Assembly: GCA_015521325.1 (NCBI GenBank)
Contig: WAOK01000033.1
Location: forward strand, 1 to 42,308
Source of the DNA: Desulfurococcales archaeon
GTDB lineage: Archaea > Thermoproteota > Thermoprotei_A > Sulfolobales > NBVN01
Direction of reading: 5' to 3'
DNA length: 42,308 nucleotides
Part shown: piece by piece, positions 1-42,308 of the stretch
Layout: every line of letters starts with the position of its first letter
Numbering within the stretch: position 1 is the stretch's first letter
Notes under the pieces: generated by a model
What the model saw: only the letters and a program-made list of their open reading frames with translations
Database searches by the model: none
What the model was told of the DNA's origin: nothing
Position numbers and translations under genes: made by a program

Positions 1-663
1 CCCATAGGGCGCCGGGGCCCTCGCCCGTGACCTCTTTCTCAGCACCAACGCCGCCACCACAGCAATGACCGCGGCAACGGCAACCACGGCAGTAACTAGT
101 GCAGTGCCGGAGAACCCGCTCAGTCCACCCAAGCTGCCTCCCTGGAGGCCGGCTATGGAGGAGCTAACCACGCTGAGCTCGACGAACCCCGTGACACCGG
201 AGGCTTGCTCAAAGTCTATCCTGGCTGACTTCATTACTCCCGTTCCTTTGTCATACTCAACCCTGTATGAGAAGTAGTCGCTGTCACCTTGGAAGCTTGT
301 TTGATTAAGGTTTGCTGGGTCGACGTAGAAGTCGAATAGGTACCCTGTGAACTGGTTTATGAAGCCCCGGATGTCTGACTCCGGGTCTATTCCTGGCTGA
401 TTAGTGTCGTATTTCTCGACGTTGATATCGCTTATGTCGTAGGTTACGTAGTCGCCGCTAACCGTGAAGACTATCTTGATCGTCGCGCTCGCCCTACCGT
501 AAGACCCGTCGTTCGCTGTTACGTCTGCGGTGAAGTGATACGTTACCCAGTCACCACTCTTAATCGGGGTAGCGCTGAGAGCAGGTGCTGTGGTCATTAA
601 AACAGCCACTATGATGAGGAGGAGGGAGGAGACCGCTTCATAGTAAAGTTTATTATGTTTAAT
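1..663 (-). CDS. Partial secreted, C-terminally membrane-anchored surface protein of unknown function
   Basis: An open frame runs unbroken from about 670 down to base 1 and off the window, so the last few C-terminal residues are missing. The translation begins with a classical signal peptide (KHNKLYYEA, then a hydrophobic LLLIIVAVL stretch, then a TTAPALSA cleavage-like site). A beta-rich ectodomain follows (for example GDWVTYHFTADV and FTGYLFDFYVDP), then a Gly-rich spacer, one hydrophobic helix (VTAVVAVAAVIAVVAALVL) and a basic RKRSRAR tail. This is a type I surface topology with the tail in the cytosol. No family is recognised. The start is odd: between the in-frame stop at 670-672 and the signal peptide there is no ATG, GTG or TTG. 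A GAGGTG Shine-Dalgarno at 671-676 is well spaced for an ATT start at 661-663 (ATC at 664-666 is the alternative). The first standard start, GTG at 607-609, would remove most of the signal peptide. Confidence 0.7.
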   Translation of the reverse strand, partial: MKHNKLYYEAVSSLLLIIVAVLMTTAPALSATPIKSGDWVTYHFTADVTANDGSYGRASATIKIVFTVSGDYVTYDISDINVEKYDTNQPGIDPESDIRGFINQFTGYLFDFYVDPANLNQTSFQGDSDYFSYRVEYDKGTGVMKSARIDFEQASGVTGFVELSVVSSSIAGLQGGSLGGLSGFSGTALVTAVVAVAAVIAVVAALVLRKRSRARAPAPYG

Positions 664-858
664 GATTGTTCACCTCTCAGGTTAGGGTTTCCTCAGTGTT
701 TATAATCTTTTTCTTATTAATTGTTCTGATAAGATCTCATTATAGCCATAAACACTCATCGAATAAAGATCGAGTGAAGATCAACCACACTACCTGACAG
801 CAAATATAAGCTTAGAAACTAATTCATTAATCAATAACAAAAGGCGGGCTGTGGCACA
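664..858. promoter_or_regulatory. AT-rich divergent promoter region
   Basis: This AT-rich stretch separates the minus-strand surface-protein gene from the plus-strand gene at 859. TATAATC at 701-707 with flanking T-runs (minus strand GATTATAAAC) could serve the leftward gene. AAATATAAG at 802-810 could serve the rightward gene, placing transcription start near 833. Both calls rest on sequence resemblance and spacing only. Confidence 0.4.
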
Positions 859-1551
859 TTGAGGCTTCACGTCCTCGCTCAAGGAGTAACCGTAACTGGC
901 GGGCTCATTAATTCCTGCGAGAACGTGGACCTAGGGTTCATGACCGCCGATGAAGTAATTGAGCTGATTAAGTCGATCCCGCCGCCCCCTCCGGATTATG
1001 CTGAATGGGAGTGCGGCATAACCATCACGGTCGAGTCGATGGATCGCGGGGCTTACGTCATGGTGACCGTTAATGGCCTCAACGACTACACCGTGATTAA
1101 GTACGATGACTCAACAGGGGAGGAGGTGCTGGTCGGCTCATCTGTCCCTCTAAGCACCGTGGTTAGGGCGGTTAAGGCGTTCTACCTCGAGCCCTCGGGG
1201 AGGGGCCTCTCTCCTGTGACGGTCGCTGCTGAAGAGTACGGCTACAACTTTAGTGCTGAATCACTGGCCGTGATCGGTTATGACGAGAACGGGCAGCCTG
1301 TTACGGACTGGTTAGAGGCTAACCTAAACGTGACCAATAAGGCGGTATCGGGCGTGCCCTTCGAATTAGTTAGGGCTGTGCGGCTCCTTGACCCAGTCCC
1401 GGGGAAGGGGTATCCAGAGATCATCATCGAATATGTTAAGAATAAGGAGAATAGGTTCCTAAGGTTCAGATTCCGTGATATGAAGACATACTGGAGGGCC
1501 AGGGAGGCCATCCTGCGCCTCGTGCCGAGAGACCGCGTCGTTGTTGGATAG
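859..1551 (+). CDS. Hypothetical protein, 230 aa
   Basis: TTG start about 50 bases after an AAATATAAG TATA-like element at 802-810; no strong Shine-Dalgarno is visible. The protein has no signal peptide or membrane helix and is probably cytosolic. Visible features are a Pro run (SIPPPPPDY, residues ~35-43), an alternating beta pattern through the first half (GITITVESM, YVMVTVNGL), and a C-terminal basic/aromatic stretch (ENRFLRFRFRDMKTYWRAREA) that ends in an amphipathic helix. I do not recognise the family. It is followed after ~85 bases by the first family-A exported protein, which has its own promoter-like sequence, so co-transcription is not required. Confidence 0.65.
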   Translation: MRLHVLAQGVTVTGGLINSCENVDLGFMTADEVIELIKSIPPPPPDYAEWECGITITVESMDRGAYVMVTVNGLNDYTVIKYDDSTGEEVLVGSSVPLSTVVRAVKAFYLEPSGRGLSPVTVAAEEYGYNFSAESLAVIGYDENGQPVTDWLEANLNVTNKAVSGVPFELVRAVRLLDPVPGKGYPEIIIEYVKNKENRFLRFRFRDMKTYWRAREAILRLVPRDRVVVG

Positions 1552-1559
1552 GGTGCCTA

Positions 1560-1613
1560 AGTGCTTCGCACTCCCTTACCGTGGCCTGAGACAAAGTTTT
1601 TTGTTATTAACAA
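1560..1613 (+). promoter_or_regulatory. Short hairpin plus palindromic promoter upstream of the family-A gene
   Basis: A perfect 5-bp hairpin with a 3-base loop (AGTGC-TTC-GCACT) lies at 1560-1572 just after the upstream stop codon. It is followed by AAAGTTTTTTGTT (from 1593) and the perfect 13-bp palindrome TTGTTATTAACAA at 1601-1613. A similar T6-GTT element lies at the same distance before the paralogous gene at 5881 (5846-5854), which suggests this is the family-A promoter. Confidence 0.35.
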
Positions 1614-1636
1614 TGTTTTCAATACGGGAAAAATAA

Positions 1637-3316
1637 TTGAGCCGTTCTAAGCAATCAATGCTAACGCGACCATACGCAGTTCTTATCCTCATAGCGATAT
1701 CGTTGGCAGGGGCAGCGATCTACTCGTCCATTGCATTCGACGCACTTACCTCACCGGATAAGAATGAGCCAGCCGTGGTGCTCGAGATACGGCCCGTCGT
1801 CGATGGTAGAATAGCGTCCCTCAGTAACGATTTAGTGGTATCGGTTCTCGTAACGGCGCCTCTTCCGCCGGACATGGTGCGTGAGTCGGGTAGGGATACT
1901 GCTGTGGTGTTTGCTGGGGCTGTGAAGAGATACGCCACGATATCTAGGGAGGTGCTCGGCCCCATTATTAAGGGATGGAATGAGCTGTTCTCGAGGAGAG
2001 GGGTCAGTGGCCGAGCATATATCGGTCTCTCAGTTCAGGTAGACGTAATTAACGTGTCAGCGCGGAGGTCTCTCCTCGCTGGTATAGAGTCGATCACGCT
2101 GGATCTGGAGACAGTTGCCAAGGGATACATAGGTCACTCCGTGCTAGGGATAGATATCTCAGCCAGTGATGAGACCCGAGTAGCTCGGCTAGGGGTTACT
2201 TCGGTTGAGTACTACGATCCCTCAACAGCTCCTATTAATTCTTGGTTCTTCAGCGATGAAGAGGAACAGGAACCTCTCTCGGCAGTATCGGACAACCATG
2301 ACGTATGCATCGACATAGGTGACGGGCTGAGGGAATGCTACAAGCCCACATATTACGCAGGCGTTGACGACTTCGCCGATGCCCTGCCCAGCGAGTATTT
2401 TAGGGTGGTGGATGGCGTCACCTACATGAGGGTTCCGGTGCTTGTCGCGGTCAATGACTTCCCGTCAATGAGTGCTACAGTAATAGTGAGCATAACCACT
2501 ACGGCAAGAAGTCCGGCACTCGGGGTGTACCCAACATACGCTATAGGGCCTAACATTGCTAAGATGCTCAACGATCCCAATTACCCGGAATTCGCCTCCG
2601 CCACGGTCTGGAAGGGTGGTGGGCTCGTGTGGGGAGGTGAGCGATTCGGCTTCCACAGGAGCCTCATTCTCCACCCACGCGGTGAGACCAACACAGGCTG
2701 GGTCTGGATATACGCTAGGCCCTACATAGAGATATACAGCGTCTACTTAGTAACTGATGCGGGAACCGACGCGATAGAGGAGGACGGCACGTACTTGCGG
2801 GATGACGTCACGTTCTCTATATCAGATATTCTGTTAAGCGGTGATGAGATAGAGTCAGGCTATGCCTACGGTATGCCCCACGAGATCATCAATAATTATT
2901 TCTTTGAAGGGACGGAGGAGGCCTTCGTAACGAGGCTATCTTCCGGTGGGTCCATAAGGCTCAAGACCGTGTTCCAGGCCTGTGATAAGTGCGGGGCCGA
3001 CTTCGAGATCGGGATACCGGTGGGGGCGATAGTCGCTGCCGCAGCGTCTCTCGCAGCCCCGCTCTCAGGCCCCGTAGCGGTGAGGTTGCCCGGTTTTGCC
3101 GTGAGCTTGAGCAATGTCGGCGCAAGCATATACATTGAGGGAGGTGTCCAGAACTATGGAGACGTTCCTGGAACTCCGGGAGATTATGATGTCGGTGAGA
3201 GTGTATATGTTAGGGTAAGCAAGTTTAGGTATAGGGCCGACCCTCCCTTGCTGTGTTTCCGGTGCTCTCCCTGCTACTATGTTGCTCCGGTGGGTATGTA
3301 TCTTCGGTTCCACTAG
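1637..3316 (+). CDS. Family-A exported protein, copy 1 (559 aa)
   Basis: TTG start. The N-terminus is a basic stretch then one hydrophobic helix (residues ~13-33, YAVLILIAISLAGAAIYSS), a signal anchor or signal peptide. The rest is a beta-rich ectodomain. It is a clear paralogue of the protein at 5881. Shared blocks are LPPDMV (~75); a Cys pair ahead of YYAGV (CIDIGDGLRECY, ~230); the VPVLV strand; WGGERFG followed by HPRG and WIYARPYIEIYSVYLV (~350-375); DFEIGIPVGA (~455); and a C-terminal CxxC block (CFRCSPCYYVAPVGMYLRF). The conserved Cys pairs suggest disulfides or a metal site outside the membrane. The family is not recognised and no enzyme motif is visible. Its promoter-like region also resembles that of its paralogue. 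Confidence 0.75.
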   Translation: MSRSKQSMLTRPYAVLILIAISLAGAAIYSSIAFDALTSPDKNEPAVVLEIRPVVDGRIASLSNDLVVSVLVTAPLPPDMVRESGRDTAVVFAGAVKRYATISREVLGPIIKGWNELFSRRGVSGRAYIGLSVQVDVINVSARRSLLAGIESITLDLETVAKGYIGHSVLGIDISASDETRVARLGVTSVEYYDPSTAPINSWFFSDEEEQEPLSAVSDNHDVCIDIGDGLRECYKPTYYAGVDDFADALPSEYFRVVDGVTYMRVPVLVAVNDFPSMSATVIVSITTTARSPALGVYPTYAIGPNIAKMLNDPNYPEFASATVWKGGGLVWGGERFGFHRSLILHPRGETNTGWVWIYARPYIEIYSVYLVTDAGTDAIEEDGTYLRDDVTFSISDILLSGDEIESGYAYGMPHEIINNYFFEGTEEAFVTRLSSGGSIRLKTVFQACDKCGADFEIGIPVGAIVAAAASLAAPLSGPVAVRLPGFAVSLSNVGASIYIEGGVQNYGDVPGTPGDYDVGESVYVRVSKFRYRADPPLLCFRCSPCYYVAPVGMYLRFH

Positions 3317-3323
3317 CTCGGGG

Positions 3324-4970
3324 CTAGGGCGCCTCCTTTTCGTTGCTTAGTTTCCTCGCTTTCTCCACAACCACCTTCTTCAGTATGTTCACTGGTAGGG
3401 CGCCTTCTTCGAGGAGTAGCTTGTGGAAAAGGGCGTTGCTGAAGCGCTGTCCGAGGATCTTCTTTACCTCCTCCCTGAGTGCCTTGATTACTTTCTTGCC
3501 GTACCAGTAGCTGAGCTGGTATGTCGGGGTCATGGTGTATCTCAGTACCTCGCCCTGCGCCCCGTCTCTCGGTAGGTATGCGTCCCTCACCAGTTTCTCA
3601 ACGGCTTTCTCGTAGGGTATGCCGTCCACGTGTATCTCTATGTCGAGGTAGACCCTCACAGCTCTCCATAGCGCGTCCTTCCATACCTGGACCCTGTAGT
3701 GAGGTGAGTTATCTATGCCCATCTCGAGCATGAGTTCTTCGCAGTAGTGGGCCCACCCCTCTATCAGGTCGTTCGCCTTAGCGAATATCCTCCTGTAGGG
3801 GTGCACGAACGCTTTCTCATAGACGTGCTGGGTGTGGTGCCCTGGGTAGGCCTCATGAATCACGGTGTTGAGGACGTCGTAGTAGCTGAACTTCTTCAGC
3901 CCCTCCTCACCTGCCGGCGGTGTCACCAGGTAGGTGCCGAGGAATGAGGGCCCGAACGCCTTCGGCGGCATGTAGGCGGCGAACGGTATCACTGGCTTGA
4001 GGTAGTCAGGGGTCTCGATCACCTGAACCCTCTCCCCCGGCGGCAGCTCAACCACGCCGTTCTCGTAGATGAACGACCTCACAGTGTCAACCATCTCAGC
4101 AACGAAGTCGAGGACTGCGGAGGCCTCCGACGGCGTGACCTCCTCAACGGCCTTGATCGCCTCCTCGATGCCCGAGACCCCCAGGTCCTTGGCCGCCTCA
4201 GCTATCCTCTCCCTATACATCTCGGCGTCCCTGTAGGACTCCAGCCTCAGCTCCTCCGGCGTCTCAGTTATGAATCTGTACTTCAGCATCTTGACGAACG
4301 GGTCCCAGCCAGTTGGCAGGTACCCTGGCTCCGCCTTACTCAGCATGTCCTGCAGCCTCCCGAGCTCCTTCCTAACGACATCGCCAGCCCTCTCCGCTAC
4401 CTCGCTGAGCTCCTCATCGCCCCACTCCTTGGCCAGGCCCTTAACGACCCCGAGGAGGGAGCCGATGCCCTGCCCAGCCGCGAGGGAGTACTGAACCCAG
4501 AGCTGGTAGGGCTTATCGGCAGCGTCTATCGAGGCGCTGACGTACTTCTGCAGCGCCGCCGGCCTCAGCCTCGCCTTTATTGCCTCAGCCACGTGCTCCC
4601 TCGGGAGCGTGGGGTCGATGATCAGGGGGAAGACCGCCTCCCCAACCATCGAGGGGCCGGCGGGGTACATGCGCCAGAGCGGCCAGTCAACGAGCTGGAC
4701 GAGGGCAAGCTTTAGGGTGTTCAGGACGACCGGGTAGTCAATTACCCTGGCCCCGCTTAGCTCGTCAGCGACGACATCGCTCTCGAGCCTCTCGATAAAG
4801 CGCTCTATGAGCGAGATCTCCTCAGCAACTCCCTCCCTGCTCATGTCCGGAACCATGAAGTCCCACTCATGTAGCCCCAGGTACGTCCCCATGAAGGGTG
4901 AGTGCCTGAGGAGCTCACTAACGAGCTCCTCCATAATCTGATCGAATGAGTCGTCCGACCGCGTGGGCAA
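3324..4970 (-). CDS. DUF885-family zinc metallopeptidase-like protein (548 aa)
   Basis: The protein carries HEAYPGHHTQ at about residues 369-378 and EGWAHYCEELM at ~402-412. This is the His/Glu arrangement of the DUF885 family of predicted zinc metallopeptidases, related to the M32/M3-like helical gluzincins. The N-terminal ~350 residues are mostly helical, as in that family, and overall length is typical. There is no signal peptide, so it is probably a cytosolic peptidase; the substrate cannot be told from sequence. The TTG start at 4970 gives MPTRSDDSF; an ATG at 4932-4934 (MEELVSELL) is a plausible alternative. It is convergent with the family-A gene (8-base gap) and divergent from the family-C gene, so it sits inside the A/C locus without sharing its transcription. 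Confidence 0.85.
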   Translation of the reverse strand: MPTRSDDSFDQIMEELVSELLRHSPFMGTYLGLHEWDFMVPDMSREGVAEEISLIERFIERLESDVVADELSGARVIDYPVVLNTLKLALVQLVDWPLWRMYPAGPSMVGEAVFPLIIDPTLPREHVAEAIKARLRPAALQKYVSASIDAADKPYQLWVQYSLAAGQGIGSLLGVVKGLAKEWGDEELSEVAERAGDVVRKELGRLQDMLSKAEPGYLPTGWDPFVKMLKYRFITETPEELRLESYRDAEMYRERIAEAAKDLGVSGIEEAIKAVEEVTPSEASAVLDFVAEMVDTVRSFIYENGVVELPPGERVQVIETPDYLKPVIPFAAYMPPKAFGPSFLGTYLVTPPAGEEGLKKFSYYDVLNTVIHEAYPGHHTQHVYEKAFVHPYRRIFAKANDLIEGWAHYCEELMLEMGIDNSPHYRVQVWKDALWRAVRVYLDIEIHVDGIPYEKAVEKLVRDAYLPRDGAQGEVLRYTMTPTYQLSYWYGKKVIKALREEVKKILGQRFSNALFHKLLLEEGALPVNILKKVVVEKARKLSNEKEAP

Positions 4971-5107
4971 ACTACAGCACCATCACTAATTCGGGTGAGG
5001 AACCATTAATCTATGCCTTCAGACATAGCGGCTGATGCGGCGCCTTCCACTGGTTACTGGACACGCTTATTTTTCCTTGACTCAAGTGTCTTGACGGGTT
5101 CACCGGT

Positions 5108-5818
5108 TTGGATAAAGCGCGTCTCATTGTGGCTGCTGTCGCCGCCGTTGCTGCTGGGCTGATGCTCTATGCTCTCATCCCGGGACTGACGTGCGGGCCC
5201 GTCTCCGAACCCGGTATTGAGCTCGTCTATCTCCACATAAAAGTCTATAACATATCATCCCAGGCACTAGGCCTTAGCAACAGGACGGTCGTGTCATTTG
5301 TTGCTGAGGTAGCTGTGAGGAATGATGGGGCGGTCCCGGTAAAACTCAGCAGAGTGACCCTGTCTCTGCCGGTGTACGTGAGTAGGCTGTATGAAGACGG
5401 CTCAGGCACCCACACAGTGACCGTGGCCACCACGGTACCTAGGGGCCAGGCAGGGCTATCCCCAAGCATAGTCAGCGAGGGATCCTTCATTGGCGCGCTG
5501 AGTGACGTACTTAACTACTCGAAGGAACTGAGCTACTCGATCCCGCCAGGGAGAGAGCTCAGGCTAATAATCGCGGGCTCCTCCCTCATGCCGACTGAGT
5601 GGGAGGGCAGGCTCATCAGCTCGTGGCTGCACGGCGGGAAATGGGCATACGTAGTCACTACCGTGTGGATAGAGGGGTGTAACGGTGGCGCAACCCCTTA
5701 CTCATTACTCACTAACGCGAGCCTGACTGAGGCCGGTTCTGGAGAGTATTACTACATGTCGGGTACTGCGCTCGAAATAATTAACTCCACAGCTACGGAG
5801 ACGCTCATCCCCGGGTGA
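5108..5818 (+). CDS. Family-C exported protein, copy 1 (236 aa)
   Basis: TTG start; a CGCTTATT TATA-like box at 5064-5071 predicts a short leader. One N-terminal hydrophobic helix (residues ~6-27) is followed by an immunoglobulin-like beta domain. It is paralogous to the protein at 8626. Matching blocks are AEVAVRND (AEVVVAND in the paralogue), a Thr/Val strand THTVTVATTV, SIPPGRELRLIIAGSSLMP (YIPPGYELHFVISGTVFLP) and the C-terminal NASLTEAGSGEYYYMSG (NATLLNGPDSTLYYLGP). Many N-x-S/T sites fit a glycosylated surface protein. It lies 62 bases before a family-A gene in the same direction, so A and C products may work together at the cell surface; that is inference. No known family is recognised. 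Confidence 0.7.
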   Translation: MDKARLIVAAVAAVAAGLMLYALIPGLTCGPVSEPGIELVYLHIKVYNISSQALGLSNRTVVSFVAEVAVRNDGAVPVKLSRVTLSLPVYVSRLYEDGSGTHTVTVATTVPRGQAGLSPSIVSEGSFIGALSDVLNYSKELSYSIPPGRELRLIIAGSSLMPTEWEGRLISSWLHGGKWAYVVTTVWIEGCNGGATPYSLLTNASLTEAGSGEYYYMSGTALEIINSTATETLIPG

Positions 5819-5880
5819 GGGCCTTAACACCGTAACTAACTTTACTTTTTTGTTTGATACGTTACTTATGTTGTGAAACC

Positions 5881-7548
5881 TTGGGCGTATTCCGAGATAA
5901 GGGTAAGGCACCGCTAACTATCATCGCGCTGATTACGGTGTCAGTGCTCGCTACGGCCTCGAGCCTCTACTTAACCACCGTGTCACCGGCGTCACCCATA
6001 GGCGAGCCCGCTGTTATCCTTTCGTTCCTTGCCTGGAGGAATGGCTTGGTGACGCACCTCGGCGACGACATGATTGTCTCGATCCTCGCCACGCTGCCCC
6101 TCCCTCCCGACATGGTCTCTGCGGAGGGCGTGGATACTTGGGTGGTCTACTCAGGCGTTGCTAGGGACAGGGCCGTTATCGCGTGGGAGAGGCTGGCCGA
6201 CATCATCGAGGGGTGGGTGAGGCTCTATAGGGGTAGGGGGAATGAGAACATGCCCTACATTGGGCTCATAGTCCGTGTCGATGTCGTTGACAAGGAATCT
6301 GGCGCCGTTGTTGCTGCGGGCATGACGTCCCTCCCCCTCGATACGGCCCTCTTGAGTGAGGGGCGGGCCGCTGCCTACACGCTGGTCATAGAGATGCCCG
6401 ATGATGGGGTTGTCGGCGTCGTGGGTGTTAGGGTTGCTGGCATCGATTACTACGACAGGTTCGCGGCGGCATCGATCCTCGCTGGCCCGCTGAGCGATGG
6501 CTCGGCACATCATCAGTCGCTTGAGGGGTTCGACGCGTGCAACTCGGTTGGCTCGGGCCTCATGATTTGCTACAGAAGGACCTACTACGTGGGTGTCGGC
6601 AACCTCACGGGGGTGTTGCCCGACGCGTACATCGTGCACGTCGGCGGCATAGCCTATGCTAAGGTACCTGTACTCATAGGCTACATTAACCTCAGTAAGC
6701 CGAGCCCCTTTATCACGGGCATATTAATGATACCCAGCCAATCATTTACCGCGGGCATCTATCCCGCTCTATTCATTGGTGAGGGTGTGGCCCACGCACT
6801 GAGGAACCCGTCCACGAAGGGGTTCCCTCCCGTGAGGCCATGGGTAGGGGACGGGCCCGCGTGGGGAGGCCGTGGGTACTACCTCTATCGTATTCTCTTC
6901 CTAGTCCCTAGGCCCCCTAGCAACGCGGGGTTGCTGTACATACTTGCCAGGCCGTACCTAGAGGTATTCAGCGTCTACCTCGTGCGTGGTGAGGGCGCCG
7001 AGTACCTTCACGACGAGGCCGTGGCATCAGTCTCGGACGTCCTCACGGTAAACAACAGAATCAACTGCTCGCGGGACGTGGCCGCTGAATACGCCGCCCT
7101 TCTCGAAGTCCTTGGCGCTGCTTCCAAGGAGGTGTATGTGGGAACCATACACCCTCCCAGCTCTTCACCCACCAACATATACCTTTATCAGGTCTATGAG
7201 GCGCTGGGGCTGCGGGGAACGGACTTCGAGATAAGTGTGCCGGTAGGGGCCTTCGCGGCCCTATTCATTCAGTCGTTGATTGGTGGGAGCGGGGTGAACG
7301 CCTCTGTTACCGTAACTGCCTTAGCGGGTGTCCAGGCATCCCTCAGCGTGGTGGGTGAGGGAGCTGTCTCCGGGTGGTTCCAGAATCATGGCGCCTTCGG
7401 GCACGTGCCGGGGTGTGTCAACGCGAGCAAGGACGTTTACGTGATGGTGAGTGCTGTGGGGTACGTGCAGCATCCTCCGTGGTGGTGTACGGACTGTGAC
7501 CCACAATATTATAACGTGTCAGCGGGGACGTACTTCAGGCTTGACTAG
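5881..7548 (+). CDS. Family-A exported protein, copy 2 (555 aa)
   Basis: Paralogue of the 1637 protein across its length: LPPDMV, CNSVGSGLMICYRRTYYVGV, VPVLIG, WGGRGYYLYRILF, ILARPYLEVFSVYLV, DFEISVPVGAFAA and a C-terminal CxxC (WCTDCDPQYYNVSAGTYFRL). One N-terminal membrane helix (PLTIIALITVSVLATASSLYL) exports or anchors it. The frame is open from TTG 5854, but that codon overlaps the T6-GTT promoter-like element (5846-5854). TTG 5881 keeps nearly the same promoter-to-start distance as copy 1 and gives a similar short basic N-terminus, so I chose it. It follows the family-C gene by 62 bases, and its stop shares a CTAG with the stop of convergent mpgP. Function unknown; no catalytic motif seen. 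Confidence 0.72.
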   Translation: MGVFRDKGKAPLTIIALITVSVLATASSLYLTTVSPASPIGEPAVILSFLAWRNGLVTHLGDDMIVSILATLPLPPDMVSAEGVDTWVVYSGVARDRAVIAWERLADIIEGWVRLYRGRGNENMPYIGLIVRVDVVDKESGAVVAAGMTSLPLDTALLSEGRAAAYTLVIEMPDDGVVGVVGVRVAGIDYYDRFAAASILAGPLSDGSAHHQSLEGFDACNSVGSGLMICYRRTYYVGVGNLTGVLPDAYIVHVGGIAYAKVPVLIGYINLSKPSPFITGILMIPSQSFTAGIYPALFIGEGVAHALRNPSTKGFPPVRPWVGDGPAWGGRGYYLYRILFLVPRPPSNAGLLYILARPYLEVFSVYLVRGEGAEYLHDEAVASVSDVLTVNNRINCSRDVAAEYAALLEVLGAASKEVYVGTIHPPSSSPTNIYLYQVYEALGLRGTDFEISVPVGAFAALFIQSLIGGSGVNASVTVTALAGVQASLSVVGEGAVSGWFQNHGAFGHVPGCVNASKDVYVMVSAVGYVQHPPWWCTDCDPQYYNVSAGTYFRLD

Positions 7549-8357
7549 GGTTCGGGCTGGTGCTGCATGGACTCGATGATTGGGGCGACGACCTCCTTGA
7601 CGGCCTTAGCCCACCACTCGGGGCCCCTCCCGGGATAGACGATGAGGTCCTCCCTCCCGACGGCCTTCGCCACGTCCTCCCTCCCACCTAGGAGTACGGG
7701 GATGTCGGCCTTCCTCAGCATCTCGACATCGTTTGAGCCGTCGCCCAGCGCCACTATTTTGGCTCCTGGGTACCTCGCCCTGAGGGCCCTTAGTGCCGTG
7801 CCTTTGTGGTGCGGGCCCGTGACCACGTACAGCCTCCCGCCGAAGGTGTACCTCAGGCCCCTCGCCACGACCTCCTCAGCCATCCTCGCGGCGCCCTCGC
7901 GGTCTATGGGCGCGTATACTACGCTGTACTCCCTCACCCTAGCGAGGCCCGCCAGGCTCGGCGGGAGCCCCGTTATCTTCGAGATCTCCTCGTCACTCAT
8001 CTCATCGATCAGCCTGATGGCGTGCCTGTATTCCTTAATGAGGTCCTCGATGAGGGCCCTGATGTTCTCGGCCCTTATGCCGAAGACCTCGGCCCAGTAA
8101 GGCCCAACCCTATCGGCGCCCTCAACAGGCTCCTCGTAGTAGATCGCTGCCCCGTTCTCCACGACGAAAGGATCCCTAAGACCTAGGGCCCTCCTGTAGA
8201 CCTCCTGCTCAGCCCTTGACTTGCTGGAGTTGAACACTATGGGCACGCCAGCACCCCTAAGCCACTCAATAGCATCCTCAGCGCCGCTGAACCAGTACGT
8301 CAGCGGATCCAGCAGCGTGCCATCGAGGTCAGTGACCACAACCACACCCGGCAACAC
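7545..8357 (-). CDS. mpgP: Mannosyl-3-phosphoglycerate phosphatase (HAD superfamily)
   Basis: Removes the phosphate from mannosyl-3-phosphoglycerate to give mannosylglycerate, a compatible solute of hyperthermophiles, in the cytosol. HAD motif I is DLDGTLLD (residues ~8-15). Motif II surrounds FNSSKSR, and the cap is followed by HHKGTALR and motif III/IV GDGSNDVEML (~203-212). The HHKG and FNSSK features favour MpgP of the type IIB HAD family over sucrose-phosphate or trehalose-phosphate phosphatases. The frame is open to 8438, but a GCTTATATG TATA box at 8384-8392 and the GGGGGAG just upstream place the start at GTG 8357 (or TTG 8354), giving 270 aa. The partner gene mpgS is 2.3 kb away on the other strand; in many archaea the two are adjacent, so the pair seems to have been separated here. 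Confidence 0.85.
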   Translation of the reverse strand: MLPGVVVVTDLDGTLLDPLTYWFSGAEDAIEWLRGAGVPIVFNSSKSRAEQEVYRRALGLRDPFVVENGAAIYYEEPVEGADRVGPYWAEVFGIRAENIRALIEDLIKEYRHAIRLIDEMSDEEISKITGLPPSLAGLARVREYSVVYAPIDREGAARMAEEVVARGLRYTFGGRLYVVTGPHHKGTALRALRARYPGAKIVALGDGSNDVEMLRKADIPVLLGGREDVAKAVGREDLIVYPGRGPEWWAKAVKEVVAPIIESMQHQPEP

Positions 8358-8383
8358 AGCTCCCCCACAACAAACAAACGAGA

Positions 8384-8392
8384 CATATAAGC
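8384..8392 (-). promoter_or_regulatory. TATA box of mpgP
   Basis: The minus strand reads GCTTATATG, 27-35 bases upstream of the GTG at 8357. This is the normal archaeal TATA-to-start spacing for a transcript with almost no leader. It argues against the longer frame starting at 8438, whose start lies upstream of the box. Confidence 0.6.
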
Positions 8393-8523
8393 GTGGCGGG
8401 GCCTTCTCCGCCGCGGTAGCTATTAACGCCACCCTCACAGCAGCGCCGGACGGCTCGTACTACTATCTCGGGCCCTATGCCCACATAATAGCAGGTTCTG
8501 ATGAGGTGAGCGAGGTATTCAGC
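8392..8523 (+). pseudogene. Decayed C-terminal fragment of a third family-C gene
   Basis: The frame beginning RGGAFSAAVAINATLTAAPD and continuing with SYYYLGPYAHIIAG matches the last ~45 residues of the family-C protein at 8626 (GRGSFHDTVVINATLLNGPD, LYYLGPYDHIIAD). The DNA is also similar around TACTATCT-GGGCCCTA and ATAATAGC. Upstream of 8392 the same frame runs into mpgP antisense with no start, signal peptide or family-C sequence, so only the 3' end survives. The frame stays open to 8613 with unrelated residues. This suggests an ancestral tandem array of family-C genes, one copy of which lost its 5' part. Its remnant now lies under the mpgP promoter. Confidence 0.6.
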
Positions 8524-8592
8524 ATCGGTGGGCATGACACCAGAGGCCGTTCAATCCTGTTTAACGCAGTGTTCACCGCCGTATACCTATAT

Positions 8593-8617
8593 CCCGTTAA
8601 GGAGGCCACTTAACGGG
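8593..8617. promoter_or_regulatory. Perfect 9-bp inverted repeat before the family-C/HTH operon
   Basis: CCCGTTAAG (8593-8601) and CTTAACGGG (8609-8617) are perfect inverted repeats separated by 7 bases (GAGGCCA). The structure ends 8 bases before the GTG of the family-C gene. It could be an operator (for instance for the winged-helix protein encoded at 9397), an mRNA hairpin or a terminator for upstream transcription; sequence alone does not decide. Confidence 0.5.
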
Positions 8618-8625
8618 GTACGCCA

Positions 8626-9393
8626 GTGCACAGAGCTGGGGCAGCACTAATTGGGGCGGCGATCGTCGCCGGCCTCGTGGTTGGGCTGACGCTCTTCCAG
8701 CCCGAGATAGGGCCCGCGAGGGAGTTCGAGGTGAGCGCCGGCCTCGCGTACCTGCGCCTCGAGCCCGCCAAGATCGTCAACGACCCCGTGCTAGGGAACG
8801 GCACGCTGCTGACGTACATGGCTGAGGTGGTGGTAGCGAACGACGAGGACACCACGCTGGTGCTCAAGACCTACGGACTCGAGCTCCCCGCCGAGATATA
8901 CGTGGCCGCAAGCAACTGCTCAGGGAGCACGGTAACGGTCACCATGACCGTGACCCGCCCAGGTAGCGGGGAGGCAGAGAAGGTCTCGTGCCTCGCCCCC
9001 CTTAAGGTGCCGCCGAATGAACAGGTGAGGCTGGGGGACACCTACCTCAGCAGTGAAGACCTGCTCCTTGGGAAGGAGTCGTTAAGGGTTGTGGAGCCGT
9101 CCTCATCGTTCTACATACCGCCGGGGTACGAACTCCACTTCGTGATCAGCGGGACGGTCTTCCTGCCGGAGCCAGCCGACAGTAGCATGTGGAAGGCCAT
9201 AGAGAAGGGGTGGGTCTTAGCTCTCATATCGGTGACGGGTCAAGGGTACGGAGGCAGGGGATCGTTCCACGACACAGTCGTCATCAACGCCACCCTCTTG
9301 AATGGCCCGGACAGTACCCTCTACTATCTGGGGCCCTACGATCACATAATAGCTGACCAGCCCGAGGAGGCCGGGATATTCCCGAGGAGCTAG
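8626..9393 (+). CDS. Family-C exported protein, copy 2 (255 aa)
   Basis: GTG start. An N-terminal hydrophobic helix (residues ~5-26, AALIGAAIVAGLVVGLTLF) leads into a beta-rich ectodomain paralogous to the 5108 protein (AEVVVAND, Thr/Val strand TVTVTMTVTRPG, YIPPGYELHFVISGTVFLP, INATLLNGPDSTLYYLGPY). It has several N-x-S/T sequons and two Cys (~97 and ~122) that could form a disulfide. The stop codon is 3 bases before the next gene's GTG, so it is co-transcribed with the membrane-bound winged-helix protein. That link suggests the regulator senses or controls the surface protein; this is inference. No known family recognised. Confidence 0.72.
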   Translation: MHRAGAALIGAAIVAGLVVGLTLFQPEIGPAREFEVSAGLAYLRLEPAKIVNDPVLGNGTLLTYMAEVVVANDEDTTLVLKTYGLELPAEIYVAASNCSGSTVTVTMTVTRPGSGEAEKVSCLAPLKVPPNEQVRLGDTYLSSEDLLLGKESLRVVEPSSSFYIPPGYELHFVISGTVFLPEPADSSMWKAIEKGWVLALISVTGQGYGGRGSFHDTVVINATLLNGPDSTLYYLGPYDHIIADQPEEAGIFPRS

Positions 9394-9396
9394 GAG

Positions 9397-9819
9397 GTGG
9401 TGGATCTGGGCACCAAGTTAGAGGGCACGCCCCTAAGGATTTACGCCTACCTCCTGAGGCACGGCCCCGCGGGCCCTAGGGAGGTAGCTAGGGTCGTGGG
9501 GCTCAGGTCCCCTAGCCTTGCGTACTACCACCTGAGGAAGCTGGAGGAGGCGGGCCTGGTCAGGCGCCTCCCGGGCGGCGAGTACGAGGCGGTCACTGAC
9601 TCAGGCATAGAGGGGTTCGTGGTCGTTGGTAAGTGGCTCGTCCCAAGGCTCCTAGCATACGCGGGGTTCTTCGCCGGCATGCTCGCCGTCGAGGCATACA
9701 CACTATGGTTGCGAATTACCTCTGGCCAGTCCATAACACCTGAATTCCTTGCCCTACTCTTCGTGACTTCACTCTCCCTGACCCTCTTCCTCATAGAGGG
9801 CATAAAATTCAGTAAGTAA
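9397..9819 (+). CDS. Membrane-anchored winged-helix (ArsR-like) regulator
   Basis: Residues ~10-65 form a winged helix-turn-helix: LRIYAYLLRHGPAGPREVARVVGL, then the recognition helix SPSLAYYHLRKLEEAGLVRR, then a short wing (PGGEYEAV). Two hydrophobic helices follow (~82-104, LLAYAGFFAGMLAVEAYTLWL; ~115-136, FLALLFVTSLSLTLFLIEGI). The protein would hold its DNA-binding domain at the inner face of the membrane, an arrangement known for several archaeal wHTH proteins. GGAGGTG overlaps the upstream stop; GTG 9397 or GTG 9400 could be the start. It is translationally coupled to the family-C gene. The obvious candidate target is the local A/C locus, including the inverted repeat at 8593-8617. The signal sensed is unknown. 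Confidence 0.75.
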   Translation: MVDLGTKLEGTPLRIYAYLLRHGPAGPREVARVVGLRSPSLAYYHLRKLEEAGLVRRLPGGEYEAVTDSGIEGFVVVGKWLVPRLLAYAGFFAGMLAVEAYTLWLRITSGQSITPEFLALLFVTSLSLTLFLIEGIKFSK

Positions 9820-9906
9820 GGCCCGCACAGCTGGAAAAATATCGATTATGGAAACTGAGGGTAGGGTATTAATTCGCTTTAACCAGGTATCAATCGAGGG
9901 CCCAGA

Positions 9907-10071
9907 ATGGTCAGCAACGAGATTAGAATAGTACTTGATAGAGAGACACTAAAAAAACTCCTGAGCTCCGAGAGAAGCTCTATTTCCAAGGGTATTAGCT
10001 CCATAATCGACGAATTTTCGGAGAAGGTTGAGGAAGATGTTCTAAAGAATTTTATTAATGAGAGGAGATGA
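9907..10071 (+). CDS. vapB: VapB-type antitoxin, 54 aa
   Basis: A short frame starting ATG at 9907, about 25 bases after a CGCTTTAA box at 9875-9882, so probably leaderless. The product begins with a basic/hydrophobic strand (NEIRIVLDRETLKKLL) followed by two helices (SISKGISSIIDEFSEKVEEDV). This is consistent with a small ribbon-helix-helix or helical antitoxin. It ends 3 bases before the PIN-domain gene, the standard antitoxin-then-toxin order. It would bind and inhibit the toxin and repress the pair. The region is more AT-rich than its neighbours (AAA, ATT, TTT codons), suggesting separate acquisition. The VapB role is inferred from position, size and fold pattern. Confidence 0.65.
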   Translation: MVSNEIRIVLDRETLKKLLSSERSSISKGISSIIDEFSEKVEEDVLKNFINERR

Positions 10072-10074
10072 TGA

Positions 10075-10536
10075 ATGGCAAACCTTGTTGTTGATGTTTC
10101 AGTTTTCATAGACTCACTCTTCGAGTATGATCGAGATAGGACATTGAGGGCTAGGAGCATATTTAAAGCAGTGGATACTGAAGGGCACGTTATACTCGAG
10201 CCCGAGATATTCGGGGTAGAATTGATCGCGCAATTAGTGAGAAGAAAGCCGAGGCGGGTAGCGGAAACGGTCTATGAAAAGATTATGAAGAGAATAATCT
10301 TGGTAGGGGACCTGAACTATTCTAAGCTTTTCAGAATAGCGCTGAAGACCGGGTGTAGGGCCATAGACGCGTTCTATATAGCCGCGGCAGAGGCATCTGA
10401 TGCGGTGCTCGTCACAGCCGATAAAATGATGGCTGACAACGCAAGAAAATACGGAGAAATAAGGTCTTACTACATCCACCGGGAGTCAGATTTCAGAGAC
10501 TTGTTATCCTTGCTAGGTCTGCGCCCGTTTTCATGA
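10075..10536 (+). CDS. vapC: VapC-type PIN-domain ribonuclease toxin
   Basis: A 153-aa PIN domain with the expected acidic residues: VVDVSVFID (Asp 7 and 13), a central Glu in EPEIFGVEL, IDAFYIAAA (Asp ~102) and VTADKMM (Asp ~120). These ligate Mg for cleavage of RNA, in VapC toxins often tRNA or rRNA. The ATG at 10075 is preceded by GAGGAGATGATGA, which carries the upstream stop and a Shine-Dalgarno. It is co-transcribed with the small antitoxin gene. Codon use is AT-richer than in the surrounding metabolic genes. The RNA target cannot be told from sequence. Confidence 0.85.
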   Translation: MANLVVDVSVFIDSLFEYDRDRTLRARSIFKAVDTEGHVILEPEIFGVELIAQLVRRKPRRVAETVYEKIMKRIILVGDLNYSKLFRIALKTGCRAIDAFYIAAAEASDAVLVTADKMMADNARKYGEIRSYYIHRESDFRDLLSLLGLRPFS

Positions 10537-10704
10537 GGAGTGATCATCTGCTGGCCCTTGAGTAATTGTTTTGATTAAGCTAGTCAGGTCTGCTTTGTTT
10601 TTGTTGGGTATCGGTGCTATTTGCGTGTGCTTGTTTTTATTGATGCAAAATTTTCTTGTCGTAGTTAATATGCGCGTCATCTATTATTCATTTAGGTGTG
10701 GTGG
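10537..10704 (+). other. AT-rich spacer and leader upstream of mpgS
   Basis: This is a T-rich segment unlike the GC-rich coding DNA around it. It holds a frame for a 70-aa hydrophobic peptide starting TTG at 10571 that overlaps mpgS out of frame; I think that frame is chance. TTTTTATTGATG (~10635) and ATTATTCATTT (~10683) are weak promoter candidates. AGGTG at 10694-10698 is a Shine-Dalgarno for the mpgS ATG. Confidence 0.4.
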
Positions 10705-11898
10705 ATGCGGCTTGAGATGCCTAGGTATATGGAGAGGCTCGGAGGAGTTAAGTTCTACGGGATCCAGAGGGTTCTTGAGTTAACGGGAGGCATAACTACC
10801 GGGCCTGCCGGCGACGCCCCAGGCACAGTTAACGTGAGCAGGGCTGACCTCGAGAACCTCGAGTCGGAGATGGCCATCATCGTGCCCGTTAAGGATGAGA
10901 ACCCGAAGCTGCTCGAGGGTGTTCTTTCTGGGATACCTCACGAGGCGTTCGTGATCATCGTGAGTAACTCGTCTCACGACGTCATCGATAGGTATAGGGT
11001 TGAGACGGACGTTGTCTTCCAGTTCTATAGACTCACGAGGAGGCCCTTCCTAATGATTCATCAGAAGGATAAGGCGCTTGCCAAGGCCCTAGCTGAGGCC
11101 GGCTACCCCTACATCATCGGCGAGGACGGTGTGGTGAGGAACGGTAAGGGGGAGGGCATGATAGTGGGGCTCATACTAGCTAAGGCCCTAGGGAAGAGGT
11201 ACGTGGGCTTCATCGACTCCGACAACTACATACCCGGGTCAGTGAACGAGTACGTCGACATATACGCGGCGGGGTTCTACATGGCCAAATCAAGGTACGC
11301 GATGGTGAGGCTGAAGTGGCCCTACAAGACCAAGTTCGTCGGGAGGAGGTTCTACTTCCGGAGGAGGGGGAGGGTGTCGGAGATAACGAACAAGTACATG
11401 AACATGCTCGTAGCGAGGGTCACCGGGTTCGAGTCAGACATCATACAGACGAGCAACGCCGGAGAGCACGCCATGACGATGGAGCTCGCGGAGAGGATGG
11501 CCTACAGCTCCGGCTTCAGCATAGAGCCCTACGAGGTAGTGCACCTACTAGAGAACTACACAGGGATCGAGAAATCCCCGCCCTACCCCGAGATGCTGAG
11601 CGAGGGCGTTGAGGTCTTCCAAGTCGAGCCAAGGAACCCGCACATACATGAGGAGAGGGGAGAGGAGCACATACCGAGGATGATGGCCGCGAGCCTAGGC
11701 ACGATATACCACTCCCGCCTGGCCGACGAGGACCTCAAGGCTAGGATAATAGATGAGCTGATAGCGAGGAGAGCCCTGAAGGCGGGAGAGGAGCCCCCGA
11801 AGCCGAGGGTAATGCCCCCATTCAAGGACGTTGACGCAAAGAAGGTCCTCGAGACCCTCGAGGCCGAGTCAGACACCCTCGCCTTCTTAGAGGACTGA
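10705..11898 (+). CDS. mpgS: Mannosyl-3-phosphoglycerate synthase (GT55)
   Basis: Transfers mannose from GDP-mannose to 3-phosphoglycerate, the first step of mannosylglycerate synthesis, in the cytosol. The N-terminus MRLEMPRYMERLGGVKFYG and the PVKDENPKLLEGVLSGIP block are characteristic of the family. The nucleotide-sugar/metal motif DSDN is at residues ~171-174. The ~397-aa length matches known MpgS. I chose ATG 10705 because AGGTG lies 6 bases upstream and family members begin at this point; GTG 10696 would add three residues. MpgP for the second step is encoded at 7545-8357 on the other strand. The genes differ in promoter and direction, so expression of the two steps is not coupled by an operon. 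Confidence 0.92.
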   Translation: MRLEMPRYMERLGGVKFYGIQRVLELTGGITTGPAGDAPGTVNVSRADLENLESEMAIIVPVKDENPKLLEGVLSGIPHEAFVIIVSNSSHDVIDRYRVETDVVFQFYRLTRRPFLMIHQKDKALAKALAEAGYPYIIGEDGVVRNGKGEGMIVGLILAKALGKRYVGFIDSDNYIPGSVNEYVDIYAAGFYMAKSRYAMVRLKWPYKTKFVGRRFYFRRRGRVSEITNKYMNMLVARVTGFESDIIQTSNAGEHAMTMELAERMAYSSGFSIEPYEVVHLLENYTGIEKSPPYPEMLSEGVEVFQVEPRNPHIHEERGEEHIPRMMAASLGTIYHSRLADEDLKARIIDELIARRALKAGEEPPKPRVMPPFKDVDAKKVLETLEAESDTLAFLED

Positions 11899-11911
11899 GC
11901 CCCTAAGGGCC

Positions 11912-12241
11912 TCACTCCCTCTCAAGGACGACAGCGGTCCCGTAAGCCATTACCTCAGCGGCCCCAGACATTATCGCTGATGTCGAGAACCTCATACCCA
12001 GCACGGCATTAGCCCCCATAGCCCTGGCTTTCTCAACCATCCTCCTTATAGCCAGATCCCTCGACTCAGCCATGAGCTCCGTGTACTCCTTGATCTCCCC
12101 ACCCGCGAGGTTCCGGAACCCAGCAACGATATCTCTCCCAATGCTTCTAGCCCTCACCACGGAGCCGCTCACAACGCCGAGGACCTTCCTAATCCTGTAC
12201 CCCGGCACGCTCTCGAGTGTGGTGACTATGAACTCATCCAT
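11912..12241 (-). CDS. YbjQ/UPF0145 family protein
   Basis: The protein shows the hallmarks of the YbjQ (UPF0145) family: an N-terminal TTLESVPGYRIRKVLGVV, then GEIKEYTELMAESRDLAIRRM, and AMGANAVLGMRF in the second half. The family forms small homo-oligomeric rings; a heavy-metal-binding name has been applied, but the role is unproven. ATG 12241 (MDEFIVTTL, 109 aa) is preceded by GGTGGTGGGG and is preferred to the upstream in-frame start at 12271. It is convergent with mpgS (13-base gap). A strong inverted repeat lies upstream at 12273-12300, in the promoter region shared with the divergent membrane-protein gene. Confidence 0.85.
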   Translation of the reverse strand: MDEFIVTTLESVPGYRIRKVLGVVSGSVVRARSIGRDIVAGFRNLAGGEIKEYTELMAESRDLAIRRMVEKARAMGANAVLGMRFSTSAIMSGAAEVMAYGTAVVLERE

Positions 12242-12272
12242 TACGCCCCACCACCAAGATCGTTCAACCACC

Positions 12273-12300
12273 CTAATACGTTAGGGACGCAACGTATTAG
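12273..12300. promoter_or_regulatory. Perfect 10-bp inverted repeat in a divergent promoter
   Basis: CTAATACGTT (12273-12282) and AACGTATTAG (12291-12300) are perfect inverted repeats with an 8-base spacer. They lie between the YbjQ gene (leftward) and a membrane-protein gene (rightward). The arms are TATA-like (CTAATA), so a dimeric regulator bound here would block both promoters. The regulator is not evident in the window. Confidence 0.6.
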
Positions 12301-12330
12301 CCCCGGCAACGGATCCATAAACGGGCAGTA

Positions 12331-12849
12331 ATGATTGAGGGCAAGCACGTATTCATAAGCATCCTAGCAGCCCTAGTGGCTTACACAGCGTCAGCCGTAG
12401 CAATACTCCCCTTAATCATGGGTGCGGAGGACTTCATAAGAGATGTGATAACGGCTCAACTGTCCAGTTATGGAGCCCCTCCGGAAGCGATAGAGGAGGC
12501 CGCGAGGGTCGTTCAGCCGATGGCCACCATACTCCCATACCTCATACCGGTGTCCGTCGCCCTCAACTCAGCAATAATCGGTGCCCTATTCGGGATGCTC
12601 TACTCATACCTCACACACAGAACAGGGAGGGAGGTGCTGGCAGCCCTAATAACTGGTGGAGCACACGCCGCACTAGTCGGGGCTGGAATAGCCACGATAC
12701 AGGTAGAGGGGTTATGGGACGTCATGAGCAAGTACGTCAACCCATACGCCCTCCTAACACCAGCAATAGCATACATAGCTGCCCTCACGCTGTTCAGCAC
12801 AAAAGGACCTTGGGAGAAGCTAGCTGACGCAACGCCGAGCAAGTACTGA
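12331..12849 (+). CDS. Hypothetical integral membrane protein, 172 aa
   Basis: ATG start; about four hydrophobic helices are visible (residues ~7-30, ~68-95 as a long segment through TILPYLIPVSVALNSAIIGALFGMLYSYL, ~105-124, and ~140-158). An amphipathic loop (AEDFIRDVITAQLSSYGAPPEAIEEAARV) sits between the first two. No transporter or enzyme motif is recognised. It faces the YbjQ gene across the 12273-12300 inverted repeat and may be co-regulated with it. It ends 5 bases from the convergent secreted-protein gene. Confidence 0.65.
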   Translation: MIEGKHVFISILAALVAYTASAVAILPLIMGAEDFIRDVITAQLSSYGAPPEAIEEAARVVQPMATILPYLIPVSVALNSAIIGALFGMLYSYLTHRTGREVLAALITGGAHAALVGAGIATIQVEGLWDVMSKYVNPYALLTPAIAYIAALTLFSTKGPWEKLADATPSKY

Positions 12850-12854
12850 GTTCA

Positions 12855-13316
12855 TTAGATAGCGGTTGTTAGTGTTTCTCCGTTGAAGCCATAGGATGGA
12901 GGTGCCCACACAGTATCCTCATAACCTACCCTGTAAACGCATTTCCCTGCCCTGAACGCTCCGATGACCTGGATCGTTAGCCATTCCCCACTGTGCTCGG
13001 GGGGCACGACGTACCTCGCTATCACTGTCTCGCCGCCCCTGACGAGCTTTGAGTTCAGGCACTCTCCATGTATTAGGTTTCCGTGCTCGTCGTAGATGTT
13101 CAGGTCTCCGACGAACCTTACCTCGGCTCCCTCATCGCCCATGACTACCGCCACGACCTCGACCACGGTATGGGGTGTCTCCGGTGTGGGTTTCTGGTAT
13201 CTCACGTATATGTAGGAGGGTGGGAGGAGGGAGTTTGCTGGGGGTGCTGGCGCGGCCGCGCTCGCTACCATGGTTAACGAGGTTAATGTTATTAGGAGAA
13301 GTGCTGCGTACCTCAT
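12855..13316 (-). CDS. Small secreted protein, 153 aa
   Basis: Signal peptide MRYAALLLITLTSLTMVASA, then a Pro-rich linker (APAPPANSLLPP) and a beta-sandwich-like domain (VVEVVAVVMGDEGAEVRFVG, NIYDEHGNLIHGECLNS, RYVVPPEHSGEWLTIQVIG). Two Cys (~100 and ~132) could pair. ATG 13316 gives the cleanest signal peptide and has GGTAGGG upstream; the frame is open to 13325. The fold pattern resembles an extracellular Ig-like domain, but no family is recognised. Confidence 0.65.
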   Translation of the reverse strand: MRYAALLLITLTSLTMVASAAAPAPPANSLLPPSYIYVRYQKPTPETPHTVVEVVAVVMGDEGAEVRFVGDLNIYDEHGNLIHGECLNSKLVRGGETVIARYVVPPEHSGEWLTIQVIGAFRAGKCVYRVGYEDTVWAPPSYGFNGETLTTAI

Positions 13317-13384
13317 CCCTACCACTTGCGTATAAGGTGTTAACAGGGTTAATATTACTTCACCCAGGATCTATCACGGGAGCG
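13317..13384. promoter_or_regulatory. Short divergent promoter for the secreted protein and MoaD-like genes
   Basis: Rightward, the palindromic TTAATATTA at 13349-13357 lies ~30 bases before the ATG at 13385, and GGGAG is the Shine-Dalgarno. Leftward, CTTATACGC (13328-13336 on the minus strand) lies just before the signal-peptide gene. Both genes appear to share this 68-bp segment. Confidence 0.45.
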
Positions 13385-13642
13385 ATGAAGGTTAAGGTAA
13401 GGGTGTTCATGGAGTACAGGCAGAGGCTGGGGTGGGCTGAGAGGGAGGTGGAGCTGCCCGACGGAGCCACGGTAGCTGAACTCCTCAAGGCAATAGGCCT
13501 GCCCGACGCCGTAGAGGAGCTGAGGCAGGGGAGGGGCATAATCCTGAGGAACGGGAGGAACGTTCTCCTCTCGAAAGGGGCTGACGAGCCGTTGAGTGAC
13601 GGTGACACGGTCGTGGTCTTCCCGCCGGCAGGGGGTGGGTGA
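13385..13642 (+). CDS. MoaD/ThiS-family ubiquitin-like protein (SAMP-like)
   Basis: An 85-aa beta-grasp protein: a first strand KVKVRVFMEYRQRLG, ELPDGATVAELLKAIGLP with the helix, and SDGDTVVVFPPAGGG at the C-terminus. The terminal Gly-Gly is the residue pair activated by an E1/MoeB-like enzyme to carry sulfur in molybdopterin synthase (as MoaD) or to modify proteins (as archaeal SAMP). MoaE, MoeB or other Mo-cofactor genes are not nearby, so its role as MoaD or as a modifier cannot be decided. It ends ~90 bases before a vapBC pair with its own promoter. Confidence 0.82.
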   Translation: MKVKVRVFMEYRQRLGWAEREVELPDGATVAELLKAIGLPDAVEELRQGRGIILRNGRNVLLSKGADEPLSDGDTVVVFPPAGGG

Positions 13643-13694
13643 GAGGGTAGCAGATTAGTTCGCTCGAGGCAGTACGTGTTGGTGTAGTCACTCA

Positions 13695-13702
13695 TTTATA
13701 TC
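13695..13702 (+). promoter_or_regulatory. TATA box of the second vapBC pair
   Basis: TTTATATC lies 30-37 bases before the vapB ATG at 13732, giving a predicted leader of about 8 bases. Confidence 0.5.
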
Positions 13703-13731
13703 GGTTTGTCGGTACACGATCAGGCGATTAT

Positions 13732-13977
13732 ATGGTTAAGCGCACGACCATCTTACTGGATGATGACATATACGAGCTACTGGTTAGGGAGGCCGTGAAA
13801 AGGTACGGCAGCGTGAAGGCACTGTCTAGGGTAATTAACGAGATCTTAAGGAAAGGCCTAAAAGGTGATGAGGACGAGCTAGTCCAGCTGATCTACTCAG
13901 AGAAGCTTGTGAGCATCGATGAGAGAGAATTCGAGGAGTTTAGGAGGGTCATGAGCAGGAGGTTAGAGGAGAGATGA
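13732..13977 (+). CDS. vapB: VapB antitoxin, ribbon-helix-helix
   Basis: An 81-aa protein opening with the RHH strand KRTTILLDDDIYELL and helices VREAVKRYGSVKALSRVINEIL, then an acidic C-terminal tail (IDEREFEEFRRVMSRRLEER) of the type that wraps around a VapC active site. The stop overlaps the toxin start in ATGA, so the two are translationally coupled. The RHH domain would autoregulate the promoter just upstream. Base composition is closer to the neighbouring genes than that of the first vapBC pair. Confidence 0.88.
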   Translation: MVKRTTILLDDDIYELLVREAVKRYGSVKALSRVINEILRKGLKGDEDELVQLIYSEKLVSIDEREFEEFRRVMSRRLEER

Positions 13978-14402
13978 TCATTGACACGACCTACCTCCTG
14001 CCACTAGCCAGGATAGGTGTCAGGCACGATCTGTTGCGGGCAATAGTAGAGGGGAGAGTGCAGGGAGTAAGCCTAAGCAAACTAGGTGTGAGCTTGATCT
14101 CCCTATTCGAGCTACAGGCGAAAGCAGCAAAGCTAGGTATACCGCCCGAGCACGTAGCAAGAGCAGTAAGAGCGATCCTCAAGTCCTTCATGGTTATACC
14201 ATTCTACTCAACCAAAATAATAGAGACCGCGCACGAGCTGAGGACGTTAATGAGCGACTACATCGACTGCGTCATAGTTGCGACCGCGGTGGTCACGGGA
14301 GAGGACCTAGTGACCGAGGACACAGTTATTCACGAGAACTCGGAGCACATCGAAAAGAAGTACGGAATAAGGGTGCTCAGCTACAACAAGTTAATGAGGT
14401 AG
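13974..14402 (+). CDS. vapC: VapC toxin, PIN-domain ribonuclease
   Basis: A 142-aa PIN domain: MIIDTTYLLPLA (Asp 4), SLISLFELQAKA (central Glu), DYIDCVIVATAVV (Asp ~98 and ~101) and LVTEDTVI (acidic pair at the fourth position). The ATG overlaps the antitoxin stop by four bases. It probably cleaves structured RNA; the target is unknown. It shares little obvious sequence with the VapC at 10075, so the two pairs are independent acquisitions rather than a recent duplication. Confidence 0.85.
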   Translation: MIIDTTYLLPLARIGVRHDLLRAIVEGRVQGVSLSKLGVSLISLFELQAKAAKLGIPPEHVARAVRAILKSFMVIPFYSTKIIETAHELRTLMSDYIDCVIVATAVVTGEDLVTEDTVIHENSEHIEKKYGIRVLSYNKLMR

Positions 14403-14535
14403 GGCCACGTAGCCCGGGCCACAACCGCTTGACGCTGGTAAAGGAATGAACCACCCGATCCCGATACCCCACCCCATGCACCACGCTAGGACAGCGAGGG
14501 TGCAATCATGTGATGAGGCCCTCCGCCGATGAGTA

Positions 14536-15486
14536 CTAGTGGAGGAGTGAGGCGATGGCATAAGCCAGGGCCGCTGTGGCGGCGACGTGGATGAGGGCCA
14601 CGGCCCTGGACACCCTTAACGCCGCCCTAATGTGTCCGGGCCCGGGCCGGCCCCCGCAGGGGAACCTGTAGTGACCAACCTTCTCAAGCCACACATTCAG
14701 CGCCCCCGCCATGGCCGCCATCGGGTGACCGGCGTTCCTCGACGCAGTGACTCCCGAGTAGTTCCTCCAGCACCTCATGGCCCGCCCCGCGTCGAGGCCT
14801 GTGAGGGCGGCAGCCAGTACTATGAGGGCGGCAGTGTACCTAGCGGGGACGTAATTAAGGACGGTGTCTGCGTAGGCCGAGGCCCTCCCCTCGAGCGCGT
14901 GCTCCTCATCCAGGAACCCGACGGCCCCGTCCAGTGTGTTCACCACCCTCTGAACCAGGGCCCCTGAGGGACCCGCCAGGGCGTAGTAAGTAAGGGGGGA
15001 GGTGAAGCCGTCGACCAGTGACTCAGCCAGGGCCTCTATGGCGGCGGATGCAACGTGCCCGGCCCCCAACCCACTGACGTCCCTCCTAACGAGGCCCTTA
15101 ACCGCCTCCTTGGCTGCGGCTAGGTCGCCTGAGGCGAGGGCCTCACCGACCTCACCCACGCTCCTCGTGAGGAGGCGGAGGGCCGCGCTCACCTTAAGCA
15201 TCCAAACCGCGAGGGTGAGGGCCGGGGCCCATCCCACGTAGCAGGCAAGGGCGTAGTAGGCCAGGGCGTACGGCAGGACGTGGGCCGAGAGCACAGCAAC
15301 GAAGAGGGCGGCCCCCCACCAGACCCCGGCCCCAGGCCTGTGAAGCCTCCTAGCCAGCAGGTAGGAGGTCCTCACAGGGTGCACAGCGAGCAAGGCACCG
15401 GAGTGGTACGGGTAAGCAGCGTCCAGGAGGGCCCAAACGACAACAGCAAGCGCGGCAACCGCAGGCGGGAGGCCGCACCATATCAC
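14536..15486 (-). CDS. cbiB: Adenosylcobinamide-phosphate synthase
   Basis: Joins adenosylcobyric acid to (R)-1-amino-2-propanol phosphate in the membrane, making adenosylcobinamide phosphate. The protein is hydrophobic with several membrane helices and carries the family blocks VNTLDGAVGF (~185), NYVPARYTA (~210) and SRNAGHPMAAMAGALNVWLEKVGHY (~250-275). Its 316-aa length is normal. It is the last gene of a six-gene minus-strand corrinoid operon and starts right after the cobS stop. In the salvage route it reattaches the aminopropanol arm to the adenosylcobyric acid released by CbiS. No ring-synthesis genes are present in the window. Confidence 0.92.
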   Translation of the reverse strand: MIWCGLPPAVAALAVVVWALLDAAYPYHSGALLAVHPVRTSYLLARRLHRPGAGVWWGAALFVAVLSAHVLPYALAYYALACYVGWAPALTLAVWMLKVSAALRLLTRSVGEVGEALASGDLAAAKEAVKGLVRRDVSGLGAGHVASAAIEALAESLVDGFTSPLTYYALAGPSGALVQRVVNTLDGAVGFLDEEHALEGRASAYADTVLNYVPARYTAALIVLAAALTGLDAGRAMRCWRNYSGVTASRNAGHPMAAMAGALNVWLEKVGHYRFPCGGRPGPGHIRAALRVSRAVALIHVAATAALAYAIASLLH

Positions 15487-15488
15487 AG

Positions 15489-16220
15489 CTAACCCACCAC
15501 CGCCATGGCAGCGAGGGCCGAGGCCGCCCTACTCACCTCGAGCGCCGCGCCCAGCACATCCCCGTTAACGAAGCCCAGAACCTTGTGGGCCGCCCTAGTG
15601 ACTAGAGCGGAGACGGCTAGGGCCACAGCGTTCCCCACGCCCCACACGAGGAGGGGCACACCGGCGGGGAAGAGCGCCGCTGCCGTGACGACCAAGGCCG
15701 CTGCGTTCGCGAGGAACCCTCTCCCCGAGGAGGTGATGAATAGTCGCCCGAGGCCCTCATAGGGTGGGGGCTCCCCTAGGGCGGCCGTGATGAAGAGTGA
15801 CTCGTACGCTGAGGCGGTGACGGCCGCCAAGGTGAGCGGGTTCCTGTAGTTGCTGACCGCGGAGTATGTGAGCATCACCGTGACCGTGACCGCCGCCAGC
15901 GCCTTACCGCCTTTCCTGGGGTCCTTCATTATCTTCAGTGCATCCACACCACGCCTCCCCGAGAGGTAGGCGTCGGCGAAGTCGGCCAGAGCCTCAAGGT
16001 GGAGGAGGCCGGACATTAGGTAAGCGATCGCCAGTGAAGCGCCGGCGTACTGCGTGCCTAGGTACATTGGGAGCGAGGACAGGGCCCCCACGACCAGCCC
16101 CACGAGCGGGGCAAGCGGTAGGTGCTCCGCCGCGAGCCACAGGTCGTGCACCCCCGTGGGTATCACTGTAAGGAATGACAGGAGGGAGGCGAACCCCCTA
16201 ATCAGGCGCCTCAGACTCAA
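15489..16220 (-). CDS. cobS: Adenosylcobinamide-GDP ribazoletransferase (cobalamin synthase)
   Basis: Condenses adenosylcobinamide-GDP with alpha-ribazole (or its phosphate) to give adenosylcobalamin or its phosphate; an integral membrane enzyme. Visible features are HLEALADFADAYLSG (~73-87, the conserved metal-binding region, with Glu in place of the more common Asp), KIMKDPRKGG (~96-105), GRGFL and GFVNGDVLGAALE near the C-terminus, plus five to six hydrophobic helices. At 243 aa it is of usual length. The start overlaps the cobD 3' end by 23 bases, and its stop is directly before the cbiB start, so translation is coupled. Confidence 0.92.
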   Translation of the reverse strand: MSLRRLIRGFASLLSFLTVIPTGVHDLWLAAEHLPLAPLVGLVVGALSSLPMYLGTQYAGASLAIAYLMSGLLHLEALADFADAYLSGRRGVDALKIMKDPRKGGKALAAVTVTVMLTYSAVSNYRNPLTLAAVTASAYESLFITAALGEPPPYEGLGRLFITSSGRGFLANAAALVVTAAALFPAGVPLLVWGVGNAVALAVSALVTRAAHKVLGFVNGDVLGAALEVSRAASALAAMAVVG

Positions 16221-17247
16221 GGAACCTCACCACCGCCTCTATCTCCCAGGGCAGCCCGACGGCGACCCTGGTATAGTGCTCCCCCAGCCCGGCGAAGGTG
16301 TGCGCGGGCCTCACCCCTATACCTCCCCTGCGGGCCCTAAGGAACAGCTCCCGCGCCGTGATCCACGGGTGCTTAAGCAGTATGAAGTTAGCTGAGGACC
16401 TGAAGACCTTGTAGCCCGCCCTCCTCAGCCTGGACCCCATGACGTCCCTCGCCCAGGACACGTACGAGGCCGACGCCCTCAGGTAATCCCTCAACCATCC
16501 ACCACCCAAGGCCTCAGTGACGGCGCATTGCGTGAGCGACGGGATGTTCCACGGCTGCCTCACGGAATCCACCGCCTCAGCAACTGCCCCGCTGGTCGTG
16601 TAGATGAAGCCAGCCCTCAGCCCCGGCACAGCGAGGGACTTCGTTAGGGAGTGCAGGATGATTAGGGATGGAGGCACACCCCCCGCTACCGGGAACCCGG
16701 GGCCGAGCTCCGAGTACGCCGTGTCGAGCACGATCACCGCCCCCTCCGGCAGCGCCTCGGCAGCGTCGACGACGCCCTCATAACGCACGTACGCGCCCGT
16801 CGGGTTGTTGGGTGATGATAGCAGGCCCAGGTCCCCGGGCCCTAGGGACTCGGCGAGTGCCTGCACGTCCGGGCGGAACACCTCTCCCCCCTCCTCCATG
16901 ATCACGTGCTTGACCGAGCACCCGAGGACGGAGCAGGCCCCCTCCACCTCGTGCTCCCCGAAAGTCGGGGAGAGTGTGATCACCCTAGCAGGCCTTAGGG
17001 CGGTGAGGAGCAGCATCAGGCCCTCCGCCGCCCCAGCAACAGGTATGACCCAGTCGCTGAGTCGGTAGAAAGACTTGATCGCCTCCTTGAGCCCTTCCAT
17101 GCCGGGGTCGGGGTACCTTCTGTGCACGCCCTCCCTCAAGCACCTCATGAGAGCCTCCTCCAGCTCTGGCGGCGGGCCGAGTGGGTTGAGGTTCGTGCTC
17201 AGGTCTATCGCCGCCCCCTCAACCCCTCCGTGGATCAGGCGCCGCAC
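16198..17247 (-). CDS. cobD: L-threonine-O-3-phosphate decarboxylase-like PLP enzyme (CobD)
   Basis: A fold-type I PLP enzyme of the HisC/CobD branch: HGGVEGAAIDLSTNLNPLGPP at the N-terminus, SPNNPTG (145-151), DTAYSEL (175-181) and the PLP lysine in SLTKSLAVPGLRAGF (Lys 203). Aminotransferases of histidine synthesis share these motifs, but the HGG N-terminus and its place between cobY and cobS make CobD far more likely. It would make (R)-1-amino-2-propanol phosphate for CbiB. No L-threonine kinase for its substrate is seen nearby. The start overlaps cobY by 13 bases. Confidence 0.88.
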   Translation of the reverse strand: MRRLIHGGVEGAAIDLSTNLNPLGPPPELEEALMRCLREGVHRRYPDPGMEGLKEAIKSFYRLSDWVIPVAGAAEGLMLLLTALRPARVITLSPTFGEHEVEGACSVLGCSVKHVIMEEGGEVFRPDVQALAESLGPGDLGLLSSPNNPTGAYVRYEGVVDAAEALPEGAVIVLDTAYSELGPGFPVAGGVPPSLIILHSLTKSLAVPGLRAGFIYTTSGAVAEAVDSVRQPWNIPSLTQCAVTEALGGGWLRDYLRASASYVSWARDVMGSRLRRAGYKVFRSSANFILLKHPWITARELFLRARRGGIGVRPAHTFAGLGEHYTRVAVGLPWEIEAVVRFLESEAPD

Positions 17248-17777
17248 AGTTCCTCAGCCTCCTTCAGGTCGCTGAAGGTGTCTATGTCGAGGAGGTCTGG
17301 GTACCTGCACATAACGATGTTTGAGTACTCTGGCCCCTCACCCTTAATGAGTGAGATACCCACGGGTGAGGGCACCCTGCCCACACGCCCCGGGAAGCAG
17401 TCGTAGCTGACGAGGAGTGTGACCACGTCGGTGTCTTCCCTAGCCGCTGCGTTGATGAAGTCGGTTATGGTCTCCGGCGTTATGAAGGGTGTGTCAGCAG
17501 GGAGCGTGATGAACGGGGGGCCGAGGACTCTCATTACCTCGGCGAGGTCGAGCGAGTAGCCGAGGCCCTCCGTGACCAGTACTTGGGCGCCCAGCGCCAG
17601 GGCCCGCTTCCCGACCGCGTAAGTGAGTGGGGTGACGGCGACAGCGACGTCCCCCACGGCCTCCCGGGCAGCGGATATGACCCGGTCTATCACCGGCTTC
17701 CCGCACACCTTGATGAGGGGCTTGGGCATCCCCCACAGCCTCTCCGCCCTACCTCCCGCCATTATGACTGCCCACAA
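17235..17777 (-). CDS. cobY: Adenosylcobinamide-phosphate guanylyltransferase, archaeal CobY type
   Basis: A 180-aa MobA-like nucleotidyltransferase: MAGGRAERLWGMPKPLI (residues 6-22) is the NTP-binding loop and FITLPADTPFIT (~85-97) carries the metal-binding Asp. CobY makes adenosylcobinamide-GDP and is the archaeal replacement for bacterial CobU/CobP; it lacks kinase activity. The frame is open to 17885, but the added residues are Arg/Gly-rich antisense-like sequence inside cbiS. TTG 17777 (MWAVIMAGG) after GGGCGGGG is the likely start and overlaps the cbiS stop by 16 bases. MobA itself is an alternative by motif, but context decides for CobY. Confidence 0.85.
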   Translation of the reverse strand: MWAVIMAGGRAERLWGMPKPLIKVCGKPVIDRVISAAREAVGDVAVAVTPLTYAVGKRALALGAQVLVTEGLGYSLDLAEVMRVLGPPFITLPADTPFITPETITDFINAAAREDTDVVTLLVSYDCFPGRVGRVPSPVGISLIKGEGPEYSNIVMCRYPDLLDIDTFSDLKEAEELCGA

Positions 17778-18856
17778 CCCCGCCCACCGACGAGCCTGTC
17801 GTAGACCTTGCTGAGGACGGAGCCTATGAGCGCTGAGAGCACGTCGTCGATGAACGCCGGCTTCTCGGCGACCTCCCCCAACCACCTGTCCTTCCCTCTA
17901 TCAACCCAGGTGTAGGCCGCGAGCCCCCTCCACCCGTTTATGTAGGTGGCCAGCGCCGCCCCGAGTAACTCATCAGCGATTATCCTCGGCGAGTCACTCA
18001 CATACTCACCCCTCCCCAGCCCCGGTACGGTGCCCTCCGCGGCGTGGGCGTCCGCCTCAGAAGCGGCCACAATCACCGCCCACACGTTGGGGTCGGAGAG
18101 CTCCTGCTCGAGCACCTCCTCCACAGCCCGCCTCACCGCCTCCTCATCAACGCCGGGGACGGGGGCCCTGCTGTACGCCTTGAGGCACGCGTCCACCACC
18201 TCACCGAGCCCCATACCGGTGTAGCGCCTCAGCCATGTGGAGACGTCGGCTCGGCCGAGCTCTAGTATGAGGTCGTGCACGAGGGTTGCGGCGGCCGAGC
18301 CGTGGGGGGTGGCGGGACCCGCGTACCTCACCCCGCCGCAGTCCCTGGAAGCGATAAGGACGGCGTCTGTCACCGTGCCGAACGCCCTGCCGCCGCCCCA
18401 GCACCTGAGCCCGAGGCTGGCCAGGGCAGACCCCTTAACAGCGCCGGTCAGATGGGCGAGCTCCACGAGGGCGGCGTCGTCGAGGCAGTCGTCCACAGCC
18501 ACGACCACGTTTATGGTTCCGCCGCCCTCCCCATCCCCCGAGGCCCCGGGGCAGGCGAGGGGCTCGAGGCCGAGGGACACGGCGGCGAAGACGCTGCCGG
18601 ACTCCCGAGACCTGTAGTTCGCGGGCAGGTCCGCCGCGGTTAGGAAGACAGCCGATCTGCTAGGGTTCAGACCCTTCTCTACTGCGTGCTCCCGAGCCAG
18701 CGTCACCGGGTCCTCATCGGGCCCTATGTCGTCAACGTGCTGTATCAGAACCGCCTCCACCCTGCGGAGCCCTCCCCCGACGACGGTGGACGCCAGCGCC
18801 TTGGCCGGGGCACTGAACCTGAGTATCACGGCGTCCCTTACCCTCTCCTCAGTCAC
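17762..18856 (-). CDS. cbiS: Bifunctional adenosylcobinamide amidohydrolase / alpha-ribazole phosphatase (CbiZ-CobZ fusion, CbiS type)
   Basis: The N-terminal ~225 residues are CbiZ, which hydrolyses the aminopropanol arm of scavenged adenosylcobinamides (and pseudocobalamins) to adenosylcobyric acid. Visible CbiZ blocks are RFSAPAKALASTVVGGGL, THLTGAVKGSALASLGL-like sequence and YAGPATPHGSAAATLVHDLI, followed by the YTGMGLGEVVDACLKAY segment. The C-terminal ~130 residues resemble the PgpA-like CobZ phosphatase: SDSPRIIADELLGAALATYI (~285-300) and FIDDVLSALIGSVLSKVYDRL (~333-354). The same fusion is known as CbiS in Methanopyrus. GTG 18856 overlaps the cobT stop (GTGACTGA), giving 364 aa; the frame is open to 18892. 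This one gene links salvage (domain 1) to nucleotide-loop maturation (domain 2). Confidence 0.85.
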   Translation of the reverse strand: MTEERVRDAVILRFSAPAKALASTVVGGGLRRVEAVLIQHVDDIGPDEDPVTLAREHAVEKGLNPSRSAVFLTAADLPANYRSRESGSVFAAVSLGLEPLACPGASGDGEGGGTINVVVAVDDCLDDAALVELAHLTGAVKGSALASLGLRCWGGGRAFGTVTDAVLIASRDCGGVRYAGPATPHGSAAATLVHDLILELGRADVSTWLRRYTGMGLGEVVDACLKAYSRAPVPGVDEEAVRRAVEEVLEQELSDPNVWAVIVAASEADAHAAEGTVPGLGRGEYVSDSPRIIADELLGAALATYINGWRGLAAYTWVDRGKDRWLGEVAEKPAFIDDVLSALIGSVLSKVYDRLVGGRGCGQS

Positions 18857-19931
18857 GAGGCCCAATCCCTGCCAGCCTCCCGTACTCCTCATGGATCGCC
18901 TTAGTGATTTCCTCGTCGCTGAGGCCGAGGAGGGAGGCGGCGAGCCCGAGGCCGCCTATGCCGACACCCTCCTTTACGTAGCCTTCCTCGTACTTCCTTA
19001 GCCCCGGGTAGGGGGAGTTCCTCAGGTCGTAGGAGTAGGCCAGGAGCGGTATCTCCGGCGCGACCTCCTCCATGATGCCTACTATGTCTGAGGAGGGGTC
19101 CTCCACGACCCAGTGGGTCGTGCAGACGATCAGTGATCCCCTCACCCGCCTGATGTGTCCGGCGTTCGAGAGGATAGCGAGTACGGCCCCCATCTGGGTC
19201 CCGCCCGCGAGCACGACCTTAGCGCCCGCCTCGACGGCCCCTAGGCTGAGGCCTGCCATGGCCGGGTGCACGGGGTCCCCCACGCATGAGGCGACCCCTG
19301 CCCAGTCGCCTCGCCCCAGCTTCGCCAGGCCCTCACGGACTATGCGTGCCTTCAGCTCGTGGGGGTTGCTCGGGCCCGCTGAGGAGACCTTCCCCCAGAC
19401 CCCGTAACCTAGGCCGGCCATTATACCGAGGGCCGTCGTCGTGCCGCCAGGGATCGACTCACCCACGACCACCAGGTCCCTCCTCGAGAAGGCAGTCCTG
19501 CCCAGCAGCCTCGCCTCAGCGAATATCGCCTCGGCCCTGCCCGGGTCTAGCGCCCTGCACTCATCAGCCCTCCCAGCCACCGCCCTGCTCGGTAGGGCCG
19601 CGTGCGGGATCTTCGGGACTAGGTAGGAGCCCGCGTCGATCACGAGCGAGGGGATCCCGGCTGCCCTAATCACCGCCCTCGATATGACGGCCGGCGTGGG
19701 TATGCCGTCAGGCGTCATCGGTATGACGTCATATGAGATAACCTTCCCCGCTATGAGGTACTCGCTGTCGAGCGCAGGGGTAAGTAGGGTGGCCTGGGGC
19801 GATGCCCCCGCTATGCTCACGCCCGGTATAGTCGACGTCTCGGTCGAGCCTATCACCAGCGCGAACCTCGGGCTAAGGCCCTTCAGCCCCTCCACTACCC
19901 CCTCGGGGCCCCTAATTACTTCGTACCCCAA
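18849..19931 (-). CDS. cobT: Nicotinate mononucleotide-dependent phosphoribosyltransferase, archaeal CobT
   Basis: Activates the lower-ligand base (dimethylbenzimidazole, or adenine) to alpha-ribazole phosphate. The archaeal CobT pattern is clear: GSTETSTIPGVSIAGASPQATLLTPALDSE near the N-terminus, a glycine-rich GESIPGGTTTALGIMAGLGY (~155-175), VLAGGTQMGAVLAI (~235) and GYVKEGVGIGGLGLAA near the end, where the catalytic Glu is expected. Its 360-aa length is typical. The TTG start at 19931 has no clear Shine-Dalgarno. The tfx gene ends 39 bases upstream in the same direction, so tfx may head the operon. No cobalamin-riboswitch-like leader is visible in that gap. Confidence 0.9.
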   Translation of the reverse strand: MGYEVIRGPEGVVEGLKGLSPRFALVIGSTETSTIPGVSIAGASPQATLLTPALDSEYLIAGKVISYDVIPMTPDGIPTPAVISRAVIRAAGIPSLVIDAGSYLVPKIPHAALPSRAVAGRADECRALDPGRAEAIFAEARLLGRTAFSRRDLVVVGESIPGGTTTALGIMAGLGYGVWGKVSSAGPSNPHELKARIVREGLAKLGRGDWAGVASCVGDPVHPAMAGLSLGAVEAGAKVVLAGGTQMGAVLAILSNAGHIRRVRGSLIVCTTHWVVEDPSSDIVGIMEEVAPEIPLLAYSYDLRNSPYPGLRKYEEGYVKEGVGIGGLGLAASLLGLSDEEITKAIHEEYGRLAGIGPRD

Positions 19932-19970
19932 CAGGATACCCTATCCAATTAGGGCGGGGAGGAAATACGT

Positions 19971-20399
19971 TTAATCAGGGCCCGCGCCCGAGACTATCAC
20001 GTCCCCGTCCCTAGTGATTAAGACCCTGTACCTCCCCCTAGACACGTCACCGCCGATCCCCTCCCTAAGAAGCTCGTAGAGCCTGAGGGAGCCGTAACGC
20101 ACCTTAATACCCGCGTTATTAGCTACCTCATACACCCTCTCAACGACGGCCTCGAGCGGGTCACCCTCCCCGACCTCAACAACTGCGCCCGGCGAGGTAA
20201 TGGCCTCATATACCCGAAGCGTCTCCCTACACCTCTCAACGACCGCCTCAGCCGACTTCAGTATCTTACTGACGGTAGAGGGGGTCACGCCCAGAACCTC
20301 AGCTATCTGGGTCAGCGTCATGCCCTTCGCCCTCAACTCAAGAACCCTAACCTGCCTCTCAGTGAAGTGGGTACCCCTATACCTCACCAAAGACCACAC
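19971..20399 (-). CDS. Tfx-family DNA-binding regulator
   Basis: A 142-aa archaeal Tfx-type protein: GTHFTERQVRVLELRAKGMT, then the HTH LTQIAEVLGVTPSTVSKILKSAE (~30-52), VERCRETLRVYEAI, and a C-terminal domain (YGSLRLYELLREGIGGDVSRGRYRVLITRDGDVIV) typical of the family. The founding member in Methanothermobacter binds the promoter of the molybdenum formylmethanofuran dehydrogenase operon; the role of other members is largely untested. The GTG start is probably leaderless, with TTTTATTC ~25 bases upstream. It sits 39 bases ahead of cobT on the same strand, so control of the corrinoid operon is a reasonable inference. Confidence 0.88.
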   Translation of the reverse strand: MWSLVRYRGTHFTERQVRVLELRAKGMTLTQIAEVLGVTPSTVSKILKSAEAVVERCRETLRVYEAITSPGAVVEVGEGDPLEAVVERVYEVANNAGIKVRYGSLRLYELLREGIGGDVSRGRYRVLITRDGDVIVSGAGPD

Positions 20400-20582
20400 C
20401 TACAGGAATATGCTAGGGAATGAATAAAACAGTGAAATAAGGCACTCACCATACAACATCGATACCGATTTTTCCGCCACGTGCAATAAATTCTCATCAG
20501 CAGTAACGATCTATATCCCCAAATACTCAGCGAGAACTACTGATGTGATGTCGGCCGAGCATAGCTTTCCCTAATGAGGTCA
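20400..20582 (-). pseudogene. Decayed PIN-domain (VapC-like) gene fragment
   Basis: Reading the minus strand from 20582, one frame gives DLIRESYAR. After a one-base shift the next frame gives SADITSVVLAEYLGI, a TAG stop, then IVTADENLLHVAEKSVSMLY, ending at a TAG just before the tfx start. The arrangement D-x-x-x-x-x-LAE-x-LG, then VTADENL, is the conserved C-terminal part of PIN domains. I read it as a vapC remnant broken by one frameshift and one in-frame stop. No antitoxin or N-terminal half is recognisable up to 20716. The remaining AT-rich DNA (20583-20716) holds nothing I can assign. Confidence 0.5.
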
Positions 20583-20716
20583 AAAATCGTCTCTCAAGGG
20601 TTCATAACTTAAAATTCTTGATTTTCATATCCCTTGCCACAGATCATAAGGCAATGGCTTGACAACAAAATACCTACCTCCTCAGTTCCCTCCTATTAAG
20701 GAATGATAACATATCC

Positions 20717-21079
20717 TTAAGCAGATACTTTGGTTTCTTCCTTTTTCTTAAGGACCTCCCCGGGAAAGAGGCCCAAGGCCTCGAGCTCCTCTCTTATCTC
20801 TTTGGGCAGCTTCTTTCTTGCGTACTCCTCGATCTCCTCCCAGTTGAGGAGGTGGTACCACTCAGCAGGCCTGATGAGGGCGATTAGCGGGAGAGCCCCC
20901 AGCTCCTCCTCTATCTCCTTGTCGAAGTACTCCCCGACCTCCCTAGGAACGCTGATGTAGTACTGGACATACTCCTTCCCCCTCACCCTGACCCTCCTCT
21001 TCCTCATGGTCAGGAGGAGCGGGATGTACTCTTTGCCCATCACCTTGATCCTTGCCTTGGGAACCACTTGTTCCACCAA
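20717..21079 (-). CDS. Hypothetical basic protein, 120 aa
   Basis: TTG start at 21079 (or the adjacent GTG); a TATA box at 21101-21110 predicts a leaderless transcript. The protein has a basic beta-rich N-half (ARIKVMGKEYIPLLL, RKRRVRVRGKEYVQYYISVP) and a helical, charged C-half (EEIEEYARKKLPKEIREELEAL, KKKEETK). The strand pattern VQYYISVPREVGE is somewhat like an AbrB/SpoVT swapped-hairpin strand, which would make it DNA-binding, but that is weak. It is divergent from a small winged-helix-like gene. Together with the vapC remnant and tandem repeats it forms an AT-richer islet that may derive from a mobile element. Confidence 0.6.
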   Translation of the reverse strand: MVEQVVPKARIKVMGKEYIPLLLTMRKRRVRVRGKEYVQYYISVPREVGEYFDKEIEEELGALPLIALIRPAEWYHLLNWEEIEEYARKKLPKEIREELEALGLFPGEVLKKKEETKVSA

Positions 21080-21100
21080 CTCAATATCTTTGATACAGGT

Positions 21101-21110
21101 ATAAATATAT
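21101..21110 (-). promoter_or_regulatory. TATA box for the 120-aa hypothetical gene
   Basis: ATAAATATAT on the plus strand (ATATATTTAT on the minus) lies 22-31 bases before the TTG at 21079. It is the strongest TATA-like element in the islet. Confidence 0.5.
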
Positions 21111-21200
21111 TAACGTAAGCGATTGATTATAAACGTAAACTATGGCTGAGTAGCGCAACAGATAAATAGTTAATAATTCTAGAAATAAGGTGGTGCGTGG

Positions 21201-21452
21201 TTGGGCAGAAAGGATAGGTGGGTTAAGGCGGTCCTCTGCGCCATCTACTTTAAGTGCGGGTTCAGTACCAAGTGCCATATCCCGATAGAGGCGATAGAGA
21301 GGAGGTTTCAACCAGCGGTAAGGGACAAGGTAAAGGATGCGGTCAAGGAAGCAGAGAGGAGGGGCCTTATCTACAGGAAGGGAGGGACCAAGTCCTACGG
21401 CCTCACCAAGAAGGGCCTGGGCCTCGTTAAGGAGGCCTGCCTTAGCGGGTGA
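21201..21452 (+). CDS. Small winged-helix-like protein, 83 aa
   Basis: TTG start after GGTGGTG; GATAAATAG at 21161-21169 is a TATA candidate. The product has a basic N-terminus with two Cys (CAIYFKCGFSTKC), then helices IPIEAIERRFQPAVRDKVKDAVKEAERRGLIYRKGG and a SYGLTKKGLGLVKEAC wing/helix. The second half reads as a winged helix (RDKVKDAVKEAERRGLIYR ... YGLTKKG). It could be a DNA-binding protein of plasmid or viral origin; no family is recognised. It is divergent from the 120-aa gene. Confidence 0.6.
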   Translation: MGRKDRWVKAVLCAIYFKCGFSTKCHIPIEAIERRFQPAVRDKVKDAVKEAERRGLIYRKGGTKSYGLTKKGLGLVKEACLSG

Positions 21453-21492
21453 GCCACCAGGTATAGGTTCTGCCGCTGCCCAAGCGTGTTCC

Positions 21493-21548
21493 GTCATTAG
21501 AAACAAGTGATATCCCATAGGTCATTAGGAACGAGCGATATCCCATAG
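21493..21548. repeat. Two tandem 28-bp direct repeats
   Basis: 21493-21520 and 21521-21548 are abutting copies that differ at three positions only, all transitions. Both begin GTCATTAG and end GATATCCCATAG. There is no spacer, so it is not a CRISPR array. The unit contains the palindrome GATATC. It lies between the 83-aa winged-helix gene and the 3' end of the CDF gene. It could be binding iterons or a slip duplication. Confidence 0.8.
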
Positions 21549-21585
21549 CTTCACCTTACATGTAGTTACGTATTTATAGGTGGGT

Positions 21586-21693
21586 TCAGGCCTCGACCTC
21601 GTTAGGGACGCGTGCGTTGGCGAGTAGGTCGGCCTCCTCAACCCTCTTCAGTATCCTGTGAACCGTGGACCATCGATATAGTGAGCTCTTCAC
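21586..21693 (-). CDS. Possible 35-aa HTH-like small protein overlapping the CDF stop
   Basis: A GTG at 21693 overlaps the CDF stop codon as GTGA and opens a 35-codon frame ending at 21586. The peptide contains STVHRILKRVEEADLLANAR, which reads like the recognition and following helix of a winged helix, so it may be the tail of a broken regulator or a small coupled protein. Evidence is only the overlap and the residue pattern. Confidence 0.3.
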   Translation of the reverse strand: MKSSLYRWSTVHRILKRVEEADLLANARVPNEVEA

Positions 21694-22505
21694 TCATCAT
21701 TGCCGGGCTCGTAGTGAACGCTCACGCATATGCCCCTGCGCTCGAGCTCCTTCACCAGCTTATCCGCCAGTTCATGTGCTCTCTGGAGGTCGGCATCCGC
21801 AGGAACCTTCACAACAACCTCGCCCCTGTACCGCCCCTTCATGAACGTCCTCATCCTCACCTCGGACACCTCGAGCCCCACTCCCCTAGCGACTTCCTCG
21901 ACCTCACGGATGAGCTCCGGGGGTGCGTAATCAACGACGTACGGCGCCAGCTCCCTAGCCTCCCTCATCAGGCCGTAGATGAGGAAGGCGGTCAGCACGA
22001 CGCCCCCGCCGAAGTCGTAGAGCGGAGACACCGTCGAGCCGAGGGCGACCGCCGCGAGCGTCACCACGGACTCCAGTATCTCAGAGGAGCTGAAGTACGC
22101 CAGGGAGGAGCCGGCGTGCTCGACCCTCCTAGCTATGTACACGGCCCCCGCGTAGAGGGCCATGCCGGCGAGGGCGGTGTAGGTGGCTACCGGGCTGATC
22201 AGGTCCTCAGCCGTCCCGGAGTAGATGAGGCCCGCCGCCGAGACACCGGCTACGAAGGAGTAGATAATGATCGTTAGTATGGAAGAGAGTATGAGGTACC
22301 TGGTATGGCCGTAGGGGTGGTCGGCGTCGGGAGGGTTCCTAGAGATGATTGAGTACCTGGCGAAGAGGACGGCCGCCACAACAGACGCTATGCAGGTCAT
22401 CGCGTCAACGAAGAGGGCCCTCGAGGAACTGGCCATGAAGCCGTACGTCTTTACGGCCGCACCCCCCGCGACCAGCGCCACAACCGCTACCTCATCCCTG
22501 ACCAT
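21690..22505 (-). CDS. Cation diffusion facilitator (CDF) family transporter
   Basis: A 271-aa CDF-like efflux protein. Hydrophobic segments fill the first ~180 residues, with DADHPYGHTRY (~60-70) between them, the diagnostic loop after the second helix. The C-terminal cytosolic domain (ELIREVEEVARGVGLEVSEVRM, ELADKLVKELERRGICVSVHYEPG) is the usual ferredoxin-like dimer domain. The second metal site of helix 5 reads SSSEILESVV, with Glu where Asp/His is common, so metal selectivity (Zn, Mn, Fe or other) is open. ATG 22505 or TTG 22511 may be the start. Confidence 0.85.
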   Translation of the reverse strand: MVRDEVAVVALVAGGAAVKTYGFMASSSRALFVDAMTCIASVVAAVLFARYSIISRNPPDADHPYGHTRYLILSSILTIIIYSFVAGVSAAGLIYSGTAEDLISPVATYTALAGMALYAGAVYIARRVEHAGSSLAYFSSSEILESVVTLAAVALGSTVSPLYDFGGGVVLTAFLIYGLMREARELAPYVVDYAPPELIREVEEVARGVGLEVSEVRMRTFMKGRYRGEVVVKVPADADLQRAHELADKLVKELERRGICVSVHYEPGNDE

Positions 22506-22631
22506 CCCCAAGACCCAGAACGACTGGGGGAGGGCCTATACATAAGTTCCTACCCTGCGATCGGAACTATTTAAGTACTAGATGAGCGATGCTTAAAATC
22601 GATGATGAGATTGAGTCTCAGTTGATACATA

Positions 22632-23462
22632 ATGCTAGAGAGGCTGCTGGGAAGGTATCTGGCGACAAGGAAGTACGAGAGCCCCGCCGACCTAGCTGAG
22701 ATACTGAAGTCACTGATCGACGGGCATCACAGGGTAAACATCTACGACGCATCAGGCACCACGCTACTGGCCTACACAGACCCGGAGAGGGGCAAGGTAC
22801 TCCTAATAGGTCTGGACAGCGAGGAAAGGCCTACAGAGCCACCGGACATAAGCGAGCTAAGGGAAGGGTACGTCGAGATCTTCGCGCTGAGCAAGGAAAC
22901 CCAAGCAATGGATCTGGACATAATATCGCATGAAGCCAGGGTCAACGGTAAGGACTTGAAGGAACTAATGAGAGAGGTGAGCATCGAAGAGCTGGAGCAC
23001 GCGGCCGGCACCGGCAGGAAGGCAGGCGAGGAAGTAGGTGAGGAGGCCGGCCTCGAGAGCCTCTATCGGGAGATGAAGGACTTTATGGACGTCGACGAGC
23101 TCCTCTCCACGGCACTGACGAAGCCCAGCGGTATAGCGAAGATACTTGTAGTAACGGAGGAGGTCGTCATCCATAACATAGGCCTCGAGGAGGCGCTCTC
23201 ACTCATCCGTAACTACATGCTCTCCCCACGCATAAAGAACCTGGCCATAAGGCTCAAAGCAGGGGACAACGAGGCATGGCTAATCAAGCTGGGTGGGAAG
23301 GCCGGCGTGGCCCTCATCAAGGGAGGGAGGCCCGTCCTGTGGGGGTCCGACGTAATTAAGAGGCTGCCCGAGGTCGATAAGTACGTAAAGAGGGTGATGA
23401 GGGACGTCGGTAAGGTCGACATGCACGTTTACATGCTCCCGGAGAAGTTCAGCTATAGCTAG
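22632..23462 (+). CDS. Hypothetical protein, 276 aa
   Basis: ATG start with GCTTAAAATC at 22591-22600 as a TATA candidate. The protein appears soluble. The first ~95 residues look like a mixed alpha/beta domain (NIYDASGTTLLAYTDPERGKVLLIG). A charged linker follows (EELEHAAGTGRKAGEEVGEEAG, ~118-140). The second half repeats the theme (KILVVTEEVVIHNIG, AWLIKLGGKAGVALIKGGRPVLWG). The two halves may be related sensor-like domains, as in proteins that carry duplicated roadblock or profilin-like folds, but I do not recognise the family. It is convergent with the M20 gene. Confidence 0.65.
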   Translation: MLERLLGRYLATRKYESPADLAEILKSLIDGHHRVNIYDASGTTLLAYTDPERGKVLLIGLDSEERPTEPPDISELREGYVEIFALSKETQAMDLDIISHEARVNGKDLKELMREVSIEELEHAAGTGRKAGEEVGEEAGLESLYREMKDFMDVDELLSTALTKPSGIAKILVVTEEVVIHNIGLEEALSLIRNYMLSPRIKNLAIRLKAGDNEAWLIKLGGKAGVALIKGGRPVLWGSDVIKRLPEVDKYVKRVMRDVGKVDMHVYMLPEKFSYS

Positions 23463-23488
23463 GCCGGGCCCCAGAAGGTTTTACGCGC

Positions 23489-24685
23489 TCAAATAGGGCC
23501 CCTCCCCCTTAACTGGCTCAGAAACTTCCCGAGCGCGTGGGTTAAGGCCACTATACCCTCCACAGCGTGCCTTATCTCCTCCACCCTAACCCTCTCGTTC
23601 GGCTTATGCGCCAGCGCCGGGTTGCCTGGGCCGAACCCCACCGTCGGCACGTGCGCCTCCCCGGCAACGTAGGTGGCGTCGGTGCTGAAGCGCCAGTAAC
23701 CGACCTCGGCGAAGGGGTTAACGGCTCTCGCCGCCCTGTGGGCCGCCTTGATGAGGGGTTCGTTATTGTTTATCCACCCGGGGAAGAACTCCCTGACCCT
23801 AACGACCTCACCCGTGTAGAACCTGAGCTCCTCCTCAACTATGCCGAGCCTGCACCCGAGGCCCGAAGCCTTTATGGGCTCGCACGCGGGCGAGAGCCTC
23901 GAGACCAGGTCCTCGGGCCTCGTGCCCGGCAAGGGCCTTGCGTCGACGATGACCCTGCACGTGTCAGGTATCTGGGGCGTCACCTTAGGAGAGCAGTCTA
24001 TCCTGGTAGCGACGGCGGTCTCCCTCCCGAGGCCCTCCATCGACGGGAGGCCCTGCGATATCTTCGTGAGTATGTTGATGAACGCCGCCGCTCCCTCAAG
24101 GGCGTTCCTCCCCTCCCACGGCATGGACGCGTGTGCCGATACACCGGTTATGAGTGCCTCCAGCACCGCCCTACCCCTGTGCCCGACCATCAGGTTGAGG
24201 TTGCTCGGCTCAGCGACCAGCGCCGCTCCCGGGAGGCCCCTGCCCATGACCTCCCTCAGGCCCCTCCTTATAGCTACGCCCTCAGCCGTCTCCTCATGAG
24301 TCGTTAGCACGACGATGATGTCGTAGTCAGTCTCCTTAACGTGCTCGAGCGAGGCGATTATGGCGGCCACGCCCGACTTCATATCAACCGAGCCCCTCCC
24401 AACCAGCCACCCATCAACCACCCTGCCCTCGAACGGCGGGTACTCCCAGGCAGAGGGGTCGCCCACGTCGACGGTGTCGAGGTGCCCGGTTAGGAGGACA
24501 GTGCCTGCCGATCCCCCAGTCAGCCTGGCGAGGACGCAGCCTAGGGGCCCTATCCACGCCCTATCAACGCCGACCTCATTAAGGGCCTCAAGCGCCACCC
24601 TAGCCGCCTCGGCCTCCTCCCCGGGAAGGGACCTCGCCCTCACGAGGTCCGCGGCGAGCTTGACGACGTCCAAGCGGTACCCCAC
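23489..24685 (-). CDS. M20-family metallopeptidase/deacylase (ArgE/DapE/LysK type)
   Basis: A dinuclear zinc amidohydrolase: GHLDTVD (first His ~68), GRGSVDMKSG (bridging Asp ~100), THEET (catalytic Glu-Glu), AEPSN (next ligand) and AHKPNERV (last His near the C-terminus). The dimerisation domain with VSAHASMPWEGRNALEGAAAFI lies between. It probably removes an acyl group from an amino acid or trims a dipeptide; the substrate could be N-acetyl-ornithine, N-acetyl-lysine, succinyl-DAP or a peptide. The frame is open to 24934, but GTTATATTAC at 24701-24710 points to a leaderless GTG at 24685. That gives 398 aa, the normal family length, without overlapping the divergent gene. Confidence 0.88.
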   Translation of the reverse strand: MGYRLDVVKLAADLVRARSLPGEEAEAARVALEALNEVGVDRAWIGPLGCVLARLTGGSAGTVLLTGHLDTVDVGDPSAWEYPPFEGRVVDGWLVGRGSVDMKSGVAAIIASLEHVKETDYDIIVVLTTHEETAEGVAIRRGLREVMGRGLPGAALVAEPSNLNLMVGHRGRAVLEALITGVSAHASMPWEGRNALEGAAAFINILTKISQGLPSMEGLGRETAVATRIDCSPKVTPQIPDTCRVIVDARPLPGTRPEDLVSRLSPACEPIKASGLGCRLGIVEEELRFYTGEVVRVREFFPGWINNNEPLIKAAHRAARAVNPFAEVGYWRFSTDATYVAGEAHVPTVGFGPGNPALAHKPNERVRVEEIRHAVEGIVALTHALGKFLSQLRGRGPI

Positions 24686-24700
24686 TAACTCATTAAGGAA

Positions 24701-24710
24701 GTAATATAAC
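24701..24710 (-). promoter_or_regulatory. TATA box of the M20 gene
   Basis: GTTATATTAC on the minus strand lies 16-25 bases before GTG 24685, so transcription would start at or next to the start codon. The box falls inside the longer alternative frame and supports the shorter protein. Confidence 0.5.
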
Positions 24711-24778
24711 CTGAGCACGCCTCCCGGCCGCAGGGTCCGTGCCCGTGTTCGATTACCTAGAAATAGTGTTTCAGTGCT

Positions 24779-24788
24779 TAGCCTTATC
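24779..24788 (+). promoter_or_regulatory. Promoter element shared by the two beta-propeller genes (first copy)
   Basis: TAGCCTTATC ends 31 bases before GTG 24820; the identical decamer lies 33 bases before GTG 27288 of the paralogue. CCTTATC is a reasonable TATA box and GGTGGT at 24811-24816 a Shine-Dalgarno. Confidence 0.55.
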
Positions 24789-24819
24789 ACTCCATTAACT
24801 AAGCCGTGTCGGTGGTATC

Positions 24820-27177
24820 GTGAGGGCCTCCACCATATCGGCGGCGGCAGCGATCGTTGCTGCTGTCCTGGCCTCAGTAGCCGCCCTCTACGGCCCGCAC
24901 ACAAGTACTGAGCACTCGGGCGCTCCCTCATCAATCATGACGCTAGGACTCCCTGGCAGTGTGCCGCCGGAGGAGGTCTCCGCAATACTTAACGGCTCCG
25001 GCCCGGGCCCCCTCCCACCCTTGACCTTTAGGGGGATAATCCTCCTCGGCCCAGCCTCGGGCTCCGTTCAAGAGTACCTTGGATCACTGGGGGAGTCCGC
25101 CACGGGACAGCCTGTCCCAGGCATTGATGAAGGTGACATACTGAAGCTTGCCTCGCCGTACGCCCTGTACGTGAGCCGGGAGACACTGTACCTCATCAGG
25201 CTGTGGCCACCGAGCAATATGAGCGTGGCTGATAAGGTCATGCTCCCCAACATAGTGAAGGAGGGCCTAGCCAAACTCAACAGGACATGGTGGGTACCGA
25301 TACTCGTCAGGAACCCTCAAGTGCTGGTCCACGGCGACGCCGTGGTCGTGGCCTTCGTATACTTCTCCCATCACCTGCCGGGGTTCATAGCCTGCGGTAG
25401 GGCGGCCGAGGTAAGCATGGCTATAGGTGGGGAAAACGTGAGCCTCAAGATACCGGTATGTAGGGCCCTCGGCGACGAGTACGGAACCGCTGTAGCGGTC
25501 TTCAAGATCGGCGAAGGCAGGTTAGAGGCGGTGGCGCTACACCTGATCGAGGGGATGGCCCTCATCAACTCAAGGCTCGAGGAAGGTATCGCCTACTTCT
25601 TCCTTAGGCCAGTAAACCCCGTCATGACAGGTAAGGAAAGAATAGACAGCGTGCCAGTAATTGATGCCGGCCCATCATACATCGCCGCCGCCTCACCCTA
25701 CGGCAACTCAATAATAACGGTGGTTGCCCTCAACCCCGAGACCGGAGAGGTCGGTGTGACAAACGTCGCCCTGCCGCTGGCGGAGGTGACGAGGAAGATA
25801 TCGGTCTTCATGAGGAACCACACAGCATACATCCTCCTAACTGGCGGGCCGGGAGTAAGTGATGAGGCCCTAGCCGAGAAAATGATCGCCTGCGCAGACA
25901 ACGCGCCGAAAGGGCTAAGGGAGAGGCTTGAGGGATTAGGTAGCGGAGCGTCCCCCGACGAAGTACTGGGCGCTGTGAAGGAGTGGGCTGAGGACGTTCA
26001 AGAGGATGTCCTACCTATCATAAAGTGGTTAATACAGGCAGCTGGCAACGACCTGACCACCCTAAACAACACCATGAACAGGCTCAGACCGCCCTCGGAA
26101 TACAGGGAGGGCGTCGAGAAAGCGGAGGAGGAACTCGACAGGATGAGCGACTTCCTAAGCTGTGTCGCCGCCGTCGGCGACGGGGTCACGGCCTCGTCGA
26201 CGAGGATCGTGAAAATGGTGTTCCAGGGGTTGGTCGGCTCCGTTAGAGGGTCGGCCGAGGTCCCTGGCAAGGTACTTGACGGGTTCGGCGTGCACGATAC
26301 CGGGCAGTACCTTTACGTTTTGACGACGGATACCCCGGGCAAGCTATACTTAGCGGTCCGCCCCCTCAGCTTCAGCATAGTGTACGGTACCGTGCCGCCC
26401 TTATTCACCGATAACGGGTCAATACAGCACCGCATCGACAGGGCTGAGATATGGGGAACGGTTCATAGCGCCATCAACATAGCGTGGGCCCTTGAGTGGC
26501 TGAAGGCAGCGAACAGCTTAAGGGACATCGTCACAGCAGAACCGAGCCCGAGGGCTAAGCCATCCTCGTCCCTCTACATACTAAGGGAGATCGACCTCTC
26601 AACCGTCGCCTCCCTCACCGACCTAGCTCCCGGGGTGACGGTGCGAGTAGCTAAGTATGTGGGGAACTACCTCTACCTCGTGACTTACGAGCGTAAGAAC
26701 CCGCTCTACGCCGTCGATATCAGCGACCCCACCGATCCGGAGGCGCTGGGCTGGCTCGGGCTGCCTGGTTACAGCAAGTACCTGTTCCCGTTGGGTGATA
26801 GGTACCTAGTTGGCCTGAGTACTGAGAACTTAACACGGCTCAGGGTAGACCTGTACGACATTAGTGACCCGACCAACATAGTGAGGGCCTCGAGCACCCT
26901 CGCAGTGCCCGGCTCACTAACCACCGATCACCGCTCATTCCGGCCAATAAGCAACGACACCTTCACCGTATTCGTCACCGACCCCGAGCAGGGTAGGGGC
27001 GTGGCCGTGTTCAAAGTAGTGCCTGGTGATGTGCTCAGCTACCTTGGTTTCGTCAGCGTTGATAGCCCGCTGAGGTTCGCCACAATAGACGGGGTTCTTT
27101 ACGCTTTCGGAGAGGAGTTCATCATGGCGGCAGACCTGAGAAGCCTCGAAACCGTCGCCGGCATAAGCCTCACTTAA
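24820..27177 (+). CDS. Secreted beta-propeller domain protein, copy 1 (785 aa)
   Basis: The signal peptide (RASTISAAAAIVAAVLASVAAL) is followed by a region containing PVPGIDEGDILKLASPYALY (~98-117), the hallmark of the archaeal/bacterial 'beta propeller domain' family (secreted proteins distantly related to WD40). Blades follow, for example YVGNYLYLVTYE, YAVDISDPTDPEALGWLGLPGY, DLYDISDPTNIVRASS and the closing AVFKVVPGD. A helical insertion (~347-460, DEALAEKMIACADNAPKG through EELDRMSDFLSCVAAVGDG) interrupts the propeller. It is paralogous to the next gene through the whole length. There is no C-terminal anchor, so it is probably released or held by the surface layer. The role is unknown; a binding or scaffold function fits the fold. 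Confidence 0.85.
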   Translation: MRASTISAAAAIVAAVLASVAALYGPHTSTEHSGAPSSIMTLGLPGSVPPEEVSAILNGSGPGPLPPLTFRGIILLGPASGSVQEYLGSLGESATGQPVPGIDEGDILKLASPYALYVSRETLYLIRLWPPSNMSVADKVMLPNIVKEGLAKLNRTWWVPILVRNPQVLVHGDAVVVAFVYFSHHLPGFIACGRAAEVSMAIGGENVSLKIPVCRALGDEYGTAVAVFKIGEGRLEAVALHLIEGMALINSRLEEGIAYFFLRPVNPVMTGKERIDSVPVIDAGPSYIAAASPYGNSIITVVALNPETGEVGVTNVALPLAEVTRKISVFMRNHTAYILLTGGPGVSDEALAEKMIACADNAPKGLRERLEGLGSGASPDEVLGAVKEWAEDVQEDVLPIIKWLIQAAGNDLTTLNNTMNRLRPPSEYREGVEKAEEELDRMSDFLSCVAAVGDGVTASSTRIVKMVFQGLVGSVRGSAEVPGKVLDGFGVHDTGQYLYVLTTDTPGKLYLAVRPLSFSIVYGTVPPLFTDNGSIQHRIDRAEIWGTVHSAINIAWALEWLKAANSLRDIVTAEPSPRAKPSSSLYILREIDLSTVASLTDLAPGVTVRVAKYVGNYLYLVTYERKNPLYAVDISDPTDPEALGWLGLPGYSKYLFPLGDRYLVGLSTENLTRLRVDLYDISDPTNIVRASSTLAVPGSLTTDHRSFRPISNDTFTVFVTDPEQGRGVAVFKVVPGDVLSYLGFVSVDSPLRFATIDGVLYAFGEEFIMAADLRSLETVAGISLT

Positions 27178-27244
27178 GGCCATAGGGCCCTCTTTTCCCG
27201 TTACCGAAACCTGTTCGAGAGACTGGAACCCATGTTTCACTACC

Positions 27245-27254
27245 TAGCCTTATC
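27245..27254 (+). promoter_or_regulatory. Promoter element shared by the two beta-propeller genes (second copy)
   Basis: The same TAGCCTTATC decamer as at 24779-24788, 33 bases before GTG 27288. It shows the second gene has its own promoter, and its spacing decides the start codon. Confidence 0.55.
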
Positions 27255-27287
27255 TTCTCAGTAGTGACCCCATAACCGGTGCTAATC

Positions 27288-29756
27288 GTGAGGCTCACTG
27301 CAGTCTTAGGCGCCATCGCCCTCATCGCCGCTATAGCGGCTTCGGCTGCACTGTACCTGGTGCCACACCCGACCCAGCCGGTGACGCATACAGTGACTAC
27401 CCCGCCCCCGGCAGGGGAGATAGTGACTTACGGCCAGGCCGGCGAGGTCAGCCCTGAAGAGGCGAGGGAGATCCTGTTTGGGTCAAGGCGCGCCGAACTC
27501 CCGCTATTCCCCGTAGTAAAGGCAGGGTACTTAGGGGTGCCTGAGGGAGCACCGATCACGGCCCCCGTGATGGTGCCGGAGGCGTCCCTCGGCGGGGGAG
27601 AGTACGAGTACACCCAGACGAACGTGCAGGTGCCCGGCGTCGATGAGGGCGACATCCTCAAGCTGGCGCCGCCTTACGGACTCTACCTAGCGAGGGGCAG
27701 CCTCTACCTACTCAGGCTCTGGCCCCCGGAGAACCTCAGCATCATCGGCGAGAGCGCCCTCTCCGGCATCGTGTATGACGCCATATCCTCCGGCGCGATA
27801 AACGCCAGCACTGATGACTACGGGATCAGCGCCAGCGGAGGCCAGATCCTGGTGGTCGGCGACACCGCCGTGGTCGCGTTCACCTACCAGGTCATCCCGT
27901 CCGGTCCTCAATACTCGTGCACTAGTAACGAGACGCTCAACGTGACCGTCTCCGGCCACGAGTTCACGTTCGTCGTACCGAGGTGCTACCCGGTACCAAG
28001 CCTTCGGGGCACTATAGTGGCCACCTACAGGTTCGGTGACGAAGGTCTCCAGCTGGTCGGGTACCACGTCCTTTCGGGGCTGAGGCTAATTGAGTCAAGA
28101 CTCAGCGGCGGCGTGGTCTACCTATTCACCATGCCCTACACGTGGGTACCCACCGGCGAGGAAGGCGTGGACGGTGTTGGTGTCCTGGAGGCGGGCCCGA
28201 CCTACGTCATCGGCACCCCGGGAATGGTCAATACACTGGTAACAATCGCCGCCATAAGTCCGGGCACCGGAGAGGTCGGCGTGACAAACGTCATCCTCCC
28301 CGCTGAGGCAGTGGCCGGCAACGTCATCGTGTACATGAGGGAGGGAACGGCATACCTCATCACTAGGGACATGGCCCCGCCAGTGAGGGCTGAGGACATC
28401 GCTAAGGCGATTAGGGCCTGCGCTTGGAAGGCACCTGAAGACCTCAGGCAGAGGCTGGAGGCCCTGGGCCCGAACGCCTCACCGGATGATGTGCTAGCAG
28501 CGATTAAGTCCTGGGGTGAGGAGATGGAGAAGGAGCTGGCCCCCCTCGTCGAGTGGGTTCACGACATAACAGGAGGGATAATAACGGCGTACCCAACGAT
28601 GATCGATTGGGACGAGGAACTCACTCTGCCGGAGGATCTGAGCGAGCTACTCAGCAGCATCCACAAGGAAATGGATGTTATGGGCGAGTTCAGTGAGTGC
28701 GTGAGCGATGAACTCGGGAACTTGAGCGCTGCCTCAACAACCGTCGTTAAGGTAGTGTTTAGTGGGTTGAGCGGCGCAGTAGCAGCCTCGGCCAAGGTCC
28801 CTGGCACAGTATATGATAGGTTCGCGGTTCACGAGGACGGCAACTACCTCTACATAGTCACGACGGAGGAGCTAGGGCGCGCCTACCTACTCCCGCAGAC
28901 CCTACCACACATAGTAATCGGCGCCCCCTACGGCCCATACCCCGAGGGGGAGGCCAAGATACCGTTCTGGGTACTCATTACCGAGGTATTCAGTAGCATC
29001 GAAAGCCTCGACTACCTCGAGAACATGTCCGACCTGACAGACCTAGTCATTGTGGTACCCATGTGGGGCCAGCCGACAGGATCGTCGCTATACGTGCTCA
29101 ACGCCTCCGACCTCACCCAGGTCTCCTCCCTCACAGGCATAGCGCCTGGTGAGAGGGTCTACGCCGCCAGATACGTCGGTAACTACCTATACCTCGTGAC
29201 GTTCAGGAGGGTTGACCCACTGTTCGGCATAGACGTAAGCGACCCGACTAACCCGAGGGTACTTGGCTGGCTAGAGATACCTGGGTACAGCGAGTACCTT
29301 CACCCATGGGGCGACAAGTACCTTGTGGGTGTCGGGGTCGGTGAGTCATGGAGTCTCAAGGTGGATCTGTATGACGTGAGCGACCCAAGCAACATAACGA
29401 GGGTCTCGAGCGTTGAGGTGAGCGGTTGGTCCCAGGCGCTCTGGGAGCACCACGCCTTCCAACCAATAGATAACCAGACGTTCGCCATACCGGTGATGTT
29501 CTCTGATAAGGGCACCGGCATAGCCGTGTTCCAGGTAATGCCTGATGAGGGCCTGAAGTACCTCGGCACGGTGGGTGTGGAGGGCCCGCAGAGGTCTGCG
29601 AGGATCAATGACGTGCTCTACGCCTTCGGCTATGACTCTGTGGTCGCTGCCTCGTTCCCAGACCTGGGTGTCATTGCTCAGATACAGCTCTTTGAGGGGG
29701 GCGTGCATCCAGGCGTGACTACCGTGACTGTTGTGGAGACGGGAACCCCGGGCTGA
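27288..29756 (+). CDS. Secreted beta-propeller domain protein, copy 2 (822 aa)
   Basis: Paralogue of the preceding gene: signal peptide (RLTAVLGAIALIAAIAASAAL), a Thr/Pro linker, TNVQVPGVDEGDILKLAPPY (~111-130), the same helical insertion (~367-484, AEDIAKAIRACAWKAPEDLR and following), and matching C-terminal blades (YVGNYLYLVTFR, FGIDVSDPTNPRVLGWLEIPGY, DLYDVSDPSNITRVSS). It ends with a Thr/Val tail. The frame is open from GTG 27279, but GTG 27288 gives the same GTGAGG start context and promoter spacing as copy 1. The two are diverged but colinear, so this is an old tandem duplication. Function unknown; extracellular. Confidence 0.85.
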   Translation: MRLTAVLGAIALIAAIAASAALYLVPHPTQPVTHTVTTPPPAGEIVTYGQAGEVSPEEAREILFGSRRAELPLFPVVKAGYLGVPEGAPITAPVMVPEASLGGGEYEYTQTNVQVPGVDEGDILKLAPPYGLYLARGSLYLLRLWPPENLSIIGESALSGIVYDAISSGAINASTDDYGISASGGQILVVGDTAVVAFTYQVIPSGPQYSCTSNETLNVTVSGHEFTFVVPRCYPVPSLRGTIVATYRFGDEGLQLVGYHVLSGLRLIESRLSGGVVYLFTMPYTWVPTGEEGVDGVGVLEAGPTYVIGTPGMVNTLVTIAAISPGTGEVGVTNVILPAEAVAGNVIVYMREGTAYLITRDMAPPVRAEDIAKAIRACAWKAPEDLRQRLEALGPNASPDDVLAAIKSWGEEMEKELAPLVEWVHDITGGIITAYPTMIDWDEELTLPEDLSELLSSIHKEMDVMGEFSECVSDELGNLSAASTTVVKVVFSGLSGAVAASAKVPGTVYDRFAVHEDGNYLYIVTTEELGRAYLLPQTLPHIVIGAPYGPYPEGEAKIPFWVLITEVFSSIESLDYLENMSDLTDLVIVVPMWGQPTGSSLYVLNASDLTQVSSLTGIAPGERVYAARYVGNYLYLVTFRRVDPLFGIDVSDPTNPRVLGWLEIPGYSEYLHPWGDKYLVGVGVGESWSLKVDLYDVSDPSNITRVSSVEVSGWSQALWEHHAFQPIDNQTFAIPVMFSDKGTGIAVFQVMPDEGLKYLGTVGVEGPQRSARINDVLYAFGYDSVVAASFPDLGVIAQIQLFEGGVHPGVTTVTVVETGTPG

Positions 29757-29785
29757 GGGAAGGTTTTTCGCCTCTTTTACTAAAC

Positions 29786-29806
29786 ATATATCGGTGACCG
29801 ATATAT
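29786..29806. promoter_or_regulatory. Perfect 21-bp palindrome over the SDR promoter and start
   Basis: ATATATCGGT (29786-29795), a single central base, and ACCGATATAT (29797-29806) form a perfect palindrome. It contains the ATATATC TATA element and reaches the first base of the TTG start at 29806. A dimeric repressor bound here would occlude TATA-box binding and the transcription start. It reads as an operator. Confidence 0.7.
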
Positions 29807-30597
29807 TGAGGCCCTACATAGAGCTCCTGAGCCTCAAAGGCGGGACAGCCCTCATAACGGGGGCTGCTGCAGGGATAAGGGAGGCAACCGCCGCCAGGCT
29901 CGCGGAGCTCGGGGCCAGACTATACCTCGTCGACATCAGTGAGGAGGGGTTCAGCCGAGTCGCAGAGAGGATTAGGGAGGAGGGTGGTGAGGCAGAGTAC
30001 TACGTCGTCGATCTCTCGAGGAAGGAGGAGATCGATGCCCTCTGGGAGGGGCTGAGGGGTAGGGAGCCGGACATACTCATCAATAACGCCGGTGTCTACG
30101 TCTTCCGCGATTTCCTAGAACTTGATGAGGAGACCCTCCGGAGAACGCTCGCCGTCAACCTCGAAGCCGTTGCTTGGATGTGCCAGCACATGATAAGGTC
30201 AAGGATGGGGAGGGGCGGGGTAATAATCAACGTAGCATCAATGGAGGCAGTCCTCCCACTAGCGAGGGGCCTCGCCCACTACAACGCGAGCAAGCTAGGT
30301 GTCATAGCCTTGACTAGGGCGCTGGCGAAGGAGTTCGGGAGGAAGGGATTCAGGGTGAACGCCGTCATCCCCGGAGGCATAGAGACCCCCAGCGTCGAAA
30401 GGCTGAGGAGAGAGGCTCTCACCAAACTCAAGGCAGACCTCATAAGGACAGGGATAGAGTTCAAGATGAGGCTACCCCTCGGCAGGTTCGGGAGGCCAGA
30501 GGAAGTAGCGAACGTCATAGCCTTCCTAGCAACCGACGCAGCCTCATACGTGCACGGGGCGGTCATCCCTGTGGACGGCGAGTTCCTCTCCGCCTAA
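29806..30597 (+). CDS. Short-chain dehydrogenase/reductase (SDR)
   Basis: A 263-aa classical SDR: ALITGAAAGIREA (cofactor loop, residues ~16-27), LVDIS at the end of strand 2 (an acidic residue that favours NAD over NADP), NNAGVYVF (93-100), Ser 145 in NVASMEA and the YNASK pair Tyr 159/Lys 163, then the PGGIETP and C-terminal VHGAVIPVDGEF. The third Gly of the usual TGxxxGIG loop is Arg here (GIR), which is unusual and could alter cofactor binding. The substrate is unknown; sugar alcohols and acyl ketones are both possible. The frame is open to 29731, but TTG 29806 follows the TATA element and avoids overlap with the propeller gene. Confidence 0.88.
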   Translation: MRPYIELLSLKGGTALITGAAAGIREATAARLAELGARLYLVDISEEGFSRVAERIREEGGEAEYYVVDLSRKEEIDALWEGLRGREPDILINNAGVYVFRDFLELDEETLRRTLAVNLEAVAWMCQHMIRSRMGRGGVIINVASMEAVLPLARGLAHYNASKLGVIALTRALAKEFGRKGFRVNAVIPGGIETPSVERLRREALTKLKADLIRTGIEFKMRLPLGRFGRPEEVANVIAFLATDAASYVHGAVIPVDGEFLSA

Positions 30598-30653
30598 CCC
30601 CCCCAACCACGTACGTCCCCCAGGAGTGAATGCTTTAACACCTCGAGCAACCC

Positions 30654-31736
30654 GTGATCTGGGTCGGCAGCTTGATCCGTTCCCTCCCACTAATCATTAT
30701 AGTGGCGATGTTGGCGGCCTTGGCGAGCACCCCGGCCGCAGGCGATCAGGGGCATCACCTGATCTATGAGACCAGGATCACATTCCTTATGGCCGCCAAC
30801 ATGGGCGACCCGGATCACGCGTCCGCTGAGGGTGAGGGAGCAGTAATCGTTGACGTCGTCAATGCCGAAGAAACTGTGAAGGCTGACTTCTCGAGCACTG
30901 TCCGGGTTAGGCTCGACTATGAGGAGCTGCTCGACCTCTTCAGCACACTCAACCGGAGCTGGAGTAAGGAGTTGGGGCCGGGTAAGCTGATAGTGCTTAA
31001 CGAGACGGGAATGAACGCCTTCCTCCGAAGGGTCATTAGGGAGACGAGGCCGGGCCTTATCATCGAGAGAACTGCCCACATGAGCGAGTGGGGCAATAGG
31101 CCCGCCCTGGAGTTGAGGGTAAGGGTCCATAACAATGAGTCGAGGCCCGAGTACCTAATGCTTTACAGGGTCAGCATCAACAGCACATACTACTACGACC
31201 TGAGCACCGGGTACCTTCTCGAGTCGAGCGTGAGGTACTGGGTAATCACGAGCAAGGGCCCCATGCAGGTCTATATGAACGGGTCAGCTGATTACCGCCT
31301 CAGTAACCCGGAAGATCTGCCGGGCCCTGGTAAGGCGAAGACGTATTGGTTCCGCATAGGTTACGACCTAGGGAAAATCATCGTCACATGGGAGGGCGGA
31401 GAAGCCCCTAGGGCGGGCCTCGAGGACGGGAAGATAGTGATTGAGAGCGATGGTTCCAAGATCATGGCAGTGGCGGTTCTCTCACCCTACGAGCCGACGA
31501 TAGAGTTTAGCGGTAGAGAGGTGACCCCTGCGACGCACCCACTCAGCCCTCCGTGGGGCTCGTTCACCATAACCTCTGTGGGTGGTGAGGAGCTGAGGAT
31601 AGGGTTCGGGGAGGTTGTTGACGAGGTGAGCGAGTCACCTCCGGATGAGGGGATCCAGTGGTACGTGATTGCTGTTGCAGCCGCGGTAGCGGCCGCGGCC
31701 GGCGCGGTGGTTGCTATAGTGAAAAGGCGTGGGTGA
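30654..31736 (+). CDS. Surface protein with signal peptide and C-terminal membrane anchor, 360 aa
   Basis: The GTG at 30654 (or TTG 30672, MIRSLPLII) opens a signal peptide (LPLIIIVAMLAALASTPAAG). The ectodomain is beta-rich with Asn sequons (LNRS, LNET, NNES, INST, MNGS) and resembles a two-domain lipid- or ligand-binding sandwich, with no recognised family. It ends with a single helix (WYVIAVAAAVAAAAGAVVAIV) and KRRG, so it is anchored with its C-terminus inside. TGCTTTAACA (~30629-30638) is a TATA candidate, and its position would fit either start. It is convergent with the DUF505-like gene (5-base gap). Confidence 0.7.
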   Translation: MIWVGSLIRSLPLIIIVAMLAALASTPAAGDQGHHLIYETRITFLMAANMGDPDHASAEGEGAVIVDVVNAEETVKADFSSTVRVRLDYEELLDLFSTLNRSWSKELGPGKLIVLNETGMNAFLRRVIRETRPGLIIERTAHMSEWGNRPALELRVRVHNNESRPEYLMLYRVSINSTYYYDLSTGYLLESSVRYWVITSKGPMQVYMNGSADYRLSNPEDLPGPGKAKTYWFRIGYDLGKIIVTWEGGEAPRAGLEDGKIVIESDGSKIMAVAVLSPYEPTIEFSGREVTPATHPLSPPWGSFTITSVGGEELRIGFGEVVDEVSESPPDEGIQWYVIAVAAAVAAAAGAVVAIVKRRG

Positions 31737-31741
31737 CGCCC

Positions 31742-33541
31742 TTACCTTATGAGCCCGTGCTTTGATGTCTTGAGGAGGGCCTCACCAGCGGCTAATAGGG
31801 CCTTGCCCGCCCCCGTTATGGTGTACCTCCCTATGAGGTCGTAGCCCCTCAGCTGTGTGAGGGCCTTCTCGACCTCGCCCAGGGTGACGCTGGTGTACTT
31901 CTTTATCTTGTTGTATATGAGGGCTACCTCCTCACCGAACCTCGCTGCCTTCTGGACCTCCTGCCATATCTTCTTTATAGCGTCTATGTTCTCATCGAAC
32001 GTCCTCAGTACGTGGTAGTGGAGCGGCGTTATCGAGATCTCGTGCTTGAGGAACTCGTCGGTGTTGCCTCCGGTGACGACGCCCTTCATCAGGGCACCTG
32101 CCTCGGTGAGAACCACGTAGTCGTTGGGGTATACGTGGACGTAGTACATTGACTCCGCCTCGGTTATTGCCCTCAGTATGTCCTCCCTCCCGAAGCCGAG
32201 CCATCCCTGCACATCACGCACTATGGCGTCCCTCGCTGCTCCCTTGCTAGGGGTCTTCGCGAGTACCGCCGCTATGTACTTCGTCAGTATGGGCCTCCTC
32301 ACGAGCCTGGCGGAGAGGTTGACGAGGGCCTCCCCCCTCGAGGTCACGTCATTGACCACGACGCCGTGCTCCCTCGCCAGATGAACCCACTCCGGCTTCG
32401 GGGCCCTCCCGGCGAAGGCGTAGGTGGCTGCCTTAACCGCGTCGCTCGGTAGCCAGCCCTCAGCACCTATCTTACTCAGTACCCACTCACCGTGCTCAGT
32501 GAGCGCGTAGGTGTCCTTGTTCTTGACCTCAACCCTCTTGATCAGGCCCTTCGCCTCAAGGGACTTGAGGAGCGCCCCAAGACTATCGACAGGGCCCCCG
32601 AGCTCCGACAGGGCCTTGGCCACGTGCTCCTCGGTCGGGGCCGGCTCTCCCGGCGGGGCCTTGTTCGGGCCCTCCTTAACCGCTTTTAGGGCGAGCATCT
32701 CGTCCCTGCTGAACCCTATCGGCGGGATGAGGGACTCCTCGCCCGTGCCGGCAGCCTCCTCCATCTCCTTGCCGAACTCGCTCACCCCTCCCTTACCGGC
32801 TAGGTGCATTATCGTGAGCTCCGTGAGCTCCTCCGGGCTTAGGGATCCCTTCCTTAGGAGGTTGAGGACCCTGTCATCTATGAGTATGACTGAGTCATAG
32901 ACTGGTATCCTCCTCAGCGCGGCCTTGACCCTCCTCCCCCTCCTGGTTAGGGCGTAGATGGCCCCGCCCTCCCCGGGCGGCGTGATCTCGAGGAGCCTCG
33001 TCGCCTCCAGCGCCCTGACCACCGAGTCGCCGAAGCCGCCGGCGTCCCTCACCTTGACGAGCTCGTCGTACGGCGCCGGCCCCGAAGGGAGGCTCATGAG
33101 GAACACCGATATCTCGGGGGTGAGGTATATGAGGGGCCTCGCAAGGCGGTAGACCTCGTGAACGGCCCTGCCGAGGTTGGTCAGCCCGCTCTCCCTACCC
33201 CACAGCATCCTCTCCAGGAGGTAGCTCTCCCAGTACGGCGGGACGTAGCCCGTCTCGGCGGCGTACCTGAGGAGCCACATCACCCTCGAATCGATCCACG
33301 GATCCGGCAGGAGCTGTGTCTCAACGTCCTTAACCGCCTCGGCCAGCACCTTGCCAGCGTCCGTCAGGTACGCGCTCCCGCCCGACCTCCTGACAAGGCC
33401 CTGTATGTGGAGCTCCATTATCCTCCTCCCGATGGCGGCCCTGCCCATACCGGCGTGGCCGGAGGAAACAGCCTCCTCCTCTCCGAGGCCGCCCTTGGAG
33501 AGGAGCTTGATTACCTCGACGTGCTCCCTTGTCAGGTACAT
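31742..33541 (-). CDS. DUF505-like multi-winged-helix protein, 599 aa
   Basis: A long soluble protein built from repeated winged-helix units. Examples are MYLTREHVEVIKLLSKGGLG ... AAIGRRIMELHIQGLVRRSGGSAYLTDAG (N-terminal); LGALLKSLEAKGLIKRVEVKNKDTYALTEHGEWVLSKIG (middle); and VTLGEVEKALTQLRGYDLIGRYTITGAGKALLAAGEA (C-terminal). Size, repeat layout and archaeal context match the DUF505 family, whose function is unknown; I recall the family from pattern only, so the name is tentative. Its promoter (TTTTTATGTTAAC near 33565-33580) and GGTGAGCGAGG Shine-Dalgarno are clear. With several DNA-binding-like domains and no enzyme motif, a chromatin or regulatory role is possible. Confidence 0.7.
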   Translation of the reverse strand: MYLTREHVEVIKLLSKGGLGEEEAVSSGHAGMGRAAIGRRIMELHIQGLVRRSGGSAYLTDAGKVLAEAVKDVETQLLPDPWIDSRVMWLLRYAAETGYVPPYWESYLLERMLWGRESGLTNLGRAVHEVYRLARPLIYLTPEISVFLMSLPSGPAPYDELVKVRDAGGFGDSVVRALEATRLLEITPPGEGGAIYALTRRGRRVKAALRRIPVYDSVILIDDRVLNLLRKGSLSPEELTELTIMHLAGKGGVSEFGKEMEEAAGTGEESLIPPIGFSRDEMLALKAVKEGPNKAPPGEPAPTEEHVAKALSELGGPVDSLGALLKSLEAKGLIKRVEVKNKDTYALTEHGEWVLSKIGAEGWLPSDAVKAATYAFAGRAPKPEWVHLAREHGVVVNDVTSRGEALVNLSARLVRRPILTKYIAAVLAKTPSKGAARDAIVRDVQGWLGFGREDILRAITEAESMYYVHVYPNDYVVLTEAGALMKGVVTGGNTDEFLKHEISITPLHYHVLRTFDENIDAIKKIWQEVQKAARFGEEVALIYNKIKKYTSVTLGEVEKALTQLRGYDLIGRYTITGAGKALLAAGEALLKTSKHGLIR

Positions 33542-33631
33542 CCTCGCTCACCAAAGGATCTATTGAGGGGTTAACATAAAAACCATTTTACTAATTTGGA
33601 AGAAAATTCACCTCACTAATGAAAAAGTTTA

Positions 33632-34387
33632 TTAGGAAGGCCCGGCCCCAACAACGCACAGGTTGACCGCCGGCACGATAGCTAGGGCCGCGGCGTGCTC
33701 CTCGGTCAAACCACTCAGTACCCCCTCCCCAGCACCCTCTAGGATAAGGAGGGGGTCGAGGTAGAGGAGGAACGGGTCGCCCTCCTCGCAGGCTATCCTC
33801 CAGTACCTCCTCGCGTCCTTCTTAGTGAACGCCCTCCTCTCAGCCAGCACCCCCCGCCTCACGCCCTCGTCACTGATGCCCCTAATGTACTCCATGCTAC
33901 CCCGAACCATGGCCTCGTAGGAGTCGAGGATCGTGTAGTCAGCTATCCTTAGGTGGAGCTTCCAGTCCTTATTATCGAGTTTTTTACAGGCCCTCACCAC
34001 CCCGGCAGAGTACTTGCTCGCCTCCCGCAAGTACTTCTCGCTGAGTATGAGGAGTGGGGAGATGTAGGTTGAGGAAAAGACGACAGCCTCAGCGAACAGC
34101 CTATCGATGCCCGCCGCCGACACGGCGTCGACGAGCTCCTCGTAGTCCTTGAGGGGGTAATATAGCCTCCTGAAGACCCCCGACCGCAGGAGCTCCTCAA
34201 CCCCCTCTCCGTTAACAGACGGTGTTATGCCGAGGTTCCTGTACCTGAACCTCTTCCTCAGCCACTCTATCCTTGACCAAGCCCTCTCGTCCTCCGGGTT
34301 GAATAAGATGACGCCTCGGAGGTTCTTGACTAGTGCTGCATAAAAAGCGAACGAGACGGCCCCAGCCAATACCCCGCCCCAAACCAT
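33632..34387 (-). CDS. Hypothetical protein with N-terminal hydrophobic segment, 251 aa
   Basis: ATG start. Residues ~2-22 (VWGGVLAGAVSFAFYAALVK) form a likely membrane anchor. The rest is helical and charged (RAWSRIEWLRKRFRYRN, YEELVDAVSAAGIDRLFAEAVVFSS, KLHLRIADYTILDSYEAMVRGSMEYI), with a hydrophobic C-terminus. No family or catalytic motif is recognised. It lies 79 bases downstream of the giant surface-protein gene in the same direction. TTTTTCCTTGTAAAGC (~34445-34460) could give it its own promoter. The Asp/Glu-rich helical body brings PIN or HEPN domains to mind, but the conserved residues are not arranged for either. Confidence 0.55.
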   Translation of the reverse strand: MVWGGVLAGAVSFAFYAALVKNLRGVILFNPEDERAWSRIEWLRKRFRYRNLGITPSVNGEGVEELLRSGVFRRLYYPLKDYEELVDAVSAAGIDRLFAEAVVFSSTYISPLLILSEKYLREASKYSAGVVRACKKLDNKDWKLHLRIADYTILDSYEAMVRGSMEYIRGISDEGVRRGVLAERRAFTKKDARRYWRIACEEGDPFLLYLDPLLILEGAGEGVLSGLTEEHAAALAIVPAVNLCVVGAGPS

Positions 34388-34466
34388 TATGGGCCTTGGC
34401 AGACTTTACATTAACCATAGCGTGGGACGGTTCTGTGGAGAAGTGCTTTACAAGGAAAAACCGGAG

Positions 34467-37400
34467 TTAGTGCCTCCTGAGCAGGGCGTAACCTATGACC
34501 GCTATGGTAGCTACCCCCGCGGCTACACCCGCAGCCACCGCCGCAGGCGACGCAGCCGTTCCTGGCTGTGTCGTGGTTGTTGGCTTAGCCTCTTCCGTGG
34601 TGGTTGTAGTAGTTGCGGCAGTCGTGGTTGTTAAGGTTGTCGTTGTTTGGGTCGTCGTTGTAGTTGCTGATGTGGTTGTGGTCGACACCTGGTCTTCGAG
34701 CGCCTCTATCACGATGTTCGTAGTGTTGATCGCCGTTATGTAGTAGACCCTCCTAGCACCGTAGTCTGTATCAGTCACGTAGAGGAGGCCGTCGCCCGTC
34801 ACACTGAGTTCCTTGTCGGTCAGTATAGCTGCGTACACTGTCCCGGCGCCGGTTATCCGCACGGCCCCGCTGCTATCCGCTATCGTGAGGGGCCCCACCG
34901 ATACTATGTCCCCCGCGCTCGTGTTGTACGTCCACGGCATGGGCGTGTCTGTGAAGGGTGACGCACTCGTTATTAAGCGCTGGACGACCTCACCACCCGC
35001 TACAAGGTTGGCGGTTATGAGGGCTGTTGACGTGTTCCCCACCATCTCGTAGTTTACCTTAACCGTTGCCTCGCCCGCTAAGCTCACGGGGATCTGGTAG
35101 TTGCTCAGCTCAGCGCCTTCAGAGCTTAGGTATAGGGTGGCTTGCTGCGGCGGCGTTCCGTACGGCCTGATAGTTATTTCGAGCGTGCCGTTCCTGTGGT
35201 CCCAGGCACTCATCTCCACGTAGTAGGCCCCCGCTGGCAGTGCCCCGGTGGGTTCATCGATCTCGCTGAGGTTGCTGAGGTAGTTGAGGGCTTCCCTGGC
35301 CACGGCCTCAACCGTGTCAGCCCCTATCTCGGGGTTCATCGCGTACGCGGATGCGACGGATTCGAACCTGCGCAGTGACTCCATCATGGGCTCGTAGATC
35401 ACCGCCACTACGGTGTCGGCCTCGGTCACGCTGTCCGGCGGCCTCGTTACCGCCTCTAGGTAGCGCTGGGTCAGCTCCTCGTCGAGGTCGTCGATGAGGT
35501 TAGATAGCTCGGCTACCTTCGTCATGTTGACCCTGCCGGCCCCCGCCTCCGCCGTTATTTCCGTGATCAGCTCCCTTATGCTGCTGACCTGCTCCCAGCC
35601 CCCTGCGGCTCTCGAGCGTGTTGGTGGGGACCTGGTGCCTGCCCCGGCCCAGTTCTTGATGAGGAGGGTCATTAGGGGGCCGTACATCGTCCCCATTAGG
35701 GAGTAGAGCTCTGTCTTGAGCAGGCTCCCTGTCGATATGTAGGCCGTTGAGAGCATCACTGCGTAGGGCTCCAGCCCCATGACCTCGAGGAGGGGTGTGG
35801 CGGCTAGAACAAGCGCTATCTTCATGCCGGTCTCCTGCAGGGCCTTGCCGAGCTTCGACAGCCTCGCTACCTGGGGGAAGTTCAGCCTAATGTTGAGGAC
35901 GAGGTTCCTCATCTCTATGCTCCCGTCCCACTTCAGGACAGCCGCCCTGGCGGCGAACTTCTTGTTTAGCTGGGCGTACGCGGCGAGGAAGTCCCTCTCG
36001 GTGACGTAGTTGAGGAGGCCGCCGACGCCCCTTAGGAAGTTCTTTATGGGTGATAGGGGCTTCGTGACCAGCTCGAATCCCGCCTCTAAGGCGTTTATGT
36101 AGTTGTTGGCGTCGAGCGCCCTAATCATCGCCTCCTGCAGGTTACCTATCGTGGAGCCCTCTACGTCCTGCATGTACGCGCTCAGGCTTAGGTCGAAGAT
36201 CAGTGCCTCGTACTTAAGGAGGAGCTCGGTGGCGACCCTAATTATTGTCTGGAAGGCTATCTCGAAAGCGACGTCGGTGTCGAGCTTCCTCATGAGTGTT
36301 GAGAGCACGAACCTGTTGACCTTGAAGAACTCCGCTATGTAGTAACCGAGCTCCAGCCCCTTAATGCCCTTACTCTTGAGGTAGCTGAAGAGGGCGTTCC
36401 TGGTGGGCTCTATATTCAGTGTCTCGCCCACGGAAGTGAACTCGAATATCTGGAATGCCTTGGCGAACCTCAGGTAGGGGGAGCTCCCCTCAGCCAGCTT
36501 AAGGAGCTTCTGCCCCAGCCCGGACCTCCCTAGGGTCTCTCTTACGGAGTTGATGATCGGGACCTGCACGTACTTATCGATGAGGAAGAGCTTGTTCGAC
36601 CTCACGAGGTCGACGGCGTTCAGGCTGAGGAGGAAGGCAGCGTACTTCACGCCCGTGACCGTCTGCGATATTATGTGTGGCTTCCTGTTCAGTAGGAACC
36701 CGAGGTATATGTCGGCCATGAATAGCCTGTACCACGGGTCGCTCGGTAGGGAGATGGCTGATCTAGTCTTGTAGGAGGGCAGGTACTCGCCCCCGAGGAT
36801 CTCCTGGAGAAGTTCCTCAACAGGCTCTAGCCCCATCTCCGCCCTCGAGGTCGCTATCGCCAGGGCCACCGACCTAGCGGTCTCACCCGATATCTGGGTG
36901 TGGTGGAGCACCTCCTCCGCGAAGTCCTCGGCGACGGCGCACGCGTCGACAGTGTCATTCATCCCGGCCTTGCTGAGTATCAGGGCTATGCCCTCCTGCC
37001 CCCACGTCGAGCACGCGGCCGCCCTAGCCAGTAGCGCCGCCCTACGCAGGGAGCTCAGGTAGGACGTGAGGCTCTGGTTCGCGCCGGAGATTATTGACTC
37101 GATTATGTATGCTAGGTCAGCGTTCGTGTACTTCCACTCCCTCAGCTCCTCCACCAGCTTCTCGGTCCTCAGTATCGGCGCGACCGGGACAAGGATGTCG
37201 AGCTTGGCGAGATCCCCCTCCTCGAGGCTGAACTCCGCTGGATGAGTCCTGAAGACCCTCTCACCATCACCTATGACGACCTCCGCGTAAGCCCTGTAGT
37301 GCCCGGGAGGTATCCTCGCCCTGAACGACCATAGGTCGTAGTGTATCCTGTACTTTATGCTCTCGTTATCGAGGTCCTCAATAACGATGGTGACGTTCAC

Positions 37401-40361
37401 GGGCTTGCCCAGCATTAGGGTGAGGTAGACCTCCGGGTCCCACACCGTCTGGTCGTAGAGCCTCTCGTAGCCGAAGGGCGTGAGGTAGTAGAGGCCGGAG
37501 TCCTCGGGCCTCGGCGCTAGGTAGGGGTCGAAGTACGTGTAAGTGAGTGTGGTGCTGTGGAGGGACAGGACATCCACGCCGAGCCACGGGATCGTTACCG
37601 GGGCCCTCCCGACCTCGTGGACGACGTCGAAGTCCACGTTGTGTATCATCCCGACGACACCGCTGAGTATCTCGACGGTGGCTGACTTCGTGTTGAATAG
37701 GGGCGGATCCGTTAAGGCCTCGCCGATTATGAAGAGGTTCACTGAGGCCGACTCATTCAGTAGGTCGATCCCCGTCATGTTCTTTATTGTTGCTGCGTCC
37801 GGTATCGGTACCTCGGCGTAGAGCGTGCCGTTCTCGTCAGTTACTCCCTCCCAGCTCCAGAACTCCCTCCCGTTGAGGAAAGCCTTGAGCGCCACCCCCG
37901 CACCCGCTACTGGCTCGCCGCCAACGAGGACTGTGGCGCCCAGCCCGGCCTTCGATCCGGGGGAGTAATAATAGCTGTCCATAACTAGGATGAGGCCGCT
38001 CGCACCGCTCTCTGGTGGCTGTGATGTGGGCGGGGCTCCCCCTATCACGTATGCGTCAGGCCCTGACCTCACGCCACCGGGTGATGCGCCGAAGTATAGG
38101 GGGAACACTGTGTACAGTAGGTAGTCGATGGCCTCTGTGATGTTCATTGTGACTGGCTCGGTGTCGTAGAACGGTGTCCTGATGAATCCCCGGACGAGGA
38201 CCTCCTCCACACTGCATGAGCAGTTGTCCCCGCTTCCTTGGCTCACCCTCGTGCACTGTATTGAGTCGTAGGGGCTTGACTCGTACTTGACCCTCGTCAC
38301 GTACCCGTACTGGCTGTAGGTGTCTGTGAAGCTCCCGCCGACGGTGTGGTCGGGCGTCACCCCGAGTTTTGCGTTAGCTCTCAGGCCCTCGAAGACGTAG
38401 TGGCCGCCCCCGCCATGGACCTGGCCTGGCTGGTCCGGGTAGGTGAAGAGGGGTCTCTCCCACACCATGCCGTCCTCTATGACGAGGCCTGTGGAGCTCC
38501 ATGAGTAGGTGAAGGAGTTCTGCTCTGTCCTCGTGTACGGGACACCGATCATGGACTCAGTCACGTTCTCCAGCTCCTCCCTGAACTCCCCCACCCTCTC
38601 ACCGCAGTCGCCGCCGGGGCACGGGCAGCTCGTCGTGTGGTTGCTCACGGTCTCATTCCTTATGTAGTAGTCGGGCCTGACCTCACCGCCGGTCTCCATC
38701 AGGAAGAACCTCACGAACTCCTGGTGCTCCCTGCTCCCGTACCCTATCATGAAGGGGGAAGACGCCCACCCGCTCCCGGGGTGGTGCACGAGTATGCCCG
38801 GGTTTGGTATGGGGAGCGCGCCGCCGGCGTGGGCGGTCATGGACCAGTAATCCGTGAGCCTGTACTCCAGCTCCCTCGTCACGTAGTCCCTGTCCACGGT
38901 GTATCCCTGCTCGCTGTCCGTGTATGGCCCGGGGCTGAGGTCGTTGTAGACGTACCTCGCCTCGTCTGTGCTGTACCCGCTTACCTCTATGATCGCCTCT
39001 CCGTAGGTGCCGTAGCCAGTTATCCTTACTTCCTGCCCTATCCTCGCGTTCCTGTTCTTGGAGACTGTGTAGTCCAGCGCCCCGGGCACGTACTGGCTCT
39101 CGAAGTAGCTTGCCCAGAGCGATGTCGAGGTGTTGTACCCCATGACCCCCTCCCCGCCAGGCTCCCCAACGGCTTCGCCGAGGCCCGACCAGCTGGCCCT
39201 AGGCTCCCCCTGCTCTACGTAGGCGAGGGCCTCCCCGGTTACCCTCATGGTGAACCTGAAGGTGGCCAGCCTCTTGCCGGTGGGTGCGGTGATCGTTAGG
39301 GTGACGGTGAATTCCTGCCCCTCAGAGCCGGGGTCGGGGGCTATGATGACTGTGTTGTCCTCGACGAGCTCCTTGATATCCCCGCTCACGTCGTAGACTG
39401 ATGAGTAGTAGCTCGTAGGGTACATCGGGTAGAGGACTGGGAACGTGCCCTCGTAGGCCCTCGGCAGAGCGTTGGACGATACTACGAGGGTCTCCGGTGT
39501 CGGGATCCCGTAGTCTGTGAGCGGTATCCTGTCAGTGAAGTATGCCGGGTATATGGTGCCCGGCCCCTCAACCCTCCACTCAACCAAGAGGTGCGTGAGC
39601 TCAGCCGCTACCCCGCCGTGCCCGCTAGACCTCAGGGCGCTGAAGAACGAGTTAATAAGTGAGGCCCTGTGCTCACCCAGCCCCACGAGGCCGAGCCTGT
39701 CCGTGAAGAAGTCCCTCGGCTCTAGGTCGTAGAGGAGGAAGTCCTTCATCATCTCGCTGTAGGCGAGCATGAGGACGTCGACAGGGCCACTTGCGCTATG
39801 CTCCCACACCTGGACCCTCACCCCGTCCTGCCCTGGCTCGATGACCTTTTCTCCCCAGTGGTAGGGTACGTGCGTCATGAGGTCCCCGACCGGGTAGGCC
39901 TCATCGACGCTGTCGACCCCGCTCGCGGCGTAGAGGTTGAGCACGTCGGCCAGCGAAAGAATGATTGAGTCACCGAGAGGCACCTCGACGACGGAGTTAT
40001 TCGCGAGGACGGGCCCGGAGCCGGAGTAGGGCATGTAGACGTGCTGGGTAACGGCAGCGAATAGAGCGTAGACAGAGTTGAAGTCAGCGTCCCTCGGGTC
40101 CTTAAGCAACGTATCGCTTAATCTCTCGAGGCCGGGGAACCAGCTCTTGAGCTGTGGGGCCCAGGTGAACCGGTTGAACTTGTGCGCCATAACCACGAAG
40201 AGGTCCCCGGAAACGGCTTCTAGGCCGTCATCACCGTAGTTTATAATCACCCGCAGCGGGTTAGCCTCCTCACCGAGGACGTACGTGATTGGTGAGGCGA
40301 TGGATAAGGTAATGGAGGCTATAATGAAGGCAGCCGTGGCAATACCCGTGGCTTTAACCAA
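34467..40361 (-). CDS. Giant cell-surface protein with Thr-rich stalk and C-terminal anchor (1964 aa)
   Basis: TTG 40361 sits 4 bases after GAGGTGG and gives a clean signal peptide (MVKATGIATAAFIIASITLS); the frame stays open to 40433. Layout: a beta-rich region (~30-780) with two Cys clusters (CPCPGGDC ~576-584; CTRV-to-CSC ~702-716); an Ig/Big-like domain (~784-854, YSPGSKAGLGATVLVGGEPV ... VTDENGTLYAEVP); further beta strands to ~1050; a long helical domain (~1060-1690); two or more beta domains; a Thr-rich stalk (~1890-1928, runs of TTTT, likely O-glycosylated); and an anchor helix (~1938-1960) with RRH. It has many N-x-S/T sites. The architecture is that of an S-layer, stalk or adhesion protein; no family is recognised and no protease motif was found. 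Confidence 0.8.
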   Translation of the reverse strand: MVKATGIATAAFIIASITLSIASPITYVLGEEANPLRVIINYGDDGLEAVSGDLFVVMAHKFNRFTWAPQLKSWFPGLERLSDTLLKDPRDADFNSVYALFAAVTQHVYMPYSGSGPVLANNSVVEVPLGDSIILSLADVLNLYAASGVDSVDEAYPVGDLMTHVPYHWGEKVIEPGQDGVRVQVWEHSASGPVDVLMLAYSEMMKDFLLYDLEPRDFFTDRLGLVGLGEHRASLINSFFSALRSSGHGGVAAELTHLLVEWRVEGPGTIYPAYFTDRIPLTDYGIPTPETLVVSSNALPRAYEGTFPVLYPMYPTSYYSSVYDVSGDIKELVEDNTVIIAPDPGSEGQEFTVTLTITAPTGKRLATFRFTMRVTGEALAYVEQGEPRASWSGLGEAVGEPGGEGVMGYNTSTSLWASYFESQYVPGALDYTVSKNRNARIGQEVRITGYGTYGEAIIEVSGYSTDEARYVYNDLSPGPYTDSEQGYTVDRDYVTRELEYRLTDYWSMTAHAGGALPIPNPGILVHHPGSGWASSPFMIGYGSREHQEFVRFFLMETGGEVRPDYYIRNETVSNHTTSCPCPGGDCGERVGEFREELENVTESMIGVPYTRTEQNSFTYSWSSTGLVIEDGMVWERPLFTYPDQPGQVHGGGGHYVFEGLRANAKLGVTPDHTVGGSFTDTYSQYGYVTRVKYESSPYDSIQCTRVSQGSGDNCSCSVEEVLVRGFIRTPFYDTEPVTMNITEAIDYLLYTVFPLYFGASPGGVRSGPDAYVIGGAPPTSQPPESGASGLILVMDSYYYSPGSKAGLGATVLVGGEPVAGAGVALKAFLNGREFWSWEGVTDENGTLYAEVPIPDAATIKNMTGIDLLNESASVNLFIIGEALTDPPLFNTKSATVEILSGVVGMIHNVDFDVVHEVGRAPVTIPWLGVDVLSLHSTTLTYTYFDPYLAPRPEDSGLYYLTPFGYERLYDQTVWDPEVYLTLMLGKPVNVTIVIEDLDNESIKYRIHYDLWSFRARIPPGHYRAYAEVVIGDGERVFRTHPAEFSLEEGDLAKLDILVPVAPILRTEKLVEELREWKYTNADLAYIIESIISGANQSLTSYLSSLRRAALLARAAACSTWGQEGIALILSKAGMNDTVDACAVAEDFAEEVLHHTQISGETARSVALAIATSRAEMGLEPVEELLQEILGGEYLPSYKTRSAISLPSDPWYRLFMADIYLGFLLNRKPHIISQTVTGVKYAAFLLSLNAVDLVRSNKLFLIDKYVQVPIINSVRETLGRSGLGQKLLKLAEGSSPYLRFAKAFQIFEFTSVGETLNIEPTRNALFSYLKSKGIKGLELGYYIAEFFKVNRFVLSTLMRKLDTDVAFEIAFQTIIRVATELLLKYEALIFDLSLSAYMQDVEGSTIGNLQEAMIRALDANNYINALEAGFELVTKPLSPIKNFLRGVGGLLNYVTERDFLAAYAQLNKKFAARAAVLKWDGSIEMRNLVLNIRLNFPQVARLSKLGKALQETGMKIALVLAATPLLEVMGLEPYAVMLSTAYISTGSLLKTELYSLMGTMYGPLMTLLIKNWAGAGTRSPPTRSRAAGGWEQVSSIRELITEITAEAGAGRVNMTKVAELSNLIDDLDEELTQRYLEAVTRPPDSVTEADTVVAVIYEPMMESLRRFESVASAYAMNPEIGADTVEAVAREALNYLSNLSEIDEPTGALPAGAYYVEMSAWDHRNGTLEITIRPYGTPPQQATLYLSSEGAELSNYQIPVSLAGEATVKVNYEMVGNTSTALITANLVAGGEVVQRLITSASPFTDTPMPWTYNTSAGDIVSVGPLTIADSSGAVRITGAGTVYAAILTDKELSVTGDGLLYVTDTDYGARRVYYITAINTTNIVIEALEDQVSTTTTSATTTTTQTTTTLTTTTAATTTTTTEEAKPTTTTQPGTAASPAAVAAGVAAGVATIAVIGYALLRRH

Positions 40362-40506
40362 AGAACCACCTCGTTTTATGAACAAATGAAGCAATAATAA
40401 AGACGCATTATACATAAATAATGCATAGAACAACCAAATAAATTACAAATGCGGTAAGCCCGAATTTTAGCTGAGAAAGTAAACGGGTGAGGAACCAGAA
40501 AGGAAA

Positions 40507-41001
40507 TTAAGCAACTCCTGCCCCCGTCCTAACCAGCTTAGCCACCTCCCTCACGAGCCTCTCTACCCTCTTAAGAGCAGACTCAACATCCCTACCAATG
40601 CACCAGCCCTCATAAAAGCAGACATGCATACCGGTGGCGTTCATCCAGGCGTCATGCACCCACTCACCTAGTTCGTCCTCGATTACCCTCTTGTAAGCCC
40701 ATAGCTCACCATGAGTCACGAGTCTCTTCCCATCCCTTAGATAAGCATAGGCCTTGATGGCCAGCGCAGCAGCTCCCCAGACTTTCTCAGCAGCCTGCCT
40801 AATGTCGCCTCTCTTAAGCTCCTCCCTTGCCTCACTGAGTAATTCCTCAGCAGCCTCAACGTACTCCACAGCCCTCTCCTTGGGATCCAAGCCCTGACTA
40901 AGCAACTCTATGACATATTCTTCAGCACTGAGCCCCAACTTTCTGGCCTCCTCCCGGATCCGTTCAGCGAGGCGGCCGCGGACAACGATGGCTTGCCCCA
41001 T
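40507..41001 (-). CDS. PaREP1-family (HEPN-like) protein
   Basis: A 164-aa protein with a short N-terminal segment (IVVRGRLAERIREEARKLGLSAEEYVIELLSQGLDP) resembling a ribbon-helix-helix, followed by the PaREP1 body: YVEAAEELLSEAREELKRGDIRQAAEKVWGAAALAIKAYA, then GKRLVTHGELWAYKRVI. PaREP1 proteins are repeated in many crenarchaeal genomes and are helical HEPN-like domains, possibly RNases or toxin partners, though this is unproven. The ATG follows AGGGCAG, and AATTATTTATCTC (41033-41046 on the minus strand) is a TATA candidate. The fused N-terminal RHH-like part could let it act as its own antitoxin; that is inference. Confidence 0.82.
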   Translation of the reverse strand: MGQAIVVRGRLAERIREEARKLGLSAEEYVIELLSQGLDPKERAVEYVEAAEELLSEAREELKRGDIRQAAEKVWGAAALAIKAYAYLRDGKRLVTHGELWAYKRVIEDELGEWVHDAWMNATGMHVCFYEGWCIGRDVESALKRVERLVREVAKLVRTGAGVA

Positions 41002-41299
41002 TTTTCTGCCCTACTCATCAACACCGCATTAAAAGAGATAAATAATTCCCATAAACGAGAGGGGCTCCACATCAATTAGGTAAGTGACGAGCCTAACTCA
41101 GGAATCCAATAGGGATAGGAATAACGCAGAAAGCGGCGATCACATTCCTGCTGTTCTGCTGGTTACTACTGCGGGAAGGAAATGCTGGGTTTCGCCCTCA
41201 ACGATTAGATAATGAGTTTTCGATACTAACGACCCCGCCAGGCCCTATGCAACACGGTAATCCATGCTCCAAGGTTTGGGTTAAGGGTCAGGATGTTGG
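41002..41299. other. Intergenic stretch without a recognised gene
   Basis: Only the PaREP1 promoter near 41033-41046 is evident at one end. On the minus strand a ~30-codon open stretch around 41130-41230 has no recognisable sequence and no convincing start. I see no tRNA, box C/D RNA, hairpin terminator or repeat here. Confidence 0.4.
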
Positions 41300-42085
41300 T
41301 TAAGGCCTTGCAGCGCTAACAATTCTTTTCACTTTCTTGGGGTCTATTTTTCCTTCTTTGTTCTTTAGGTATGTCCCCACTATGAAGCCGTGGGCGTGGC
41401 TTAGGTAGTGCCTTATGTTCTCTGGTGTCATGCCTGACCCCACGACCAGGTCAGCCCCTTCGGGGGTGTGGTTCCTCGCCTCAGCCACCTCCTCCGGCGT
41501 CGGGGGCCTCCCTGTAGCTGTGCCAGTGATGATGACTGCGTCTGCCCCGCCCCTTCGGACGGTCTCCTCTATGACCTCCCTTAAGGGCCTTGGTGCTAGT
41601 GGGGCTGCGTGCTTGACGTTGACGTCGGCCATCACGTACGGTGACCACCTCATTAGGGCCTCCGCTGTCGCTAGCCTGTAGGCTACTGGCTCTAGTATTC
41701 CTTGGTCGCTGACGACTGTCTGGGCTAGGGCGTTCACCCTTATGAATGACGCACCCGCTGCGTGGGCTACTGCCGCCGCTTCAGGTGCGCAGTTCCTCAG
41801 TATGCTCACCCCCACCGGTATGTTCACTGCCTTAACTACCTCCCGGGTTATGACCGCCATGGCCGCTACCTTGAGTGGGCCTGCCTCGTCCTTGGGGTAG
41901 GGGTGGTCCAGGTAGTTCTCGACTATTATGCCGTGGGCACCTCCCTCCTCTGCTGCCATAGCGTCGGCTACGGCCTTCTCTATAGAGTCCTCTATCGAGC
42001 CGCCGTATCTTGGGTTGCCGGGCAGGGGCCCTATGTGTGTGACGGCGATGATGTACGGTATCTTCTCGAAGGGCCTGGGCTTCAT
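41300..42085 (-). CDS. BtpA/SgcQ-family TIM-barrel protein
   Basis: A 261-aa protein of the BtpA family: THIGPLPGNPRYGGSIEDSIE at the N-terminus, GGAHGIIVENYLDHPYPK, PVGVSILRNCAPEAAAVAHAAGASFIRVN, and VIITGTATGRPPTPEEV with a GSGMTPENI phosphate-binding-like end. The name comes from a cyanobacterial protein linked to photosystem I assembly. Archaeal members have a nucleoside- or sugar-phosphate-like barrel and must do something else. The ATG at 42085 lies 9 bases after the biotin-carrier stop, so the two are co-transcribed, which hints at a link to carboxylation or carbon metabolism. Confidence 0.9.
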   Translation of the reverse strand: MKPRPFEKIPYIIAVTHIGPLPGNPRYGGSIEDSIEKAVADAMAAEEGGAHGIIVENYLDHPYPKDEAGPLKVAAMAVITREVVKAVNIPVGVSILRNCAPEAAAVAHAAGASFIRVNALAQTVVSDQGILEPVAYRLATAEALMRWSPYVMADVNVKHAAPLAPRPLREVIEETVRRGGADAVIITGTATGRPPTPEEVAEARNHTPEGADLVVGSGMTPENIRHYLSHAHGFIVGTYLKNKEGKIDPKKVKRIVSAARP

Positions 42086-42094
42086 GGCTCCTCA

Positions 42095-42308
42095 TCAGTC
42101 GATAACTATTATTGGCTGATCCTGCTCCACGAACTCGCCCTCACTCACCAGGACTTCCTTGACCCTCCCGCTGTACTCGCTCTTTATCTCCATCCTCATC
42201 TTCATTGACTCCAGTATCGCTACCGTGTCGCCCTCCTTGACTTCGTCGCCCTCCTTCACCATTATCTTAACGACCTTGCCCGGCACGGAGGCCTTCACTA
42301 CCTTACCC
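42095..42308 (-). CDS. Biotin carboxyl carrier protein, C-terminal part
   Basis: A biotinyl domain: KASVPGKVVKIMVKEGDEVKEGD, the biotinylation motif ESMKM (Lys of MKM is modified) and SGRVKEVLVSEGEFVEQDQPIIVID. It is the carrier subunit of an acyl-CoA carboxylase (acetyl/propionyl-CoA) or related biotin enzyme; lipoyl domains lack the MKM. A GTG at 42298 could be the start, but the frame is open to the window edge without a clear Shine-Dalgarno, so an N-terminal linker probably lies outside. It is followed by the BtpA-family gene after 9 bases. Confidence 0.88.
   Translation of the reverse strand, partial: GKVVKASVPGKVVKIMVKEGDEVKEGDTVAILESMKMRMEIKSEYSGRVKEVLVSEGEFVEQDQPIIVID

Follow-up and report, generated by a model that had tools for sequence, protein, structure and literature searches.

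W, a small winged-helix protein with two predicted membrane helices, is put forward here as a membrane-bound and probably activating regulator of the operon that it forms with the exported protein C2 and of two exported PF09826 beta-propeller genes, B1 and B2, with C as its likely sensor, a reading that is judged probable on the evidence of the sequence. The window, i.e. the whole stretch of 42,308 nucleotides that was analysed, is one contig of a 1.72-Mb, 103-contig archaeal genome whose closest named relatives are Desulfurococcales MAGs, and the genes concerned are as follows.

1637-3316, plus strand: A1, exported protein of 559 aa, family unrecognised, dispersed
3324-4970, minus strand: DUF885 protein, between A and C genes
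5108-5818, plus strand: C1, 236 aa, diverged C paralogue with neither a W gene behind it nor an operator
5854-7548, plus strand: A2, 564 aa, second A paralogue, exported
7545-8438, minus strand: mannosyl-3-phosphoglycerate phosphatase, between A2 and C2
8371-8613 (ORF 8221-8613), plus strand: C remnant, the 3' end of a further C gene
8626-9393, plus strand: C2, 255 aa, exported, one N-terminal membrane helix, no known family
9397-9819, plus strand: W, 140 aa, winged helix-turn-helix (wHTH) followed by two C-terminal membrane helices
24820-27177, plus strand: B1, exported PF09826 beta-propeller of 785 aa, predicted W target
27279-29756, plus strand: B2, exported PF09826 beta-propeller of 825 aa, predicted W target

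All of the A, C and W reading frames proposed in the initial annotation were found, and its grouping of them into paralogue sets is borne out: A1 and A2 can be aligned over their full length (33% identity, E 5e-85), C1 matches C2 at 26% identity (E 1e-9) and the remnant matches residues 204-252 of C2 at 49% identity over 49 aa (E 1e-12), similarities well beyond what chance would give. Each intact A and C protein has a single N-terminal hydrophobic helix, in agreement with the export first suggested for them, and both families are indeed unrecognisable in that A1, A2, C1 and C2 gave no match to any Pfam or NCBIfam family and none to the PF09826 profile in particular. The DUF885 and phosphatase genes, which lie on the minus strand inside the interval, are a correction to the initial annotation, from which the predicted exported beta-propeller regulon of the same window was also absent. 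The C remnant is truncated where the opposite-strand phosphatase gene starts, and the C2 operator described below is located just beyond its homologous part. C2 and W are separated by only 3 bp, so it was fair to call these two genes coupled; a PIN gene and a mannosyl-3-phosphoglycerate synthase gene follow on the 3' side of W.

The wHTH of W is recognised by Pfam HTH_20 (E 7e-10, above the Pfam cut-off), and the membrane helices start approximately 20 residues after it. Hydropathy gives one strong and one weak helix in the window copy, the weak one being the first, and two clear helices in orthologues, which upholds the two-helix topology noted originally. W is predicted to have only a short loop outside the membrane and almost no extracytoplasmic part, and a PDB sequence search with the W profile returned nothing informative beyond an ArsR match for the HTH. 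Profile searches of 214 genomes of the order placed the W family in 175, and 54 W loci were sampled across the order, chosen by W alone. An exported neighbour, defined as a protein with an N-terminal helix and no more than three helices encoded within 400 bp, is present at 44 of the 54 W loci compared with 61 of 219 other genes of the same loci (Fisher p 7e-13; because several of the sampled genomes are closely related, independence is overstated by the p values here and below). The commonest partner is a PF09826 beta-propeller, encoded divergently or co-directionally at 35/54 loci, while the others belong to several exported families whose members often have a helix at both ends; these are encoded directly upstream of W and are also found outside the order. 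In the Sulfolobaceae, W-family genes adjoin another exported gene (L186-L190), and the site differs there. No similarity between these families and C was found by hhalign, and a common origin of C with the other W partners was rejected on that basis. In a tree of 85 W proteins the C-linked W is nested in the PF09826-linked clade (support 100/96). Two further W paralogues of the same genome, on contigs C41 and C100, fall into other clades of the tree; it is a caveat to the main reading that these paralogues could bind similar sites.

Divergent intergenic regions between W and propeller genes repeatedly contain an inverted motif that is also seen upstream of C. The full operator, TGTTC-N8/9-GAACA-N3-5-TGTT(T)C, is oriented towards the exported gene and always precedes it, even where W runs in the opposite direction. 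Its core, GTTC-N8/9-GAAC, has 37 matches in 548 kb, 25 of which are concentrated in the 6.7% of that sequence close to where a W, PF09826, C or A gene starts (binomial p 3e-21); those 25 are all at W, PF09826 or C genes, nearly all of them 40-90 bp before the start, and the remaining 12 are close to the chance expectation. The TATA element stands at a fixed place behind the operator: A/T is found in 93-100% of 29 promoters at four of the positions 13-17 after it, and in 62% at position 16. The operator abuts the BRE/TATA region on the upstream side of the BRE. With a half-site model whose training set was 15 PF09826/W promoters and zero C promoters, all nine C promoters of the C-W type, among them the contig-broken copies in genomes G001 and G020, scored 21.4-28.9, against a control 95% value of 13.7 and a highest true control of 19.1; entries listed as controls that scored higher belong to these C intergenic regions or to the C2 promoter. 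Propellers that are unlinked to W have a weaker and moderately kept operator that is above control (p 2e-4). In the genome studied here, the sites ahead of the predicted W targets are the following.

8548-8574, plus strand: C2-W operator, CGTTC-N9-TAACG-N3-TGTTC, with a TATA-like box 13 bp later (8588-8592)
24746-24772, plus strand: B1 operator-like site, TGTTC-N9-GAAAT-N3-TGTTTC, with TTAT at 24784-24787
27212-27238, plus strand: B2 operator, TGTTC-N9-GAACC-N3-TGTTTC, with TTAT at 27250-27253

One half-site of the C2 operator is imperfect (TAAC); this operator scores 21.9 against the control 95% value of 13.7, while the sites of B1 and B2 are both weaker, with control fractions of 0.135 (weak alone) and 0.047 respectively. 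With a tolerant three-half-site pattern the 42 kb window gives a single match (0.12 expected), at the C2 site, and the corresponding position ahead of C is matched in the sister species G001 (L036) and at loci L195, L197, L198, L207 and L056. A one-spacing PWM across the window failed to single out the C2 site and only the variable-spacing three-half-site model did so. Genome-wide, TGTTCN8GAACA with one mismatch is too loose (71 matches). The pattern GTTC-N8/9-KAAM-N4-6-GTTY, which was broadened once the sites of the window were known and has 2 matches in its reversed control, gives five matches in the 1.72-Mb genome, three of them before C2, B1 and B2 and two inside coding sequence. The sister species keeps both the C and the propeller sites (L255 for B2) with changed spacers. 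No PF09826 genes other than B1 (159 bits, E 2.5e-46) and B2 (251.5 bits, E 2.3e-74; Pfam gathering cut-off 22.4) were found in the genome; these two lie 15 kb from W, and the promoter architecture of B1 is like that of C2.

In 8 of the 11 genomes where the arrangement is visible (the window and loci L195, L196, L197, L198, L202, L203 and L207), W comes immediately after C in the same orientation, with a gap of -10 to +28 bp. Together with the operator that the C2 promoter has in common with other W-linked genes, this pairing supports the earlier suggestion that the wHTH protein controls its C partner. There is no site above the control 95% value at the start of W, which presumably relies on the C2 promoter for its expression, and C2-W is predicted to be an autoregulated two-gene operon as part of the main explanation. 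The phosphatase start scores 14.8, just above the control 95% value, but its zone overlaps the C remnant and the site there is no match to the full pattern. In three genomes (G032, G168 and G039) C has no W behind it, which indicates that C can exist without W, and C1 is an orphan of this type, with an operator score of 4.5 that is within the control range. The structure model of C2 has a beta-sandwich ectodomain behind the N-terminal helix, at low confidence (pLDDT 57.7, pTM 0.61); TM-scores to the query were no higher than 0.30 among the Foldseek matches listed for this low-confidence model, and a PDB sequence search with the C profile returned nothing informative. A mannosyl-3-phosphoglycerate synthase gene is near W in the sister species too (L137). 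A role for W as a regulator of mannosylglycerate synthesis was nevertheless rejected, since the synthase start lacks an operator (score 6.7, below the control 95% value) and C-W operons in other genera are found beside other genes.

The C-W pairing, the linkage to exported genes, the common operator and its fixed spacing from the TATA element are each supported by sequence. The mechanism that we infer is that of a one-component regulator: W would be held in the cytoplasmic membrane by its two helices, with the winged helix on the cytoplasmic side, and would bind, probably as dimers, to the three GTTC/GAAC half-sites just upstream of BRE/TATA. Its targets would be promoters of exported membrane-anchored proteins, namely its own C2-W operon together with B1 and B2, and W would activate these exported genes and itself, activation being suggested by the position of the operator, as for ArnR boxes. 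C would most likely pass an outside signal to W via its membrane helix. That W has almost no outside part makes C attractive as the sensor, although this sensing step is the least certain part of the mechanism and C may be a mere target.

Indeed, it is quite conceivable, at somewhat less than an even chance, that C is a regulated surface protein only and that W either responds to the membrane directly or acts together with the propellers, which would be compatible with the same regulon. Such a role would suit the range of unrelated exported families that adjoin W orthologues, the lack of C in most of these genomes, the origin of the C-linked W within the propeller-linked clade and the existence of C genes without W; on the other hand, C and W are tightly coupled and other partner families keep this gene order outside the taxonomic order, as might be expected of obligate partners, and the part of W outside the membrane is no more than a short loop. 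A second alternative keeps the regulon and makes W a repressor that blocks basal factors beside BRE/TATA until an envelope signal arrives, which is unlikely. Autoregulation is common among repressors, and a large oligomer on an operator that abuts BRE/TATA could hinder TFB/TBP. The sites are, however, upstream of the BRE and not over the TATA element or the start, and ArnR boxes at a comparable place (-43 to -84) activate (PMC6396743). More improbable still is that the operator is owned by another, unlinked transcription factor and that W merely lies within the regulon of that factor: although the site precedes the exported gene irrespective of the direction of W and is only moderately kept at unlinked propellers, in many genera the motif goes with genes that are linked to the W clade, and the protein that constantly adjoins it, W, is itself a DNA-binding protein.

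Least of all can A be accommodated: the initial annotation had A and C acting together as one surface system under wHTH control, and the genes are interleaved in the window, with C1 ending 35 bp before A2, but this is very improbable given that A (38/214 genomes) and C (13/214) are found together in only three genomes (G000, G001 and G032) against 2.3 expected by chance, that no neighbouring gene family recurs at 36 A loci beyond a few unrelated cases, and that A1 (score 12.9, below the control 95% value), A2 (score 0.8) and C1 are all without an operator. A single A-C-W system was rejected on these grounds. Of the A-C-wHTH co-occurrence that the initial annotation gave as its check, the C-W pairing recurs while A is scattered, 35 of the 38 A genomes being without C, which counts against the initial reading for A but not for C-W. 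A genes are often broken or split among the homologues in the 214-genome survey, some 20 of which are intact, and no A homologues were found in viral contigs. The C-terminal CxxC ascribed to A is conserved in only part of the family. The A profile found nothing among PDB sequences, and a structure model from two sequences was not usable (pLDDT 34). Being rarely found with C, without conserved neighbours and often broken, A is apparently a dispersed and dispensable exported protein that is here by coincidence and outside the W module. The most eye-catching genes of the locus, those of A, appear not to be the system, which corrects the earlier reading.

More tentatively, the W family may represent a class-wide archaeal transmembrane signalling module, in which W has at least six kinds of exported ectodomain, membrane-anchored and unrelated to one another, as exchangeable sensors and a three-half-site operator fires the exported gene, i.e. 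a split counterpart of ToxR-type receptors; we would put this somewhat below an even chance. The ectodomains included in this broader reading are C, the PF09826 propellers and several families of 200-460 aa, many with a helix at each end. Hyperthermophilic Thermoproteota have few classical two-component systems, and the data bear on how these organisms sense the cell exterior. From sequence alone, a widespread membrane regulator can now be assigned an operator of defined form, a small predicted regulon and several exported partners, and the orphan PF09826 propeller family gains a first regulatory context.

In bacteria, ToxR/ToxS and TcpP/TcpH are membrane-bound DNA-binding regulators encoded beside an exported membrane-anchored partner. 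The gene arrangement of W and C is similar, without any claim of homology, and W differs from ToxR and TcpP in its two membrane helices and its ArsR/TrmB-like HTH_20 wHTH. Among the PF09826 secreted propellers, B1, B2 and the commonest W neighbours are members, whereas C is not. A literature search, with most subscription journals outside its reach, found no functional paper on PF09826 and none that describes the W family, the operator or a link of W with PF09826 or C. Membrane-bound regulators of W's general kind are already known. Transmembrane transcription regulators are common in bacteria and archaea, including the Thermoproteota, and have been surveyed by counting domains and helices (PMC10269533). 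W fits that definition in that the same polypeptide carries both a DNA-binding domain and at least one membrane helix, its regulation from the membrane being a prediction, and the accessible part of the survey gives neither operators nor an exported-protein linkage for the W family (PMC10269533). The closest comparison is with ArnR/ArnR1 of Sulfolobus acidocaldarius, a one-component regulator that controls surface structures and, like W, has an N-terminal HTH, two C-terminal membrane helices and inverted repeats upstream of BRE/TATA (PMC6396743). ArnR differs in what lies between the HTH and the membrane, namely a putative HAMP domain and a sensor domain, both of which W lacks, in size (at least 222 aa for ArnR1, 140 aa for W) and in its box, TCGAC-N5-GTCGA, as opposed to TGTTC-N8/9-GAACA in the W-linked promoters (PMC6396743). 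Finally, W has an exported partner gene, and the accessible part of that paper mentions none for ArnR (PMC6396743).

Operator-like sites of the type predicted upstream of C2-W, which encodes the exported protein C2 and the membrane-anchored winged-helix protein W (TGTTC-N8/9-GAACA-N3-5-TGTT(T)C), are present at each of the two PF09826 genes of the window; no further member of this family was found in the genome. The pair and the other features considered here are:

7545-8438, -, mannosyl-3-phosphoglycerate phosphatase
9879-10536, small ORF and PIN-domain gene, immediately 3' of W
10696-11898, +, mannosyl-3-phosphoglycerate synthase
24820-29756, tandem pair of exported PF09826 beta-propeller genes
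34467-40433, -, exported protein of 1988 aa, hydrophobic at both ends, for which Pfam gave no match

Further W paralogues (L148, L149, L035 and L163) have double-anchored exported partners, and at some of these loci a variant site with TGTCC/GGACA half-sites is found, suggesting from sequence that each W paralogue may recognise its own site. Sulfolobaceae relatives of W (L186-L192) mostly have as neighbours an exported protein of 170-220 aa and a protein of ~95 aa that has two or three membrane helices. At these loci the TGTTC/GAACA-type operator was not found.

Genes of A, a dispersed exported family without a recognised domain, are in several fragments in G029, G012 and the sister species (G001); in G032 a 543-aa ORF lies between two parts of A, as if a gene had been inserted into it (all among loci L047, L050, L035 and L238). 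In G171 (L223) an A gene adjoins, at the contig end, a protein (cluster 28) resembling mannosyl-3-phosphoglycerate synthase, and the synthase is likewise near A2 in the window.

C2-W sits between the phosphatase and synthase genes, splitting them, and the phosphatase gene appears to have truncated an older C copy. In the sister species (L137) the synthase is again close to W. The small ORF and PIN-domain gene look like a VapBC toxin-antitoxin pair.
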